Assembly: GCF_007829035.1 (NCBI RefSeq)
Contig: NZ_VIVQ01000001.1
Span: forward strand, 1,984,001 to 2,048,000
DNA: 64,000 bases
Direction of reading: 5' to 3'
Origin: Rudaeicoccus suwonensis
GTDB lineage: Bacteria; Actinomycetota; Actinomycetes; Actinomycetales; Dermatophilaceae
Position numbers and translations under genes: made by a program. The notes beneath the pieces are model-generated. The model made no database searches and was not told the DNA's origin. It was given only the letters and a program-made list of their open reading frames with translations. Numbering within the stretch: position 1 is the stretch's first letter; each line of letters opens with the position of its first letter. Below, piece by piece: positions 1-64,000 of the stretch.

Positions 1-86
1 ATCGCCCACGACGTGTCTGAGGCGGCCAGATCGCGGCCGTCCAGCAGCGCGTTCAGCAGTCGGGGCCAACTGTTGTGATCGACCAC
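1..86 (-). CDS. trpD: Anthranilate phosphoribosyltransferase, N-terminal fragment
   Basis: Only the first 28 or so codons lie in the window; the rest runs off the left edge. The reverse strand reads WPRLLNALLDGRDL followed by AASDTSWA, the typical N-terminus of TrpD, which transfers phosphoribosyl to anthranilate in tryptophan synthesis. A GTG at 84-86 is the best start seen. The receiver-like gene upstream ends at 101 on the same strand, so the two may be cotranscribed. TrpD next to ctaE-qcrCAB is the order known from mycobacteria. The family call rests on this short match plus context. Confidence 0.75.
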   Translation of the reverse strand, partial: MVDHNSWPRLLNALLDGRDLAASDTSWA

Positions 87-100
87 GACGGGCCGGTCGT

Positions 101-541
101 TCAGGAGGTGCGACCCCGACGGGCCAGGTCGGCGATCGCCGATCCCAGAGTCATCGGGTCGATGGGGTGCGGAACGGCAGCGTCGGCCTGCGACCAGGCC
201 GCCAACCAGCCGTCAGCGGGTCGACCGGTGAGCACCAGGATGTCGGGGCAGTCGTAGATCTCGTTCTTCAACTGTTTCGCCAGACCGAGACCGCCGACCT
301 TTGCCGCCTCGCCGTCGAGGATGAGCAGGTCGTAACGCTCCTTCTCGACCGCTTCGATGACGGCGTCGGCGGTCGCGCACTCGCGCCACGCCGCAATCTC
401 GACGTCCTTCGCAGGTCGACGTCCAACCCCGACGCGCACCGCATCCCGGGTCGCGATGTCGTCGCTGTAGAGCAGGACGGTGATGGTGTGCGCTGTGCCG
501 GTGCGGTCGCCGGTCGGAGACGCGACGGAAGAAGCTGTCAT
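101..541 (-). CDS. Single-domain receiver-like protein, probably degenerate
   Basis: 146 residues starting at ATG 539-541. The fold looks like a response-regulator receiver: a beta strand with an acidic pair (LLYSDD), a central strand ending in LLILDG that supplies the candidate phospho-acceptor Asp, and a VLTGRP strand carrying the conserved Thr. The position normally held by the invariant Lys reads VPHP (His instead of KP), so phosphorylation may be altered or lost. There is no output domain. It sits 14 bp before trpD on the same strand and is divergent from ctaE, with about 200 bp of promoter space between. Its partner is unknown. Confidence 0.65.
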
Positions 542-728
542 GCCCGGAATCCTACTTGTCCCATCGGGCACCAAACGCGGCAGTCGTCCGTTGTCAGAGG
601 TGCGACGACGAGCGCGCCCCGGCATACCAGTCTGTGAGTTCCCATTCGAACCCGCGTGATTCCGGGCAGCGTTGCAGTGAAATGAAACTCGTTGGGGGGT
701 CGCGCGCGCGCCGACGCCCCATTGGGTA

Positions 729-744
729 CATAATTCTGCGCGTG
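729..744 (+). promoter_or_regulatory. -10 hexamer and leaderless GTG start of ctaE
   Basis: CATAAT at 729-734 is followed by 7 nt and the GTG at 742-744. No Shine-Dalgarno precedes the GTG, so transcription and translation probably begin together. The same geometry occurs at four other genes in this window. This supports GTG 742 over the upstream in-frame ATG codons. Confidence 0.5.
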
Positions 745-1395
745 GCGACCGCAACTGCAGCTCATACGAGCAATCCCGGGATACCCGCCGGACACGGCCC
801 GGTGACCCGGCCAAACATGACCGCCGTTGGCACCATGGTCTGGCTGTCCAGCGAACTGATGTTCTTCGCGGGACTCTTCGCGATGTACTTCACGATCCGA
901 TCAGTCGCCGGCGGCCTCTGGCACGAGCGCACGAATCACCTCGAGGTGACCTACGCCTTCTGCAACACACTGGTCCTGGTGATCTCCTCGGTGTGGTGCC
1001 AGATGGGCGTCTGGAAGGCTGAGCAGGGCCAGCCCTCGCGCACCGGCAAGCTGCTGCAGTTCAAGCAATGGGGTATGCGCGAGTGGTACGTCCTCGCCTA
1101 CCTCTTCGGCGCGGTCTTCGTCTCCGGCCAGGTGCTCGAGTACTCCAACATGTTCGGGGACGGCATCTCGCTGAACTCCGACGCCTATGGCTCGATGTTC
1201 TATCTGACGACCGGTTTCCACGCGATGCACGTGACTGGTGGCCTCATTGCGTTCCTGCTGATCATCGGCCGTACGTTCACGGCCAAGAAGTTCTCCCACC
1301 ACCAGATCACCGGCGCCATCGTCGTGTCCTACTACTGGCACTTCGTCGACGTCGTGTGGATCGCTCTGTTCGCCACGATCTACCTGCTGAAGTGA
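742..1395 (+). CDS. ctaE: Cytochrome c oxidase subunit III
   Basis: 217 residues, normal for actinobacterial CtaE. It is an integral subunit of the aa3 oxidase and lies in the plasma membrane. Five hydrophobic segments fit residues about 27-49, 64-86, 111-130, 147-178 and 188-215; [13 protein letters not shown] near residue 34 and [11 protein letters not shown] near the C-terminus are family hallmarks. The long upstream in-frame extension is hydrophilic and unlike the family, which is why the GTG start was chosen. It leads the ctaE-qcrC-qcrA-qcrB operon, consistent with the bc1-aa3 supercomplex of Actinobacteria. Confidence 0.95.
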
Positions 1396-1447
1396 TGCCG
1401 ACACCGATGAGCGCCGCATCGCACCCCTCCGACGACAGGATCACCTC

Positions 1448-2230
1448 GTGACTTCCATCGCAGCCAAGCGCCGGCACCCCGCCGCGATCGCCGTGGTGCT
1501 GCTGCTCGGTCTGATCATCACAGGCGGGCTGTATGCCGCGTTCGCTCCCAAGGACGCCAGCGCTGCGCCGGACAACAGTCAGGCCATCGCGGCCGGCCAC
1601 AAGCTGTTCCTGTCCAACTGCGCGACCTGCCACGGCCTCGAAGCCGCAGGCGGTGACGGCGGCCCGTCCCTCGTCGGTGTCGGCGCTGCGGCGGTCGACT
1701 TCCAGGTCGGCACCGGCCGTATGCCGCTCGCGAACCCCGGTGTGCAGGCGCAGCACGGAATCATCGTCCAGTTCAGCACGAACGAGATTTCCCAGCTTGC
1801 CGCCTACGTCGCTTCGCTGGCACCCGGCCCGGCGATCCCTCCCGCGGACCTCACCTCGGGTGGCGGTGACATCGCGAAGGGCGGTGAACTCTTCCGCGTG
1901 AACTGCGCCATGTGTCACAACTTCGCCGGCTCCGGTGGCGCCCTGACTCGCGGCAAGTACGCGCCTGACCTGATGGATGTGTCCGGAAAGCACATCTACG
2001 AGGCGATGCTGACCGGCCCGGAATCCATGCCGATCTTCAATGACGCGAACCTCAGTCCGCAGGACAAGAAGGACATCATCTCCTTCTTGATGAACGTCAA
2101 GACCGAGTCCAGCCCCGGCGGTTGGAGCCTGGGCAACCTCGGCCCGGTGCCGGAAGGTCTGTTCGCCTGGACCATCGGCATCGGCATGATGATCGCAGTC
2201 GCCGTCTGGCTCGGTAAGAAGGCCGCCTGA
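1448..2230 (+). CDS. qcrC: Cytochrome bc1 complex diheme cytochrome c subunit
   Basis: 260 residues. An N-terminal hydrophobic anchor (about 13-32) is followed by two cytochrome c domains with CATCH at 58-62 and CAMCH at 154-158, and a C-terminal membrane helix at about 237-257. In Actinobacteria this diheme protein replaces separate soluble cytochrome c and passes electrons from the Rieske protein directly to the CuA site of CtaC. It begins with GTG 1448 behind a weak AGGA and ends in TGA overlapping the ATG of qcrA, so the two are translationally coupled. Confidence 0.96.
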   Translation: MTSIAAKRRHPAAIAVVLLLGLIITGGLYAAFAPKDASAAPDNSQAIAAGHKLFLSNCATCHGLEAAGGDGGPSLVGVGAAAVDFQVGTGRMPLANPGVQAQHGIIVQFSTNEISQLAAYVASLAPGPAIPPADLTSGGGDIAKGGELFRVNCAMCHNFAGSGGALTRGKYAPDLMDVSGKHIYEAMLTGPESMPIFNDANLSPQDKKDIISFLMNVKTESSPGGWSLGNLGPVPEGLFAWTIGIGMMIAVAVWLGKKAA

Positions 2231-3369
2231 TGATCGACGAGTCCGCAGAAGGAAAGCACGTGACCCACGCCGAGAACCACGGCTCTGCCGTCGGTTCGCA
2301 TGACACGGTCGGACAAGCACCCGAGCGATTCGTGGACCCGGGCCTGCCGGCCCATGTCCACCGCCTCGGTGACACCGACGAGAAGGCCGCGCACCGCAGC
2401 GAGGTGCAAGTCGCGTCGCTGTTCGGCATTTCGATGGTGGCGACGGTCCTGTTCTGTGTCAGCTATTTCGCCATCGGTGAAGAGCAGTCGGTCACCCTGC
2501 CCATCGCAGGCAAGGTGGGAGCGCTGCACGTCGCACTCGGCGTCTCGCTGGGCGTGTCCCTGCTGTGCATCGGTCTCGGTGCGATCCACTGGGCCAAGAC
2601 ACTCATGTCCGACGAAGAAGTGGTCGAGGAACGCCACGAGCTGCGCACGTCCGACGAGGACCGTCAGGCCTTCGTGGAGACTCTCAACGACGGCATCGAA
2701 ACCTCGCAGTTCAAGCGGCGTCCGTTGATCAAGTACACCCTGGGCGGCGCGCTCGGCATCTTCGCACTGCCGCTCGGCCTGCAGTTGGTGGGCTCGCTCG
2801 GTCCGACCGGCAGCAGCGTCGTCGAAGACCTGCGCACCACGTTGTGGGACACCGGGGTGCCTGTCCTCAACGCCAACGGCACTCCGATGATCGTCGACGG
2901 GAAGCCGGTCACCAGGCCGCGTCGGTTGATGCGCGACCCGGAGGGCACCGCCATACTCCTGTCCGACGTCACCCTCGGCTCGGTCTTCCACGTCCTGCCC
3001 GAAGGTATCAACGACACCGCGGAGCCGAACAACCAAAAGGTCAAGGCCGCCGTCATCCTGATCAGCCTTGAGAACAGCGAGATCAAGAGCGCCAAGGAGC
3101 GTGAGTGGGGTCTCAACGGTGTTGTGGCCTACTCGAAGATCTGCACCCACGTCGGTTGCCCGGTCGGCCTGTACGAGCACACCACGCACCACCTGCTGTG
3201 CCCGTGTCACCAGTCGACCTTCGACCTGAGTGAGGACTGCCGGGTGATTTTCGGACCGGCAAAACGTCCCCTTCCGCAGTTGAAGATCGAAGTGGATGAC
3301 GCCGGTTACCTCTATGCGCCGCACGGTTTCGGACAACCGGTGGGCCCGAGCTTCTGGGAGCGTGGCTGA
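2230..3369 (+). CDS. qcrA: Cytochrome bc1 complex Rieske iron-sulfur subunit
   Basis: 379 residues. Three hydrophobic segments near 62-82, 95-118 and 168-190 give the three-helix anchor typical of actinobacterial QcrA. The Rieske cluster is plain: C305-T-H307 in one loop and C324-P-C326-H327 in the other; Cys305, His307, Cys324 and His327 bind the 2Fe-2S cluster, and Cys310/Cys326 form the disulfide. The ATG at 2230 overlaps the qcrC stop. A GTG at 2260, preceded by AGAAGGAAAG, is a serious alternative start that would shorten the protein by 10 residues. The stop overlaps the qcrB start. Confidence 0.95.
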   Translation: MIDESAEGKHVTHAENHGSAVGSHDTVGQAPERFVDPGLPAHVHRLGDTDEKAAHRSEVQVASLFGISMVATVLFCVSYFAIGEEQSVTLPIAGKVGALHVALGVSLGVSLLCIGLGAIHWAKTLMSDEEVVEERHELRTSDEDRQAFVETLNDGIETSQFKRRPLIKYTLGGALGIFALPLGLQLVGSLGPTGSSVVEDLRTTLWDTGVPVLNANGTPMIVDGKPVTRPRRLMRDPEGTAILLSDVTLGSVFHVLPEGINDTAEPNNQKVKAAVILISLENSEIKSAKEREWGLNGVVAYSKICTHVGCPVGLYEHTTHHLLCPCHQSTFDLSEDCRVIFGPAKRPLPQLKIEVDDAGYLYAPHGFGQPVGPSFWERG

Positions 3370-5153
3370 TGAGCAGCAACTCCGGCGCTGAGTCGCTGCG
3401 CGCCAACGACAAGACCGGTGCACCCTCGGGTGACGGCGGTCCCATCGGTGGCGTCGCCAGCTGGGTCGACGAACGCACCGGCGCCGCCAAGGGCGTCCGC
3501 TACCTGATGAAGAAGGTCTTCCCCGACCACTGGTCGTTCATGCTGGGTGAGATCGCGATGTACTCGCTGATCATCCTGTTGATCAGCGGGACCTTCCTCA
3601 CCTTCTGGTTCGTGCCCAGCATGGGCGAGACCACGTACACCGGCTCCTATGTGCCGTTGCGCGGCGTCCAGATGAGTGAGGCCTTCGCCTCGACGGTCAA
3701 GATCTCGATGGACATCCGTGGTGGTCTGCTGATGCGGCAGATCCACCACTGGGCGGCATTGATCTTCGTCGTCTCGATCGCGCTGCACATGTTCCGCGTG
3801 TTCTTCACCGGCGCTTTCCGCAAGCCGCGCGAGATCAACTGGATGATCGGCCTCATCCTCGCCCTGCTGGCGATGGTCGAGGGCTTCATCGGTTACTCGT
3901 TGCCGGACGACCTTCTGTCCGGCACCGGTATCCGCGCCATGCAGGGATTCATCCTGTCCATCCCGGTTCTCGGCACCTACATCAGCTACTTCCTGTTCGG
4001 TGGCGGCTTCCCGGGCGAGGACATCATTCCGCGCTTCTTCACCATTCACGTGCTGCTGCTTCCGGCGATCCTGGTCGGCTTGTTCACTGCTCACATCATC
4101 CTGGTGATGGTGCACAAGCACACCCAGTACCCCGGCCCCGGCCGCACGGACAAGAACGTCGTCGGCTACCCGATGATGCCGGTGTATGCCGCAAAGGCCG
4201 GCGGCTTCTTCTTCGTGGTCTTCGGTATCACCGCGCTGATCGCCGGCTTGGTCTCGATCAACCCGATCTGGATGTACGGCCCCTACGAGCCCACGATGGT
4301 GACCGCCGGCTCACAGCCGGACTGGTACATGGGCTTCGCCGACGGTGCGCTCCGACTTCTGCCGGGCTTCCTGGAATTCAACCTGTTCCATCGAACGTTC
4401 AGCTTCAACATCATGATCGGCGCAATCCTGCTGTTGCCGATCCTGTGGACGATCATGGGCGCGTATCCGTTCGTCGAATCCTGGGTGATCGGCGACAAGC
4501 GTGAGCACCACATTCTCGACCGTCCGCGCAATGCTCCGACCCGCACCGGGCTCGGTATGGCGGCGATCACCTTCTACGGCATCCTGTTTGCTGCCTGCGG
4601 CAACGACATCATTGCCGTGAAGTTCCAGTTGTCGATCGACGACATCACCCGAAGTTTCCAAGTCGGGTTGATCATCATGCCGCCGATCGTGTTCTGGGTG
4701 ACCAAGCGGTTGTGTCTGTCGTTGCAGCGTCGTGACCGCGACCTGGTGCTGCACGGTCGGGAGAGCGGCCGTATCGTCCGCACCGCGGAGGGCCGATTCT
4801 TCGAAGCGCACGAGCCGCTCAACGAGTACGACCGTTGGCGTCTGGTGTCGTTCGAGGCGCACGAGCCGATCGCGTTGCCCGCCGGCACGGACGAGAATGG
4901 CGTGCGCAAGGCGACCGCTCGCAAGGATCGGCTACGCGCTCGGCTGTCGCACTACTACTTCAAGGATCGCATTGAGCCGGTCACCCCGCTGGAACTGGCC
5001 GCTGCCCACCACGACGGTCATGCACACGAGGCGATCGAGTCGCACCCTGACGAATCCGAGTCCGGTCACATGCACGGTGGCGCGGAAGAGCTCGGCGAGA
5101 GCCACGCGTACGGTCATCCCAGCGAGCATCAGCACGCCGACCGGCAGCCGTGA
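3369..5153 (+). CDS. qcrB: Cytochrome bc1 complex cytochrome b subunit
   Basis: 594 residues. The cytochrome b core has about eight to nine membrane helices with the paired heme-ligand histidines (for example HHWAALIF and ALHMFRVFF) and a PDWY motif in place of the classic PEWY at the quinol-oxidation site. It oxidises menaquinol. About 150 residues beyond the core form the soluble C-terminal extension seen in Actinobacteria. The last 45 residues here are unusually rich in His, Glu and Asp (HHDGHAHEA, HMHGG, SEHQH). It is the last gene of the operon, followed by a 13-bp inverted repeat. Confidence 0.95.
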   Translation: MSSNSGAESLRANDKTGAPSGDGGPIGGVASWVDERTGAAKGVRYLMKKVFPDHWSFMLGEIAMYSLIILLISGTFLTFWFVPSMGETTYTGSYVPLRGVQMSEAFASTVKISMDIRGGLLMRQIHHWAALIFVVSIALHMFRVFFTGAFRKPREINWMIGLILALLAMVEGFIGYSLPDDLLSGTGIRAMQGFILSIPVLGTYISYFLFGGGFPGEDIIPRFFTIHVLLLPAILVGLFTAHIILVMVHKHTQYPGPGRTDKNVVGYPMMPVYAAKAGGFFFVVFGITALIAGLVSINPIWMYGPYEPTMVTAGSQPDWYMGFADGALRLLPGFLEFNLFHRTFSFNIMIGAILLLPILWTIMGAYPFVESWVIGDKREHHILDRPRNAPTRTGLGMAAITFYGILFAACGNDIIAVKFQLSIDDITRSFQVGLIIMPPIVFWVTKRLCLSLQRRDRDLVLHGRESGRIVRTAEGRFFEAHEPLNEYDRWRLVSFEAHEPIALPAGTDENGVRKATARKDRLRARLSHYYFKDRIEPVTPLELAAAHHDGHAHEAIESHPDESESGHMHGGAEELGESHAYGHPSEHQHADRQP

Positions 5154-5459
5154 CGTTCAACTGACTGAAGAAACATTCATCGGCCATGACCGCTGACCTG
5201 CTTCCGAGCAGCGTCGGCCGTCATGGCCGATGTGTGTCTCAGCCGTACCCGGCATCGCGGGCACGTGTCTTCCGCAGCTTTCCTTCGGGGCACGGCCTTG
5301 TGAGTCCTGCCCTCGCTTCGGAGACAGCGCGTTTCTCGCCTTCCGAAGGCCGCACTGGCCACGCCGACGCATCGACAAGGCGGGCGGCATACTCTCCACT
5401 CCCCCGCGGCGCCTGCCAGCCGCTTCTCCCGCACATGCCACCGGCCGGAGGCTGACGTC
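5154..5459. other. 306-bp gap between qcrB and a zincin gene
   Basis: Apart from the inverted repeat at 5178-5232 no gene is supported; short open frames exist but none has protein-like features or a clear start. A second weak stem (GGCCTT/AAGGCC-like segments) lies near 5290-5350. The region presumably holds the end of the qcr transcript and the promoter of the next gene. Confidence 0.5.
5178..5232 (+). terminator. Inverted repeat after qcrB, possible terminator
   Basis: CATCGGCCATGAC at 5178-5190 pairs perfectly with GTCATGGCCGATG at 5220-5232 (13 bp, 29-nt loop). There is no T-tract, as is usual in high-GC Actinobacteria. It starts 25 bp after the qcrB stop. Confidence 0.55.
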
Positions 5460-5825
5460 ATGACACTGCACATGTCCGCCGCTGAATTCGACCACGCTGT
5501 CGACGACGCGATGGCCAGCATCCCCGAAGACCTGCTGAAGCAGCTCGACAATGTGGCCGTCCTGATCCAGGACGAACCCGATGCCGACATGCCGGGTGCA
5601 CCCCACCTGCTCGGACTGTATGTCGGTGTCCCGTTGACGCAGAGGTCGTCCGGATACGGTTTCGGTAATCTGCCCGACCGGATCTACATCTTCAAAGGCC
5701 CACTCAGTCGGCAGGCCCACAACCGCACTGAACTGCTGCGCCAGATCCGCGTCACCGTTGTGCATGAGATCGGCCACTACTTCGGCATCGACGACGCTCG
5801 TCTGCACGAACTCGGCTGGGGCTGA
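5460..5825 (+). CDS. Small zincin-like metallopeptidase family protein
   Basis: 121 residues. The C-terminal third carries VVHEIGHYFGIDDARLHELG, the HExxH...D zinc signature of the Zincin_1 family found across Actinobacteria. The N-terminus (MSAAEFDHAVDDAMASIPED) is also typical. Substrate and physiological role are unknown for the family. The ATG at 5460 begins directly after a gap with no neighbours on the same strand within 300 bp, so it is probably monocistronic. Confidence 0.85.
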   Translation: MTLHMSAAEFDHAVDDAMASIPEDLLKQLDNVAVLIQDEPDADMPGAPHLLGLYVGVPLTQRSSGYGFGNLPDRIYIFKGPLSRQAHNRTELLRQIRVTVVHEIGHYFGIDDARLHELGWG

Positions 5826-5838
5826 CTCACTCCCGCGC

Positions 5839-5988
5839 GATCGGCCCCCCGCACGTAACAGCACGCACGTGTAGATGCGGCGGGACGCCGTGTCTGGGAA
5901 GGATCGGCCCCGCACCTACAGCACGGACGTGTAGATGCGGCGGGACGCCGTGTCTGGGAAGGATCGGCCCCGCACCTACAGCACGACC
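5839..5988. repeat. 60-bp tandem repeat, about 2.5 copies
   Basis: The unit at 5881-5940 is repeated from 5941, and its right part also precedes it at 5839-5880 with small changes. The period is exactly 60 bp. It includes GTGTAGATGCGG and GGATCGGCCCC; no coding frame or spacer structure is apparent. Confidence 0.85.
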
Positions 5989-6054
5989 GTCAGTTATCCG
6001 CTGTCGGTCGACGCCAGAACCCAGCTGAGCCTCCCACCACACTCGGTCAAGCAC

Positions 6055-6129
6055 CTACCTCCACGAGATGTCGCGATGTGTCGAATGATGGCGACGTTTC
6101 TGACCAATGCGGACATCTCGTGTAGCTGG
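6055..6129. repeat. 75-bp direct repeat, copy 1, with inverted ends
   Basis: Identical over 75 bp to 6285-6359. Its ends form an 11-bp inverted repeat, CACGAGATGTC and GACATCTCGTG, so each unit can fold into a hairpin. A further GACATCTCGTGG arm follows at about 6144-6156, just outside copy 1. Confidence 0.85.
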
Positions 6130-6170
6130 TTTCCGACCAGGATCGACATCTCGTGGTGACCGGCCACACG

Positions 6171-6214
6171 GACCGTGCACCCAGCCGGACCGTGCACTCA
6201 CCCAGACCGTGCAC
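6171..6214. repeat. Three GACCGTGCAC boxes at 17-bp spacing
   Basis: GACCGTGCAC occurs at 6171, 6188 and 6205, an exact 17-bp period with diverged linkers. Each contains the palindrome GTGCAC. The regular spacing could reflect binding sites or simple tandem duplication. Confidence 0.6.
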
Positions 6215-6284
6215 CCACTTCTCGATCCTCGTGACCGGTGGTGGCCATCACAGCCACCCCGACGTTGCCGGTCGACAATGGCCG

Positions 6285-6359
6285 CTACCTCCACGAGATG
6301 TCGCGATGTGTCGAATGATGGCGACGTTTCTGACCAATGCGGACATCTCGTGTAGCTGG
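6285..6359. repeat. 75-bp direct repeat, copy 2, with inverted ends
   Basis: Perfect copy of 6055-6129, 230 bp downstream in the same orientation. The last bases run straight into the 56-bp tandem array. Confidence 0.85.
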
Positions 6360-6505
6360 CGACGCCGCTTCCCGGACATCGCTCAGCCGGGCAACGAGGC
6401 CGTCTCGTCTGCTGGCGACGCCGCTTCCCGGACATCGCTCAGCCGGGCAACGAGGCCGTCTCGTCTGCTGGCGACGCCGCCTCCCGGACATCGCTCAGCC
6501 GGCGA
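6356..6505. repeat. 56-bp tandem repeat, about 2.7 copies
   Basis: Units begin at 6356, 6412 and 6468; the first two are identical and the third diverges after GCTCAGCCGG. Each holds GACGCCGC and GAGGCCGTCTCG. There are no unique spacers, so this is not a CRISPR array. Confidence 0.85.
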
Positions 6506-6536
6506 ACCAGTCCGTCGTCTTGCTCTGACATAAGGA

Positions 6537-6575
6537 TGCTGCCCGGGAATCCCCTCTACGGGGTCCCAGGCAGCA
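6537..6575 (-). terminator. Hairpin after ctaF
   Basis: TGCTGCC at 6537-6543 pairs with GGCAGCA at 6569-6575, and the stem continues through CCCC/GGGG around a TCTA loop. It lies 22 bp beyond the ctaF stop and would end the ctaC-ctaD-ctaF transcript. Confidence 0.7.
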
Positions 6576-6597
6576 CCTGTATGACGTATGTCGCGCC

Positions 6598-6999
6598 TCA
6601 GATCGAGCTGTCTCCGTGGAAGTACTCGAACACCCAGCCGACAACGCACAAGGCGGCGAGCGGGACCGCGAGCATCACCAGCCACCAGCCGACGGCCAGG
6701 CCGAGGAAGAGCACCGCGCATGAGCCGGCCAGGAACAGCGGCCACCACGAGTGAGGGCTGAAGAAGCCGTAGTCACCCTCGACGTCGGAGATCTCCCCGT
6801 CAGGATCGTCGTCCGGGCGCAGGTCGATCTTGCGGCCGGTCCACCACATGAAGCTGCCGATCATCAGGCAGAGACCCGCAGTCAGGAACAGACCGACCAC
6901 ACCGACCGGCTCGTCACCGTGAGTGAAGTGCAGGTAGATCAGCGCCATGATGAGGCTGAAGGCGAACAGGATTCCGAACAGCTTGTATTCGATCTTCAT
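6598..6999 (-). CDS. ctaF: Cytochrome c oxidase subunit IV (actinobacterial type)
   Basis: 133 residues with four hydrophobic segments (about 5-25, 33-53, 88-105, 107-125) and the family feature [16 protein letters not shown] followed by [16 protein letters not shown] in the loop. It is a small accessory membrane subunit of the aa3 oxidase. Its ATG overlaps the ctaD stop by 4 bp, so it is translationally coupled as the last gene of ctaC-ctaD-ctaF. Confidence 0.94.
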
Positions 7000-8765
7000 C
7001 GCTGATCAGCATCCTTGTCGGTCGATCCGGCGGCCGTATCTCGGCGTGCCCCCAACTGCTCCAGTGTCTGCGCCGCTGGTTTGACCGACGCCGCGGCTGC
7101 CTCCGGGTGGTGCAGGTCGAACGCGGGGCGCTCGGAGCGGATACGCGGGATGGAGTCAAAGTTGTGGCGCGGCGGCGGGCACGAGGTCGCCCACTCCAGC
7201 GAGGCTCCGTAACCCCACGGGTCGTCGGTCTGGACCAGCGGAGCGGTACGCCAGGTCTTCCACACGTTGTAGATGAACGGCAGCATCGAGACACCGAGCA
7301 GGAAGGCTCCGATGCTGGAGATGTCGTTCATCCACTGGAAGTCGTCCTGCGGCAGATAGTCGGCGTAACGACGCGGCATACCCTTCACACCCAGCCAGTG
7401 CTGGATCAGGAATGTCGTGTGGAAGCCGATGAACAGCAACCAGAAGTGCAACTTGCCCAAGCGCTCGTCGAGCATCCGACCGGTGAGCTTGGGCCACCAG
7501 AAGTAGAAGCCGGCGAACATTGCGAAGACCACGGTGCCGAACACCACGTAGTGGAAGTGCGCCACCACGAAATAGGAGTCGGTCAGCGAGAAGTCCAGAG
7601 CGGGGCTGGCCAGGATGATGCCGGTCAGACCACCGAACAGGAAGGTCACCAGGAAGCCGAGCGACCAGAGCATCGGGGTCTCGAACGTGAGCGAACCGCC
7701 CCACATGGTGCCGATCCAGTTGAAGAACTTCACACCGGTGGGCACCGCGATGAGCATGGTCATGACTGCGAAGAACGGCAACAGCACCTGGCCGGTGGCG
7801 TACATGTGGTGGGCCCAGACGCTCACCGAGAGTGCAGCGATGGCGATTGTCGCGAAGACAAGGGTCTTGTAGCCGAAGATCGGCTTGCGGGAGAACACCG
7901 GCAGCACTTCGGAGATGATCCCGAAGAAGGGCAACGCGATGATGTAGACCTCGGGGTGCCCGAAGAACCAGAACATGTGCTCCCAGAGCATTGCTCCAGC
8001 AGTGGCCGGGTCGAAGACATGGGCTCCCATCACGCGGTCGGCGCCGAGTCCGAAGAGCGCGGCCGCCAGCACCGGGAAGACGATGAGCACCAGGATGGCC
8101 GTGATCAGCACCGTCCAGGTGAAGATCGGCATACGGAACATCGTCATACCGGGCGCACGCATACACACGATGGTGGTGATGAAGTTGACCGCACCCAGGA
8201 TGGTTCCGAAACCTGCCAGGGCCAGACCGAAGACCCACAGGTTTCCACCGAGACCGGGGCTGTAGGTGCCATTGGACAGCGGCGCGTACGCGAACCAACC
8301 GAACGCGGCAGCGCCCTGCGGGGTGAGGAAGCCGGCCGAGGCAATGAGGCCGCCGAAGAGGTACAGCCAGTAGGCGAACATGTTCAGCCGCGGGAACGCG
8401 ACATCCGGCGAACCGATCTGCAACGGCATCAAAGCGTTGGCAAAGCCTGCGAACAGCGGAGTCGCGAACAGCAGCAGCATGATCGTGCCGTGCATGGTGA
8501 ACAGCTGGTTGAACTGCTCGGGGTTGTCGACGATCTGCAGTCCGGGCTCGACGAGCTCGGCGCGGATCAGCAGCGCGAGGACACCACCGACGAGGAAGAA
8601 CGCGAACGAGGTGATGAAGTAGAGGTTGCCGATGACCTTGTGGTCGGTCGCGGTGATCCACTTGACAATGGTGCGACCGGGGTGACGGGTGCGCACGGTC
8701 GAAGCAGCACGCGGGCGACCGTAATCTCCGGCGTCACCGACGCGATGGGTGGTGGTGGTAGCCAT
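6996..8765 (-). CDS. ctaD: Cytochrome c oxidase subunit I
   Basis: 589 residues with twelve membrane helices. The heme-copper core is clear: [19 protein letters not shown] carries the CuB His and the cross-linked Tyr, HHMY the CuB His pair, and HFHYVVFGT the heme a and a3 ligands. It reduces O2 to water at the heme a3-CuB centre while pumping protons. The ATG lies next to the ctaC stop (overlap of 1 bp). The hydrophilic N-terminal 35 and C-terminal 60 residues are within the range known for Actinobacteria. Confidence 0.97.
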
Positions 8766-9709
8766 CAGTTGGCTCCTTCGGTCACGACGTCGGACTGGTC
8801 GACGCCCGGCGGGAGGTACTGCTGCTGGTTGGGTTCGATCTGCGAGCCCTCACGCATCAGCGCATTGGACAGGAATCCGACCTTGCCCTCGGCGCGCAGT
8901 TGGTTCAGGTGAGCCTGGTAGTCGGCCTCGCTGACCACCTTGACGTTGAACAGCATCTGCGAGTGGTAGGCGCCGCAGAGCTCGGCGCATTTGCCCTCGA
9001 AGGTGCCGATCTGCGTCGGTATGACGTCGAAGCGGTTCACCTTGCCCGGAATCATGTCCATCTTCTGCAGGAACTGGATCACCCAGAACGAGTGGATGAC
9101 ATCCCGGGAGGTCAGCACGAACTCGACGCGTTGGTTCACAGGGAGGTACAGCGTCGGGATGGTGGTCTCCGGGTCCGGAGCGTTCATGTTGGCCTGCTGG
9201 CCGGCGTCGTAGACGTCGGCGTTGACGTAGTTGAAGTCCCACGACCACTGTTTGCCGACGACATTGATGATGACGTCCGGCTTCGGCTTCGTGTCGAGCA
9301 TCTTGTTCTCGAGCTCGACGGTCTTGCCGAACAGCACGGCGACCATGAAGACGGGCACGACCGTGTAGAGGATCTCGATCGGCACGTTGTAGGCCAACTG
9401 CGGCGGCAGTCCGACGTCGGTCTTCTTGCGGCGGTAGCGCACGACGCAGTAGAGGATCAGGCCCCACACCAGGACACCGACTGCAAGAGCCCAGAGCCAG
9501 GTGGCCTTCCAGAAGGACGTGATCTGCGGCGAGATCGCCGTGACGCCCTTGGGCAGGTAGCCGCGCTCCTCGACCGGCGTGCAGCCGGAGAGCAGCATCG
9601 CACTGACGGCGATCAGGCCGGTGAAGGCAACTTTGCCCCGCCGCCGACGACTGGAACTGGAGTGGGCGCGACGCGTGTCTTCGACGCTGCGTTCATCTGA
9701 TCCGGGCAC
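8765..9709 (-). CDS. ctaC: Cytochrome c oxidase subunit II, lipoprotein
   Basis: 314 residues if it starts at GTG 9707-9709. A basic N-region (SSRRRRGK) precedes a hydrophobic stretch and the lipobox LLSGC with Cys43, so it is an exported lipoprotein. Membrane helices lie at about 68-90 and 112-130. The CuA site is [12 protein letters not shown] (Cys241, Cys245, His249, Met252) with His206 upstream. It receives electrons from QcrC. The open frame continues 48 codons further upstream into aat, but that part is hydrophilic and unlike the family. The Shine-Dalgarno is weak, so the start is uncertain. Confidence 0.93.
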
Positions 9710-9737
9710 GGGGAAACCGTACCCCAGGCTCGTTCGT

Positions 9738-10493
9738 TCACGTCGTTGGGGCTCGACCTTGGTTCCTGTCAATTTCGTTGTCCGGGACGAGGACTGGACG
9801 ATCCGACGGCGTCCGTCGGCGCCATACCGCAGGTGTTGTGCACCTGGTGGCACGAGAAAGCCGCCGAAGGTAGTCCGAGCGGGGTATTTCTCGCACTCCG
9901 AGAGATGCCAGATGGTCGGTCGACCACTGCACGTCGATCATCCGATCGGGGTCGGCATCGGCGAAGACCACCTCCGCCGTCGCCCAGACCGCGACCTTGC
10001 CGGCGTCAGTCTCACGATGGAACATCGACTCCCCTGCGAACAGCCCGCCGATGGCTACGCCATACAGCCCGCCGACCAGATCTCCGACGCTGTTGCGCAC
10101 CTCGACCGAATGCGCCCAACCCAGGTCGAAGAGCGTGCGATAGGCAGCTGCGATGTCCGTCGTGATCCAGCGCCCATCCCGTTGCGGATCCGCGCAGGCG
10201 GCCACGACCCCGTCGAAATCGTCGTCGAAACCGACGGTGAATCGGCGCCGGGACCGTCGCAACGACCGCGAGACATGGTGGTCCCCGCGCAGCAGCACCC
10301 CGCGATGCACGGGTGACCACCAGCCGATCGGCGGCGTCCCGTCGTCGCCGACGCCCATCGGGAACAGACCGGCGCGGTAGGCCGCCAGCAAAGTGCCGGG
10401 GAGCAGATCTGCACCGACGGCGATCAGGTCGGTGTCATCGGCCTGATCGGGCGACGGCAGGTGCCACCGCGTGCGGAGCGGTTCGACCGGCAT
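9738..10493 (-). CDS. aat: Leucyl/phenylalanyl-tRNA--protein transferase
   Basis: 251 residues. Aat adds Leu or Phe from aminoacyl-tRNA to N-terminal Arg or Lys of proteins, making them substrates for ClpS/ClpAP-type N-degron degradation. Family motifs: LLAAYRAGLFPMG, WWSP at 58-61 and GLYGVAIGGLFAGESMF in the second half. The last 20 or so residues (DNEIDRNQGRAPTT) are extra. The ATG at 10493 lies 18 bp after the end of the kinase gene on the same strand; ctaC follows 28 bp downstream. Confidence 0.93.
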   Translation of the reverse strand: MPVEPLRTRWHLPSPDQADDTDLIAVGADLLPGTLLAAYRAGLFPMGVGDDGTPPIGWWSPVHRGVLLRGDHHVSRSLRRSRRRFTVGFDDDFDGVVAACADPQRDGRWITTDIAAAYRTLFDLGWAHSVEVRNSVGDLVGGLYGVAIGGLFAGESMFHRETDAGKVAVWATAEVVFADADPDRMIDVQWSTDHLASLGVREIPRSDYLRRLSRATRCTTPAVWRRRTPSDRPVLVPDNEIDRNQGRAPTT

Positions 10494-10511
10494 CGATGAC
10501 GTCGCGCGATG

Positions 10512-11489
10512 TCAGGCGGGCAGGTGGGGGCGTACCGCGGCCGCGGTGTCCTCGCCATACGCGGCGGTGAGCCGCTGCAGAAAGTCGTCCGGGCGCAGGA
10601 CGTATTCCTGGGTGCCGACGGTTTCCAGGACGTAGGTCGCGAGCATCGAGCCCACCTCGGCGCAGGTGCGCAGGTCCAGCTCCCAGGTGAGACCAGCGAT
10701 GAAACCGGCACGAAAGGCATCGCCGACGCCGGTCGGGTCGAGCCGGCGAACCTCGGCGGCCACGGGCACCTCGATCGGATCGTGGCCCTTGCGCTGTATG
10801 ACGGCGCCTTCCTTGCCCCGGGTGATGACGCGGGTGCCGACCTCGTCGAGGATCTGCTCAGGGCTCCACCCGGTCTTCTGCTCGGTCATGTGGGCTTCGT
10901 ATTCGTTGGTGAACAGATAGGTCGCGCCACTGATCAGCTCGCGGATGAACGGCCCGTCGGCGAAGGCGAGTTGCTGGCTCGGGTCGGCGATGAACGGGAT
11001 GCCGCGCTGGCGGCACTCCATCGTGTGGCGACGCATGCCCTCGGGGTCGCTGGCCCCGATCAGCACCATGTCGAGGCCGCCCACCCGCTGGGCGACCGGC
11101 GCGAGTTCGATCTCGCGCGCCTCGCTCATGGCACCCGCGTAGAAGGTCGCGATCTGAGCCATGTCGTCGTCGGTGGTGCAGACGAATCGCGCCGTGTGCC
11201 GGGTCTGCGAGACGTAGACCGAATCGCAGTCGACGCCATGGCGTTCCAGCCAGCTGCGGTAGTCGGCGAAGTCCTCACCGACCGCGTCGACCAGGATCGG
11301 CCGCAGGCCGAGGTTCGCCATACCGAAGCTGATGTTGGCGGCGACACCACCGCGACGGATCTGCAATTCGTCGGCGAGGAAGGACAACGAGATCTTGTCC
11401 AGCTGATCGACGACGAGGGAGTCGGCGAACCGGCCCTTGAACGTCATGAGGTGGTCGGTGGCGATGGATCCGGTCACGGCGATCTTCAT
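10512..11489 (-). CDS. PfkB-family sugar/nucleoside kinase, adenosine-kinase-like
   Basis: 325 residues from ATG 11487-11489. Ribokinase-fold signatures are the N-terminal GGVAANISFGMANLG (about 47-61) and the C-terminal DPTGVGDAFRAGF with the catalytic Asp. Length, motifs and position between cta genes and erpA match mycobacterial Rv2202c, an adenosine kinase; substrate here is inferred from that. A TAGCCT hexamer lies 8 nt upstream of the ATG, compatible with a leaderless mRNA. The frame remains open 90 codons upstream but that stretch spans a terminator and looks non-coding. Confidence 0.85.
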   Translation of the reverse strand: MKIAVTGSIATDHLMTFKGRFADSLVVDQLDKISLSFLADELQIRRGGVAANISFGMANLGLRPILVDAVGEDFADYRSWLERHGVDCDSVYVSQTRHTARFVCTTDDDMAQIATFYAGAMSEAREIELAPVAQRVGGLDMVLIGASDPEGMRRHTMECRQRGIPFIADPSQQLAFADGPFIRELISGATYLFTNEYEAHMTEQKTGWSPEQILDEVGTRVITRGKEGAVIQRKGHDPIEVPVAAEVRRLDPTGVGDAFRAGFIAGLTWELDLRTCAEVGSMLATYVLETVGTQEYVLRPDDFLQRLTAAYGEDTAAAVRPHLPA

Positions 11490-11558
11490 GAGTCGCCAGG
11501 CTAGTCGTCGGCGTCGCGCCTCCCCGGGCCGCCATCGTTCAGGCACCCGGATACAGGT

Positions 11559-11587
11559 CAGCGCACGGGACGAGGTCCCGTGCGCTG
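11559..11587 (-). terminator. Strong hairpin after erpA
   Basis: A 13-bp perfect stem (CAGCGCACGGGAC / GTCCCGTGCGCTG) around GAG. It separates erpA from the kinase gene downstream on the same strand and argues for two transcripts. Confidence 0.75.
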
Positions 11588-11652
11588 CCTGATGAAATCC
11601 GGGGGGGGTGCCGACCGCCTCGACACGCGAGGCGGGAGCCGGCCGATGCAGA

Positions 11653-12018
11653 TCAGCTGAAGCTGTCACCGCAGGCGCAGGAGCTGCCGGCGTTGGGGTT
11701 GTCGATGGTGAAACCCTGCTTCTCGATCGTGTCAGCGAAGTCGATGGACGCGCCATCAAGGTAGGGCGCGCTCATCCGGTCGACGACGACCTCGACACCG
11801 TCGAAGTCGCGCACGAGGTCACCGTCGAGGGTGCGCTCGTCGAAGTAGAGCTGGTAGATCAGGCCCGAGCAGCCGCCCGGCTGCACGCCGACGCGCAGGC
11901 GCAGGTCGTCACGGCCTTCCTGTTCCAGCAGACTCTTGACCTTGCTAGCGGCGACGTCGCTGAGAATGACGCCGTGGGTCTCGGTCTCGGCCTGGGGGGT
12001 GTTGGTGTCGACGCTCAT
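11653..12018 (-). CDS. erpA: Iron-sulfur cluster insertion protein, A-type carrier
   Basis: 121 residues from ATG 12016-12018, preceded by GAAGGA. The HesB/IscA fold shows the three conserved cysteines: Cys50 in QPGGCSG, and Cys114 and Cys116 in SSCACGDSF. It receives and delivers Fe-S clusters to apoproteins in the cytosol. It sits next to the glycerate kinase gene as in mycobacteria (Rv2204c-Rv2205c). A strong terminator follows. Confidence 0.94.
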   Translation of the reverse strand: MSVDTNTPQAETETHGVILSDVAASKVKSLLEQEGRDDLRLRVGVQPGGCSGLIYQLYFDERTLDGDLVRDFDGVEVVVDRMSAPYLDGASIDFADTIEKQGFTIDNPNAGSSCACGDSFS

Positions 12019-12111
12019 GCTTGAAATCCTTCGTCGTGCGTGCGAACGGAATCTGACGTTGTCCAACGGTGTCAACATCGTCGGTGACGGGAATGTTCCT
12101 TGCTGCAGTGA

Positions 12112-13188
12112 TCAGCCTACGTCGCCGTGGGGCCGCGGTGTCCACGTCCCCGCCACGCGCCGAGCCAGTGCCTGCAACGAACCCCTCAGTTCGGAGGGAG
12201 CCGGCGGCTGCCGGCGGCTCATGGGGTCGATCACGCTGTATGCCGCAGACGCTCCGAGCGACATGGTTTCGCGCCGTCCGACCTCGACGTGTTCGGCCAG
12301 CACCACCGTCGGCCTCGCTTCGGCCGCGGCAGCGCGAACCACGGTCGAGACCGGGTGCTCCCCCAGGCAGCGCCAGTCGAACGTCTGCGTGCCGACAACC
12401 ACCAGATCGGCCGCACCGACGCGGTGGCGCAACCCGACGACGTCGGCGACACAGGACGCACCCGCGAGCAACCGGCCACCCAGGGCTGCCAGACCGAAGG
12501 CGATGCCACCACCTGCTCCGGCTCCCGGCTCACGGTCCAGCCGGTGCTCCTTGCCGCTGATCAGGTCACGGCGCACCGGCAGCAACCGACGGACGTGATC
12601 GGCATACCTGCCCATCGCCGCCTCCGCCTCTTGGGCAACGCGCGGATCCCAGCCCAGCGACTCGACGGCAGCGGCACAGGCGCCCTGCAGGCCGAGCAGG
12701 GTGCGTTCGTTGTCGTAGGCCACGGTGAGCTCGACGTCCGAGAGCCGCTCACGTGCAGCAGCGAGCGCGGTCGCAAGATCGGCGCTGCGCCCGATCGCTT
12801 CGATCAATCCCCGACCGCCGTCGACGCCGTCGATGTCGCCGACGCCGACCACGATCCGCCGCGCGCCACGGTGCAGCACGTTGTCGATGACTGTGCCGAG
12901 GCCGGTGGAGTCGCCCCCCGGACACACCTGGGCCGCTTCGACGTAGGTGCATCCGTTCGAGACCAGCACATCCGCCCATGTCGCTGAGGAGGCCGCGACC
13001 GCCACCCGGGAGCCGCCGATGGCGTCATCAAGAGCCGCGACGAACCCGCGGCCGCCGGCAGAGAACGGCAGCGCGTCGATGTCGACGAAGGGAGCGCGCT
13101 CTTGCCATCCGACCACGATCGCCGTCGTCGCTTCCGACGCCGACAACTCACCCCAGTGATCGCTGGTGACAAGAACTCGCACTCTCAC
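12112..13188 (-). CDS. Glycerate kinase
   Basis: 358 residues from GTG 13186-13188 (MRVRVLVTSDHWG). The GckA/GarK-type family shows VEAAQVCPGGDSTGLGTVIDN as DSTGLG near the middle and GAGGGIAFGLAALGG in the C-terminal half. It phosphorylates glycerate with ATP. The gene precedes erpA on the same strand with a 93-bp gap. The frame is open 30 codons further upstream but without family similarity. Related proteins vary in whether 2- or 3-phosphoglycerate is made. Confidence 0.88.
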   Translation of the reverse strand: MRVRVLVTSDHWGELSASEATTAIVVGWQERAPFVDIDALPFSAGGRGFVAALDDAIGGSRVAVAASSATWADVLVSNGCTYVEAAQVCPGGDSTGLGTVIDNVLHRGARRIVVGVGDIDGVDGGRGLIEAIGRSADLATALAAARERLSDVELTVAYDNERTLLGLQGACAAAVESLGWDPRVAQEAEAAMGRYADHVRRLLPVRRDLISGKEHRLDREPGAGAGGGIAFGLAALGGRLLAGASCVADVVGLRHRVGAADLVVVGTQTFDWRCLGEHPVSTVVRAAAAEARPTVVLAEHVEVGRRETMSLGASAAYSVIDPMSRRQPPAPSELRGSLQALARRVAGTWTPRPHGDVG

Positions 13189-13237
13189 ATTGTGCGGGGT
13201 GGGTGCACTACGGACGTCGGCCACCGTGTCACCGGCG

Positions 13238-13933
13238 TCAGCGCAGCAGCAACCATGCCCCGCCGCCAAGGCAGGCAAGAGTGATCAGCAGCATGGCCAG
13301 CACCCACAGCAGCGCCGGGAACGGCGTGATGCGCGCGAGCTGGTCGGGGTCAGAACCTGCCCCGCGCCCGGCGTGTCTGGTGCGCTGCATGTCGATCACC
13401 GACCACGGTGCAGCGAACAACAGGAACCACGCGACCGCCAGCGCCACGACCGACTGCGAGGTGCCCGGCAACCACCAGGTGACCCCGAACAACACCGCGC
13501 CACTGGCCAGCACCACCCACAGGCCATAGAGGTTGCGAATCTGCAGGAGCAGCAGCACCAGGGCGATCAGCAGGAGCCACAGCATCCCGACTGCGTGGCC
13601 GCTGCGCAGCAGGGCCGCGGCGCCGAGACCGAGCAGCCCGGGTCCGCAGTATCCGGCGAAAAGCGTTGCCACCATCCCGAATCCGCGCGGCTTTCCGCGC
13701 GACACCGTCAGGCCCGAGCTGTCGGAGTGCAGCCGTATGCCGGACAGGCGTCGGCCGGCCGCAAGCGCGACAACCCCGTGAGCACCCTCGTGTGCGACAG
13801 TCACCACATGCCGTCCGACGCGCCACGCCGGGCGCCATACAACACAGGCCAGAGCGGCCAGAGCGATGACGATGATGGCGGTGCGGTCGGGCATCGCCGC
13901 CGTCGCGGTCACCCGGTTCCACCACTGGTCCAC
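13238..13933 (-). CDS. M50-type membrane metallopeptidase
   Basis: 231 residues from ATG 13933; ATG 13894 is an alternative. HEGAHGV at 48-54 gives the HExxH zinc site at the end of the first helix, and several hydrophobic segments follow (about 85-105, 109-130, 132-155, 158-175, 205-230). These resemble the compact M50 proteins of Actinobacteria that cleave within the membrane. Substrate unknown. It starts 45 bp from the start of the divergent phosphotransferase gene and ends 49 bp before the glycerate kinase start. Confidence 0.85.
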   Translation of the reverse strand: MDQWWNRVTATAAMPDRTAIIVIALAALACVVWRPAWRVGRHVVTVAHEGAHGVVALAAGRRLSGIRLHSDSSGLTVSRGKPRGFGMVATLFAGYCGPGLLGLGAAALLRSGHAVGMLWLLLIALVLLLLQIRNLYGLWVVLASGAVLFGVTWWLPGTSQSVVALAVAWFLLFAAPWSVIDMQRTRHAGRGAGSDPDQLARITPFPALLWVLAMLLITLACLGGGAWLLLR

Positions 13934-14002
13934 GTCTGAGGCAACGTGGCGCCCTCGGCCGCTGTTCCGAAAATCGGGTGCGTTCCTGCCCGTCGACGTT
14001 TG

Positions 14003-14947
14003 ATGGTGGTGCCCATGGACGCGCCCGATCTGTCGCCGTGGGGTATGACGTCAAGAGCTCCGGCGATCGGTCCTCCGCACGGCACCAACAACACCGTCCG
14101 GCTGGTCGCGGCGGGCGGCATCGATTATGTGTGGCGGCGCTGCGACAACCTCGACGCAGGACAGGTCCGTCGGGAGCAACGACTGCTCGAGTGGCTGTCG
14201 AGGCAGGGGCTGGATTTCAAGGTGCCGCTGGCGCTGCCCACGACGGACGGTGCATGCTTCGCGGTCGACGGCTCGGCGCCGGTGACGCTGCATCGCCTCA
14301 TCCCCGGTCGTAAACCGAGCCGGGGCATCCATGAGATCGAAGCGGTGGCACGAGCTTTCGGGCAACTGTGGGCAACGTTGGCGTCAGCGCCGAGAGGGCT
14401 GGGAGTGCACGACTGGGACGGCCGGTCGATCGTCAGCACCCACGAGCATGCCGGCAATCTCGCCGACGTCGTCGCGTCGGCGCAGCGTGAGGTCGACACG
14501 TCGTGGTTCGTTCGGCAAATGGAACTGGACGAGCACCTCACGGACGCTCTTGCCGCTTTGCCGGGGCAGGTGACCCACGGGGATGTCGCCACGTCCAATG
14601 CGCTTATCAACGACGGCGTGATCACCGGGCTGCTCGACTTCGAGATCGCCGGATGGGACGCGCGAGTGAACGACGTGGTCACCGGATTGTGCACCTGTGT
14701 CGATGATCCGTGGGAGGACGGGTTCGAAGCCCAGAAGCAAGCGTTCGTCACGGCTTTCGACACCGCCGATCAGTTGCGCGACGACGAGTTGGCATTGGTT
14801 CCGGAGCTGGTGATGCGACGCTGCGCCGGCTCGGTGATCTGGCGCATCGGTCGCTGGCGGCAGGGATTGGACCCGTGGTCGGCAGTGCTCAACCGGATGG
14901 CAGACGGTGCAACACGTGCGCGTCACCGGTCGGCATACCGGATCTGA
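14003..14947 (+). CDS. Phosphotransferase of the aminoglycoside-kinase fold
   Basis: About 314 residues from ATG 14003, or from ATG 14015. THGDVATSNALI contains the Brenner HGDxxxxN catalytic loop, followed by GLLDFEIAGWD, the DFE/DFD metal-binding motif. This is the APH/homoserine kinase II-like superfamily; the substrate cannot be read from sequence. It is a single plus-strand gene between minus-strand units, ending in a hairpin shared with the convergent nucleoside hydrolase gene. Confidence 0.82.
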   Translation: MVVPMDAPDLSPWGMTSRAPAIGPPHGTNNTVRLVAAGGIDYVWRRCDNLDAGQVRREQRLLEWLSRQGLDFKVPLALPTTDGACFAVDGSAPVTLHRLIPGRKPSRGIHEIEAVARAFGQLWATLASAPRGLGVHDWDGRSIVSTHEHAGNLADVVASAQREVDTSWFVRQMELDEHLTDALAALPGQVTHGDVATSNALINDGVITGLLDFEIAGWDARVNDVVTGLCTCVDDPWEDGFEAQKQAFVTAFDTADQLRDDELALVPELVMRRCAGSVIWRIGRWRQGLDPWSAVLNRMADGATRARHRSAYRI

Positions 14948-14970
14948 TCGGTGCCACCGCGGACGCCCAC

Positions 14971-15001
14971 GCGGTCGGTCAACCACTGACCGGCAGACCG
15001 C
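14971..15001. terminator. Hairpin between convergent genes
   Basis: GCGGTC/GACCGC outer arms and CGGTCA/TGACCG inner arms around ACCAC between the phosphotransferase and nucleoside hydrolase stops; could serve both strands. Confidence 0.5.
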
Positions 15002-15007
15002 GAACTG

Positions 15008-15973
15008 TCAGCCGTGGACGGAGTGGAGCCAGAGATCGGCGTATCGACGTGCGTCCACACCCAGAGCGACCTCGATGGTCGCGGGGGCCTTGCCGTGCGG
15101 ATCGTGCGCGAGGTCGCCGGCCCAGTCACGCGCGTCGGCGATGGTGCGTCCGCGGCTCCAGGTGCCCGCGAGTTCGACCCGCACCGGCATCGAAACGCAC
15201 TGCAAACCTTGCGGATCCAACACCGCGCACACGGCTCCGGCGTCTCCGATGGTGGCGCTGGGTGCACCGAAACGGTCGCACTGGAAGGCAATCAGCGCGC
15301 CGGCGAGCTCCGCCGGGCCATGACCACCTGATGCGACAAGCCTCTCGGCCTCGGCGCGGGTGATGACCGGTTCGTAGAACACGTCGAGGCCGTACATCGT
15401 CACCGGTATGCCGAGTTCGGCGGCCGCGTCGAGCACGATCGCCGCGGCCTCCGGGTCATGGAAGACGTTGAATTCTGCGGACGCCGTCGCGTTGCCGTGG
15501 CGCGCGGCGCCACCCATGAACACGATCCGCGAAATCCCTTGTGCTGCTTGCGGATACGTCCGCAGGAGTAGCGCGACGTTGGTCATCGGTGCAGTCGGCA
15601 CCAGGGTGATCGGCTCTCCGTCCGTCGCCGCGGCCAGGAAGAGGTCGCGCAGCAACTCGACCGCATGGCGCTCGTCCGGCTGGCGGGACGAGAACTCCCA
15701 ACCCAAGTCGCCCATCCCATCGTCACCGTGCACGTGTCGGGCGTCGACCGGCTCCTCCAGCAACGGGCGGGCCGCTCCGCGCGCGACCGGCACGTCGGCG
15801 CGACCTGCGACATCCAGCACTGTCAGGGTGTTTCGCACCACGTCGTCGACGACGGTGTTGCCGCCGACGCAGGTGACGGCTCGCAAATCGAGACCGGGAT
15901 GGCAGGCCGCCAGCAACAGGGCGCAGGCGTCGTCGACACCGGTGTCGACGTCCATGACGATCGGGATCGTCAC
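15008..15973 (-). CDS. Inosine-uridine-preferring nucleoside hydrolase
   Basis: 321 residues. DVDTGVDDA at 8-16 is the calcium-binding and catalytic signature of nucleoside hydrolases, which cleave the N-glycosidic bond of ribonucleosides for salvage. FVPTAPMTNVA-type (LVPTAPMTNVALLL) and FMGGAARHGNAT are further family motifs. The ATG overlaps the stop of the GST-like gene by 4 bp, so it is the last gene of a three-gene operon with the reductase and M20 peptidase. Confidence 0.92.
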   Translation of the reverse strand: MTIPIVMDVDTGVDDACALLLAACHPGLDLRAVTCVGGNTVVDDVVRNTLTVLDVAGRADVPVARGAARPLLEEPVDARHVHGDDGMGDLGWEFSSRQPDERHAVELLRDLFLAAATDGEPITLVPTAPMTNVALLLRTYPQAAQGISRIVFMGGAARHGNATASAEFNVFHDPEAAAIVLDAAAELGIPVTMYGLDVFYEPVITRAEAERLVASGGHGPAELAGALIAFQCDRFGAPSATIGDAGAVCAVLDPQGLQCVSMPVRVELAGTWSRGRTIADARDWAGDLAHDPHGKAPATIEVALGVDARRYADLWLHSVHG

Positions 15974-17004
15974 ACGTGCACCAGGCCGTCAGGCCCCACC
16001 GCCGGGTTGTGCGCCGGGTCGACGCGCTCCCCCTCGGCAATGGCACCGGGCGCCGTGCCAGCGCCGAAAGCGTTGCCGCCCAACGCCTCTCGGCCGTGCG
16101 GTGTCAGCCAACCGGCCAGGTCGGGACCGAGCGGAACGACTCCTGTCGGATTGATGTCGCTGTGCACGATGTAGTAGTGCCGCTTGATGTGGGTGAAGTC
16201 GACGGTGTCACCGAAGCCGGGTGTCTGGAACAGGTCGCGGGCATATCCCCACAGTGCCGGCAGCTCGATCAGCTTGCCCCGATTGCACTTGAAGTGGCCG
16301 TGGTAGACCGGATCAAAGCGCACCAGCGTCGTGAACAAGCGCACGTCGGCCAGGGTGATCGTGTCGCCCAGCAGATACCGCCGCCCGGTCAGTCGCTGCT
16401 CCAGCCAGTCCAAGGCGGTGAACAAGCGCTCGTATGCCGCGTCGTACGCCTCCTGGGTGCCGGCGAATCCGCAGCGGTAGACGCCGTTGTTGACCTCGGT
16501 GTAGATGCGCCGCATCACCGGCTCCATCTCCTCGCGCAGCGCCTCCGGATAGAGATCCGGAGCACCGGCACGATGGAATTGCGTCCACTCGGAGACGAAA
16601 TCCCTTGTCATCCGGTCGAAGTCGTTGGTCACGACCTGGCCGGTGGGAACGTCGACCATCGCCGGCACGGTGATGCCGCGGGGGTAGTCCGGGTCACGGC
16701 GCAGGTAGGCGTCCTTGATCCTGGGGATGCGCAGCACCGGGTCGAGCCCGTCGGGGTCGAGGTCGAAGGTCCAGCTGTCGGAGTCATGGGTCGGCCCGCA
16801 CACGCCCATCGAGATGACGTCTTCCAGTCCCAGCAGCCGTCGCACGATGACGGCGCGGCTCGCCCACGGACAAGCGCGGCTCACGACCAGGCGGTATCTG
16901 CCGGGCTCGACGGGCCAGCCCTCCGAGCCGTCCCGCAGGATCCGCGTGGTGATGTAGTTGGTGTCGCGCTCGAACGTCGGCTCGACATACGTGCCCTTTG
17001 CCAT
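15970..17004 (-). CDS. Glutathionyl-hydroquinone reductase-like GST-fold protein
   Basis: 344 residues from ATG 17002-17004, preceded by GGAGG. The thioredoxin-like N-domain carries the nucleophile in SRACPWASR (Cys45), followed by a GST C-terminal domain (LGDTITLADVRLFTTL). This is the xenobiotic/glutathionyl-hydroquinone reductase family (YqjG, PcpF, ECM4). Actinobacteria make mycothiol rather than glutathione, so mycothiol adducts are the likely substrates; that is inference. It is 2 bp from the upstream M20 gene and overlaps the nucleoside hydrolase start. Confidence 0.9.
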   Translation of the reverse strand: MAKGTYVEPTFERDTNYITTRILRDGSEGWPVEPGRYRLVVSRACPWASRAVIVRRLLGLEDVISMGVCGPTHDSDSWTFDLDPDGLDPVLRIPRIKDAYLRRDPDYPRGITVPAMVDVPTGQVVTNDFDRMTRDFVSEWTQFHRAGAPDLYPEALREEMEPVMRRIYTEVNNGVYRCGFAGTQEAYDAAYERLFTALDWLEQRLTGRRYLLGDTITLADVRLFTTLVRFDPVYHGHFKCNRGKLIELPALWGYARDLFQTPGFGDTVDFTHIKRHYYIVHSDINPTGVVPLGPDLAGWLTPHGREALGGNAFGAGTAPGAIAEGERVDPAHNPAVGPDGLVHV

Positions 17005-17006
17005 GA

Positions 17007-18386
17007 TCAGGCCTCCTTCGGTGTCAGTGTGGCCAGCCGTTCCAGCAGTACAGCTTCGGCGATGCAGACGCGCTCGAACTCGCCGAGGTGCAGGCTCTCG
17101 TTCGCGCCGTGGGCGCGTGTGTCCGGGTCCTCGACGCCGGTGACCAGGATGGCGGCCTCGGGGAACTTCTCGGCGAAGGCTGCGACGAACGGGATGGAAC
17201 CGCCGACGCCGACATCGACCGGCTGGGTGCCGTCCCAGGCATCGGCGAAGGACGCGCGCGCCGCGTCGTAGATCGGGCCTTCGGCGTCGGCCGCGAACCC
17301 GGGACCTTCGTCGTCGAGGGTCACCTCGACCTGGGCTCCCCATGGTGTATGCCGCACGATGTGGTCGCGCACCAGGTCGTATGCCTTGCGCGGGTCCTGG
17401 TCGGGAGCCAGCCGGATCGACACCTTGGCACGAGCAGCCGGGACCAGCGTGTTGGAGGCGACGTCGACGCCAGGTGCGTCGATGCCGATGGTGCTGATCG
17501 CGGGCCGGGTCCACAGTCGCGACAGCAAGGAGCCAGATCCGATGACCTGCACGCCCTCCAGCAGACCGCTCTCCTCGCGCAGTCGTTCTTCGTCGAAGTC
17601 GAGTTCGGCAGCATCGCCACCGGCGAGGCCCTGCAGCGCGACCTCACCGTCGTCGTCGTGCAGACTCGCGAGCACCCGCACGAGCGCGGTGATCGCGTCG
17701 GGCACCGGCCCGCCATACATGCCGGAATGCACGCTGTGATCCAGCGTCCGCACCGAGACGACCACACGGATCATCCCGCGCAGCGTGGTCGTCAGGGCGG
17801 GGACGCCGATCTGCCAGTTGGTGGAATCCGCCAACACGATCGCATCGGCCGCGAGCAGATCACCATGCCGCTGCAGGATCGTGGCCAGGGAATCCGAACC
17901 GACCTCCTCCTCGCCCTCGACGAAGACATTGACGCCGACCGGAGGACGGCCGTCGTGTGCGCGCAGCGCCGCGATATGGGCCATGACACCGGCCTTGTCG
18001 TCCGCCGCGCCGCGACCGTACAGTCGGCCGTCACGCACGACGGGTTCGAACGGCGCGGAATCCCAGTCGGCGTCGTCGCCCGGGGGCTGCACGTCGTGGT
18101 GGGCGTACAGCGTGATGGTCGGAGCACCTTCGGGCGCGGCGAGCCTGCCGATGACCGCAGGTCGTCCGCCCTCGCGCACGATCTGCACGTCGAGACCCTC
18201 GGCCCGCAACAACTGCGCAACGGCCTCCGCGCTGCGATCGACCTGGGTCTGGTCGAACGAATCGAGAGAGACACTCGGAATGCGGGTCAGCTGCTCCAGA
18301 TCGGACTGGACCTGCGGCATGAGCTCGCGGACATGGGTGGCGATGGCAGAGATACGGGCGGCGTCGACGTCGGTCACCCTGCTCAC
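17007..18386 (-). CDS. M20 family dipeptidase/deacylase
   Basis: 459 residues from GTG 18384-18386, preceded by GGAG 7 nt upstream; GTG 18375-18377 is an alternative. Zinc-site motifs of M20 enzymes appear in order: YAHHDVQPPGDD, GRGAADDKAGVMAHI and EGEEEVGSDSL, followed by the dimerisation domain and a C-terminal GANESLHLGEF with the last His ligand. It hydrolyses dipeptides or N-acyl amino acids in the cytosol. First gene of the operon with the GST-like reductase and nucleoside hydrolase. Confidence 0.9.
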   Translation of the reverse strand: MSRVTDVDAARISAIATHVRELMPQVQSDLEQLTRIPSVSLDSFDQTQVDRSAEAVAQLLRAEGLDVQIVREGGRPAVIGRLAAPEGAPTITLYAHHDVQPPGDDADWDSAPFEPVVRDGRLYGRGAADDKAGVMAHIAALRAHDGRPPVGVNVFVEGEEEVGSDSLATILQRHGDLLAADAIVLADSTNWQIGVPALTTTLRGMIRVVVSVRTLDHSVHSGMYGGPVPDAITALVRVLASLHDDDGEVALQGLAGGDAAELDFDEERLREESGLLEGVQVIGSGSLLSRLWTRPAISTIGIDAPGVDVASNTLVPAARAKVSIRLAPDQDPRKAYDLVRDHIVRHTPWGAQVEVTLDDEGPGFAADAEGPIYDAARASFADAWDGTQPVDVGVGGSIPFVAAFAEKFPEAAILVTGVEDPDTRAHGANESLHLGEFERVCIAEAVLLERLATLTPKEA

Positions 18387-18444
18387 GCTAGTGCTCCACG
18401 CCGGAGCCGCGAGCACGAGCGGTCTCGACGGGCCCCGCGCCCCG

Positions 18445-18460
18445 TAAGATTGCCGACGTG
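18445..18460 (+). promoter_or_regulatory. -10 hexamer and leaderless GTG of the DUF3043 gene
   Basis: TAAGAT at 18445-18450, 7 nt, then GTG at 18458-18460. No Shine-Dalgarno. Confidence 0.55.
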
Positions 18461-19054
18461 TTCGGCCGAAGCAAATCAACGACAGTGACTCCCGACCCGA
18501 CCCCTGAGCGCATCTCGGTGGACGCGGGCTCGTCAAGCACCACCCAGAAGAAGGGTCGTCCGACCCCGAAGCGCAAGGAGGCCGAGGCCGCGCGCCGTCA
18601 GCCGCTGGTGCCGGTCGACCGCAAGGCCGCGCAACGCCAGGCCCGCGACGAGGCCCGGCGCGCACGCATGGACCAGCGCGAGGCATTCGCCCGGGGCGAC
18701 GAGAAGGCACTGCCGGCCCGCGACCGTGGACCGGTCAAGCGCCACATCCGTGACGTCGTCGACTCACGCTGGAACTTCGGCGAATTCGTGCTGCCGCTGA
18801 TGGTCGTCGTGCTGGCGCTGTCGCTGGTGCGAGACCGCAACGTCCAGGCGGCAATGTTCGTCGTGCTGTGGTTCGTCGTCGCTGCTTTGGTCATCGACGG
18901 TTTCTTTCTGGTGCGACGGGTCAAGCGCTCCGTCCGCGAGAAGTTCGGCGAAGAACCGCCCAAGGGCTACGCGCGGTATGCCGCGACCCGCGCCTTCCAG
19001 TTGCGGATGGGACGGCGTCCCGGCCCTCAGGTCAAGCGCGGTCAGCGCGTCTGA
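18458..19054 (+). CDS. DUF3043 membrane protein
   Basis: 198 residues. A long, highly charged N-terminal cytoplasmic part (GRPTPKRKEAEAARRQPLVP, DRKAAQRQARDEARRARM) leads to two membrane helices at about 108-127 and 130-150 and a basic tail. This is the actinobacterial DUF3043 family; its function is not known. It faces away from the M20 operon with 71 bp between starts. Confidence 0.88.
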   Translation: MFGRSKSTTVTPDPTPERISVDAGSSSTTQKKGRPTPKRKEAEAARRQPLVPVDRKAAQRQARDEARRARMDQREAFARGDEKALPARDRGPVKRHIRDVVDSRWNFGEFVLPLMVVVLALSLVRDRNVQAAMFVVLWFVVAALVIDGFFLVRRVKRSVREKFGEEPPKGYARYAATRAFQLRMGRRPGPQVKRGQRV

Positions 19055-19066
19055 CCGGCGCGTCAC

Positions 19067-19080
19067 ACCCCCCGGGGGGT
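19067..19080. terminator. Perfect 14-bp palindrome between convergent genes
   Basis: ACCCCCCGGGGGGT, 13 bp after the DUF3043 stop and touching the stop of the convergent small gene. It may act as a two-way transcript end but has no loop. Confidence 0.35.
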
Positions 19081-19295
19081 CAGCTGCCGTCGGCCAGCGA
19101 CATCGGACCGTAGACGACAGCGTCGCTCTCGTGCAGCGTGACAGCAGCCACTCCTGCCGCGGAAAGCTCCTGCCATTGCGCCCCGAGCCAGGTCTCGGCG
19201 TCGCTTTGTGTCGGGAAGGCCGACGAGACGAGCGCGTCTCCGGTCACCGGTGCGCCGCTGAGGTCCTCGTAACTCCACGTCCACTCGTTGCTCAT
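19080..19295 (-). CDS. Small conserved-looking protein of 71 residues
   Basis: Starts at ATG 19293-19295 (MSNEWTWSYEDLSG). It is acidic, with SAFPTQSDAETWLGAQW and AAVTLHESDAVVYGPM, a pattern known from uncharacterised actinobacterial proteins. No membrane segment or catalytic motif. The frame is open another 50 codons upstream but that part looks non-coding. Function unknown. Confidence 0.65.
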   Translation of the reverse strand: MSNEWTWSYEDLSGAPVTGDALVSSAFPTQSDAETWLGAQWQELSAAGVAAVTLHESDAVVYGPMSLADGS

Positions 19296-19476
19296 GACAC
19301 GCAACCCTAGGTGGTGCCAACGGCACGTCGGCGTCGTGGCCGAGTTCGGTTGTGGCAGCAGTGCGCACGTCGGCGCCGTGACATGCATGGCAGCAGCCGG
19401 CATACATGATCGGCGTGACCGGACTCCCCCGATGGGCCCGGTCACGCCGAATAGGTGATGCGACGGCAGTCGGCGC

Positions 19477-20298
19477 TCAGCCGGACTTGACCTCGCTGTG
19501 CGTCATCCGCCAGATGCCGAGGGACATCGGTATGCCGATCCAGATGGCGAGCGACACGACCAGATGCGCCCAGTCGGCTCCGGACATCGACCCGTCGAGC
19601 AGTGTTGACAGGGTCCTGCTGGTGTCGGCCCACTCGGCGATGGTCGACATCCAGGAGATCGCACCGACCATCCCCCATGCGATGGGCAGTACCAGGTAGG
19701 CGACGACGGCTCCGGGGGTGTTCTGGATCAGCATCCCGAAGGCGACACCCATTGCGACATACAGCAATTGACCGAACACCAGGCCGAGCACCGTAAAGGC
19801 GCTCATGTGCCAGGACGGGTCGGTGCCGCGCACCAGGCCGTCGACACCGGTCGCGGCGGCGCCGAGCACGAAGGCCAGCACGACCACGGCGACTCCCATC
19901 ACCGACGCCGCGAGCCACTTGGCGAAGGCGACACGGGAACGACGGGGTTCGAGGGTGAAGGTCACCAGGCCGGTGCGCTGGGACCACTCGGTGGTGACCG
20001 CCATGATGCCGAGGATGGGCAACAGGATCTGAGCCGGAGCCACGCTGGCCTCGACGAAGTTACGGAAGCCCCGGTCCGACGACCCGGAACCGGTGCAGAT
20101 CATCACCACCACCACGACCAGCGTGAGCAGCGCGGTGGCGAGGATCAGGAACCTGCCAGCACGCGTGTCCAGCAGTTTGCGAAGCTCCAGCCGCACCAGC
20201 CGGCTGAACGGCACCGGATCGATGCGCGTGTCGCGCAGGCGGCTCGGCAGCCGCACGTCGTTCGTGGTCGTTGAGGAATGTGTCGTCGGGGCGCTCAT
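19477..20298 (-). CDS. ABC-2 type transporter permease
   Basis: 273 residues with six hydrophobic segments (about 45-65, 80-100, 120-145, 155-180, 187-208, 240-260). After a cytoplasmic N-terminus, RLELRKLLDTRAGRFL is typical of ABC-2 permeases. It forms an exporter with the ATPase encoded immediately upstream; the ATG overlaps the ATPase stop by 4 bp. The substrate is not evident; such pairs next to a NarL-type two-component system often handle membrane-active compounds, but that is inference. Confidence 0.88.
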   Translation of the reverse strand: MSAPTTHSSTTTNDVRLPSRLRDTRIDPVPFSRLVRLELRKLLDTRAGRFLILATALLTLVVVVVMICTGSGSSDRGFRNFVEASVAPAQILLPILGIMAVTTEWSQRTGLVTFTLEPRRSRVAFAKWLAASVMGVAVVVLAFVLGAAATGVDGLVRGTDPSWHMSAFTVLGLVFGQLLYVAMGVAFGMLIQNTPGAVVAYLVLPIAWGMVGAISWMSTIAEWADTSRTLSTLLDGSMSGADWAHLVVSLAIWIGIPMSLGIWRMTHSEVKSG

Positions 20299-21191
20299 GC
20301 GGCGACTCCTTCTCGTGCGTCAGCTGCGGTGAGTTGCAGGAACATCTCCTCCAGACCGGCAGAACCAGCTGCCTTGAGCTCGATGAGCGCGATCTGCTGG
20401 TCCAGCGCGATCCGGCCGACCTGCGCCGGTTCGGCGTCGGTTCGGATGGCGCCGCCGACACCGTCGACCGCGAACCCGGCACCCTGCAGAGCACCTGCCA
20501 GGCGCATGTCATCGGTGCTACGGACCGAGGTGCCGGCAGCCGCCATCAGCTGCGACTTCGGACCGTTCGCCACGATCTTTCCCCGGCCGATGACGATGAA
20601 ATGATCGGCGACGACCTCGATCTCGTGCAGCAGGTGTGACGACAGCAGCACGGTGCCGCCCTCGTCCGCGAAACCGCGCAGCAAGGTGCGCATCCACCGG
20701 ATTCCAGCGGGGTCGAGACCATTGGCCGGCTCGTCGAGGATCAGCACTTTGGGGTCGCCGAGAAGTGCGTGCGCGATGCCGAGACGCTGGCGCATGCCGA
20801 GGGAGTAATCGCGCAGGCGTCGCTTCGATTCGTCCCCATTGAGGCCGACGAGATGCAGCATCTCGTCGACACGGCTCTTGGGCAGGCCCATCAGTATCGC
20901 CCCGAGCGAGAGGATCTCCCGGCCCGTGCGCCCGTTGTGCTGGGCTGCCGCGTCGAGCAGCACACCGACCTGCCGTCCCGGGTTCGGCAGGTCGGTGTAC
21001 GAACCACCGAGCACACGGGCGACCCCTCCTGAGGGGGGTGTGAGGCCGCAGATCATGCGCATGCAGGTGGATTTGCCGGCTCCGTTCGGCCCGAGGAAGC
21101 CGGTCACCGAACCGGGACGTACTTCGAAGGACACGTCGTCGACGGCGACATACGAGCCGTATCGGCGGGTCAGATGTTCGACAGTGATCAT
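20295..21191 (-). CDS. ABC transporter ATP-binding protein
   Basis: 298 residues from ATG 21189-21191. Walker A GPNGAGKST at 34-42, signature SLGMRQRLGIA near 135, Walker B VLILDEPANGLDP near 155 and the switch His in LLSSHLLHEIE. A DrrA/BcrA-type C-terminal extension follows. It energises the downstream permease. The frame is open nearly 250 codons upstream antisense to the histidine kinase; that extension is a shadow. Divergent from the kinase gene with a 111-bp shared promoter region. Confidence 0.93.
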   Translation of the reverse strand: MITVEHLTRRYGSYVAVDDVSFEVRPGSVTGFLGPNGAGKSTCMRMICGLTPPSGGVARVLGGSYTDLPNPGRQVGVLLDAAAQHNGRTGREILSLGAILMGLPKSRVDEMLHLVGLNGDESKRRLRDYSLGMRQRLGIAHALLGDPKVLILDEPANGLDPAGIRWMRTLLRGFADEGGTVLLSSHLLHEIEVVADHFIVIGRGKIVANGPKSQLMAAAGTSVRSTDDMRLAGALQGAGFAVDGVGGAIRTDAEPAQVGRIALDQQIALIELKAAGSAGLEEMFLQLTAADAREGVAA

Positions 21192-21289
21192 GTCCTCCAC
21201 CTTGAACGGCCGAAGGTCGATCGCACATCGGCCGGGCGGATTGAACCAGGCCCGACTTTGGTATGCCGCAGCGCTCGTACGGCTGCGCC

Positions 21290-21305
21290 TACGCTGTGGG
21301 GCGTG
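21290..21305 (+). promoter_or_regulatory. -10 hexamer and leaderless GTG of the histidine kinase gene
   Basis: TACGCT at 21290-21295, 7 nt, then GTG at 21303-21305, without a Shine-Dalgarno. Confidence 0.5.
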
Positions 21306-22499
21306 AATCTCGCCTTGCCCGGAGTCAGCCGGACCCGGCACATCTGGGGTGAGATCGGCCGCGAGTTCGCCGCCGCGCTGATCGGCGCGCTGGTGCTGGC
21401 ATCGGTGGCGTCCAACGAGGGTGTGGCGCACGACCATCTGTGGGTGTGGATCGACGCCGGGCTCGGTGTCCTGTCGCTGGTGCTGGTGCTGTTCCGGCGA
21501 CGGTATCCGCTGCTGGTGTGCGTGGTCGTCAGTGCGCTCACCGCCGTCAGCGGAGCAGCGAGTGGTGCCGCGGCGCTGGCACTGGTGTCGTTGGCGACTC
21601 GGCGCAAATGGCGGCCGGTCGCAGTGGCGTCGGCAGTCCTGTTGGTCGCAGGTCTCGTCTTCGAGATGCTGACCCGTGGCGCTCACGACGACCTTGGCGA
21701 CTGGATCACCAATGTCGTACTCGGGCTCTTGTCGATAGCGCTCTGCGTGGTTTCCGGACTTGCGATCGGCTCTCGGCGGCTGCTCGTGGAGAACCTGCAG
21801 ACCCGCCTCATCGAAGCCGAGCACAGCCAGCAGATGCGCGTCGAGCAGGCGCGTGTGGCCGAACGGGGGCGCATCGCCCGTGAGATGCACGACGTCCTCG
21901 CCCATCGCATCTCCCTGGTGGCGATGCACTCCGGGGCGCTGGCATATCGCACCGACCTCTCCCCCGAGGAACTGCGCGAGTCATCGGCGATCATCCGTGA
22001 CAACGCGCACCTGGCGCTGACCGAACTGCGGCAGGTGCTCGGAGTGCTGCGGGCGACCGAGCCCGCCGACGCGGACCCGCATGCACCGCAACCCACGTTG
22101 GCCGATCTGCCGGCCTTCGTCGCGGGCATCGAGCCGGCCGACGGCCCGATCCGACTGACCATGCCGGACGATCTGACAGGTATGTCGGATCTGGTGTCCC
22201 GCAACGCTTTTCGCATCGTTCAGGAAGGTCTGACCAACCGCCGCAAGCACTCGCCGCAAGCCGAGCTGAGCGTGCAGCTCACCCGCGAGGACGAATCGCT
22301 GGTGTTGTCGATGCGCAACGCGGTGCCCCGCGAGAACCGGCAGACGCACCCCGGCCTGCCGGCATCCGGTCTCGGCCTGGTCGGAGCCGCCGAACGCGCG
22401 GTGCTGGCCGGCGGCGAGCTGACCTCCGGCCTCGACCGCGGCGGCGACTTCGCCGTCCGGGCCCGGCTACCGTGGCCACGTGACCCAGAAGAGCCATGA
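21303..22499 (+). CDS. NarL-type two-component sensor histidine kinase
   Basis: 398 residues from GTG 21303. Several N-terminal membrane helices (about 22-40, 46-64, 69-97, 108-120, 135-157) without a large outside domain precede a HisKA_3 domain, RIAREMHDVLAHRIS with phospho-acceptor His196, and an HATPase with NRRKHSP and GLGLVGAAERA. Such kinases sense membrane or antibiotic stress. The response-regulator gene overlaps its 3' end, so they form a pair, probably controlling the divergent ABC exporter. Confidence 0.92.
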   Translation: MNLALPGVSRTRHIWGEIGREFAAALIGALVLASVASNEGVAHDHLWVWIDAGLGVLSLVLVLFRRRYPLLVCVVVSALTAVSGAASGAAALALVSLATRRKWRPVAVASAVLLVAGLVFEMLTRGAHDDLGDWITNVVLGLLSIALCVVSGLAIGSRRLLVENLQTRLIEAEHSQQMRVEQARVAERGRIAREMHDVLAHRISLVAMHSGALAYRTDLSPEELRESSAIIRDNAHLALTELRQVLGVLRATEPADADPHAPQPTLADLPAFVAGIEPADGPIRLTMPDDLTGMSDLVSRNAFRIVQEGLTNRRKHSPQAELSVQLTREDESLVLSMRNAVPRENRQTHPGLPASGLGLVGAAERAVLAGGELTSGLDRGGDFAVRARLPWPRDPEEP

Positions 22500-23166
22500 G
22501 GGCGACGACCCGATCACAGTCCTGCTCGTGGATGACGACGCGCTGGTGCGCGCGGGGCTGCGCGTCATACTGCGCGGGGCGAAGGACATCTCGGTGCTTG
22601 ATCACGACGCCGCCAACGGGCAGGAGGCGCTGGCCGCCGTCGTCCAGCACCGGCCCGATGTCGTGCTCATGGATGTGCGGATGCCGGTCATGGACGGCAT
22701 CGAGGCCACAGCGGCGCTGACGGCGCAACCGGACCCGCCGCAGGTGATCGTGCTGACGACCTTCGACGCCGATGACCTGGTGGTGCGGGCGCTGCGGACC
22801 GGCGCGAGTGGGTTTCTGCTGAAGGACACTCCGCCGGAACGACTGGTCGACGCAGTGCGCTCGGTCGCTGCCGGAGAGCCGATCCTGTCTCCGAGTGTGA
22901 CCCGTCATCTGCTCGAGCGGATCACCTCCGGCGGTGACGGGGCGCGACGAACCGCAGCCAACGACCGGCTCGCAGCGCTGACCGCAAGGGAGCGCGAGGT
23001 GGCGGAACTGGTCGGTCAGGGCCTGTCGAATGCAGACATCGCCAAGGAATTGTTCATGAGCGTGCCCACGGTGAAGGCCCACGTGTCACGGGTTCTCACC
23101 AAGCTCGGCGCAGACAACCGGGTGCAGGTCGCCATCGTGGTGCACGAGTCACACCTGCCGGACTGA
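22480..23166 (+). CDS. LuxR/NarL family response regulator
   Basis: 228 residues from GTG 22480, overlapping the kinase gene by 20 bp. Receiver domain with the acidic cluster VDDD (18-20), phospho-acceptor Asp65 in LMDVRMP and Lys115 in FLLKDT; LuxR-type HTH at about 163-222 (LTAREREVAELVGQGLSNADI split over two turns). Partner of the upstream kinase. Its target is likely the divergent ABC exporter operon; no operator was identified. Confidence 0.94.
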   Translation: MTQKSHEGDDPITVLLVDDDALVRAGLRVILRGAKDISVLDHDAANGQEALAAVVQHRPDVVLMDVRMPVMDGIEATAALTAQPDPPQVIVLTTFDADDLVVRALRTGASGFLLKDTPPERLVDAVRSVAAGEPILSPSVTRHLLERITSGGDGARRTAANDRLAALTAREREVAELVGQGLSNADIAKELFMSVPTVKAHVSRVLTKLGADNRVQVAIVVHESHLPD

Positions 23167-23223
23167 CAAGGCGGGAGCTCATCCCGGCGCCTACCGCTGC
23201 TTCTGGCCTGAATCTTCAGCGCC

Positions 23224-24375
<1,152 letters not shown>

Positions 24376-24643
24376 AACGGGCACAGCCAAGCACACCCGC
24401 GGACCGGATGCCTGTGAGGACCGCCAGTTGTCGAGACCGTGGCCCGCGTGTGGAGGTCGGTGGCCGGCAGATCCGCGATGGCGGCCACACCACTTCGTGG
24501 CCGTAGTCGGTCTCCTGCGCCATACCCGCCGATCCGCAAAGACGGTCCCACCCACACCGCGAGTCACACCCGAGGAGTTGTTCGCGATGGATAGGCTGCC
24601 GGACAGGCCCATATGTGGTGCCGCCGGCGGTGAAAGGGTGCTC

Positions 24644-25165
24644 ATGACTGCGACGTTGGTGCTCGGTGGGGTGCACAGTGGCAAGGCGCGGTATGCCGTA
24701 GGTCTGCTGCCGACGGACGATCCGGTGACGCTCATCGTCCCGACGCCCAAGGCCGGTGACGGAAGCGAGGCTGTGACCGCCCTGTCGCACTGGACCCGTA
24801 TCGACACCGACGACGTCACACGGACGATCCTGCGCGGACGCACCCCGGCGATCGTGGACCGGCTCACGCCGTGGGCGATCTCGCTCATCGAGGCGGCGGA
24901 CGCACGCGACGATCTGACCAGGGCACTGGACATCGTGACCGGCGCGGGCGAGGAACTCGCCGCCCTGTGTCTGGGCGTGCCGTATGACGTCGTCCTGATC
25001 GGCGACGAATTCAACGCAGCGCCGAGTTCGGCCAAGTCAAAGGACCATGTGCTGCAAGCCGCGGTCGGCCGGCTCAACCAGGTGATCGGAGCCGAACTAC
25101 CGCGGGTGGTGCTGGTGTCCGGCGGACGAGCGCTGGATCTGTCGGACGCCCCCAAGGTGCGCTGA
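24644..25165 (+). CDS. CobU-like protein with altered P-loop
   Basis: 173 residues from ATG 24644, preceded by GAAAGG. Architecture follows CobU (adenosylcobinamide kinase/guanylyltransferase): P-loop at the N-terminus, a VVLIGDEFN strand near residue 118 and GRLNQVIGAELPRVVLVSGG at the C-terminal end. The P-loop reads GGVHSGKA (8-15) where CobU has GGxRSGKS, so the Ser that binds Mg-nucleotide is Ala, and CobU's His-containing GMP-binding region is not obvious. No other cobalamin genes are near. Probably a diverged paralogue; function uncertain. Confidence 0.6.
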   Translation: MTATLVLGGVHSGKARYAVGLLPTDDPVTLIVPTPKAGDGSEAVTALSHWTRIDTDDVTRTILRGRTPAIVDRLTPWAISLIEAADARDDLTRALDIVTGAGEELAALCLGVPYDVVLIGDEFNAAPSSAKSKDHVLQAAVGRLNQVIGAELPRVVLVSGGRALDLSDAPKVR

Positions 25166-25237
25166 CCGCCGTTCGCGTGATCGGTCGCGACGGCGTGGCG
25201 ACACGCCTTCGGGCGGAGGCGGCTCGCGGCCGGAAAC

Positions 25238-25318
25238 GTTGACCTGGCAGAAGTTGTCGTTACCGCGCACGCACAACGACAACTGGCGCCACATCGACGA
25301 GGTGGCTCCCGGCCGGGA
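25238..25318. repeat. Hairpin repeat, copy A
   Basis: Begins GTTGACCTGGCAGAAGTTGT, with an opposing arm AACGACAACTGGCGCCA, then CATCGACGAGGTGGCTCCC. The two arms are imperfect inverted repeats around GCGCACGCAC. Nearly the same sequence recurs as copy C. Confidence 0.75.
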
Positions 25319-25362
25319 ACCGGGCAGCTCACGTCAGGAGACGTCCGAAGGCACAGCCCCCA

Positions 25363-25422
25363 TTGACCTGGCAGAAGTTGTCGAAATCGAGGGCTCACAA
25401 CAGCACCTGGTGCCAGGTCAAC
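25363..25422. repeat. Hairpin repeat, copy B
   Basis: Same left arm TTGACCTGGCAGAAGTTGTC; here the ends TTGACCTGGCA and TGCCAGGTCAA are a perfect 11-bp inverted repeat. The central part is diverged from copies A and C. Confidence 0.7.
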
Positions 25423-25445
25423 GAGGTGGGTTGCGTGAAGAAAAA

Positions 25446-25526
25446 GTTGACCTGGCGGAAGCGGTCGTTATCGCGCACGCACAACGACAACTGGTGCCAG
25501 CTCGACGAGGTGGCTCCCGGCCGGGA
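25446..25526. repeat. Hairpin repeat, copy C
   Basis: Closely matches copy A over its full 81 bp, including the right-hand GAGGTGGCTCCCGGCCGGGA. GCGGCTCGCG flanks the array on both sides (near 25220 and 25530), which suggests one larger duplicated unit. Confidence 0.75.
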
Positions 25527-25579
25527 CGAGCGGCTCGCGACCGAGCGTCCGGCTCTCCTTGGAAGCCCGAGGGCCTATG

Positions 25580-26683
25580 TCAGGAGACGTCGACCTTCAC
25601 GAAGGGCGGCTTGACGACCGTCGCCGGCACCTCGCGACCGCGCACGTCGATGGTGACCTCATCACCCTCGGCGACACCACGGTCGAGCAGGGCGAGCGCG
25701 ATGCCCTGCTTCAGCGACGGCGACATCGTGCCGGAGGTGACCTCGCCGATCACGGTGCCGTCCGCCCCCTTGACCTCGCAGTGGGCGCGCGGGATGCCGC
25801 GTCCGGTCGCGAGCAGACCCCACGTGAGGCGGTAGTCCTTCGCGGCCTTCTGCGTCTCCAGCGCGGACTTGCCCCAGAAGTCGTCCTTCTTCCAGCCGAC
25901 GGCCCACCCGGCGCGTGCCATGTTGGGCGTGATCGTCATCGACAGGTCGTTGCCGTGCAACGGGTAGCCCATCTCGGTGCGCAACGTGTCGCGAGCGCCG
26001 AGGCCGCAGGGCAGCCCGTCATACGGCACCATTGCGTCGACGAGGGCGTCCCACAGCGCCGGGGCGTCATCCCAGCCCGGCACGAGCTCAAAGCCCTTCT
26101 CACCGGTGTAACCCGAGCGAAGCACGATCACCTCGCGGCCGTTCCATTGCGCCACCGCGAAGGACATGTAGTCCAGATCCGTCGGCAGCCCGAGCGCCTC
26201 GACAACCTCGAAGGACTTCGGGCCTTGCACCGCGATGATCGCGTAGTCCTCGTGCTGGTTGGTGATCTCGATGCCGGCGGGGGCCTTCGCCTGCATCCGC
26301 CGGATCACCTCGGCGGTGTTGGCGGCGTTGGGCACGAGGAAGACCTCGTCCTCGGCGGTGAAGTACTGGATGAGATCGTCGACGACGCCGCCGGTCTCGT
26401 CGTCGCAGCACATCGTGTACTGCGCCTTCGGCGGTGCGATCTTGCGCAGGTCGTTGGTGAAGCACGAGTTGACGAAGTCGGCCGCACCTTCGCCCTTGAC
26501 CAGCGCCTTGCCCAGGTGCGACACGTCGAAGATGCCGACGCGTTCGCGCACCGCAGTGTGCTCGCGCAGCACTCCCCCACCGGGATATTCGATCGGCATC
26601 TGCCAGCCGCCGAAGTCGGCAAGTTTGGCGCCGAGCGCGACGTGGCGCTCGTGCAACGGCGAGGTCTTGGTGGGCTCACTCAT
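25580..26683 (-). CDS. gcvT: Glycine cleavage system aminomethyltransferase (T protein)
   Basis: 367 residues from ATG 26681-26683. GcvT transfers the aminomethyl carbon from the lipoylated H protein to tetrahydrofolate. Family features: [20 protein letters not shown] at the N-terminus, [10 protein letters not shown], and the folate-binding [12 protein letters not shown]. LpdA, the L protein of the same complex, is encoded 2 kb away. Divergent from pepA with 80 bp between; no glycine riboswitch was recognised there. Confidence 0.95.
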
Positions 26684-26763
26684 GGTGGGCACCGTACCGC
26701 CCGGCTCGGCGCGTATTGTCGCCGGAGTCACATCCATCATGTATGTCGCAAGGAGCCTCCCAC

Positions 26764-28266
26764 GTGCCGACGCTGACTGTCACCGCCACCACGGCCACCA
26801 AGGCCAAAACCGACGCTGTCGTCGTGCTGTCCCTCAAGGACGGTGCACACGCCCGCACCGCTGCCACGTCCGCCCTCGAGCCTGCCGCACAGGAGTATCT
26901 GGACACCGCACTGCGGACGTTGTCGGCGACCGGGGCGGCCGACGAGGTGCTGCGCGTTCCTGGTGTGCCCGGTGTCAACGGCGTGGTCGTGGTCACGGGT
27001 GCGGGTCTGACGGCAGCACCGACCGCAGCAGACGTCGAGGACATCCGCAAAGCTGCGGGCGCGGCTGCTCGATCACTGCTGGGCAAGGCGACGTCGGTCG
27101 CCTATGCCTTTCCCGGTGACGACGCCGCTGTGGTCGCCGCCACAGCCGAAGGCGCGCTGTTCGGCAGCTACGAATACCGCGTCTACCGGTCCGCGAGCGA
27201 CACCCACAAGGTGCTCGCCACGATCGTGGTGCTGTCCACGCTGGCCAAGGACAAGGCGGTCAAGGCCGCAGTCGAGCGCGGCATCACGCTGGCCACCCAC
27301 CGCGCGTGGGCACAGGACCTGGTCAACATGCCGCCGCTGGACCTGTACCCCGCGTCCTTCGCAGAGGAGGTCAAGAAGCACTTCGCCGGCACCAAGGTGA
27401 AGGTCACGGTGCAGGACGAGAAGGCGCTCGCCAAGGCGAACTGTGGCGGCCTCATCGGTGTGGGCCGTGGGTCCGCACGACCGCCCCGGCTGGTCACCCT
27501 GAGCTACCAGCCGGCCAAAGCCAAGGCGCACCTCGCGTTCGTGGGCAAGGGCATCACCTTCGACTCCGGTGGTCTGTGCATCAAGCCGGCGACCGGAATG
27601 GTGACGATGAAGTGCGACATGGCCGGGGCTGCTGCCGTAGCGGCTGCGGTCGCCGCCGTCGCCGAACTCGGTCTGCCCGTCGCGGTCACGGCATACCTGT
27701 GCCTGGCCGAGAATCTCACCGGCTCCGACGCGCAGCGCCCCGGCGACGTGGTCACCATGCCCAACGGCAAGACCGTCGAAATCATCAACACCGATGCCGA
27801 AGGCCGCCTGGTCATGGCCGACGGGCTGTGCTTCGCCTCACGTGAGAAGCCCGACCTCATCGTCGACGTCGCGACCCTCACCGGCGCGGCGGTCCTGTCG
27901 CTCGGCCCCCGCACCGCGGCCGCGCTCGGCAACGACGACGCGACCCGCGACGAGGTCGTGGCCGCCGCCCACACCGCGGGTGAGGACATGTGGCCGATCC
28001 CGCTGCTGCAGCACCTGCGGTCGGCCATGAAGTCCTTGGTCGCCGACACCAAGCACACCGGAGCCCGTGAGGGCGGCATGATCACCGCGGCTTTGTTCCT
28101 GGAGGAATTCGTCGGCAACGGCGACGACGGCGCCGCCCTGCCGTGGGTGCACCTTGACATCGCCGGCCCGGCATATGTGACGGACGGTGCCTTCGGCTAC
28201 ACCGGCGCGGGAGCATCCGGCTATGCCGTGCGCACGCTGCTCGCGCTCGCCGAGGGCCGTGCCTGA
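26764..28266 (+). CDS. pepA: Leucyl aminopeptidase, M17 family
   Basis: 500 residues from GTG 26764, preceded by AAGGAG. The catalytic C-terminal domain holds the M17 signature NTDAEGRL with metal-binding Asp and Glu and the catalytic Arg, and [10 protein letters not shown] with the metal-binding Lys and Asp. It removes N-terminal Leu and similar residues, with two bound metal ions, in the cytosol. A strong hairpin follows the stop. Confidence 0.95.
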
Positions 28267-28293
28267 TCGACGCACCTCGGCACCACCTGCGTT

Positions 28294-28338
28294 GACGAAA
28301 GGAGCCCGCATCCGGTTCGGATGCGGGCTCCCTTCGTC
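28294..28338. terminator. Strong two-way hairpin between pepA and the DUF5302 gene
   Basis: GACGAA, then GGAGCCCGCATCCG, pairs with CGGATGCGGGCTCC and TTCGTC around a GTT loop: about 20 bp of stem with one unpaired base each side. It lies between converging genes and can serve both. Confidence 0.85.
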
Positions 28339-28349
28339 AGTCGCCGGGC

Positions 28350-28532
28350 TCAGCCGCCGGACTTGCGACGGAACATCTGCTGGGAGCCGGACGTCTCCGG
28401 CCCGTGGGAACCGCTCACCTTGGAGTGAGCGGCGTGGTCGGAGACGTCCTTGCCACCGTGGGCGTTCTTCTTGTCCAACGCCTCACGGAACTTGCGCTTG
28501 ACGTCGTCACTGGGTCCGTTGTCCTGCGTCAC
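28350..28532 (-). CDS. DUF5302 small protein
   Basis: 60 residues from GTG 28530-28532, preceded by AAAGGAG. VKRKFREALDKKN in the middle and a C-terminal QQMFRRKSGG are typical of the actinobacterial DUF5302 family. Hydrophilic, with a charged helical N-half and Gly/Ser/His-rich C-half. Function unknown. Confidence 0.82.
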   Translation of the reverse strand: MTQDNGPSDDVKRKFREALDKKNAHGGKDVSDHAAHSKVSGSHGPETSGSQQMFRRKSGG

Positions 28533-28783
28533 TGCCGGTCTCCTTTGCGTCGGGCTGTCGACCCACTCTCCCATGCGAGCCGTCTCACAGACCACGGAAA
28601 CGTGGACGCCGGTCCGACGCCGCGCGCAAGTGGTGGGAGGCGGAACACCCGCATGCCTGGGCAGGTGCGCCTGCGGATGGTCGCGGCGTACGCGGTAGTT
28701 CGATGCCGCCGGAACGGGCTGTCACGCTCAGTGCCAAGATGACTGGCGACAGCCACCGTGAACGCAAGGGAGCGCCACACCTG

Positions 28784-30163
28784 ATGTCAGCGCAAGCCGA
28801 CGACACCTTCGACATCGTCATCCTGGGCGGGGGAAGCGGTGGTTACGCCTGCGCCTTCCGCGCCGCTGAGCTCGGCCTGCGCGTCGCGCTCGTCGAGAAG
28901 GACAAGGTGGGTGGCACCTGCCTGCACCGCGGGTGCATACCGACGAAGGCACTGCTACACGCAGCCGAGATCGCCGACAGCGCTCGCGAAGGCGCCAAGT
29001 TCGGCGTGCGTACCACCTTCGAATCCATCGACATGGCCGGCGTGCACTCCTACAAGGACGGCGTCATCGGCCGGCTCTACAAGGGTCTGCAGGGCCTGGT
29101 GAAGTCGCACGACATCACGTATGTCGAAGGCACCGGCACCTTGTCGTCGGCGACGACGGTCACCGTCGGCGATCGCGTGCTGACCGGCCGCAACGTCGTG
29201 CTGGCCACCGGCTCGTATGCCCGTTCGCTGCCGGGCCTGGAGATCGGCGGGCGGATCATGACCAGCGATCAAGCCCTCTCTCTCGACCATGTGCCATCGC
29301 GTGTCACCGTCCTGGGCGGCGGAGTCATCGGAGTCGAATTCGCTTCTGTTTTCGCGTCATTCGGCGCGGACGTGACCATCGTCGAAGCGCTGCCGCGGTT
29401 GGTGGCGGCCGAGGACGAAGCGATTTCCAAGCAACTTGAGCGCTCCTTCCGCAAGCGCAAGATCAAGGCGCTGACCGGAGTTCGCTTCGCGTCCGCCACC
29501 CAGACCGAGGACTCCGTCACGGTGACCTTGGAGTCCGGCGACACCATCGAGTCGGATCTGCTGCTGGTCGCTGTGGGTCGCGGGCCGGTCACTGCTGGCA
29601 TGGGCTATGCCGAGGCCGGCGTGACCGTGGAGCGCGGGTTCGTCATCGCCGACGAGCGCTGCCGCACCGGCGTACCCGGGGTGTATGCCGTCGGCGACAT
29701 CGTGCCCGGGCTGCAACTGGCGCACCGCGGATTCGCGCAAGGCATCTTCGTCGCGGAGGAGATTGCCGGCCTCGCGCCCACGCCGATCGACGAGAGCGGC
29801 ATCCCGCGCGTGACCTACTGCGACCCCGAGATCGCATCGGTCGGACTGACCGAGGACGCTGCCCGCGAAACGTATGGCGAGGTCGAGACCTACGAATACA
29901 ACCTCGGCGGCAACGGCAAGAGCCAGATTCTGCAGACGCAGGGCTTCGTGAAGGTCGTGCGCGCCAAGGACGGCGCTGTCGTCGGTGTCCACATGATCGG
30001 CGCACGCATGGGCGAGCAGGTGGGCGAAGCCCAGCTCATCGTCGGCTGGGAGGCATTGCCCGACGATGTCGCGACCTTGATCCACGCCCACCCGACGCAG
30101 AACGAAGCACTCGGCGAAGCCCATCTGGCGCTCGCCGGCAAGCCCCTGCACGCCCATGCCTGA
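28784..30163 (+). CDS. lpdA: Dihydrolipoyl dehydrogenase (E3)
   Basis: 459 residues from ATG 28784, preceded by AAGGGAG. FAD-binding [10 protein letters not shown] at 15-24, the redox disulfide [13 protein letters not shown] (Cys46, Cys51), NAD-binding [10 protein letters not shown] and the C-terminal [10 protein letters not shown] with the catalytic His-Glu pair. It reoxidises lipoyl groups of 2-oxoacid dehydrogenases and of the glycine cleavage H protein. sucB follows 44 bp downstream, forming an operon. Confidence 0.96.
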
Positions 30164-30207
30164 GACCCGCCTGCACTTCCGCTACACAATCGAGGAGACT
30201 GTTGTCC

Positions 30208-31989
30208 ATGTCTGAACGCGTGACAATGCCAGCACTCGGCGAGTCGGTGACCGAGGGCACCGTCACTCGCTGGCTCAAGCAGGTCGGAGAACAGGTTGCG
30301 GTCGACGAGCCGCTGCTGGAGGTCTCCACCGACAAGGTCGACACCGAGATTCCCTCACCTGTCGCGGGCACCTTGCAGGAGGTGCTCGTCGAAGAAGACG
30401 AGACCGTGCCGGTCGGCGCCGACCTTGCCGTGATCGGTGACGGTGCTGCGGCACCGCAGTCCGACAGCGGCTCGGGCCAGGCCGCCGCTCCTGCGGAGCC
30501 TGAGCCCGCCGCTGACCCGGAACCCACCGAGGCGCCATCCACCGAGCAGGCTGCGCCGGCCGCGAAGCCTGAGGCCGCCACCGAGCTGGTCGGTGGAGAG
30601 GTCACCGGAGGCGAGAAGATCACGATGCCCGCGCTCGGTGAATCCGTGACCGAGGGCACGATCACCCGCTGGCTCAAGGCCGAGGGCGACGACGTCGCGG
30701 TCGACGAGCCGCTGCTGGAGGTGTCCACCGACAAGGTCGACACCGAGGTGCCGTCCCCAGTCGCCGGCAAGCTCACCAAGATCCTGGTGCAGGAGGACGA
30801 GACGGTGCCGGTCGGCGCGGACCTGGCCATCGTGGGCGGTTCGGCCGCTGCGGCGCCGGCAGCTGCTCCGCAACAGGCGGAGGCGCCGAAGACCCAGCCT
30901 GAGCCCGAGGCTCCCGGTCACGAAGCACGCGAGGAGGCCGCTCCGCAACAGGCAGCGCCTGCACAGCAGGCTGCTCCTGCACCGGCGACCGCGGCCCCCG
31001 CACCGGCTCAGCCGGCCACGGACACGCAGCCACGGGAGCAAGGCGCCGACCGCGACGACTCCACGTCATACGTCACTCCCCTGGTCCGCAAGCTCGCCGC
31101 CGAGCACGGCGTCGAGCTGGCGACCCTGACCGGGTCCGGTGTGGGCGGTCGTATCCGCAAGCAGGACGTTCTGGCCGCAGCCGAGAAGGCCAAGCAGCCC
31201 GAACCCGCGGCCGCACCGGCGGCCGCGGCACCGACGGCTCCCGCTGCGGCACCGCGCCCCAGCACGGTGCCGGAGGTGTCTGCCAAGCGCGGTACCACCG
31301 AGAAGATGACCCGCATGCGCAAGCTCATCGCCACGCGCATGGTCGAGTCGCTGCAGGTGTCGGCCCAGTTGACGACGGTGCTCGAGGTCGACGTGACCAA
31401 GATTGCTCGCCTGCGCGCCAAGAACAAGGCCGGTTTCGAACAGCGTGAGGGCGTCAAGCTGAGCTTCATGCCGTTCTTCGCCCTGGCTGCGATCGAGGCG
31501 CTCAAGGCCTTCCCGCAGCTGAACGCCAGCGTCGAGGACGACTCCATCGTCTACCACCCGAGTGAGAACCTCGGCATCGCGGTCGACACCGAGAAGGGCT
31601 TGTTCGTCCCGGTCATCAAGAACGCCGGTGACCTGAACATCGCCGGCCTGGCCCGCAAGATCGCCGACCTGGCGGAGCGCACTCGCTCCAACAAGGTGAC
31701 CCCGGACGAACTCGGCGGCGGCACCTTCACGCTGACCAACACCGGCAGTCGCGGTGCGTTGTTCGACACCCCGATCATCAACCAGCCACAGGTCGGCATC
31801 CTGGGCACCGGAGCCGTGGTCAAGCGCCCGGTTGTGGTCACCGACGCCGATGGTGGCGAGACGATCGCGATCCGCTCGATGGTGTACCTGGCACTGTCCT
31901 ACGACCACCGCATCATCGACGGCGCGGACGCAGCGCGGTTCCTGTCGGCGATGAAGCAGCGCCTCGAGGAAGGCGCCTTCGAGGTCTGA
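30208..31989 (+). CDS. sucB: Dihydrolipoyllysine succinyltransferase (E2), two lipoyl domains
   Basis: 593 residues from ATG 30208; TTG 30202, closer to GAGGAG, is an alternative. Two lipoyl domains, each with STDKVDTE (lipoyl Lys43 and Lys176), are joined by Ala/Pro/Glu-rich linkers; a peripheral-subunit-binding domain lies at about 290-325 and the acyltransferase domain from about 365, with SYDHRIIDG near the end supplying the catalytic His. It is the E2 core of 2-oxoglutarate and, in Actinobacteria, often also pyruvate dehydrogenase. A terminator follows. Confidence 0.95.
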
Positions 31990-32007
31990 GCGAGGCACCT
32001 CCGGCAT

Positions 32008-32047
32008 ACGACGCCGCCCCACCGATCCGTCGGTGGGGCGGCGTCGT
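32008..32047 (+). terminator. Strong hairpin after sucB
   Basis: ACGACGCCGCCCCACCGA pairs with TCGGTGGGGCGGCGTCGT around a 4-nt loop, 19 bp after the stop. Confidence 0.85.
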
Positions 32048-32198
32048 CATGTGCTGTGTGTCGATCACGGTGCCGGCCGACGGCGCGTCATACAGCCCGG
32101 GGCGGCCGGCGCCGATGCCCGGCCACCCATACGGCTGATGCTGCTGTCAGCAGCGGGTGATCTACTGACAGCCACCCATCAGTGAGGAGCCCGATCCC

Positions 32199-33089
32199 AT
32201 GCGTGTCGCCATCACCGGAGCCAGCGGTCTCATCGGTTCTGCTTTGTCCGTGGCTCTGAGCCGCCGTGGTGACGAGGTGGTCAAACTGGTGCGCCGCGAG
32301 CCGTCCGGACCCGGCCAGGTCCGCTGGGCGCCGGACAAGGGTGAGCTGAATTCCACGGAGCTGCAAGGGGTTTCGGCGGTCGTCAATCTTGCGGGCGCCG
32401 GGATCGCCGACAAGAGGTGGACGGCGGCATACAAACGCACCCTGCTGGACTCACGGGTCGACAGCACCCGCACCGTCGTGCGCGCCATCACCGAACTCGA
32501 CGAGCCGGTGCGCCTGGTCAACGGCTCGGCCATGGGCTACTACGGCGACCGCGGCGACGAGGTGCTGGACGAGGACGCCGCTGCCGGTGCGGGATTTCTC
32601 GCGGAGGTCGTGACGGCGTGGGAGGCAGCGGCGGCCGAAGCAGTTCACCAGGGGTTGCCTGTCGCCTATGCGCGCACCGGCCTGGTGCTGTCATCGGCAG
32701 GCGGCGCCATGGGGCGGGTGCTGCCGTTGGCGCGGCTGGGCCTGGCCGGGCCGCTCGGCAACGGCCGCCAATGGTGGTCGTGGATCACCCTGCGCGACGA
32801 GGTCGCCGCCCTGATCCACCTCATCGACCATCCGGAGGTGACCGGACCGGTGAATCTCGGCGGACCTGAGCCGGTCCGGCAGCGCGACGCCATGAAGGCG
32901 CTGGGCGTGGTGCTGCACCGGCCAGCACTGCTGCCCGCGCCGACTCCCGCCCTACGGCTGGTGCTCGGCGAGATGTCCGCCGACATACTCGCCAGTGCCC
33001 GTATGTCGCCGAAAGCGTTGCAGGAGAGCGGTTTCGAGTGGACCGACCGCACTGTCGCCGACGGCATGAGGTATGCCGCGGGCGTCTGA
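32199..33089 (+). CDS. TIGR01777-family SDR epimerase
   Basis: 296 residues from ATG 32199, preceded by GAGGAG. The Rossmann motif GASGLIGSALS at 6-16, SAMGYYGDRGDE in the middle and a C-terminal DUF1731 region (PAPTPALRLVLGEM, SARMSPKALQESGF) identify the SDR39U1/YfcH family. These are called nucleoside-diphosphate sugar epimerases, but no substrate is established. Monocistronic after the sucB terminator. Confidence 0.9.
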   Translation: MRVAITGASGLIGSALSVALSRRGDEVVKLVRREPSGPGQVRWAPDKGELNSTELQGVSAVVNLAGAGIADKRWTAAYKRTLLDSRVDSTRTVVRAITELDEPVRLVNGSAMGYYGDRGDEVLDEDAAAGAGFLAEVVTAWEAAAAEAVHQGLPVAYARTGLVLSSAGGAMGRVLPLARLGLAGPLGNGRQWWSWITLRDEVAALIHLIDHPEVTGPVNLGGPEPVRQRDAMKALGVVLHRPALLPAPTPALRLVLGEMSADILASARMSPKALQESGFEWTDRTVADGMRYAAGV

Positions 33090-33166
33090 CGCTGCGGCAT
33101 ACGTCCCGCGCCGGCTGCGACCAATCGACCGCGACATCCGGCAGAAGCGCTGTCGGTGGCGCCGTT

Positions 33167-33182
33167 TACGATCACTGGCGTG
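33167..33182 (+). promoter_or_regulatory. -10 hexamer and leaderless GTG of the interrupted ABC gene
   Basis: TACGAT at 33167-33172, 7 nt, then GTG at 33180-33182. Confidence 0.5.
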
Positions 33183-33710
33183 TCTCAACCGCCGACGCCA
33201 GCCGACGCCATGATCCGCACCCGCGACCTGCGAAAGTCCTTCGGGGAGTTCGAGGCCGTGCGCGGGATCGACATCGACGTGCGGCGTGGCGAATCCTTCG
33301 GGTTCCTCGGCCCGAACGGCGCCGGCAAGTCCTCGACGATGCGGATGGTCGCGGCCGTGTCACCGGTGACCAGCGGTGAGCTGCGCATTCTCGGCATGGA
33401 CCCCGCGACCCAGGGCCCGCAGATACGAGCCCGTCTCGGCGTCTGCCCGCAGGACGACACCCTCGACAACGAGCTGACGGTGCGGGACAACCTGATCGTC
33501 TACGGCCGGTATTTCGGTATGTCGCGGGCCGTCGTCCGGCAGCGCGCCGACGAGTTGCTGGAGTTCGCGCAGCTCACCGAGAAGGCCTCCGCCCGCGTGG
33601 ACGACCTGTCCGGAGGAATGAAACGACGGCTGACCATCGCGCGCTCGTTGGTGAACGACCCGGAGCTCCTGCTGCTGGACGAGCCGAGGATGCGTTTGGG
33701 GGGTATCTAG
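33180..33710 (+). pseudogene. ABC transporter ATPase, cut off inside the ATPase domain
   Basis: Starts at GTG 33180. The native sequence has a DrrA/NatA-type ATPase: RSKSF-like N-strand, Walker A GPNGAGKSS, Q-loop PQDDTLDNELTV, signature LSGGMKRRLTIA and Walker B LLLLDEP. Here it stops being homologous: TTGLDP is expected after DEP but RMRLGGI and a stop follow. The C-terminal 40% including D-loop and switch His is missing. This is the left junction of the conjugative element; the rest of the gene should lie beyond the element's other end. Presumably inactive. Confidence 0.85.
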
Positions 33711-33723
33711 CTGAGATAGCTAG
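33707..33723. other. Short palindrome at the element's left end
   Basis: CTAGCT-GAGAT-AGCTAG, 15-20 bp inside the homology break, in AT-richer DNA than its surroundings. A plausible part of attL or a recombinase-binding site; the crossover bases cannot be fixed without the right end. Confidence 0.35.
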
Positions 33724-33724
33724 T

Positions 33725-34534
33725 TTACCTGGCTGAGCGGCGGGTTTGTGAGGTATCCGCTGGATCGGCGGGTGCTGGGCGTGGCGGGTCGCTATCGGCC
33801 AGACGTTCGTCGGTGAGATGTGCGAGTTCTTCGAGAAGTTGGTCTTGAAAGCTTTCGTCGTTGGTAGCGCGTGCTGGGTCGGTGCGATGTTGGTGATACC
33901 AGTACCCGCCGGAAGTGAGGGCTTCCGGGGCGTTGCTGGTCGCCAGCCATACTTGGGTGCGATATCCAAGGTCGATGTCGTCGGTTGCGCTTGCGCCCCC
34001 CATCTTGGTTGGCACCCATCCGGGATCGACCGCGTTTGTGAGCGTGCCGGGCCAGCGACGCGCGACCGCAGCGGCGAGGGTCGTGACTAGCAGCTTGCTA
34101 TCCGAATAGGACACGTTCCCTTCTTGGTTGTTCGGGTCGATCGCGGTCAGGTCGGCTCGTCCGCTTTGGTGCAGGCTGCTACTGAGATACACCAGTCGTT
34201 CGGGGCGGTCGATCAGTGCGGTGAGCAGGTACGGGGCAACGACGTTGACCGACATAACGTTCGGTCCAGACATGATGCCCGCGTTGTGGATTACTGCGTC
34301 CATCCGTCCGAGCTGGTTGACCTGTTTTGCGACCTCACGAGTCTGTTGCTGGTCGGAGAGATCACCCACCACGGCTGCGGCTCCTTGGTCGATCAGGTCC
34401 CGCACAGTTTTGAGACGGTCGGCGTTCCGGGCGTGGACGACGACCTCGTGGCCGCCGTTCATGAGCGCCCGTGCGGCTAGGTGACCGAGACCATCCGTTG
34501 AGCCGGTGACGAAAACACGTGCTGCCGTAGTCAT
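33725..34534 (-). CDS. Short-chain dehydrogenase/reductase
   Basis: 269 residues from ATG 34532-34534. The NAD(P)-binding motif TGSTDGLGHLAA begins at residue 10, HNAGIM supplies the NAG strand motif, and YSDSK near residue 142 the catalytic Tyr and Lys. Resembles the WW-oxidoreductase/retinol-dehydrogenase-like SDRs. The start is 2 bp from the stop of the upstream reductase-like gene, so it is probably translationally coupled. Noticeably less GC-rich than the chromosome to the left. Substrate unknown; first element gene after the junction. Confidence 0.9.
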   Translation of the reverse strand: MTTAARVFVTGSTDGLGHLAARALMNGGHEVVVHARNADRLKTVRDLIDQGAAAVVGDLSDQQQTREVAKQVNQLGRMDAVIHNAGIMSGPNVMSVNVVAPYLLTALIDRPERLVYLSSSLHQSGRADLTAIDPNNQEGNVSYSDSKLLVTTLAAAVARRWPGTLTNAVDPGWVPTKMGGASATDDIDLGYRTQVWLATSNAPEALTSGGYWYHQHRTDPARATNDESFQDQLLEELAHLTDERLADSDPPRPAPADPADTSQTRRSAR

Positions 34535-34536
34535 TG

Positions 34537-35223
34537 TTACGCGCGGACGATCGCGATGTTGAACTCGAACGTGTCGAGCACCCCAACGAGGTTGAAGTAC
34601 ATCTGCATGTACATCTCCGTCGCACGAGCGGATTGAATGCTGCCAAGGTCGATGATCGTCTCCTGTTGCCAACCAAACTCGGTGAGCAGGGTCGTGACGG
34701 TTTCCTTTGCGCCGGTGTCGTTGCCCGCAATGAAGATGTTGTGGTGTCCGGGTAGGCGGGCGGGATCGACCATGATGTCTTTGAACATCGTGTTCAGGGT
34801 CTTGACCACCAGGGCGTCAGGAAACGCGCGCTGGACTTGCTCGCCAAGGCTGTCAGTGTTCGCGATCGTCAGCCTTGGGGGCATCCCTCCTGAGAAATCG
34901 AGCGGCAGCGCAAGATCAACCAACACCTTGCCCGCTAGGTTCTCTGAGCCGGTCGCTTCTAGTGCGGCCATCGCGTTCACGCCCGAGGTCGCGTTGATAA
35001 CCAGCTCGCCATGCGTACCAGCGTCCGGGAACGTCGCCAGTCGCACGGTCGCGTTGTCTTTTTGCCACCCGGAATAGGGCGGAGTTCCCATTGAGTCCGG
35101 CTCGGTGCGCGTCAACGTCTGCTGCACGTCGCGCGTGCCAATCACAACGTCATGCCCAAGCCCTGATAGTCGGCCAGCGAGCGCGCGACCGACCATGCCC
35201 GTTCCAAGAACTGCAATTTTCAT
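34537..35223 (-). CDS. NADP-binding F420-reductase-like protein
   Basis: 228 residues from ATG 35221-35223, with GGAG 6 nt upstream; TTG 35235 is an alternative. N-terminal GTGMVGRALAGRLSGLG and VVIGTRD form the NADPH-binding fold of the NADP/F420 oxidoreductase (ProC-like) family. The later part (NTMFKDIMVDPARLPG) matches proteins annotated as NADPH-dependent F420 reductases; a true F420 activity is not shown by sequence. In an operon with the SDR and probably the AKR 74 bp upstream. Confidence 0.85.
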   Translation of the reverse strand: MKIAVLGTGMVGRALAGRLSGLGHDVVIGTRDVQQTLTRTEPDSMGTPPYSGWQKDNATVRLATFPDAGTHGELVINATSGVNAMAALEATGSENLAGKVLVDLALPLDFSGGMPPRLTIANTDSLGEQVQRAFPDALVVKTLNTMFKDIMVDPARLPGHHNIFIAGNDTGAKETVTTLLTEFGWQQETIIDLGSIQSARATEMYMQMYFNLVGVLDTFEFNIAIVRA

Positions 35224-35297
35224 TTTGGTCTCCAATTTCTAGCTAGTGAGTTAGTGACTACGCCCAGCGTCGGTCGTCCGACCGGAACGGTGGACGT

Positions 35298-36152
35298 TTA
35301 CTTGCCGCTGTAAACCGGGAATGCGCTGGAGTCGCCGTAGTCCCTGTGATCCATCGCCTGGAGGGTGCTCATGTCCTCGTCGGAGATGGTGAAGTCGAGC
35401 TGCGCGTTGCTGCGCATGTGCTCGGGGTCCGCGGTCTTGGGCAGTGACACTGTGCCGAGCTGGAGGGTGTAGCGGATGCAGAGTTGCGGGACGGTCACGT
35501 CGTACTTGTCCGCGATCGTGGCGATGTCTTCGTTGTTCAGGATTTCGCCGTGCGCGATCGGTGAGTACGCCTCCACGAGAATCTGCTTGCTCTCGCAGTA
35601 GGCGATGAGGTCGGCGGGTGTGTTGCCGATGTGGACGAGAAGTTGGTTGACCTGCGGCGCAACCGTGCATGACGCAAGGATGTTCTCAACGTCGTCTTGT
35701 AGGAAGTTGGATACTCCGATGGCGCGGAGCTTGCCAGCCTTGTAGGCGTGCTCTAGTGCGCGCCATGCCTGGCGGTTGCCTTCGGAGTAGTCGCCGCCGC
35801 GGAAGTCGTCCCACGGCTGCGGGCTGTGGATCAGCATGAGGTCGATGTACTCCAGACCGAGCTTGTTCAGCGACCCGTCGATCGCCGCCACCGCGTCGTC
35901 GTAGTTCTTGATCTCGGCGGCCAGCTTGGTAGACACGAATAGTCCCTCGCGGGCGACGCCGCTGGTGCGCACGCCCTCACCGACACCTTGCTCGTTGCCG
36001 TATGCCTGCGCGGTGTCGATGTTCCGGTACCCGATCTCGATCGCGTCCCGGACCGCCTGGGCGGCCTTGTCGTCGTCAATGAACCACGTACCCAACCCCA
36101 GCTTCGGGATCGACACATTGTTGGACAGCTTGTAGGTCTCGTTCAGAGCCAT
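35298..36152 (-). CDS. Aldo/keto reductase (2,5-diketogluconate reductase type)
   Basis: 284 residues from ATG 36150-36152, with GAAGGAG 11 nt upstream. Catalytic tetrad residues appear as Asp and Tyr in DTAQAYGNE, Lys in STKLAAEI and His in LMLIHSP; the C-terminal KTADPEHMRSN region binds the NADPH phosphate. It reduces aldehydes or ketones. Same strand as the SDR and F420-like genes; the XRE regulator gene lies 240 bp upstream. One of two AKRs in this cargo block. Confidence 0.92.
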   Translation of the reverse strand: MALNETYKLSNNVSIPKLGLGTWFIDDDKAAQAVRDAIEIGYRNIDTAQAYGNEQGVGEGVRTSGVAREGLFVSTKLAAEIKNYDDAVAAIDGSLNKLGLEYIDLMLIHSPQPWDDFRGGDYSEGNRQAWRALEHAYKAGKLRAIGVSNFLQDDVENILASCTVAPQVNQLLVHIGNTPADLIAYCESKQILVEAYSPIAHGEILNNEDIATIADKYDVTVPQLCIRYTLQLGTVSLPKTADPEHMRSNAQLDFTISDEDMSTLQAMDHRDYGDSSAFPVYSGK

Positions 36153-36392
36153 GAGTGCTCGTTCTCCTTCATTCATTGGTCGTTCCTCGCCGTTTCCTAC
36201 AGGCCCCGCGATGTCGTCGGTTACCGCGCCTGGCGGGTTGCGTTGCGGGCTGTCATCAGGCGTACAAAAACGGATGCGACCGCGGCGGTCTGGCGTTTCG
36301 GGTTCCGCAAAGCCTGTCGGTCGATGACGGGTGCGGAAGCGCTAATCTGAGGCTCGTTGTGCTAGGAGCTGGGGATCGCTAATGGGTATGGG

Positions 36393-37283
36393 TTACGGCT
36401 GGTTGGGGGTGGCTGCGGGGTGGGGTATCGGTTGGTCGGCGGCGAGGGATGCGAGGAGTCGTAGCTTGTCCGCTGAGGCTGTGCCGGGCTCGGCGGTGTA
36501 GAGGATGAGGACGAGACCGGGTTCGGCAGTGATCGCGAGTTCTTCGTAGGCGAGGGTGAGTTCGCCTACGTCGGGGTGGTGGAAGCGCTTGGTGCCGGTG
36601 CCGTGGGTGCGCACGTCGTGAGAGCCCCAGAGCTGGCGGAACGTTTCGCTTTGGGTGGAGAGTTCGCCAACCAGCTCTTGGAGACAGCGGTCGTGTGGGT
36701 CGCGTCCGGCTTCGGCGCGCATGATCGAGACGCACATGTGCGCGAACAGGTCCCAATCGGGGTAGAAGTCGCGGGAGGCCGGGTCAAGGAACTGGAACCG
36801 GGCGAGGTTCGGGGTGCGACCGCCGTCGCCAATGAGCGGCGAGTAGAAGATTCGGCCGAGAGCGTTGGTAGCGAGCAGGTCTTGGTGGGGGTTGCGGACG
36901 AACGCGACGCCATCGGTGATCGCTTCGAGCGCCCAGTGCAAGCTCGGCCGGGAAGCGCTCTGCTTGGTGGCGCGGCGTCGGGGACGGCCGGAGGCGGGGA
37001 TGCCGTCAGCGGCGCGAGCGAGGTCGAATAGGTGCGCTCGCTCGGTGTCATCGAGGCGCAATGCTTGGGCGATAGCTTCGAGCACGGATGCGGAGGCTCC
37101 GGCGATCGCGCCGCGCTCAAGCTTGGCGTAGTACTCGATGCTGACCCCGGCCAGGGTGGCGACCTCCCCGCGGCGTAGGCCAGGGACGCGACGCTGCCCG
37201 ATGTCGGGAATGCCGACATCGGCTGGGGTGAGCTTGGCTCGGCGTGAGGCCAAGAACTCGCGGACTTCGGCCTTGTTGTCCAT
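36393..37283 (-). CDS. XRE-family regulator with MmyB-like ligand domain
   Basis: 296 residues from ATG 37281-37283. HTH at about 10-75 (VPGLRRGEVATLAGVSIEYY, KLERG), followed by the MmyB-like domain (DGVAFVRNPHQDLLATN, FQFLDPASRDFYPDW, HHPDVGELTLAYEEL), which in relatives resembles a PAS-like pocket for hydrophobic ligands. Such genes usually sit beside SDR or AKR genes that they repress. It stands between the minus-strand reductase operon and the divergent MFS/ADH/AKR operon, so it is well placed to control both. Confidence 0.92.
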   Translation of the reverse strand: MDNKAEVREFLASRRAKLTPADVGIPDIGQRRVPGLRRGEVATLAGVSIEYYAKLERGAIAGASASVLEAIAQALRLDDTERAHLFDLARAADGIPASGRPRRRATKQSASRPSLHWALEAITDGVAFVRNPHQDLLATNALGRIFYSPLIGDGGRTPNLARFQFLDPASRDFYPDWDLFAHMCVSIMRAEAGRDPHDRCLQELVGELSTQSETFRQLWGSHDVRTHGTGTKRFHHPDVGELTLAYEELAITAEPGLVLILYTAEPGTASADKLRLLASLAADQPIPHPAATPNQP

Positions 37284-37391
37284 GATCTCAACGGTATCGG
37301 CGTCCGCCCAGGCGAGGGGTGCCCTGCCAGTACACGTCACGACCGGGCCTTCTTCAGGGTCGATTCACGCGCTTCCATTGAGAGGGAACCG

Positions 37392-38690
37392 ATGCCCGAG
37401 AGGAACGTGATGACCTTGACCACCGAGCGCCCGCTGCCAGACGCCTCCAAGGAGATGGCGTTGAGCGCGACTGTGTTGGGAGCGGTGGTGCTCATCACGG
37501 CGATCGCGCCGCTGGCGACCGATATGTACGTCCCAGCGTTCCCCAGGGTCGGCCGGGACTTGGATGCGTCCGCGACCCAGGTGCAGTTGACGTTGACGAC
37601 GTTCTTCATCGGTATGGCGCTCGGTCAGCTCATCGGCGGCCCGGTGTCGGATCGGGTTGGGCGTCGCCGCCCGCTGCTGGCGTCCCTGACGGTGTTGGCC
37701 GCCGCGAGCGTGGTGTGCGCGTTCAGCCCGACGATCGGCGTGATGATGGCCGCGCGGCTGTTGCAGGGGTTCGCTGGTGGCTGGGCGATGGTGATCGCCC
37801 GGTCGATTGTGGTGGACTTGACCTCCGGGGACCGGATGGTGCGAGCGATGAACCTGGTCGCGGGGGTGTCGGGGATCGCGCCGATCGTGGGGCCGTTGCT
37901 CGGCGCGGCGATCTTGGAGTTTTCCCATTGGCGGGTGTCGTTCTGGGTAGTGGCGGCCCTTGCCGTGGTGATGGTCGTGGTGGTCACGGTTGGCGTGTCT
38001 GAGACGCTGCCTGCCGAGCGTCGACACGGCGGCGCGCTCGCGCAGCTCGCCGGTTCGACCGCCCTTGTGCTGCGCCGCCGCGTGTTCGTCGGGTACTTGC
38101 TGGTGTTCGCGTTCTCGATGGGCGCGATCTTCGCGTATGTGGCGACCTCGGCGTTCGTGCTGCAATCCATGAACGGCCTCTCGCCGGTGCTGTACTCGGT
38201 GGACTTCGCGGGCAACGCGGTCGGTTTGACCATCGCCACTCTGCTCGCCGCCAAGCTGGCAGGAAAGGTGTCTACCCGGATGGTTGTCGGGATCGGACTG
38301 GTCGCGACCGGCGCGGCGGGTGTGATACTGCTGGTCGGCGCTGTCTGCTTCGCGATGCCGCTCCCGGTGGCCCTGATCGGGTTCTTCGTGCTGATGAGCG
38401 CCCAGGGCCTCGTCGGTCCCAACGCCGGAGCCCTCGCCTCCGGTGAGGTACCCGAGCATCCCGGCACCGGATCAGCCCTGCTAGGCTTTCTGCAATGGAC
38501 GATGGCCGGGGTGATCGCGCCGCTGGCCGGGCTCGGCGGCGCCCATACCGCGGTACCGATGGCAACCATCGTCGCTGCCCTGACCGCCATCTCGGTGTTC
38601 GCGCTCATCGTGCTCGCACGCCCCCGGAGCACACAACAAGCATCTGTGACAGCAACGAAGAAAAGGGAGCTTGCCCCATGCACGGAGTAG
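37392..38690 (+). CDS. MFS multidrug exporter, Bcr/CflA type
   Basis: 432 residues from ATG 37392, preceded by GAGAGGGAA. Twelve membrane helices; MFS motif A is GQLIGGPVSDRVGRRRPLL in loop 2-3, and the TDMYVPAFP N-terminal helix motif is typical of Bcr/CflA drug exporters. Proton-driven export is expected. First gene of the plus-strand operon; it overlaps the alcohol dehydrogenase start by 13 bp, a sign of translational coupling. Confidence 0.92.
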   Translation: MPERNVMTLTTERPLPDASKEMALSATVLGAVVLITAIAPLATDMYVPAFPRVGRDLDASATQVQLTLTTFFIGMALGQLIGGPVSDRVGRRRPLLASLTVLAAASVVCAFSPTIGVMMAARLLQGFAGGWAMVIARSIVVDLTSGDRMVRAMNLVAGVSGIAPIVGPLLGAAILEFSHWRVSFWVVAALAVVMVVVVTVGVSETLPAERRHGGALAQLAGSTALVLRRRVFVGYLLVFAFSMGAIFAYVATSAFVLQSMNGLSPVLYSVDFAGNAVGLTIATLLAAKLAGKVSTRMVVGIGLVATGAAGVILLVGAVCFAMPLPVALIGFFVLMSAQGLVGPNAGALASGEVPEHPGTGSALLGFLQWTMAGVIAPLAGLGGAHTAVPMATIVAALTAISVFALIVLARPRSTQQASVTATKKRELAPCTE

Positions 38691-39700
38691 TCATGTACGC
38701 GCCCGGTGATGTTCGTGTCGAGGACCGGCCGGACCCGAGAATCGAGCAGCCGACCGACGCGATCATCCGCCTGGCCGCCACCTGCGTGTGTGGCTCTGAC
38801 CTGTGGCCCTACCGCGGCACCGACCAGCTCGACGGCCCCGCGCCGATGGGGCACGAGTACGTCGGTGTGGTCGAAGAAATCGGCTCGCAGGTCAAGAACG
38901 TCAAGCCCGGTGACTTCGTGATCGGCTCGTTTTTCGCCTCCGACAACACCTGTGAGATCTGTCAAGCTGGTTACCAGTCCCGCTGCATTCACGCCGAGCT
39001 GATCGGTGCGATCGGCACGCAGGCCGAGCGGGCGCGTATCCCGCTGGCGGACGGCACTTTGGTCGCTACTCCGGCCATGCCCGACCCGGACCTGATCCCG
39101 TCCTTGCTGGCCGCCTCCGACGTGCTCGGCACTGGTTGGTTCGCTGCCGTCGCTGCCGCGGTGAAGCCCGGCAAGACCGTCGCGGTCGTCGGCGACGGCG
39201 CTGTTGGCTTGCTCGGGGTGCTGGCGGCCAAGCAGCTCGGCGCGGAGCGGATCATCGCCATGTCCCGCCATGAGTCCCGCCAACAGTTGGCTCGCACCTT
39301 TGGCGCGACCGACATCGTGACTGAACGCGGCGACGACGGCGTAGCCATCATCAAAGAGTTGACAGGCGGCTATGGCGCGCACTCGGTGATCGAGGCGGTC
39401 GGCACCCAAGAGTCGATGATGCAAGCCATCCGCGCTACCCGCCCTGGCGGGCATGTCGGCTACGTCGGCGTCTCCCACAACGTCACCCTCCCCGGAGAGG
39501 AGCTGTTCTTCTCCGGCGTCCACCTCCACGGCGGCCCCGCGCCGGTACGCCGGTACCTGCCCGAGCTGATCGACCTGATCTGGCAACGGCAAATCGAGCC
39601 CGGCAAGGTCTTTGACCTGAGACTCCCGCTCGCGGATGCCGCGGACGCTTACCGGGCAATGGACCAACGCCAAGCCATCAAGGCACTACTCCAGCCCTGA
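38678..39700 (+). CDS. Zinc-dependent alcohol dehydrogenase family protein
   Basis: 340 residues from ATG 38678, preceded by AAGGGAG. MDR fold: catalytic zinc residues in CVCGSDLW and GHEYVGVVEEIG, a structural-loop with CEICQAGYQSRC (three Cys, a Gly at the usual third position as in this subfamily), and the NAD(P) motif VVGDGAVGLLGVLAAK. It interconverts alcohols and aldehydes. Sits between the MFS exporter and the second AKR in one operon. Confidence 0.92.
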   Translation: MHGVVMYAPGDVRVEDRPDPRIEQPTDAIIRLAATCVCGSDLWPYRGTDQLDGPAPMGHEYVGVVEEIGSQVKNVKPGDFVIGSFFASDNTCEICQAGYQSRCIHAELIGAIGTQAERARIPLADGTLVATPAMPDPDLIPSLLAASDVLGTGWFAAVAAAVKPGKTVAVVGDGAVGLLGVLAAKQLGAERIIAMSRHESRQQLARTFGATDIVTERGDDGVAIIKELTGGYGAHSVIEAVGTQESMMQAIRATRPGGHVGYVGVSHNVTLPGEELFFSGVHLHGGPAPVRRYLPELIDLIWQRQIEPGKVFDLRLPLADAADAYRAMDQRQAIKALLQP

Positions 39701-39753
39701 CCTCGCCCGCACCACTAACGCACTCACGACAGAGAAAGAAGCAGAAGCAACAA

Positions 39754-40734
39754 ATGGACTACACACACCTAGGACGCTCAGGTCTGCTGGTAAGCAGAGT
39801 CGCGCTGGGCACCATGAACTTCGGTGACGCCACCGACGAGGACACCAGCTTTCGGATCATGGACCTCGCGGTTGACCAAGGCATCAACTTCTTCGACTCC
39901 GCCGACGTGTACGGCGGACCGCAATCCCCCGACATGGCGCAGGGATACGGAACCTCAGAGGAAATCATCGGCCGGTGGCTCAAGCGCTCCGGCCACCGCG
40001 ACGACATCGTGATCGCCACCAAGGTGTACCAGCCGATGGGACTCGGACCTAACGACCGGCGCTTGTCCGCCTACCACATCAAACGGGCCTGCGAGGCCAG
40101 CCTGCGGCGGCTGCAAACCGATCACATCGACCTCTACCAGATGCACCACATCGACCGGGCAACCCCCTGGGAGGAAATCTGGCAGGCAATGGAACAACTG
40201 ATCGCCGAAGGGAAGATCACCTACGTCGGGTCCAGCAACTTCGCCGGCTGGGACATCGCGACCGCTCAGATGATCGCGCGGTCACGGAACTTCCTTGGCC
40301 TGGTATCCGAGCAGAGCCTGTACAACCTCACCAACCGAGCCGTAGAGCAGGAACTGGTCCCCGCGCTTTCCTACTTCGGCATCGGCCTGATCCCCTGGAG
40401 CCCACTCGCCGCCGGGCTACTCGCCGTCACGCCTGACGCCGACTCGGTGCGTCGCAAGGCACCGCAGGTCCAGGCACAAGCAAAAGAGCACGCCGACCAG
40501 CTCGCCGCCTACCAGAAGCTCTGCAACCAACTTGGCCGTACCCCTGCGGAGGTAGCCCTGGCGTGGCTGCTGCACCAGCCGGTCGTACCCGCGATCATCT
40601 CCGGCCCCCGCACTCCCGAACAACTCCAAGCCAACCTGCACGTGGCCTCCATCGAACTCGATACCGACACCCTCACCGAACTCGACCGCATCTGGCCCGG
40701 CCCCGGCCAAGCGCCACAGTCCTACGCCTGGTAG
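39754..40734 (+). CDS. Aldo/keto reductase (YhdN/general stress type)
   Basis: 326 residues from ATG 39754. Tetrad residues: Asp and Tyr in FFDSADVYGG, Lys in IATKVY, His in LYQMHHID; the C-terminal cofactor site is at GPRTPEQLQANL. This is the beta-subunit/GSP69-like AKR group. It follows the ADH gene by 53 bp in the same operon and differs clearly from the other AKR of this block. Confidence 0.93.
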   Translation: MDYTHLGRSGLLVSRVALGTMNFGDATDEDTSFRIMDLAVDQGINFFDSADVYGGPQSPDMAQGYGTSEEIIGRWLKRSGHRDDIVIATKVYQPMGLGPNDRRLSAYHIKRACEASLRRLQTDHIDLYQMHHIDRATPWEEIWQAMEQLIAEGKITYVGSSNFAGWDIATAQMIARSRNFLGLVSEQSLYNLTNRAVEQELVPALSYFGIGLIPWSPLAAGLLAVTPDADSVRRKAPQVQAQAKEHADQLAAYQKLCNQLGRTPAEVALAWLLHQPVVPAIISGPRTPEQLQANLHVASIELDTDTLTELDRIWPGPGQAPQSYAW

Positions 40735-40778
40735 TGAGCGCTAAGCCACAAGATGCCCCCTCGACCCCAAGCAATGCA

Positions 40779-41219
40779 ATGAAAGGAAGCTGTCGTACAG
40801 AGTCAAAGCCAACGCCGAATGATGCTGACGCTCAAGCCGTTGGGTGCGAGGGTCATAGCGTCTTGAACTCACCGCACGGTGTGGTCCGTGGTCACGTCGT
40901 CGCTGCGGTCAAGTTGTTGCGTGATCGTCTGGCGGAGCCGTGGACGCTCAATGGACTGGCTGAGGAAGTGCATCTGTCTCGCTCTCAGCTCAAGCGTGCG
41001 TTCGTGACGACGGTTGGGATGAGCCCGATGGCCTACCTTCGCCAGATGCGCCTCCGTCGCCTCGCCAAGTTGCTGGCGACGACTGACCTGTCGGTCGCTG
41101 AGGCAGCCCGTCAGGCCGGGTGGACCGACCCGGATTACGCGAGCCGCTGTTTCCACGCCGACTACGGCATCTCTCCCACCGAATACCGCCGTCGGCAGAC
41201 GCGATCGCCCCTCGGGTAG
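40779..41219 (+). CDS. AraC-type DNA-binding protein, copy 1
   Basis: 146 residues from ATG 40779. After a variable 45-residue N-terminus comes a full AraC/XylS C-terminal double-HTH domain (WTLNGLAEEVHLSRSQLKR, SVAEAARQAGWTDPDYASR). No ligand-binding domain is present. The domain is encoded by DNA nearly identical to the second copy at 48982-49404: six single-base differences between 40921 and 41168, all silent. It closes cargo block 1, 45 bp after the AKR gene. Confidence 0.88.
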   Translation: MKGSCRTESKPTPNDADAQAVGCEGHSVLNSPHGVVRGHVVAAVKLLRDRLAEPWTLNGLAEEVHLSRSQLKRAFVTTVGMSPMAYLRQMRLRRLAKLLATTDLSVAEAARQAGWTDPDYASRCFHADYGISPTEYRRRQTRSPLG

Positions 41220-41269
41220 TAGGCGGTAGCGCTACGCCAGGACCCTGCCGACAGCAACGCTGATTGTGG

Positions 41270-41644
41270 TCAGGTGGCTGCGGGGCCGATGTGGTCGGCG
41301 GCGATGACGATCGCGACCTCCGCGTCGTCCAGCGCTTGGTCGATCTCGGCCATGTGCTCGGGGTCCTCGGAGAGCCGATCACGAGTGGCGACAACGCAGT
41401 AGCCGACCCGGTAGGCAGTTACGTGGTCGAGTAGACGGTTCAGGTCGGGGCGGTCTGTGCTCATCCCGGAATAGCCGACATCCACGAACTCGTCGGCCAT
41501 CCGCAACCTGAGCCGATCGGCGGCAAGCGCAATCTGCGCCCGCTGGCACTCCATCTCGTGTGCCGCCTGGTCGGTGGTGGTGGGTGCGACGCGGATGTAG
41601 GAGACGGCGGGCAGGTCGCTCGGTGACCAGTCCTCGGCGCTCAT
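41270..41644 (-). CDS. Resolvase-like domain protein lacking the catalytic serine
   Basis: 124 residues. The fold follows the catalytic domain of serine recombinases: a YIRVA N-strand, DQAAHEMECQR, EFVDVGYSGMSTDRPDLNRLL and VVATRDRLSED. In active enzymes the first motif is YxRVS with the nucleophile Ser; here it is Ala. The Arg of DRL is kept but the next catalytic Arg (DRLxR) is Glu. There is no DNA-binding domain. Probably not a recombinase. ATG overlaps the stop of the upstream membrane-protein gene by 4 bp. Confidence 0.75.
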   Translation of the reverse strand: MSAEDWSPSDLPAVSYIRVAPTTTDQAAHEMECQRAQIALAADRLRLRMADEFVDVGYSGMSTDRPDLNRLLDHVTAYRVGYCVVATRDRLSEDPEHMAEIDQALDDAEVAIVIAADHIGPAAT

Positions 41645-42036
41645 GACGCCTGGGCGGCCGGTACGCGGGCACCCATGCGCTCGGCCTCGGGACTGGCGGT
41701 GTGGATGCGCTGCCAGTCACGTAGCAGCACCTTCTCCTGATGGCGAACCCGCAACAGACGGACCACCGAGACGGGGATCAGGACGGTGAAACGAAGGGTG
41801 TTCCAGAACCCGATGATGAAGAACAGGTTGATCCAGCCCGGCCCACCGTCCCGGACGATCGTGCCCGCGGCCACCATGACCGACCCGTAGACGACGATCC
41901 CGGCGAGGCCGACGAGCGGCCCCCATTTGAGCCCGGTGCGGGTGTGGACGCGACGGATGACGATGTTGCTCGGGCAGAACCGCTGTGCCAGGCCGTAGAG
42001 GCGGGAACTGAGTGCCCAACTGGCTGCGAAGATCAT
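41641..42036 (-). CDS. Small membrane protein of the element
   Basis: 131 residues from ATG 42034-42036, preceded by AAAGAGGG. Two hydrophobic segments at about 38-60 and 68-90 (VGLAGIVVYGSVMVAAGTIV and INLFFIIGFWNTLRFTVLIP) with a positively charged C-terminal tail. Coupled to the resolvase-like gene. No family with known function recognised; such two-helix proteins occur beside relaxase genes in actinobacterial elements. Confidence 0.7.
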   Translation of the reverse strand: MIFAASWALSSRLYGLAQRFCPSNIVIRRVHTRTGLKWGPLVGLAGIVVYGSVMVAAGTIVRDGGPGWINLFFIIGFWNTLRFTVLIPVSVVRLLRVRHQEKVLLRDWQRIHTASPEAERMGARVPAAQAS

Positions 42037-42247
42037 GACGGCCCTCTTTCTGGGTCAGACACGCCAAGGCGCGTCAGCTTGCGGGAGTGGCAGTCCAGGA
42101 AAAGAGGGCAACCCAGGCCGGAGCCGGGTGCAGCGCCGAAGCGTCGATAGATATTCTCTGCCAAGTTTCAGGATAGCGCTGCCGGTAGCGGAATGGAACC
42201 CCGTCTTGAGCTACCCAAGGTGTGCGGAGTCGAGTCGGTGCTGTCTG

Positions 42248-45200
42248 TCATCGGCTAAGCCCGCGGCCAGAGTCGATCTGCTGCTCCGGTCCACGCCGCC
42301 GCCGAGCCTCGTCGCTCCCGGTTGCTTGTGTTCGACGGGCGGCAGCGTCGGCGAGCTGGTAGTCGAGCCGCGGACCTTGACCGCTCGGTGTGGGTCCGAG
42401 CGGATCGCTGCCGGTGATTCCGTAGCGGTCGCGGTATGCCGCGACGATGCGGACCTGCTGCTGCCATGCCGCGCGCCGGGCCGGGTTGGTCGGTGGTGGT
42501 CCGAGCCTGCGCACCCACGCCTGACCTTCTTGGACGGCTTGACCGGCGAGCGCGGTGGCGCGTTGTTCGATCAGGTCTTGTAGCTCGGTGAGGGTGCGGT
42601 GCATGTCGGCGGGCATCGCCCCGGTGGCCTCGGGGATCAGCCCGGCGATGTAGCGAGGGCGACGGCGTGGCCGGGTACCGCCAGCTCGGGCGGCGGTCAA
42701 CCGGGCGAGGCGAGCGGCGAGCACGGCGGCCGGGTCGTTGGCATCGTCGAGCCCGCCTGCGCGGACCGCGCGGGACAAGAGCTGTTCGGGCTGGTGCCCT
42801 TCGGCTTCGGTGCGGCGGAGCTGCGCGATCAGCGCCCCAAACGACTCCCCGCCCACAACCGCTCGCGCCCGCTCGTCGGGAAGGCCACTGTTGCCGACGG
42901 CGGTGGCGAACCGCTGGTGCTGGGCAGCTTGGGCGACGGTCTCGTACTCAGCGGCGAGCTGGGCGATGCTCGACCACTTCTCCTGCTCGACCTCGATCGT
43001 CTCGTGCGCGGACTTCTCCGCGCCCTCGTGCTGAAGCACGCCGTAAAGGATCGTGCGGGCCGTGACGTCATCCTCGTAGCCGGGGGTGTGCTGATGTTCC
43101 TCAAGATGGGCCTCATCGGTCGCGACATACGCGACGTTGGAGAACCGGCCGCGGGTCATGGCGACATAGAACGCCTCTCGGGTCATCGAGGACGAGTGGA
43201 CGACCAAGTGCGCGGTGTCCATCGTCGCGCCCTGCGCTCTATGGGCCGTGATCGCGTAACCCAACTCGACGTGCTCGGCCACATACGCGGCGGGCAGCGT
43301 GACCCGGCCGCGTCGCCCACGCGAGCCCGGCCGCTGCACGGTCAGACTTCCGTCCTCGTGACTCTCGATGACAGTCCAGGCGTCACCGTTCTTCACCCAT
43401 CCTCTGCCGGTGGTGAGGCGGCGGTCGTTGTCGCGAGTGACGATCGTGTCGCCTCGCCCGGCAACCGTGTCATCGTGCAGGGCGACTCCTTCGACCGTGA
43501 CCTGACCGGCGAGCACCCGATCGACACGCGCTCGGTTGTTGAGGGCGGTCACGGTGTCGCTGGTCTCCGCGATCAGGATGCTCGACCGCCCCACCGCCAC
43601 ATCGGTCTGCCAGGCTCGGTAGGCGGCGTCGAGCATGTCGTCGTGGTCGCCGTCGATGATCCGGCCGTGCTCGTCGTAGAGGTCGATCACATCGGTATCG
43701 CCCCGGCGGAGGGCCAGCGAAGCGGCCTTCTCCCACTCGTTCTTGAAGCGGCGGATGTCGGCCAGCTCCGGCGCTCCATCGTCGTCGTGCGCGTTGCGGT
43801 CGCGGAAGAGTAGACCGAACGCACCACCCGCGTCCACGGCGGCGAGTTGCGCGGGGTCACCGGCCAGCAACACCTTCGCCCCTACGTCCGCGGCGTGGGT
43901 GGCGAGCTGGTCGAGCAGCATCGTCCCTGCCAAGGACGCCTCATCCACAATGACGAGCTGCCCTGCGGTCAGGTCCCAACGACCGTGATCGTGCTCGTAG
44001 AGCCACTTGGCGGTGTTCTCCGTGCTGATTTCGAGATCGCTGGCCAGGACTTCGGCGGCGGCGGCGGATGGGGCGAGGCCGATGACGCTGCCCGGCGCGC
44101 GCTCGGCCTCCCACGCCCGGCGTAGGCCGCCGAGCGCGAGCGTCTTGCCTGCTCCCGCCGGGCCGACCAACACGTCCACGGTGCGACCGGAGGTTGCGAT
44201 GCGCTCGACCACGCTGCGCTGATCGGACGACAGCACCCTGCCTTGCTCATCGGGGGAGTCTGCAACCTGAGCCGCACCGGCCTGGTCGATCGCCGGTCCG
44301 GTCGTGGCGCGAGAGAGGTCGAGCAGCCTGTCCTCAGCCGCGAGCAGAGCGGTTGACGTGTAGAGGATCGCGTGACGGGGCCGGAACACGCTGGACCCTT
44401 CCGGCCGGGTGAACGCGGCCGGGGCGGCGACCAGTTCGGGCGGTGTGAGCCGTAGCGACATGGCTTCGGCGGTGTCGGTGATGAGCCCGATGACCGCCTC
44501 CCGGTCGGTGACCGTCGCGAACCGTAGGCCCATCGTTTGCCGGGACGCCTCCGCTGACAGGTTCCACCGTCCCCAGGTCGAGCGCTTCTCCTGCACTTGC
44601 TCGACCACTGCCTGAGAGAGCGCTGCGAACTCGTCCCGGCTCACGTCCTCGGCGCTGACGATCGAGGGGTGCGCACGGTTAGCGATCAAGGCTCCTGCCC
44701 AGGCTCTTGGGTCCTGTCCGAGCACGCGGTCGGCACGGCTGCGCCACTGATCGGTCAGGTCCGCCAGTGATCCGTGTGTCTTGTCTGGACGGGTCGAGAG
44801 CGTGGCTTGCTGGCGTAGTCGCAAGATCGTCCTCGTGTCAGGGCGGTGGCCATGATCGCTGAGGTAGGTGTCGATGAGCCGGTCGGTCTCCGCGTCGATC
44901 GCCGCGCTCCGCGATGAGAACTCCGCGATCAGCTCGTCGGGCACGCCGACGATCTCCCAAGCCGGGTTCCGGTCCCGGCCGCGCTCGCGTTGCGCCCAGC
45001 CGACGCCGAGCGTGCGGGTCATGCGGTCGGCCAGCACGGCGTTGTAATGCTCGGAGATCGCGACGACGGCCTGGTGCATCGGTCGCCCGTCCAACGCCCG
45101 CCATTTGCCGTCCTCGCCCTGGACCTTGTTGCTCACGACGACGTGCGTGTGCAGCTGCGGGTCGGCGGCGCGGGAGTCGTAGTGGTCGTAGGCGGTTGCG

Positions 45201-45853
45201 ATCAGCCCGCGGGTTGCGACTTGTGCAACTCCGGCGTGTCCGACTCTGGTGGCTGCAACGTCGCGCTCCATCAGCGCAACCACGTCCGCAACCGCCTCGT
45301 GGTGCGCCGCAACGATCCGGGCTTGCACGGCTGCGTCTGCAACGGCCCATAGAGCGGACACGCTCTTGGGGACCGAGAACGTGTAGTCATACCCCGCCAC
45401 GACCCGGCGGGTGCCGCGCTCGTGTTCCTCGGCCTCGATTCGCTCGACCGCCGCCGACCGTTCAATCGGCGGGAGGTTCGGGTCCAAGTGCTCAGCCCGT
45501 TCGCTGATCCGTTCCTCGGCGGTCTTGAACTTGCTGTACGCCTGGCCCAGCGGCTCGTTGGTGACAGGATCGTGTCCCTGGCCGAGCAGACGCCGCAGAT
45601 GGTCCTCGCTCACCGTCCCGCCTGGCTGAATCCGCCGGTCGTTGGTGCCGAGGCCGTGGACGCCGGTGCCGAGCCAGTAGCCGGGCGGCGTTCCCGACGC
45701 TTCGTAATAGGCGATCAGGGGCGTGGTCAGCGGGCGGTCGTCGTCGCCGGCGGCGACGGACTGGAGTAGGTACTTGTAGCCGTCCCCGGCGGACATCACT
45801 CGCATCGAGACCGTCACGCCGGTCAGGTGCGCCGGGGTTACCTCGTGGTGCAA
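42248..45853 (-). CDS. MobF-family conjugative relaxase-helicase (TrwC/TraA type)
   Basis: Up to 1201 residues. N-terminal TrwC relaxase domain: SAGDGYKYLL holds the candidate nicking Tyr (26/28), and His224, His235 and His237 (DPQLHTHVVV) form the metal-binding triad. The RecD2-like helicase has Walker A GPAGAGKT at 564-571, Walker B LVIVDEAS near 636 and LAGDPAQLAAVDAG. The C-terminal 250 residues are Arg- and Gln-rich. The protein nicks oriT and unwinds the strand for transfer. Starts TTG 45853, GTG 45817 and ATG 45805 are all possible; none has a clear Shine-Dalgarno. Confidence 0.94.
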   Translation of the reverse strand: MHHEVTPAHLTGVTVSMRVMSAGDGYKYLLQSVAAGDDDRPLTTPLIAYYEASGTPPGYWLGTGVHGLGTNDRRIQPGGTVSEDHLRRLLGQGHDPVTNEPLGQAYSKFKTAEERISERAEHLDPNLPPIERSAAVERIEAEEHERGTRRVVAGYDYTFSVPKSVSALWAVADAAVQARIVAAHHEAVADVVALMERDVAATRVGHAGVAQVATRGLIATAYDHYDSRAADPQLHTHVVVSNKVQGEDGKWRALDGRPMHQAVVAISEHYNAVLADRMTRTLGVGWAQRERGRDRNPAWEIVGVPDELIAEFSSRSAAIDAETDRLIDTYLSDHGHRPDTRTILRLRQQATLSTRPDKTHGSLADLTDQWRSRADRVLGQDPRAWAGALIANRAHPSIVSAEDVSRDEFAALSQAVVEQVQEKRSTWGRWNLSAEASRQTMGLRFATVTDREAVIGLITDTAEAMSLRLTPPELVAAPAAFTRPEGSSVFRPRHAILYTSTALLAAEDRLLDLSRATTGPAIDQAGAAQVADSPDEQGRVLSSDQRSVVERIATSGRTVDVLVGPAGAGKTLALGGLRRAWEAERAPGSVIGLAPSAAAAEVLASDLEISTENTAKWLYEHDHGRWDLTAGQLVIVDEASLAGTMLLDQLATHAADVGAKVLLAGDPAQLAAVDAGGAFGLLFRDRNAHDDDGAPELADIRRFKNEWEKAASLALRRGDTDVIDLYDEHGRIIDGDHDDMLDAAYRAWQTDVAVGRSSILIAETSDTVTALNNRARVDRVLAGQVTVEGVALHDDTVAGRGDTIVTRDNDRRLTTGRGWVKNGDAWTVIESHEDGSLTVQRPGSRGRRGRVTLPAAYVAEHVELGYAITAHRAQGATMDTAHLVVHSSSMTREAFYVAMTRGRFSNVAYVATDEAHLEEHQHTPGYEDDVTARTILYGVLQHEGAEKSAHETIEVEQEKWSSIAQLAAEYETVAQAAQHQRFATAVGNSGLPDERARAVVGGESFGALIAQLRRTEAEGHQPEQLLSRAVRAGGLDDANDPAAVLAARLARLTAARAGGTRPRRRPRYIAGLIPEATGAMPADMHRTLTELQDLIEQRATALAGQAVQEGQAWVRRLGPPPTNPARRAAWQQQVRIVAAYRDRYGITGSDPLGPTPSGQGPRLDYQLADAAARRTQATGSDEARRRRGPEQQIDSGRGLSR

Positions 45854-45864
45854 GAGGTGTGCTA

Positions 45865-45881
45865 GGTCCAGCGGCTGGACC
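45865..45881. other. GGTCCAG-CGG-CTGGACC hairpin upstream of the relaxase, oriT candidate
   Basis: A perfect 7-bp inverted repeat with a 3-nt loop lies 11 bp before the relaxase gene, in a 215-bp stretch without genes. oriT of MobF relaxases is often next to the relaxase start and includes such repeats near the nick site. No nic consensus was recognised, so this is a position-based guess. Confidence 0.3.
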
Positions 45882-46048
45882 GGCTGGGAGGCTTGGGGGC
45901 CTAGCGGGGACGTGGTCCGCGATGCGCGCCCAGTGGTCGGGACAAGGGTCGACAGTGCCGGTCGCGCTCTCGATCTCTACGTCGAACAGTCGAGTTTGGA
46001 AGGCATCGCGGCGATGTTGCCCAGCAGCGTCACGAAACCCTGCACCAC

Positions 46049-46068
46049 GAGTGCAGTATGATGCACTC
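46049..46068 (+). promoter_or_regulatory. Palindromic operator over the -10 of the XRE-cupin gene
   Basis: GAGTGCA at 46049-46055 and TGCACTC at 46062-46068 are perfect inverted arms around GTATGA. The -10-like TATGAT (46057-46062) is inside the palindrome, and the ATG follows 6 nt later at 46069. The arrangement suggests a leaderless, autorepressed promoter, most likely bound by the XRE-cupin protein. Confidence 0.6.
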
Positions 46069-46677
46069 ATGGATAGCCATACAGCCGATCTCGCTTCAGC
46101 GATCGGAGGCAGGGTCAAGCAGGAGCGCCAGTCGCGCCATTGGACTTTGGATCAGTTGGCGTCGGTTGCGGGGGTGAGCCGCCGAATGCTCGTCAATGTT
46201 GAGCAGGGGGTGGTGAACCCGAGCGTGGGGACGTTGTTGCGGATCAGTGATGCGCTGGGGGTTGGGCTACCGGCGTTGGTCGAGCCGCCTCGGTCGCGTC
46301 CGGTGAGGCTTGTTCGTGCTGGTGAAGGGGCCGTGCTGTGGAGCGGCGAGTGCGGTGGCCGCGGGGTGTTGGTTGCTGGTACCGATCCGCCAGATGTCGT
46401 GGAGCTGTGGGATTGGACGCTGGGAGTTGGGGACCGGCACGCCAGCGAGTCGCACGCCGCCGGGACCAAGGAACTTCTCCAAGTTCTGGCGGGCAACATC
46501 ACAGTCGAGGTCGGAGGTCAGTCGATCAGTCTCGGTGTCGGTGACGCGATCCGTTTCGACGGCGATGTGCCGCATAGCTACGCCAATTCCGGTGATCTGC
46601 CAGCAAAGTTTTCGCTGGCTGTGTTCGAGCCGGGCGTTGGGTCGGGATCGACCCAGGTGGAGGTTCCCGATGTCTGA
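46069..46677 (+). CDS. XRE-family regulator with C-terminal cupin sensor
   Basis: 202 residues from ATG 46069. HTH_XRE at about 12-66 (WTLDQLASVAGVSRRMLVN, VEQGVVNPS, LLRISDALGV), then a cupin_2 domain at about 115-190 (TKELLQVLAGNITVEVGG, DAIRFDGDVPHSYAN). Proteins of this build often regulate amino-acid or polyamine metabolism and bind a small metabolite in the cupin. It leads a four-gene operon; its stop overlaps the next start by 8 bp. Confidence 0.93.
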   Translation: MDSHTADLASAIGGRVKQERQSRHWTLDQLASVAGVSRRMLVNVEQGVVNPSVGTLLRISDALGVGLPALVEPPRSRPVRLVRAGEGAVLWSGECGGRGVLVAGTDPPDVVELWDWTLGVGDRHASESHAAGTKELLQVLAGNITVEVGGQSISLGVGDAIRFDGDVPHSYANSGDLPAKFSLAVFEPGVGSGSTQVEVPDV

Positions 46678-47431
46678 TCTTGACCGGCTCAAGAGGTTCC
46701 TGTCCGGCGCCAGCGTTGACGGGGCGGTGTTCGGGCTTCGGTCGGATTACCGGGCGATGCTGGTCGCGGTTGAGGGGATCATTCCCGGTTCGAGCGATGC
46801 TATGAGCGGCGCGCTGGTTGAGACTGCGCAGGCTGCGGCCCGTGAGATGTTGCGTAATCGTCCGGTGGAGGACGTCGAGCACGTGGCGGCGTGGCGAGAG
46901 GCGTATCGGGCGTTTGGAGCCAAGCCGCAGCGCACCCGCAACAGCCTGGAAGCACTACTACGACGCGCCGCGACCGAATCAGGGCTGCCACGAGTCAACC
47001 GGCTCACCGATGTGTACAACGCGATCTCGGTACTGCACCAACTACCCCTCGGCGGAGAGGACCTGAGCAGATATGACGCCGCGCCGCGGTTAATCCGAGC
47101 CACCGGCAGCGAGCCGTTCTCCACGGTCGCCAACGGTGAGACGGTGATCGATTACCCCGATCCTGGCGAGGTGGTGTGGTGCGACGACGGTGGCGTCACT
47201 TGCCGACGTTGGAACTGGCGTCAGACGCGCCGCACCCAACTGACCGACGAGACGAGTACGGCGCTGTTCATCCTCGACGCCCTGGCCCCGCTGAGCGACG
47301 CGGCGCTGACGGCCGCGGCTGATGATCTGGTCGGGCATCTGGCTCGGCTGGGACCCGACGTGCAATCCGTTCGCCGGTTGATCGCAGCGCCAGGCCACCC
47401 GGCTGGTGCCATAACGACAGAAGGAGACTGA
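46670..47431 (+). CDS. Stand-alone B3/B4 domain protein (PheRS beta editing-domain relative)
   Basis: 253 residues from ATG 46670. YRAFGAKPQRTRNSLEALLR, SGLPRVNRLTDVYNAISV and IDYPDPGEVVWCDD are conserved features of the B3/B4 domain, which in phenylalanyl-tRNA synthetase beta hydrolyses mischarged Tyr-tRNA(Phe). Stand-alone relatives are widespread; their substrates are mostly unproven. No synthetase domains are attached. Translation is coupled to the XRE-cupin gene, and the PaiB gene starts 1 bp after its stop. Confidence 0.88.
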   Translation: MSDLDRLKRFLSGASVDGAVFGLRSDYRAMLVAVEGIIPGSSDAMSGALVETAQAAAREMLRNRPVEDVEHVAAWREAYRAFGAKPQRTRNSLEALLRRAATESGLPRVNRLTDVYNAISVLHQLPLGGEDLSRYDAAPRLIRATGSEPFSTVANGETVIDYPDPGEVVWCDDGGVTCRRWNWRQTRRTQLTDETSTALFILDALAPLSDAALTAAADDLVGHLARLGPDVQSVRRLIAAPGHPAGAITTEGD

Positions 47432-47432
47432 C

Positions 47433-48098
47433 ATGCTGATTCATCCTTGGGACGCAGCGACGAGTCCAGCCGAGTGGCGCGCTTGGCTAGCGACGACGGA
47501 CCGCTTCGGCATCCTCGCGGTGAACAACCTCGAACCGGCTCACGCCCCGGTGCTCGTACCGACGCACTTCACGCTTGCTGAGAATGAGTTGTTGGTCCAT
47601 TTGGCTCGCCCGAACCCGGTCTGGCAACACCTGGAAGCAGCCAGCGAGGTCACGTTGGCTGTGGTCGGAGACTACGCCTACATCCCAACGTACTGGCGCG
47701 CGAAGGCTGGCGGGCCTGACGAAGATGGGGTACCCACGAGCTACTACGCCGCGGTGCAGTTCGTGTGTCAACCTACGGTCGTTGATGATCCGCAGGGGAA
47801 GGTGGACATCCTTACCGCCCAGCTCGCAGACTTCCAGCCCGAAGGCCGTCACGTGGCTGTCGAGGTCGACCAGCCGCCGTATGGCCGGATGCTGCCGGGT
47901 ATCCGCGGTCTGCGGTTAGCGGTAGTGCGGGTCGAAGCCAAGTTCAAGTACGACGACAATAACCCGATCGAGCACCGCCAGCGCGTAAGCGCTGACCTCA
48001 AACACCGCGACCGCGGGCTCGACCAAGCCGTCGCTGCCCAACAACAGCGCCGACTCGCGGCGATCGGTGACTGGCAAACCTTTCGGCAGCGGTCCTGA
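47433..48098 (+). CDS. PaiB-like FMN-binding protein
   Basis: 221 residues from ATG 47433, preceded by AAGGAG. LATTDRFGILAVNN, VPTHFTLAENELLVHLARPN and FKYDDNNPIEHRQRV are hallmarks of the PaiB / FMN-binding negative regulator family with the split-barrel flavin fold. B. subtilis PaiB was described as a regulator, but the fold is that of a flavoenzyme. Third gene of the XRE-cupin operon; the exporter starts 11 bp after its stop. Confidence 0.92.
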   Translation: MLIHPWDAATSPAEWRAWLATTDRFGILAVNNLEPAHAPVLVPTHFTLAENELLVHLARPNPVWQHLEAASEVTLAVVGDYAYIPTYWRAKAGGPDEDGVPTSYYAAVQFVCQPTVVDDPQGKVDILTAQLADFQPEGRHVAVEVDQPPYGRMLPGIRGLRLAVVRVEAKFKYDDNNPIEHRQRVSADLKHRDRGLDQAVAAQQQRRLAAIGDWQTFRQRS

Positions 48099-48109
48099 CC
48101 GTCCATAGC

Positions 48110-48976
48110 ATGGCGACCCGCACGGCCCGAACCCTTCCGGTGCCACCTTGGAGTCTGGCCGTCACGGCGATCCTGTCGGTCCAGCTCGGCTCGGCCCTGT
48201 CAATCCATCTGATCTCTAAGGTCGGCGCGGCCGGAACCGCGTGGCTGCGGCTGAGCATCGGAGCGCTCGTTTTCCTGGCGGTGGCGCGACCCCCGCTGCG
48301 CGCGATCCGTCGCCACGACCTACCCGCCCTGCTCGGTCTCGGCATTGCGACCGGAGTGCAGACCGCTACGTTCCTCGCCGCCATCGCACGCATCCCGCTC
48401 GGCACCTCTGTAGCGATCGAGTTCCTTGGGCCGCTCACCGTCGCCACCGTTCGCAGCCACAACAAACGAGCGTTGTGTTGGCCCGCGTTAGCAGCAGCCG
48501 GGGTTACCCTCCTTGCTCAGCCCTGGCATGGCCATATCGACCTGGCTGGCATCGGTCTGGCCGGGTGCGCTGCTGGTTGCTGGGCCGTCTACATCCTTCT
48601 GACCCAACATGTCGGAGACCGCCTCAGCGGCATTCAAGGGCTCGCAATCACCGTCCCGCTCGCCGCTGCAACCACGGCCATCATCGGGGTCCACCAAGCC
48701 ATCGGTCACATCACCCTTGAAACGCTCGCCGCCGCAGCCGGACTCGCGCTCCTGCTCCCCGTACTGCCTTATGCCCTGGAGATGCTTGCGCTGCGCCGAA
48801 TCAAGCCGAGCGCGTTCGGAACCCTGATGGCCCTGGAACCCGCTGCCGCAGTCCTGCTCGGACTACTCCTGCTACACCAAGATCCCTCGATCACTCAACT
48901 TGTCGGCCTGATCCTCGTCGTGACCGCAGGTACGGGCGCACAACGGGGCGGCCGACGCATAGCGCAAGTCGTCTGA
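48110..48976 (+). CDS. EamA/DMT-family exporter, RhtA-like
   Basis: 288 residues with ten hydrophobic segments in two EamA halves (IGALVFLAVARPPLRAIRR and LMALEPAAAVLLGLLLLHQ). SVQLGSALSIHL and SVAIEFLGPLTVA are typical of RhtA, the threonine/homoserine exporter. It probably exports an amino acid or an analogue. Last gene of the XRE-cupin, B3/B4, PaiB operon; the second AraC-type gene follows 5 bp later. Confidence 0.9.
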   Translation: MATRTARTLPVPPWSLAVTAILSVQLGSALSIHLISKVGAAGTAWLRLSIGALVFLAVARPPLRAIRRHDLPALLGLGIATGVQTATFLAAIARIPLGTSVAIEFLGPLTVATVRSHNKRALCWPALAAAGVTLLAQPWHGHIDLAGIGLAGCAAGCWAVYILLTQHVGDRLSGIQGLAITVPLAAATTAIIGVHQAIGHITLETLAAAAGLALLLPVLPYALEMLALRRIKPSAFGTLMALEPAAAVLLGLLLLHQDPSITQLVGLILVVTAGTGAQRGGRRIAQVV

Positions 48977-48981
48977 GCGCT

Positions 48982-49404
48982 ATGAACACCCAAAACGAAA
49001 ATCCCCCTCACTCCAACACTTGCGATAACTCGACGCCGCCCGGCTCGACATCTGCCAAGCGCGGCGTCGTCAGGGGGCATGTCGTGACTGCGGTCGGTGT
49101 GCTTCGTGATCGTCTGGCGGAGCCGTGGACGCTCAATGGACTGGCTGAGGAAGTGCATCTGTCCCGTTCTCAGCTCAAGCGTGCGTTCGTGACGACGGTT
49201 GGGATGAGCCCGATGGCCTACCTTCGCCAGATGCGCCTCCGTCGCCTCGCCAAGTTGCTGGCGACGACTGACTTGTCGGTCGCTGAGGCAGCTCGTCAGG
49301 CCGGGTGGACGGACCCGGATTACGCGAGCCGTTGTTTCCACGCCGACTACGGCGTCACGCCCAGCGAGTACCGCCGCCAACAGACGACCCCACCGCTCGG
49401 CTAG
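48982..49404 (+). CDS. AraC-type DNA-binding protein, copy 2
   Basis: 140 residues from ATG 48982. Same double-HTH domain as the protein at 40779-41219; about 83 consecutive residues of the two are identical, while the first 40 differ. As in copy 1, no effector domain exists. It closes cargo block 2 and is probably cotranscribed with the exporter. Confidence 0.88.
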   Translation: MNTQNENPPHSNTCDNSTPPGSTSAKRGVVRGHVVTAVGVLRDRLAEPWTLNGLAEEVHLSRSQLKRAFVTTVGMSPMAYLRQMRLRRLAKLLATTDLSVAEAARQAGWTDPDYASRCFHADYGVTPSEYRRQQTTPPLG

Positions 49405-49410
49405 CAGCGA

Positions 49411-49560
49411 TCAGCGGAGGCCCCGCAGGCCGGGTTCTTGGTGTTTCGGCTGGATCCAGGGCTCGTATTTCTGGAGCTGGGGGCCGTAGTGGAGTCGTGC
49501 GCGAGAGTTTCGTCGTAGCCGGGTGTATGGGTGGGTGATGGCCTGCTGAGTCGTTGATCG
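49411..49560 (-). pseudogene. Possible coding remnant without a start
   Basis: Reverse strand, stop at 49411-49413. The frame reads RARLHYGPQLQKYEPWIQ and then PKHQEPGLRGLR with mostly G/C third positions, looking like true protein. It stays open upstream into the ArdC-like gene but has no ATG, GTG or TTG in that stretch. It could be the end of a gene broken when the AraC-type gene was placed here, or a chance open frame. Confidence 0.3.
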
Positions 49561-49590
49561 TGTGGAGAGGATGATGGCCGGGTTCGCTGT

Positions 49591-49599
49591 GCGTACCTG
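49591..49599 (+). repeat. GMGYACCTG motif, site 1 (GCGTACCTG)
   Basis: First of eight closely related 9-mers at gene boundaries of the transfer region. This one lies 50 nt before the ArdC-like start. Confidence 0.5.
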
Positions 49600-49649
49600 A
49601 CTCCCGATGTGCCGCCGGTTGGCGGCTGGTGCAGGTCGGGAGGTATGTG

Positions 49650-50753
49650 ATGGCAGCGCGCATGACGGCGGAGGAAGTTAGGGAGGCTCGTGAAGCGAAA
49701 CTGACCGAGCTGTCCGGGCGGCTGGAGGGCGCGGTCGGCCGGTTGGTGTCCGATGCCGATTGGGCGGCTGCGGTCCGGTTCGCGGCCAGGTTTCGGTCGC
49801 GGTCGTTCGCGAACACGCTGTTGATCTTCGCCCAGCATCAGGACGCTTTCGAGCAAGGGCGCGTCAGTGAGCCGTTCCCGTCGTATGTCGCGGGTTTTCA
49901 GCAATGGAAGAAGCTCGGCCGTCAGGTAGCCAAGGGCCAGTCGGGGTACATGATCTACGCCCCGGTGACCGCTCGGTTCGCGAGCACCAACCCGGCTGAT
50001 CCTGAGTCGTGGCGGCGGCTTGATCGTGGTGAGAAGCCGCGGCCGAGTGAAGTCGTGCGCTCGAAGATGGTCGGCGTCAAGCCCGCGTATGTGTGGGACG
50101 TGACCCAGACCAGCGGCGAGCCGATCCCCGAGCGCCCCCGGCCGGTGCTGCTGGCCGGTGAGGCACCGGCCGGGTTGTGGGAGGGTCTGGCCGCGCAGGT
50201 CCGCGAGCGCGGATTCGCTCTGGCGGATGCACCGGATGCGGTGGTGCTGGGCGGCGCGAACGGCGTGACGGACTTCCTCGCGCGCTCGGTGCAGGTGCGG
50301 GCGGATATGGATGACGCGGCCAGGGTCAAGACGTTGGCGCATGAGTTGGCGCATATCGAGTTGGGGCATGAGGATCGTCGCCCGGAGGGGTTGCATCGCG
50401 GGATCGGTGAGGTCGAGGCCGAGTCGGTCGCGCTGATGATCTGCGCGAGCTTCGGGCTCGACTCGACCGACTACACGGTCCCCTACGTTGCCGGGTGGTC
50501 CTCGCAGGTGGAGGGCAGCTCGCCGTTGGAGGTCATCCGCGCGACGGGCGAGCGGGCACGGACGACCGCGCTGGCAATCCTCGACGGGCTACCTGAGCCC
50601 ACGGTCGGGGACGGTGACCCTCCCGGCCTTGATCGCAGTAGCGGGGAGCGAGCGCGGGAGCGTTCGGGCACAGAGCGTGTCGCTTCGATCCGCGCCCGTC
50701 CAGCGGCTATGCCGGTAGAGGTTCGGGAGCCAGCGGCGGTGGTCGGATGGTGA
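49650..50753 (+). CDS. ArdC-like protein with zincin motif
   Basis: 367 residues from ATG 49650, with GGGAGG 6 nt before GTG-ATG. The N-terminal part resembles the ArdC ssDNA-binding domain (RSFANTLLIFAQ, GFQQWKKLGRQVAKGQSGY), and TLAHELAHIELGHE carries a HExxH metallopeptidase site. ArdC proteins of conjugative elements bind single-stranded DNA and can protect incoming DNA from restriction. Lead gene of the plus-strand transfer block; overlaps the next start. Confidence 0.88.
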   Translation: MAARMTAEEVREAREAKLTELSGRLEGAVGRLVSDADWAAAVRFAARFRSRSFANTLLIFAQHQDAFEQGRVSEPFPSYVAGFQQWKKLGRQVAKGQSGYMIYAPVTARFASTNPADPESWRRLDRGEKPRPSEVVRSKMVGVKPAYVWDVTQTSGEPIPERPRPVLLAGEAPAGLWEGLAAQVRERGFALADAPDAVVLGGANGVTDFLARSVQVRADMDDAARVKTLAHELAHIELGHEDRRPEGLHRGIGEVEAESVALMICASFGLDSTDYTVPYVAGWSSQVEGSSPLEVIRATGERARTTALAILDGLPEPTVGDGDPPGLDRSSGERARERSGTERVASIRARPAAMPVEVREPAAVVGW

Positions 50754-51634
50754 CCCCGCCCGTCATGAGCACGCCGGTCGATGCCCTGGCTGCGGCGGGC
50801 ACCTTGTCGCTGCCGGATGCCGCGATGGCGTACGCACGGGCGAGCATGGCGGTATTCCCGTGCGTGCCGGGTGAGAAGCGGCCATTGACCGAGCACGGTT
50901 TGACCGACGCGACCGCCGATCCGGCGCGGGTCGCGAGCTGGTGGCGGCGCTGGCCGCAGGCGAACATCGGCCTTGCGACCGGCCTGCCAGGCGGGTTCGA
51001 CGTGCTCGACATCGACGTGCATCCCAGCGGATCAGGGTTTCCGGCGCTACGCCGGGCACGGCAGGCCGGGCTCGTGGACGGCTGGGCGGTGCTGATCCAG
51101 TCCCCGTCCGGCGGGGTGCATCTCTACTTTGCCGTCGATCATGGGCGCGAGCAGCGGTCGTGGGCGCTGCCAAAGGCGCATGTGGATTTTCGCGGGGCGG
51201 GCGGGTATGTGATCGCCCCGCCTTCCTACGTTGTTGACGGGCATGGCGGTCGGCGGGGGTATCGGCTGGTTGCCACGGGCCGTGACCGGCAGCCCGTCGA
51301 GGCTGAGGAGCTGCGGCGTCTGCTGGACCCGCCGCGTCCGCGCCCGGCTCGGCGACCGGCGACGGCGTGGGATGGACGGTCTGGTGAGCGGCTGGGGACG
51401 TGGCTGGCCGCTCAGCCGGAGGGCAACCGCAACCGGGCGTTGTTCTGGGCGGCGTGCCGTCAGGCTGAGGCCGGGGTCCCCCAAGACGAAGCCCGGTTCG
51501 TGCTCGGGTCGGCTGCCGGGCGGACGGGGCTGGGTGAGCGCGAGATCGACGCCACCTTGGCGTCCGCCTATCGCACCACCGCTCGGCAGCGCGACGTGCC
51601 GACCGCGAGCATGGCGGGAGGGTTGGGCCGATGA
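50747..51634 (+). CDS. Primase-polymerase (AEP) N-terminal domain protein
   Basis: 295 residues from ATG 50747; ATG 50765 is an alternative. The prim-pol domain has LATGLPGGFDVLDIDVH with the catalytic acidic pair, SPSGGVHLYF with the nucleotide-binding His and a C-terminal helical part with GNRNRALFWAACRQAEAG. It may prime replication of the transferred strand or of the excised element. Overlaps both neighbours, the DUF2637 gene by 4 bp. Confidence 0.9.
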   Translation: MVTPPVMSTPVDALAAAGTLSLPDAAMAYARASMAVFPCVPGEKRPLTEHGLTDATADPARVASWWRRWPQANIGLATGLPGGFDVLDIDVHPSGSGFPALRRARQAGLVDGWAVLIQSPSGGVHLYFAVDHGREQRSWALPKAHVDFRGAGGYVIAPPSYVVDGHGGRRGYRLVATGRDRQPVEAEELRRLLDPPRPRPARRPATAWDGRSGERLGTWLAAQPEGNRNRALFWAACRQAEAGVPQDEARFVLGSAAGRTGLGEREIDATLASAYRTTARQRDVPTASMAGGLGR

Positions 51635-52383
51635 GTCCCACGGCATCGAGCGCGGCCGTGATCCTTCCGCGAGGCTCGGGCCGTTTGGTGCTGGGGGTCG
51701 CGGTCGCGGGCACGGTATTCATTGCGTTGGGCGCGTTCTGGCTGTCGTTCACGTCCCTGTCGACGCTGGCGCGTGACTGTGGGATTCCGGCGGATCGGGC
51801 GTGGATGTGGCCGTTGATCGTTGATGGCGTGATCGTCGTTGCCACCGTCTCGGTCGTCGCTGTGAGTGGCAGCGGCCAGGATCGCCACGCCGCGCGCTAC
51901 CCGTGGCTGCTGTTGTCGGCGGGGGCGGCGGTGTCGGTGCTGGCGAACGCCAGCCACGCGATCGTGACCGCCGACGCCAAGGTGCCGTCCGTGCTCGCCG
52001 CTCTCGTTGCCGCGGTTCCTCCGGTGGTGCTGGTCGCGATCACGCATCTGACGGTCGAGCTGACCCGCCACCCGGCCCCGCGTCCGAGAGCAACGGCTGG
52101 CGCGCCGTCTCATCCGGTACAGCGTCCCGCGCGGGCGACGAAGCCGACGGGCAGGGGTGATGAGGACGGTCGGGTTGGGGAGGCGTTGCGGCTACGGGCG
52201 GGCACGTCGTTGACGAACCGGGAGATCGCGGCGCGGCTCGGGGTGCATCCCTCGACGGTGGGCCGCTGGTTGAAGTCCCGCCCGGCGCGGATGCTGACGG
52301 CCCCGCCGGTAGCGCCCGCATTGGAGGCGGGCGCTGACGAGGCCGACGAGACGAGAAATGTGCAGGAAAGGAGACAACAATGA
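51631..52383 (+). CDS. DUF2637 membrane protein with C-terminal HTH
   Basis: 250 residues. Four hydrophobic segments (about 20-42, 62-82, 92-112, 120-140) make up DUF2637 (WLSFTSLSTLARDCGI, MWPLIVDGVIV), common on actinobacterial plasmids and ICEs and linked to intramycelial spread in Streptomyces. A Pro/Arg linker leads to a helix-turn-helix (TSLTNREIAARLGVHPSTV, GRWL) at about 190-215. A soluble DNA-binding tail on a membrane protein suggests anchoring of element DNA. Confidence 0.85.
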   Translation: MSPTASSAAVILPRGSGRLVLGVAVAGTVFIALGAFWLSFTSLSTLARDCGIPADRAWMWPLIVDGVIVVATVSVVAVSGSGQDRHAARYPWLLLSAGAAVSVLANASHAIVTADAKVPSVLAALVAAVPPVVLVAITHLTVELTRHPAPRPRATAGAPSHPVQRPARATKPTGRGDEDGRVGEALRLRAGTSLTNREIAARLGVHPSTVGRWLKSRPARMLTAPPVAPALEAGADEADETRNVQERRQQ

Positions 52384-52742
52384 GCACAGAACAGACCCGC
52401 CCCACAGATGGCGGGCACCGCAGCAAGCACGACGATCCGCAGGCCGATCGGACTGAATCGTTGCGACATCTGCTGGCGATCCACGATCCATCCAAGCGCA
52501 CCGCTGGCCGCGACCCGCGGACGGCGGCTGATGGGCATGGGGTGACGGTTCAGTGGGTGCGCCCGACCGACCTCGCCGCCCGCGTGGCAGCGAGGGCTTC
52601 CGCTGGGGCGGTCGCCGCGCACGTTGCGGCCCACCGTCAGGTGCGCGAGCACGTCCGAGCGCGGTTGGCTCCGCTGTCGGCGTTCGGACGGCAGACCGAG
52701 GGACAGGCCCCGGTCGCAGCCCGGTCGGTGATCGGCCATTGA
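52380..52742 (+). CDS. Hypothetical protein, 120 residues
   Basis: Starts at ATG 52380, overlapping the DUF2637 stop by 4 bp, with GAAAGGAG upstream. Hydrophilic; a charged N-half (HRSKHDDPQADRTESLRHLL) and an Ala/Arg-rich helical C-half (RVAARASAGAVAAHVAAHRQ). No known domain recognised. Coupling and Shine-Dalgarno support a real gene. Confidence 0.65.
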   Translation: MSTEQTRPTDGGHRSKHDDPQADRTESLRHLLAIHDPSKRTAGRDPRTAADGHGVTVQWVRPTDLAARVAARASAGAVAAHVAAHRQVREHVRARLAPLSAFGRQTEGQAPVAARSVIGH

Positions 52743-52861
52743 CCGTTCGTGCCCGCGTGCCCTGTGCTGCCGGATCGCGTGAGCTGCCCGGAGCGGTGTC
52801 GATGAGCTGATCCCTACGGGCGGACCCTTGCTGGTCTGCGGCGGTCCAGGTGGCACGGGAT

Positions 52862-52870
52862 GCGCACCTG
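52862..52870 (+). repeat. GMGYACCTG motif, site 2 (GCGCACCTG)
   Basis: Directly before ATG 52871. Confidence 0.5.
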
Positions 52871-53710
52871 ATGGTTGCCATGCCCATCCACCCGCCTTCG
52901 CACCCTGCTTCTTCTGAGCTGGCGTTCGCCAGCCCGGCAGGGTTGCGTGCGCTACTGGACCGGCTCAGCCAAGCCGGAGAGGGGGCATGGCAGACCGACC
53001 CCGAAGCGACCGCGCTGCTCGCGTACACGATCCAGAAGTACGAGCCACTGGCACGGAGCTGGCACCGCGACCCCGGCGAGGCCGCAACGGCGGCGTTCTT
53101 AGCGATGCGCCACAACGGCGTGCGCCACGCCGCCGATCCGTGGGCGGTCATCACCCGCGCCGTGCAGGTCAGCTTCTCGGCCGAGAGCCACGCCGAGCGG
53201 CATCTGACCTCGACCGAGAAAGCTCGCCGTAGCCAGCACGCCGAGCGCGACATCCCCTTGCGCACCGGGGAGCTGACCGACAACCTCACCGTTGAGGCAG
53301 CGACCCTCGGGTCGGGAACCGATCCCGGACCGGAGCCGGTGTTGGCCGATGCCGCCATGTTCCTGCGGCTGTTGGGCTGGCCGGAGTCGTTGGCGGGCAC
53401 GGCGGTCGAGTACATCGCCGCCCGCCTAGCGGATGCGGGCAGCATCCAGGCCGGGTACGAGACGCTGCGCCGGGACGTTGCGATGCGCGCTCAACTCGAT
53501 CTCGACCGCGCCGCCTGGGCCGGGCTGCTCGGGGTATTGCTCGGTTCCCGTCCGCAGCCCGGACGCCCGACCCGCAAGGGCGTGTTCGCACGGTTGCTGC
53601 TCGGTGAGAGCGTGCGGGACTTGCTCGATGACAACCGCCTCGTGCGAGCCACGCTCACCGCCCGCCCCTCGAACCGCGTCTCCCCGGCTGGGGGTGGTTG
53701 GGGTGAGTAG
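52871..53710 (+). CDS. Hypothetical protein, about 279 residues
   Basis: Start uncertain: GTG 52850, ATG 52871 or ATG 52880. Mostly helical and soluble; GEGAWQTDPEATALLAYTIQ, AATAAFLAMRHNGVRHAADP, SFSAESHAERHLTSTEKAR and a C-terminal RLLLGESVRDLLDDNRLVR. The layout recalls regulatory or replication-associated helical proteins of actinobacterial elements, but no family was recognised. The ParB-like gene overlaps its stop by 8 bp. Confidence 0.7.
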   Translation: MVAMPIHPPSHPASSELAFASPAGLRALLDRLSQAGEGAWQTDPEATALLAYTIQKYEPLARSWHRDPGEAATAAFLAMRHNGVRHAADPWAVITRAVQVSFSAESHAERHLTSTEKARRSQHAERDIPLRTGELTDNLTVEAATLGSGTDPGPEPVLADAAMFLRLLGWPESLAGTAVEYIAARLADAGSIQAGYETLRRDVAMRAQLDLDRAAWAGLLGVLLGSRPQPGRPTRKGVFARLLLGESVRDLLDDNRLVRATLTARPSNRVSPAGGGWGE

Positions 53711-54809
53711 CGGTGGTGTGGAGCTGGACCGCACGGTGGAGTCGATCCAAGTTGGGTACCGGGTCCGCCGCGATCTCGGTGACCTGACCGAGCTGTGCGC
53801 CTCGATCCACCAACTCGGCCTGTTGCAACCGATCACGATTACCCCGGACGGGACGCTGGTCTGCGGTGCCCGCCGCCTCGCCGCGGTCAGACAGCTCGGC
53901 TGGGGGCGCGTCAAGGTGTGGATCACGTCCACCGTGTCCTCCCGGTTGGCGGAGGTTCTGGCCGAGCAGCACGAGAACACGGCTCGCAAGCCGCTGACCC
54001 CGACCGAGGCCGCCGCGCTCTACACGGAGCTGAAGCGGCTCTACGCCGAGGACGCCGCCCGCCGCCAGCAAGCCACGCAGTTCACCGCGGACCGCAACCC
54101 GCGCCATCAGCCGGGAAGTGACGGTGGTGGCAAATTGCCACCACCGTCAAACCCGCCACCGGACAGTGAGGCCACGGTCGGCAAGGCACGCCAACAGGCG
54201 GCCAGAGCGATCACCGGCCGCGATTCATCACGATCGTTGGATCACGTCAGCGAAGTGCAACGCCTCGCTGATGATCCGGCCACCCCCAAGCAGGTGCGAG
54301 AGATTGCGCGCCGGGAGCTGGCAGGCATGGAGGCGGACGGCACGGTCTACGGCCACTACCTGACGGTCCGAGCCGCTGCCAGCACCGTCGCGCTCGGTCG
54401 CCTGGCCGACGACCCTGCCCAGCCGGAGATGGTGCGGGTGCTTGCCGCGGGCGAGTTGGACGGCCTGGACCTGGGCCAGCCGCCCGCGGAGCTGGTCAAG
54501 GCCGCGCAAGCGGCTATCGCCCGCGCCACCAACCCGAGCCCTGACGACGACAGCGAGGGGCTGCGGCTGGCGGCGGTCAAACACTACGGGCTACGCGCGT
54601 TCCTAACGACCGTGGATGAGATGGACGGCTGGTGGCGTCACTACGACCCTGCCGAGATCGCCGCCGGACTATCCGAGCAGCAATGGCAGCGGCTACGGGA
54701 CTGCCTGGACGGCAGCGTGGCGTTCATCGAGGCCATCGCAACCGCCCGCACCGCCGACCGAAGCGACGCGGGGGCCGAGGATCGACCACCGCGGGCAGCC
54801 ACCGACTGA
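53703..54809 (+). CDS. ParB-like nuclease/partition domain protein
   Basis: 368 residues from GTG 53703. ParB N-terminal domain: LCASIHQLGLLQPITITPDG, VCGARRLAAVRQLGW (the GxRR box that binds CTP in ParB) and LAEQHENTARKPLTPTE. A helical middle part and a long C-terminal region with repeated LADDPAxP segments follow. Probably DNA-binding, for stabilising or regulating the element. No ParA gene is near. Confidence 0.85.
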   Translation: MSSGGVELDRTVESIQVGYRVRRDLGDLTELCASIHQLGLLQPITITPDGTLVCGARRLAAVRQLGWGRVKVWITSTVSSRLAEVLAEQHENTARKPLTPTEAAALYTELKRLYAEDAARRQQATQFTADRNPRHQPGSDGGGKLPPPSNPPPDSEATVGKARQQAARAITGRDSSRSLDHVSEVQRLADDPATPKQVREIARRELAGMEADGTVYGHYLTVRAAASTVALGRLADDPAQPEMVRVLAAGELDGLDLGQPPAELVKAAQAAIARATNPSPDDDSEGLRLAAVKHYGLRAFLTTVDEMDGWWRHYDPAEIAAGLSEQQWQRLRDCLDGSVAFIEAIATARTADRSDAGAEDRPPRAATD

Positions 54810-54831
54810 AGCGGCACGTCGGGCGCGGGCC

Positions 54832-54840
54832 GCGCACCTG
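54832..54840 (+). repeat. GMGYACCTG motif, site 3 (GCGCACCTG)
   Basis: In the 73-bp gap after the ParB-like gene, 43 nt before the chosen GTG 54883. Confidence 0.45.
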
Positions 54841-54882
54841 AACGGCGACCTGTCCATTCGTGATCTGCCCTGGGAGCCTGTC

Positions 54883-55548
54883 GTGCCTGCTTCGCGTCGT
54901 CGTCTGATCGTTGTCCTCACCGTTGTCGGTGTCGTCGTATTGGCGACCGTCGGCGTCGGCGTCTACGGGCTCGTTCGTGGCCCGGCGCACCCAAACCACA
55001 CCACCACCCGGCACGGGGGATCGAGCCCATCGGGTACGCAGAACCCGTCAAGTGTGGCGGGTCCGGTCCCGGCAACGCTGCCCAAGACCGACAACCCTGT
55101 CGTCTACGCCAAGGCGGTCGCTTTCGCGTTGTTTGACTGGTCCACGATCACCGGGTACGCGCCGTCTGATTACACGGCCCCGGTGTTGGCGGACGCGGAC
55201 CCCTCCGGCGACGAAATCCCTGGTCTCGTCGGGGACGTAGCCAGCTACGAGCCGACCACCGATGAGTGGACGGAGCTGGCGACGATGAAGGTCATCGAGC
55301 ATCTGACGATCGCCAGCGCGACCGTGCCCTCGTTGTGGCCCGAAGCGCTGGCCGAGGCGCACGGACAGGTTCGGCCGGGCACGACCGCGATCACAATTAC
55401 CGGAACCCTGCACCGAACCGGCGTCTGGTACGGCCAACCGGCATCCACCACCGATCCGGTGAGCTTCACGATCTTTGAGGCGTGCAGCCCGGCATGGCCC
55501 GACTGCCACACCCTGCGCCTCTCACAACTCAACGATCCCCTCGGTTAG
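54883..55548 (+). CDS. Single-pass membrane protein, TcpC-like conjugation component
   Basis: About 221 residues from GTG 54883 (GGAG 7 nt upstream). A basic cytoplasmic start (ASRRR), a membrane helix at about 8-32, a Thr/Ser/Pro-rich linker and an extracellular alpha/beta domain with SLWPEALAEAHGQVRPG and TITGTLHRTGVWYG. This is the layout of TcpC/VirB8-like proteins of Gram-positive secretion systems; the assignment is from layout and position. The frame continues upstream through site 3 (HLNGDLSIRDLPWEP), which may also be coding from an unseen start. Confidence 0.65.
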   Translation: MPASRRRLIVVLTVVGVVVLATVGVGVYGLVRGPAHPNHTTTRHGGSSPSGTQNPSSVAGPVPATLPKTDNPVVYAKAVAFALFDWSTITGYAPSDYTAPVLADADPSGDEIPGLVGDVASYEPTTDEWTELATMKVIEHLTIASATVPSLWPEALAEAHGQVRPGTTAITITGTLHRTGVWYGQPASTTDPVSFTIFEACSPAWPDCHTLRLSQLNDPLG

Positions 55549-55564
55549 CGGGACGGGGTTGGTG

Positions 55565-56713
55565 ATGGTCCGCAAGGTGCTGATCGGCCTGGTGGTCGCG
55601 GTGGTGTTCCTCGGCCCCGGCATCGGCCTGACCGCGTTGGCCGGGATGTTCGATCCGGCGACGACCGACGCCGCCACCTGCGCCACAACTACCGACGCGG
55701 GCGGGTTGTCGGGGCCGTCAATGCCGGTCAGCGGCACCGTGCCCCAGAGCCTCACGGCCACGACCGCTGACGGGCAGACCGTGACGCTCGATCACACACA
55801 GCTTGTGCGGGCGGCGACGATCATCGCGGTCGGCAACAGCGAGAACATCCCCGCCAACGGCCAGGTGATCGCGCTGATGGCCGCGCTCACCGAGTCCACC
55901 CTGCGCGTCCTCGCCAACACCACCGTCTACCCGCAGTCCGCGAACTACCCCAACGATGGCGACGGCGACAATGACGCTTCGCTGGGGTTGTTTCAGATGC
56001 AGCCGCCGGACGGATGGGGAACGGTGGCGGAGTTGATGGACCCGGTGTGGTCCAGCCGCGCGTTCTACGGCGGGCCGGACGGCCCCAACCACGGCTCCCC
56101 GGCCGGGCTATTGGACATCCCCAACTGGCAATCGCTCTCGCTCGGGGCGGCAGCGCAAGCAGTCGAGGTCTCGCAGTACCCCACGAGATATGCGAACTAT
56201 CAGCCGGTCGCGGAGAAGATCGCCAGCACCCTCACCGGCGTGACCCTCACCGGCAGCCAGTGCATCACGGGCACCACCGGGAACCTCCCGCCAGGGTTCG
56301 CCGGAGCGTTCATCGCCGCCGCCGAGAAAGAGATCGGGCTGCCGTATGTGTGGGGTGGCGGAACCTACACCGGCCCCTCCGGCGAGGCAGCGGACGGCCA
56401 GCCGGGATTCGACTGCTCCGGGCTGGTCATGTACGCCGCCTACCAAGCCTCCAACGGCAAAGTCCGGCTGTTGCATTACACCGGCGATCAAATCAACGAA
56501 ACCCAACCCGTCACTTGGGCCGATAAGCAGCCGGGCGACATCATCTTCTACACGTATCCCGGTGCCAGCGTCCCGCACCACGTCGTCATTTACCTCGGTG
56601 GGGATCGCATCCTCCAAGCGCCGGAGACGGGGCAGAACGTCGGCTACGGCACCCTCTCGATGTTCACCGGCCAGACGGCCACGGTTCGCCGGATCGCCGA
56701 ACCGTCGTCCTGA
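55565..56713 (+). CDS. Exported NlpC/P60 cell-wall hydrolase (VirB1-like)
   Basis: 382 residues from ATG 55565. N-terminal signal/anchor helix at about 5-27; a lytic-transglycosylase-like region (MAALTESTLRV, ASLGLFQMQPPDGWG) at about 90-225; NlpC/P60 domain at 245-380 with Cys284 in FDCSGLVMYA and a His in VPHHVVIYLGG. It opens peptidoglycan for assembly of the transfer channel. Close behind the TcpC-like gene (16 bp). Confidence 0.93.
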   Translation: MVRKVLIGLVVAVVFLGPGIGLTALAGMFDPATTDAATCATTTDAGGLSGPSMPVSGTVPQSLTATTADGQTVTLDHTQLVRAATIIAVGNSENIPANGQVIALMAALTESTLRVLANTTVYPQSANYPNDGDGDNDASLGLFQMQPPDGWGTVAELMDPVWSSRAFYGGPDGPNHGSPAGLLDIPNWQSLSLGAAAQAVEVSQYPTRYANYQPVAEKIASTLTGVTLTGSQCITGTTGNLPPGFAGAFIAAAEKEIGLPYVWGGGTYTGPSGEAADGQPGFDCSGLVMYAAYQASNGKVRLLHYTGDQINETQPVTWADKQPGDIIFYTYPGASVPHHVVIYLGGDRILQAPETGQNVGYGTLSMFTGQTATVRRIAEPSS

Positions 56714-56733
56714 CTGGCGCGCCGGTTGGGGTC

Positions 56734-56742
56734 GCGCACCTG
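56734..56742 (+). repeat. GMGYACCTG motif, site 4 (GCGCACCTG)
   Basis: Six nt before GTG 56749 of the first DUF6112-type gene; followed by CGGAGTG. Confidence 0.5.
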
Positions 56743-56748
56743 CGGAGT

Positions 56749-57066
56749 GTGAACTTCCTATCTCCACTCCACCGCCCTGTCACGTTCGTCATCGCTGGTG
56801 TTGGCGTGTATCCGAACTTCAACGGTGTCGGCGGCGCGGGCCAGCTCGACACAGTGATTGGCGCGTTGATGACGATTGTGCTGATCGTCGCTGTGCTGAT
56901 GATCGTCGTGTGTGCTGCGGCGTGGGCGCTGGCCTCCGCGCACGGTAACTATCAGGCCGCCACCAAGGCCCGCACCGGGCTACTCGTCGCCGTTGGTGCG
57001 GCCGCCCTAGATGGTGGCGGGATCGCGTGGATGAACTTCCTGCTCGGGATCGGCCCCAACCTGTAG
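56749..57066 (+). CDS. DUF6112-type two-helix membrane protein, copy 1
   Basis: 105 residues from GTG 56749. Two hydrophobic helices at about 37-62 and 76-95, with NFNGVGGAGQLDTVIGALM before the first. It is a paralogue of the next gene. Size, two helices and position next to VirB6- and VirB4-like genes resemble VirB2-type pilin subunits; that role is inferred. Confidence 0.75.
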   Translation: MNFLSPLHRPVTFVIAGVGVYPNFNGVGGAGQLDTVIGALMTIVLIVAVLMIVVCAAAWALASAHGNYQAATKARTGLLVAVGAAALDGGGIAWMNFLLGIGPNL

Positions 57067-57111
57067 CCGTTCGACCGGCGGCGGGGTCGAACCGTTGCCG
57101 TGGCGTGGCGG

Positions 57112-57120
57112 GAGCACCTG
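57112..57120 (+). repeat. GMGYACCTG motif, site 5 (GAGCACCTG)
   Basis: Followed by CGGGGTGAACCCCG, itself a small palindrome; 78 nt before ATG 57199. Confidence 0.5.
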
Positions 57121-57198
57121 CGGGGTGAACCCCGCCACTTCGCACCGGCTGATTGTTGTCGGTGGTGTGCGGGTCCGTGCTGCGAGGGAGCCCGCCCA

Positions 57199-57540
57199 AT
57201 GATCTCTGTCCTTACCTCTTTCACCACCGGCTTGACCGGCTCGTTCGGCCGCTCCGGCTTACTGCTGGCCGATGTGAATATCTCTCCGAACTCCAACGGT
57301 CTGCCCGGCATCAGTGCGTTGCAGACGATCGTTGGGGCGGTCATGACCGTGGGGCTGATCCTCTCGGTCCTGGCGCTGATCGTCGCCGCGGTCGCATGGG
57401 CGTTCGGGTCACACTCCGCCAACCCGCACCTTGCTACGCGCGGTAAGACGGGGGTGTTGATCGCCTGTGGTGCCGCGATTCTCTGTGGTGGGGCGGTCGC
57501 GTTCATCAATTTCTTCTGGCACGTCGGCCAGGGCATCTGA
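57199..57540 (+). CDS. DUF6112-type two-helix membrane protein, copy 2
   Basis: 113 residues from ATG 57199, preceded by GAGGGA. NSNGLPGISALQTIVGAVM aligns with copy 1, as do both helices (about 45-70, 85-105) and the GKTGVLIACGAA segment. An N-terminal hydrophobic stretch (SGLLLADVNIS) may be a signal. Probably a structural membrane component of the secretion system. The VirB6-like gene begins 13 bp later. Confidence 0.8.
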   Translation: MISVLTSFTTGLTGSFGRSGLLLADVNISPNSNGLPGISALQTIVGAVMTVGLILSVLALIVAAVAWAFGSHSANPHLATRGKTGVLIACGAAILCGGAVAFINFFWHVGQGI

Positions 57541-57553
57541 GGGGCGCGCCGCG

Positions 57554-59071
57554 ATGGGTGTCTGCTCTATCCCGGTCATCTCGACCGTCTGCCACGTCGC
57601 GGGCAAGGCCGCCGCGACCGTCGTATCGGCTCCGTTCGACTGGATCGCTGAGGGCGTCGGTAACGCCGCCAAGTGGATGTTTCAGGGGGTCTGGCAGCTC
57701 TTTGACTCCACGACCTTGGTGGATGTCACCGACCCGAATTATCTGCGGGTGTATGACGTGCTGTTTGGCGTCGCGATCTTTCTGATGCTGTTGTTCTTCT
57801 GCTTGCAGCTCATCACTGGCCTGATCCACCGCGATCCCGGCGCGTTGCACCGGGCGGGGATCGGGTTGGCGAAATCGGTCCTCGGCTCGTTCCTCGTGGT
57901 GACCATCACGGGGTTGGCGTTGGAGATCACCGACGAGCTGTGCGTCGGGATCATCCAGGCCACGGGGAACACGCTGTCTGAGATGGGCGGCAAGATCGCC
58001 GCCCTCGCCGCCGGGATCGGAGCGATCAGCGTCTCCGCACCGGGGGCGGGGGTCATCATCATCATCTTCCTCGGCTGTTTGGCGATCACCGGGGCAGCGA
58101 TCGTGTGGTTCTCGCTGTTGATCCGCAAGGCCCTGTTGCTCGTCGCCGTGGTTCTTGCCCCGGTGGCGTTGTCGGGGCAGTCGTGGGATCACGCCCGCGG
58201 GTGGTTCTCGAAGTGGGCGTCGTTTGTGGTCGCGCTGATCGTGAGCAAGTTGGTGGTGGTCGTGATCTTCCTCGTCGCGATCAACCAAATGAACGCGCCC
58301 TTGAACTTGGGGCTGTCCTCGATCGCTAACCCGGTCGCCGGGATCGTGCTCATGTTCGTGGCCGCGTTCGCGCCGTACATGGCCTACAAGTTCATCTCCT
58401 TCATCGGCTTCGACCTCTACCACTCGATGTCCGCCGAGTCGGAGGCGAAGGGGGCGATGAACCGGCCCATCCCTGTTCCCGCGATGGCTCGGCTCGGCGC
58501 GGCCCGCAAGGTCCTCGGCGGTGGCTCCGGCGGCGACAGCGGCAACGGTGGCGGTGACAAGAGCGGCGGCGATGATGACGGGCCACCACCCCCACCGCCC
58601 GGCGGCGGTGGTAACCCGGTCGCAGGCGGGGGCACCGGCAAGGACGCGGAGGGTCAAGGTGCTCAGACGGGTGCCGAAGGGGCGGAGGCCGGGCCGGAGG
58701 GCATGGCTTTGGTCGCGGGAGCGCAGGCGGTCACCGGGGCGGCGAAGGCCGGGCCGCAGGCCGGGAAGGCGGTTGCCCGTGCTGCTGAGCAACACGTGGA
58801 CGCCAGCCAGGACGCCGGTCACCCCGCGACTGACTCGCCAGAGAACCAGTCGAGCCGGTCGGGTGCTGTCCCCACCCCGCCAGCATCAGCCACGCCGCAG
58901 CCAGATAACCCGGCTCCACCGACGACGAGTACTCCGTCGGCGGAGCCGCCGATGTCGGTTCCGCTGACCCCGACAGAACCGAATGCACCGGCCCCCAGCC
59001 AACAGCGGCCAGCACCGCCCCCCACGACACCATCGCGACCGGGGTCGGGGTCGAGTGAGGGAGAGGCGTGA
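57554..59071 (+). CDS. VirB6/TrbL-like polytopic channel protein
   Basis: 505 residues from ATG 57554. Six to seven hydrophobic segments lie between about 70 and 300 (VLFGVAIFLMLLFFCLQLI, IIIIFLGCLAITGAAIVWFS, LLVAVVLAPVALSG). The last 200 residues are low-complexity: Gly/Asp stretches, PPPPPPGGGG, then Ala/Pro-rich. This fits the central membrane channel protein of conjugative type IV systems with a disordered cytoplasmic tail. Its TGA overlaps the next ATG by one base. Confidence 0.82.
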   Translation: MGVCSIPVISTVCHVAGKAAATVVSAPFDWIAEGVGNAAKWMFQGVWQLFDSTTLVDVTDPNYLRVYDVLFGVAIFLMLLFFCLQLITGLIHRDPGALHRAGIGLAKSVLGSFLVVTITGLALEITDELCVGIIQATGNTLSEMGGKIAALAAGIGAISVSAPGAGVIIIIFLGCLAITGAAIVWFSLLIRKALLLVAVVLAPVALSGQSWDHARGWFSKWASFVVALIVSKLVVVVIFLVAINQMNAPLNLGLSSIANPVAGIVLMFVAAFAPYMAYKFISFIGFDLYHSMSAESEAKGAMNRPIPVPAMARLGAARKVLGGGSGGDSGNGGGDKSGGDDDGPPPPPPGGGGNPVAGGGTGKDAEGQGAQTGAEGAEAGPEGMALVAGAQAVTGAAKAGPQAGKAVARAAEQHVDASQDAGHPATDSPENQSSRSGAVPTPPASATPQPDNPAPPTTSTPSAEPPMSVPLTPTEPNAPAPSQQRPAPPPTTPSRPGSGSSEGEA

Positions 59072-60528
59072 TGGCCGATAACACCAACCCCGACCGTGGG
59101 CTCGGGCCGGTCAAGTTCTCCCGCCTCGCCCGCCGTGGACTCTTGCTCGGCCTCTCGTTGCCGCAGGTGATCGTCCTCGGCGTCGGCGCGGTCGCGATCA
59201 TCGCCGCGCTCTACACCGCAGGCGGCAAGGGACTGCTGTTCGTGTTCCCCGTGATCGGCGTCTGCGCGCTGCTGGTCTGGGTGCCGGTCGCCGGTCACAA
59301 GCTGATCGAGTGGGTACCGCTGGCCGGACACTGGACGGTCCGGGCGCTGCTTGGACAAACGGTGTATCGGCGTAGGGTGACAAAGCCGCGCCCGGCGGGG
59401 ACGCTCGCGCTCCCCGGCGACGCGGCAGCGCTGCGCCAGTACCTCGATCCCGATACCGGGGTTGTCATGGTCCACGACCCCCACCGGGCAACGTTGACGG
59501 CGCTGGTCGAGGTCACGCATCCGAGCTTCATCCTGTTGGACCCTGGCGAGCAGCAACGTCGCGTCGCCGCCTGGGGCCGCGCGCTCTCCACGGTGTGCCG
59601 CTCCGGGCGGATCGCCCGCCTCCAAGTCCTTGAGCGGACGGTCCCCGATAGCGGTACGGGTTTGGAGCAATGGTGGGCCACCCACGGCAGCGACGACGGT
59701 TCCTGGGTCGCCCGGACCTACCGGGAGTTGATCGAGCGGGCCGGGCCGACCGCCGAACGGCACGTCACCACCCTCTCGTTGTCGCTGGACATGAAGGCGG
59801 CAGCGCGGGCGATCCGATCGGCCGGGCACGGGATGCGCGGTGCCGCCGCGGTCCTGCGCGCGGAGATGCGAACCCTCACCACCGCCCTTCGCGCCGCCGA
59901 CCTGACCCCCGGTGAGTGGTACACCCCCGGCCAGCTCGCCGTCCTGCTGCGCTCCGCCTATGACCCCGCGGTCGCCGCCACCTTGGAGCGCAGCGAACTG
60001 GGTCGTGACCTCGCCACCGCCGGGCCGGTCGCGGTCGAGGAAACGTGGGACCGGCTCCGCTCAGACTCCGCCTACCACGCCGTGCTGTGGGTAAGTGAGT
60101 GGCCGCGGTCGCAGGTGTACCCCGGCTTCCTCGCCCCGATCCTGCTGTCATCCGGTGTGAGGCGCGCGTTCACGTTGCTGTGCGACCCGGTGCGCTCCGA
60201 TCAAGCGGCCAGGGATATTCGCAAGAAAAAGACGGGCTACCTGTCGGACGCGACCCAACGCGCTCGGATCGGGCAGATCGAGGACGCCGAGCAGACCGCC
60301 GAGTACCGCGACGTGCTCCAACAAGAGGCCGATCTGATCGCCGGTCACGGCGTACTCAGGTACATCGGCCTCATCGCGATCTCCGCACCGACGACAGATG
60401 AGCTGGACGCGGCCGTGGCTGCGATCGAGCAGGCCGCGATCCAAGCCTCCTGCGAGACCCGCCACCTCGTCGGCCAGCAAGCCCAAGCGTTCACCGCCGC
60501 CGCCCTGCCGCTCTGCCGAGGACTCTGA
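59071..60528 (+). CDS. SCO6880-family secretion protein
   Basis: 485 residues from ATG 59071, with GAGGGAGAGG upstream. Two membrane helices near 30-75 are followed by a large soluble part (GTLALPGDAAALRQYLDPDT, AWGRALSTVCRSGRIARLQV). It matches the SCO6880 family of actinobacterial conjugation loci, in which the PrgI-like and VirB4 N-terminal-like parts are on one protein and the ATPase on another. No Walker motifs are present, in line with this split. Confidence 0.83.
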   Translation: MADNTNPDRGLGPVKFSRLARRGLLLGLSLPQVIVLGVGAVAIIAALYTAGGKGLLFVFPVIGVCALLVWVPVAGHKLIEWVPLAGHWTVRALLGQTVYRRRVTKPRPAGTLALPGDAAALRQYLDPDTGVVMVHDPHRATLTALVEVTHPSFILLDPGEQQRRVAAWGRALSTVCRSGRIARLQVLERTVPDSGTGLEQWWATHGSDDGSWVARTYRELIERAGPTAERHVTTLSLSLDMKAAARAIRSAGHGMRGAAAVLRAEMRTLTTALRAADLTPGEWYTPGQLAVLLRSAYDPAVAATLERSELGRDLATAGPVAVEETWDRLRSDSAYHAVLWVSEWPRSQVYPGFLAPILLSSGVRRAFTLLCDPVRSDQAARDIRKKKTGYLSDATQRARIGQIEDAEQTAEYRDVLQQEADLIAGHGVLRYIGLIAISAPTTDELDAAVAAIEQAAIQASCETRHLVGQQAQAFTAAALPLCRGL

Positions 60529-60578
60529 AATTGCTGGGCTTGGCCCCTGTGCCCGTTGTTGGGTGCCGGGGCTGTGGC

Positions 60579-60587
60579 GCGTACCTG
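60579..60587 (+). repeat. GMGYACCTG motif, site 6 (GCGTACCTG)
   Basis: Followed by CGGGGTGATC; 35 nt before ATG 60623. Confidence 0.5.
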
Positions 60588-60622
60588 CGGGGTGATCGAC
60601 CCTCGCGTGGATGGAGTGAGTG

Positions 60623-61072
60623 ATGGCTTTCAGTAACCCGGCAGTTGAGGCGACTGAGGCGGCGCGGGCGTTGCGGTTGTTGGCGCGTGAGACTCGCACG
60701 ATCGAGTCTCCGACGCACGTGTACCAGACGCTCGGGGCGCTGTCGGAGGCGTTGTACGCGCTGGGGGAATCGCTGGATCAGCTCGCGGACTGGCACGAAC
60801 GCAATGTCGAGCACGCCATGAATGACGACGGTGACCGTACCGCTGGGCGGCAAGACGCGACCGCAGCGGCGCTGCTGTTGCGTGACGCGGCGACCCTAGC
60901 CCGGAGGGTGAAGGGGCCGTTGCGTGAAGCGTTCGCTCACAACGGCCGCATCGCGTGGAGCCCAGACCACATCGAGGCAGCCGAACGCAACCGCGCCCGA
61001 CCGCTACCCCCGGCGTCCATGTTCGGACGCAACTCAGCACCGATGCCTCAGAACGGCTCCCTCGGCCGCTGA
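60623..61072 (+). CDS. Hypothetical helical protein, 149 residues
   Basis: From ATG 60623. Soluble and strongly helical: ATEAARALRLLARETRTIES, VYQTLGALSEALYALGESLD, TAAALLLRDAATLARRVKG. Likely coiled-coil forming; no enzyme motif. Similar small proteins are found between SCO6880- and VirB4-like genes in related elements, suggesting an accessory role in the secretion apparatus. Confidence 0.7.
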   Translation: MAFSNPAVEATEAARALRLLARETRTIESPTHVYQTLGALSEALYALGESLDQLADWHERNVEHAMNDDGDRTAGRQDATAAALLLRDAATLARRVKGPLREAFAHNGRIAWSPDHIEAAERNRARPLPPASMFGRNSAPMPQNGSLGR

Positions 61073-61111
61073 TCCTCCCGCAGCTCCCGGTCCTTGGCCG
61101 GGGGTTGTCGG

Positions 61112-61120
61112 GCGCACCTG
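61112..61120 (+). repeat. GMGYACCTG motif, site 7 (GCGCACCTG)
   Basis: 44 nt before the VirB4-like ATG 61165. Confidence 0.5.
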
Positions 61121-61164
61121 ATCGGCAGACACCTGTTCTGCCGTGAAAAAGGAGTGCTGGCCGT

Positions 61165-62658
61165 ATGGGCTCACGCGAGAAGAAGTTGTATTCGACGGTG
61201 CTGGTCGGCCGCTCCGGGCAGCACCGCCGCGACCGCCGGGCGGCGCGGCGTGCCGCCTCCCGCGCTTACGCGCAGGACGCCGCCGAGCGCAAAGCCCAAG
61301 CGAAGGCCGAGGCGGAAGCTGAGAAGGCTGAGCGGGCAGCGGTCACGTACCTGCCGCGTAGTGGGGAGCCGGACCGAGCGGCGTTGCGGGCGTGGCGACG
61401 GTTCCGGCTCCCCGCCCACCAAGACACCTCAGCCACCCTCGCCGGGGCCTACCCGTTCTTGGCCGAGGGTGGCCTGGGTGGCGAGGGCGTGTTCGTCGGC
61501 CAAGACCTCTACTCCGGCGGCTCGTTCGTCTTCGACCCCTGGGTCCTCTACCAGCGCGGGGTTATCACCGCCCCCAATGTGGTCCTCGCCGGGATCGTCG
61601 GGGCCGGTAAGTCCGCTCTGGCGAAGGCGCTCTACACCCGCTCCATCCCATTCGGGAGGCGCGTCTATGTCCCCGGTGACCCGAAGGGTGAGCACACCCC
61701 GGTCGCGAAGGCGGTCGGTGGGCAGGCGATCGTGCTCGGCCACGGCCTCTCCAACCGCCTCAACCCCTTAGACGCGGGACGCCGACCCTCCGGGGTCTCG
61801 GATGTGGAGTGGGCTTCGATGGTCACGGCCCGCCGCCGCGATCTCATCGGCGCGCTCACCGAAACGGTGTTGGGAAGGCCGCTGTCGCCGGTCGAGCACA
61901 CCGCCGTAGACATCGCCCTCAACGCCGCAGTCAGTTCGTCGGAGACGCCGATCCTGCCGATGGTCGTGGACCGCATCCTCAACCCCGACACGTCCTCCGA
62001 TCCTCGCTTGGCGGAGGACGGGCGGATCGTCGGCCACGCCCTCCGCCGCCTCGTCGCCGGCGACCTCGCCGGCATCTTCGACGGCCCCTCCACGGTGGCG
62101 TTCGACCCCGACCTCCCAATGGTCTCCCTGGACCTGTCGCGGGTGGCGGAGAACAACGCCCTGATCTCCGTGCTGATGACCTGCGCCTCCGCCTGGATGG
62201 AGTCAGCGCTACTGGACCCGAACGGCGGACAGCGCTGGGTCGTCTACGACGAGGCATGGCAACTCATGCAACACCCCGCGCTGCTCAGACGGATGGACGC
62301 TCACTGGCGGCTCGCCCGATACCTGGGGATCGCGAACATGCTGATCTTCCACAAGCTCACCGACCTGGACAACGTGGGCGACCAAGGCACCGCCGCCCAC
62401 GCCCTCGCATCCTCGCTGTTGGCGAACGCGGAGACCAGGATCATCTACCGCCAAGAGTCCGACCAGCTCGGCGCGACCTCGGCCATGCTCAACCTGACCG
62501 GCACCGAACAACGGATGCTCCCGCAACTCGGGACCGGGCAAGGACTCTGGCGCATCAAAGACCGCAGCTTTGTCGTGCAGCACCAGCTCCACCCGGACGA
62601 GCTGACCATCTTCGACACCACGGCCAGAATGCGCGAGATTACGCGGGTGACACCATGA
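61165..62658 (+). CDS. VirB4-type secretion ATPase
   Basis: 497 residues from ATG 61165. After a basic coiled N-terminus (RRDRRAARRAASRAYAQD) comes the ATPase: Walker A GIVGAGKSAL (143-152), GDPKGEHTPVAKAVGG, Walker B RWVVYDEAWQLM near 355, and HKLTDLDNVGD. It powers assembly or substrate transfer of the type IV system. It is shorter than full VirB4 (about 800 residues) because the N-domain is apparently supplied by the SCO6880-type protein. Stop overlaps the next start by 4 bp. Confidence 0.93.
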   Translation: MGSREKKLYSTVLVGRSGQHRRDRRAARRAASRAYAQDAAERKAQAKAEAEAEKAERAAVTYLPRSGEPDRAALRAWRRFRLPAHQDTSATLAGAYPFLAEGGLGGEGVFVGQDLYSGGSFVFDPWVLYQRGVITAPNVVLAGIVGAGKSALAKALYTRSIPFGRRVYVPGDPKGEHTPVAKAVGGQAIVLGHGLSNRLNPLDAGRRPSGVSDVEWASMVTARRRDLIGALTETVLGRPLSPVEHTAVDIALNAAVSSSETPILPMVVDRILNPDTSSDPRLAEDGRIVGHALRRLVAGDLAGIFDGPSTVAFDPDLPMVSLDLSRVAENNALISVLMTCASAWMESALLDPNGGQRWVVYDEAWQLMQHPALLRRMDAHWRLARYLGIANMLIFHKLTDLDNVGDQGTAAHALASSLLANAETRIIYRQESDQLGATSAMLNLTGTEQRMLPQLGTGQGLWRIKDRSFVVQHQLHPDELTIFDTTARMREITRVTP

Positions 62659-63125
62659 GCGGTCCGGTGCGGTCGTGGGATTTGCCGGTCGTGCGCGCCC
62701 TCGACGCGGTAGAGCAACTACCCGGCTTCCGACCCGATCAGATCGAGTGGGACTCCTTCCAGCTTCACCGCACCGGGCGGGGTGAGCAGATGGAGGCCGT
62801 GTCGATCTACGCCTACCCGACCGGCTCAGAGCACGGTTTCGTGCGGTTCGGGGTGACCGATGGCGAGTTCACCGTCACCGACCCTGAGCGCCGCCGGATG
62901 ACCGCCAGCGATGTGGCGGTTGCGCTCAATGTGCCAACCATGAGCGCGGAGAAAGCGATCACCGCAGTCATACCGGCGCTGGCGACGGCGCTGTCACGGT
63001 TCAACGCCGCACACGCACCACACGCTGCCGCGCGAGCGGTGAATGCCGGGCAGGGGCCGGTCGGTTCGTATAACTGCCACAGCGGTCTGTCGGATCAGCC
63101 ACAGCAACCTGGCATCGGCCTGTAA
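62655..63125 (+). CDS. Hypothetical protein, 156 residues
   Basis: From ATG 62655, coupled to the VirB4-like gene (ATGA overlap). Starts SGPVRSWDLPVVRALDAVEQ, with a mixed alpha/beta middle (SIYAYPTGSEHGFVRFGVTD) and an Ala/His-rich C-terminus (RFNAAHAPHAAARAVNAG). No domain recognised; coupling supports a real gene working with the secretion ATPase. Confidence 0.68.
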   Translation: MSGPVRSWDLPVVRALDAVEQLPGFRPDQIEWDSFQLHRTGRGEQMEAVSIYAYPTGSEHGFVRFGVTDGEFTVTDPERRRMTASDVAVALNVPTMSAEKAITAVIPALATALSRFNAAHAPHAAARAVNAGQGPVGSYNCHSGLSDQPQQPGIGL

Positions 63126-63179
63126 CTGCCGGGTCCGAAGCTGCCGCGCGGCGCTTCTTGTTGACGGTTGGAGGGTGAC

Positions 63180-63188
63180 GAGCACCTA
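63180..63188 (+). repeat. GMGYACCTG motif, site 8 (variant GAGCACCTA)
   Basis: The most diverged copy, followed by CGGGTGTG; 5 nt before GTG 63194. Confidence 0.4.
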
Positions 63189-63193
63189 CGGGT

Positions 63194-63793
63194 GTGACAT
63201 CAACACCTGACACGGGCGGCAGCGACGGCACGGTGACGCGCGTCCATCATGGTGCGACTAACACCAGCGTCGATGAGTTCCCGGCCGTGACGGTGCCGGT
63301 GGTGCTCCCGCAAGCAGTCGTCACCGTCGATGACAGCGGCCATGCCCGGATCACGGTCGAGAACACCGGCCACCGCACGATCGACTGCCCGGACGAACCG
63401 ATCGGCCGTGACGAGCTGGGCAAGGCGCTCGCTGTCATAGCGGAGCAGGTCGCCGGGCCGATCCGAGTTGAGGTCCGCGAGCCCGACGGGTCGCGTTACG
63501 CCGACATCCTCCAACCCCACCCGCCGCAACCGAGCGCCGCAACCGCGCCAGACGACGACGCTGAAGGTGACGGGCGGTGGGTGTCGGGCGAGGGGTTCCT
63601 GCCCGGTGAGACCGTGCTGGTCGCCGTGGTCGCCACGACGATCCGTGCCGACCAGGACGGGACCGCTGGCCTCGATACCCCGCCGAAGCTGCCACGGCAG
63701 GGCAGTGAAGTGGTGCTGTTCGGGTCCGCGTCGGGAACGACCGTCCGCGTCACCCTTCCACCCCGACCGACCCGCCGGTGGTGGCGGCGATGA
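63194..63793 (+). CDS. Hypothetical protein, 199 residues
   Basis: From GTG 63194. Beta-rich and acidic in the middle: PVVLPQAVVTVDDSGHARIT, RIEVREPDG-type strands (IRVEVREPDGSRYADIL), a disordered PHPPQPSAATAPDDDAEGD linker and a last domain with GEGFLPGETVLVAVVATTI. Ends in a very basic RRWWRR. Its stop overlaps the coupling-protein ATG. No family recognised. Confidence 0.68.
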   Translation: MTSTPDTGGSDGTVTRVHHGATNTSVDEFPAVTVPVVLPQAVVTVDDSGHARITVENTGHRTIDCPDEPIGRDELGKALAVIAEQVAGPIRVEVREPDGSRYADILQPHPPQPSAATAPDDDAEGDGRWVSGEGFLPGETVLVAVVATTIRADQDGTAGLDTPPKLPRQGSEVVLFGSASGTTVRVTLPPRPTRRWWRR

Positions 63794-64000
63794 CCGGGCA
63801 GACGCCCCGGTCGGGGAACGACACCGCAGTCAACCTCGGGCTCGGAGCAGTCGCCGCGATCGGCGTACTCGCCGGTCTGTTGCGGATCGCGGGCGCAATC
63901 GCGGCATGGGTCGGTGACACCAAGCAGCCTGCCGGGAACATCGGGGCCGGGCTCGGGGTACTCACCCACCCGACCCAGCCCTCAGTTGCCTTGCGGGCTC
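63790..64000 (+). CDS. Probable VirD4/TraG-type coupling protein, N-terminal fragment
   Basis: The first 70 residues from ATG 63790; the rest runs off the window. A hydrophobic segment (LGLGAVAAIGVLAGLLRI, then AGAIAAWVG) is followed by GLGVLTHPTQPSVALRA, like the start of actinobacterial type IV coupling proteins, where HPT or DPT precedes the ATPase. No Walker motif is in view, so the call depends on position after VirB4 and on this start. Confidence 0.55.
   Translation, partial: MTGQTPRSGNDTAVNLGLGAVAAIGVLAGLLRIAGAIAAWVGDTKQPAGNIGAGLGVLTHPTQPSVALRA

Follow-up and report, generated by a model that had tools for sequence, protein, structure and literature searches.

A candidate private promoter motif and its possible sigma-like reader in an integrated conjugative element of Rudaeicoccus suwonensis

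Gene content of the element and positions of the motif

The window, that is, the whole stretch of 64,000 nucleotides of Rudaeicoccus suwonensis DNA that was analysed, carries genes of an integrated conjugative element. A TrwC relaxase/helicase gene (42248–45817; PF08751, E 1.8e-91; AAA_30, E 2.2e-57) lies on the minus strand, ahead of a row of plus-strand genes. From 49.6 kb, this row consists of genes for an ArdC-domain protein (49650–50753, PF08401), a primase/polymerase, a DUF2637 protein, g4, g5 (52880–53710), a ParB-like protein, g7, an NlpC/P60 protein and two DUF6112 proteins (56749–57066 and 57199–57540, PF19607). They are followed by a weakly TrbL-like gene, a gene with a weak EccE match, g13 and a VirB4-like ATPase gene (61165–62658, plus strand; AAA_10 at E 9.5e-4, below the Pfam cut-off). 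Just beyond the window, genes for a VirD4-type coupling protein, an SSB-like protein and a serine recombinase were found. The latter, a large serine recombinase with Resolvase and Recombinase domains (L218 4944–6437, about 66944–68437 in window numbering, minus strand), is possibly the integrase of the element and lies near its right end. The two DUF6112 genes are adjacent, each with a putative promoter site of its own, and one of them is also weakly TrbC/VirB2-like. The DUF2637 protein (51631–52383) has a helix-turn-helix, is encoded two genes before g5 and is a possible co-regulator.

The original prediction held that a 9-bp motif, GMGYACCTG, recurs at eight gene boundaries of this region. 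All eight sites were found on the plus strand where they had been placed. Each of the eight gaps of more than 20 bases between the genes at 49.4–63.2 kb holds a site inside it or at its edge, and the overlapping genes of this segment lack the motif, as had been claimed. Seven of the sites fit a longer motif, described below together with the scoring matrix, whose scores are given here. These candidate promoter sites, with coordinates running from GG to YR, lie upstream of the ArdC-domain gene (49581–49606, score 16.9), at the very start of g5 (52852–52877, 19.3), before the gene 54883–55548 (54822–54847, 18.6, with a leader of about 36 nt containing GGGAG), at the first DUF6112 gene (56724–56749, 16.5), before the second one (57102–57127, 16.9), before the gene 60623–61072 (60569–60594, 18.1) and before the VirB4-like ATPase gene (61102–61127), where the score of 21.9 is the best in the window. 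At the first DUF6112 gene, a GTG stands exactly at +13, i.e., 13 bases after the G of GYACCT. The eighth site, predicted at 63180 (63170–63195, plus strand, before the gene 63194–63793), scored 8.2 and is weak, degenerate or doubtful; homologues of this gene in some relatives (e.g., L077 and L093) have sites with ATG at +13.

All eight listed sites are on the plus strand; the list missed another one, at 45830 on the opposite strand (45817–45842, score 18.2), which stands before the TrwC-type relaxase gene and has GTG at +13. Two more sites were located past the end of the window: one at 65584 (plus strand, 17.7) precedes the SSB-like gene, and at the other, 68450 (minus strand, 14.0), an ATG at +13 opens the 498-residue serine recombinase. 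The window holds 15 copies of the bare 9-mer, where 3.66 would be expected (the maximum among 100 shuffles was 7), and 8 of these 15 copies are outside the original list. When CGG is added to the 9-mer, the genome has 17 matches, of which 3 belong to the listed sites. The 9-bp core is real; the full motif is longer and also serves minus-strand genes.

The longer motif, its specificity and its conservation

A set of 80 related loci was gathered by a scan with the VirB4-like protein; by record title they are actinobacterial, except for L092, a metagenome-assembled genome titled Chthonomonadales. Among viral contigs, 190 stretches matched a peptide pattern and none encoded a relative; of 499 plasmid records with a match, 498 had less than 60% identity. 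In 519 upstream stretches of 140 bases, GCACCT had 132 copies where 40.1 were expected (56 loci) and CACCTG 117 where 35.6 were (54 loci), which ranks them second and third among all 6-mers upstream of homologues; the expectation reflects the composition of the loci as a whole, and some of the copies sit in conserved coding stretches. From sites in these loci, leaving aside the window and its two nearest kin, a longer motif with fixed spacing was learned, GG-N8-GC-GYACCT-G-N-C-N-GG-YR.

For the logo, 152 sites were collected, of which 124 were kept after removal of near-duplicates, including 8 from the window. Curation accepted GYACCT only within 110 bases upstream or 20 bases downstream of the inferred start of a homologue, omitted the genes g2, g3, g6, g8, g11, g12 and g15, and took out by pattern the matches in recognisable coding motifs. 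GYACCT (positions 0–5) was fixed by the selection of the sites, and only the columns around it count as evidence. They show GG at −12 and −11 (72% and 69% G), GC at −2 and −1 (75% and 71%), G at 6, C at 8, G at 10, G/T at 11, Y at 12 and R at 13, all at fixed spacing. A test matrix was trained without the sites of the window and of its two nearest kin, L018 and L019. On both strands of the window, its eight best matches were 61114, 52864, 54834, 45830 (minus), 60581, 49593, 57114 and 56736, with scores from 16.5 to 21.9, and the ninth reached 14.5 at 6573. In the reversed window there were 11 matches of at least 9 against 34 in the real one, with one reversed match at 16.9. A pair of near-identical stretches around GCACCTACAGCACG was also seen at 5912 and 5972 (plus strand), 60 bases apart.

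A whole-genome scan for specificity had been proposed with the original motif. Whereas the bare 9-mer is not specific alone, the longer matrix at a score of at least 16 gave 9 sites in the element (26.35 kb, with bounds chosen by us) and 3 in a chromosome sample of 400 kb, which makes it about 45 times denser in the element; at a score of at least 14, the counts were 10 and 18. The sample consisted of twenty stretches over contig 1 outside the element. A strict IUPAC pattern, picked after the sites had been seen, matched 17 times genome-wide (4 read backwards), with 5 matches in the element (binomial P 9e-8). Matches of at least 13 in the 80 loci numbered 240 in the orientation of the VirB4-like gene and 33 in the other, with 44 in reversed controls (both strands); these counts take in the training sites of the matrix. 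Loci from a further genome set had 23 matches of at least 14 over 93 kb and another 12 over 75 kb, and none in either reversed control; this set overlaps the training loci in at least two genomes (G227 = G786 and G413 = G756 by g5 coordinates). The kind of sequence that gives rise to false positives is illustrated by a matrix match at L030 16317 (minus), which resembles a tRNA-Ala gene.

Recurrence was also found between related elements, as had been suggested: six of the window sites recur in L019 in homologous gaps, with diverged flanks. Together, these data bear on the simplest explanation, that the motif is a product of chance and codon bias, CACCTG being frequent in GC-rich coding DNA. 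A loose pattern is indeed frequent in chromosomes; it matched 39 of 39 whole genomes and did not separate those with g5 from those without it, and conserved coding stretches account for some of the excess of the 6-mers. However, given the density of the full matrix in the element and its recurrence at homologous gaps of relatives, this explanation is scarcely credible. The view that the motif is a shared regulatory element of a regulon within the element is supported.

Geometry of the sites and the nature of the signal

At a score of at least 14, 178 distinct matches were found in the 80 loci, which take in the training sites; 159 of them have the orientation of the VirB4-like gene and 19 the reverse one. 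At +13, long ORFs opened with ATG in 16 cases and with GTG in 4. At any other offset up to 25, ATG occurred at most 3 times, and among the later offsets the highest count was 12, at +60. GTG at +11 was seen in 10 cases, which are partly forced by the motif itself. For 105 of the 178 matches, a start preceded by a ribosome-binding-site (RBS)-like sequence was found 24–89 bases downstream; this count is permissive, as it accepts any of six 5-mers in the 12 bases before any long-ORF ATG or GTG and has no control. The remaining matches had another start within 90 bases (32) or none (21).

The fixed distance to leaderless starts in some genes, along with leaders in others, is consistent with transcription that begins at one set base, R13, with YR at −1/+1. 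Of the features of such a promoter, the preferred orientation was found in the 178 matches and the fixed distance to leaderless starts in a subset of them. The same geometry fits neither a translation signal nor an operator. The motif resembles a promoter at which transcription starts at a fixed base, in some cases without a leader. In this numbering, the layout would be GG at about −25/−24, GC at −15/−14, GYACCTG from −13 to −7 and YR at −1/+1, and transcription would begin 13 bases after the G of GYACCT. Where the start codon falls on that base, the gene would be leaderless; other genes would receive a leader. Among the functions offered in the original prediction, the promoter part is supported by the orientation, the start codons fixed at +13 in a subset, the RBS-like leaders in many others and the lack of covariation described below; the operator, RNA processing and translation signal are disfavoured.

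An operator laid over ordinary promoters, on which a ParB-like, AraC-type or XRE repressor or activator of the element would act, could account for the repetition of the motif at many gene fronts. Nevertheless, the motif is not palindromic, has mostly one orientation relative to the gene and, in a subset of sites, keeps a fixed distance to the start codon, so that we regard an operator as quite improbable. The other possibility concerns RNA, namely a leader hairpin, a processing site or a site hiding the RBS. In 32 of 124 single-site folds the motif is placed at the tip of a hairpin, and in relatives the ACCT ahead of g5 is able to base-pair with the RBS AGGAGGT. On the other hand, base-pair covariation did not exceed chance in 1304 column pairs (z spread 0.85, largest value 2.96), no Rfam match at E ≤ 1 was obtained in 45.8–64.0 kb, and some genes have their start codon directly at the site; an RNA element is therefore very improbable. 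A conserved stem-loop, which the neat single-site hairpins had suggested, was dropped because pairing between the columns was at chance level. At a few sites, an upstream ORF or leader peptide running through the motif is visible by eye.

The g5 protein as a candidate reader of the motif

The protein g5 had no Pfam or NCBIfam match. The protein work began at ATG 52871, which would precede the proposed transcription start. An alignment of 20 g5 members revealed a shared core around AFxAM...DPWAVVTRAV. The AlphaFold2 model (pLDDT 83, pTM 0.49) is confident over residues 21–110 and 151–270 (block means 84–97), and the relative placement of these two domains is not confident. From the model, g5 is predicted to consist of a sigma region 2-like N-terminal domain and a C-terminal helical domain.

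The N-terminal domain model was compared with 287 PDB chains, those ranked highest by Foldseek. Each of the eight rows with Z of at least 5 (Z 5.5–8.9) was either a sigma factor or chain F of an initiation complex. They comprise SigH (under the label 'RPSH', which we take to mean SigH), SigI1, sigmaE twice, sigma32, sigmaS, CnrH and chain F of a Mycobacterium tuberculosis complex. The alignments included, for example, 82 residues at 3.3 Å for CnrH and 81 residues at 3.0 Å for 9m9e_F; the rmsd of the sigma rows ranged from 3.0 to 24.2 Å and was large in some (9.0, 7.1 and 24.2 Å), and unrelated rows began at Z 4.9. Middling Z values are common for helical proteins; what carries weight is that a single family occupies the top rows. 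Foldseek alone gave no g5 match at E ≤ 0.001. In hhalign comparisons with host sigma factors, g5 aligned over the expected region with P of 0.65, 0.32 and 0.14, which are not significant (controls: 0.47 for the C-terminal domain and 0.46 for the reversed alignment). None of the 20 members matched a Pfam sigma family at E ≤ 1, and the four PDB sequence matches at E ≤ 5 did not include a sigma factor. The C-terminal domain modelled alone (pLDDT 90, pTM 0.81) had the NAB2 N-terminal domain as its best match (Z 6.0); its match lists held no convincing fold match and no sigma4 domain, although such a domain may be present all the same. Accordingly, g5 is not filed as a member of the sigma70 family, although it may work like one.

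The distribution of g5 was compared with that of the motif. The gene was found in 41 of the 49 genomes that lie behind 50 of the 80 loci and, across the class as a whole, in 20 of 394 genomes, the one studied here included. The eight genomes without g5 were those of L026, L030, L034, L063, L066, L069, L085 and L091. Loci without g5 had fewer sites (a mean of 2.1 against 4.2 matches of at least 13, P 0.006), and five of the eight (L026, L030, L063, L066 and L069) keep a match of at least 16, one of the L030 matches being tRNA-like. Possibly, the g5 copies of such genomes were lost or unassembled, or another reader exists.

Of 50 g5 domains located, 36 were left after removal of near-duplicate and incomplete ones. 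A site of at least 13 was present within 330 bases upstream of 21 of these 36 distinct genes and absent upstream of the other 15, while the reversed and reverse-complement controls gave 0 of 36 each. The genomes of training loci contributed 19 of the 36 genes (14 reach 13), and those of the class-wide survey contributed 17 (7 reach 13). Between two types of g5, the motif differs in 10 of 32 columns (p < 0.05, uncorrected), most strongly at −1, 1, 7 and 13, which is in line with co-evolution and also with plain relatedness.

The promoter could also be used by a host sigma factor together with an activator encoded by the element, e.g., the DUF2637/helix-turn-helix protein or g5 itself. Such a scheme would accord with GYACCTG at the presumed place of a −10 element, with the helix-turn-helix of the DUF2637 protein and with the 8 of 49 genomes that have a VirB4 locus and no detectable g5. 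Housekeeping promoters, however, carry TANNNT, which the motif does not have, and the predicted sigma2-like fold of g5 suits a sigma role better; we consider the host factor rather unlikely. On the whole, it is probable, if not strongly so, that the motif is a private promoter core of the integrated conjugative element and that g5 is most likely its sigma-like reader. As such, g5 is a better candidate than the ParB-like, AraC-type and XRE proteins proposed for binding tests in the original prediction, which are not favoured.

We suggest the following scheme for the control of transfer. The sigma2-like domain of g5 would read the −10-like GYACCTG, and its other domain may read the GG. At a low level, g5 would initiate transcription from the site in front of its own gene and so increase its amount, providing a self-reinforcing switch for transfer. 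Then g5 would open together the putative promoters before the genes for the relaxase, the VirB4-like ATPase of the channel, the pilin-like DUF6112 proteins and the anti-restriction protein ArdC, as well as, beyond the window, those before the SSB-like protein and the serine recombinase; this order of events is likewise conjectural. The broader proposal, to which we give about even credence, is that a sigma2-like domain joined to an unmatched domain represents a new class of initiation factor, which uses a compact GG-N10-GYACCTG promoter without a −35 element to drive the whole transfer programme (relaxase, secretion channel, recombinase and itself) of a family of conjugative elements found in many Actinobacteria.

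Several known systems are comparable. The −24/−12 promoters of sigma54 have GG and G(C/T) twelve bases apart and a start 12 bases past the second element, and they resemble the putative g5 promoters in spacing only. Actinobacteria are not known to have RpoN, and this likeness is likely a coincidence. SetCD of SXT/R391 are activators and differ from g5 in not being sigma-like. The likeness lies in a regulator that is carried on the element and commands its transfer genes (PMC4344509). Closest in kind are SigN and T4 gp55. SigN (ZpdN) of the Bacillus subtilis plasmid pBS32 is an experimentally shown sigma factor on a mobile element, and it shares with g5, as proposed here, a weak sigma homology, a regulon on its own element and a self-activated promoter (PMC6751061). 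SigN promoters are described with both −35 and −10 regions, and pBS32 carries a cryptic prophage-like element (PMC6751061); the putative g5 promoters have GG at −25/−24 and no conserved −35. Unlike SigN, g5 has no significant sigma homology in sequence and is known here from its sequence and predicted model. T4 gp55 is a far-diverged member of the sigma70 family that has a sigma2 homology domain, and T4 late promoters have a −10-like element and no conserved −35, which resembles what is proposed for g5; T4, however, uses gp33 and the sliding clamp gp45 (PMC7892883), while g5 has another C-terminal domain. The g5 sites also differ in keeping GG at −25/−24.

In the consulted passages of a review on conjugation in Gram-positive bacteria, the term 'sigma factor' comes up two times, with phrI of ICEBs1 and in a reference (PMC6540685). 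In a survey of actinobacterial elements, the regulators described are of the Pra, KorSA, XRE, GntR and WhiB types, and 'sigma', in the 12 of 14 places consulted, is only the name of a supplier (PMC3218068). Titles and abstract openings of the open-access literature brought up neither a paper about a sigma factor of these elements nor a description of what turns on their transfer genes. Conjugative elements with a secretion channel of this kind occur in many actinobacterial genera. If the proposal is true, the regulon would be predictable from sequence in any genome, one protein could switch transfer on or off, and the initiation factors that mobile elements carry would gain a new class.

In many relatives (e.g., L166, L180 and L191), the ACCT of the g5 site can pair with an AGGAGG(T/C) RBS about 10 bases later, which is possibly a second layer of control on g5. 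Several genomes contain more than one g5 match (5 each in G761 and G777), some of which may be fragments, and several related elements may coexist and cross-talk.
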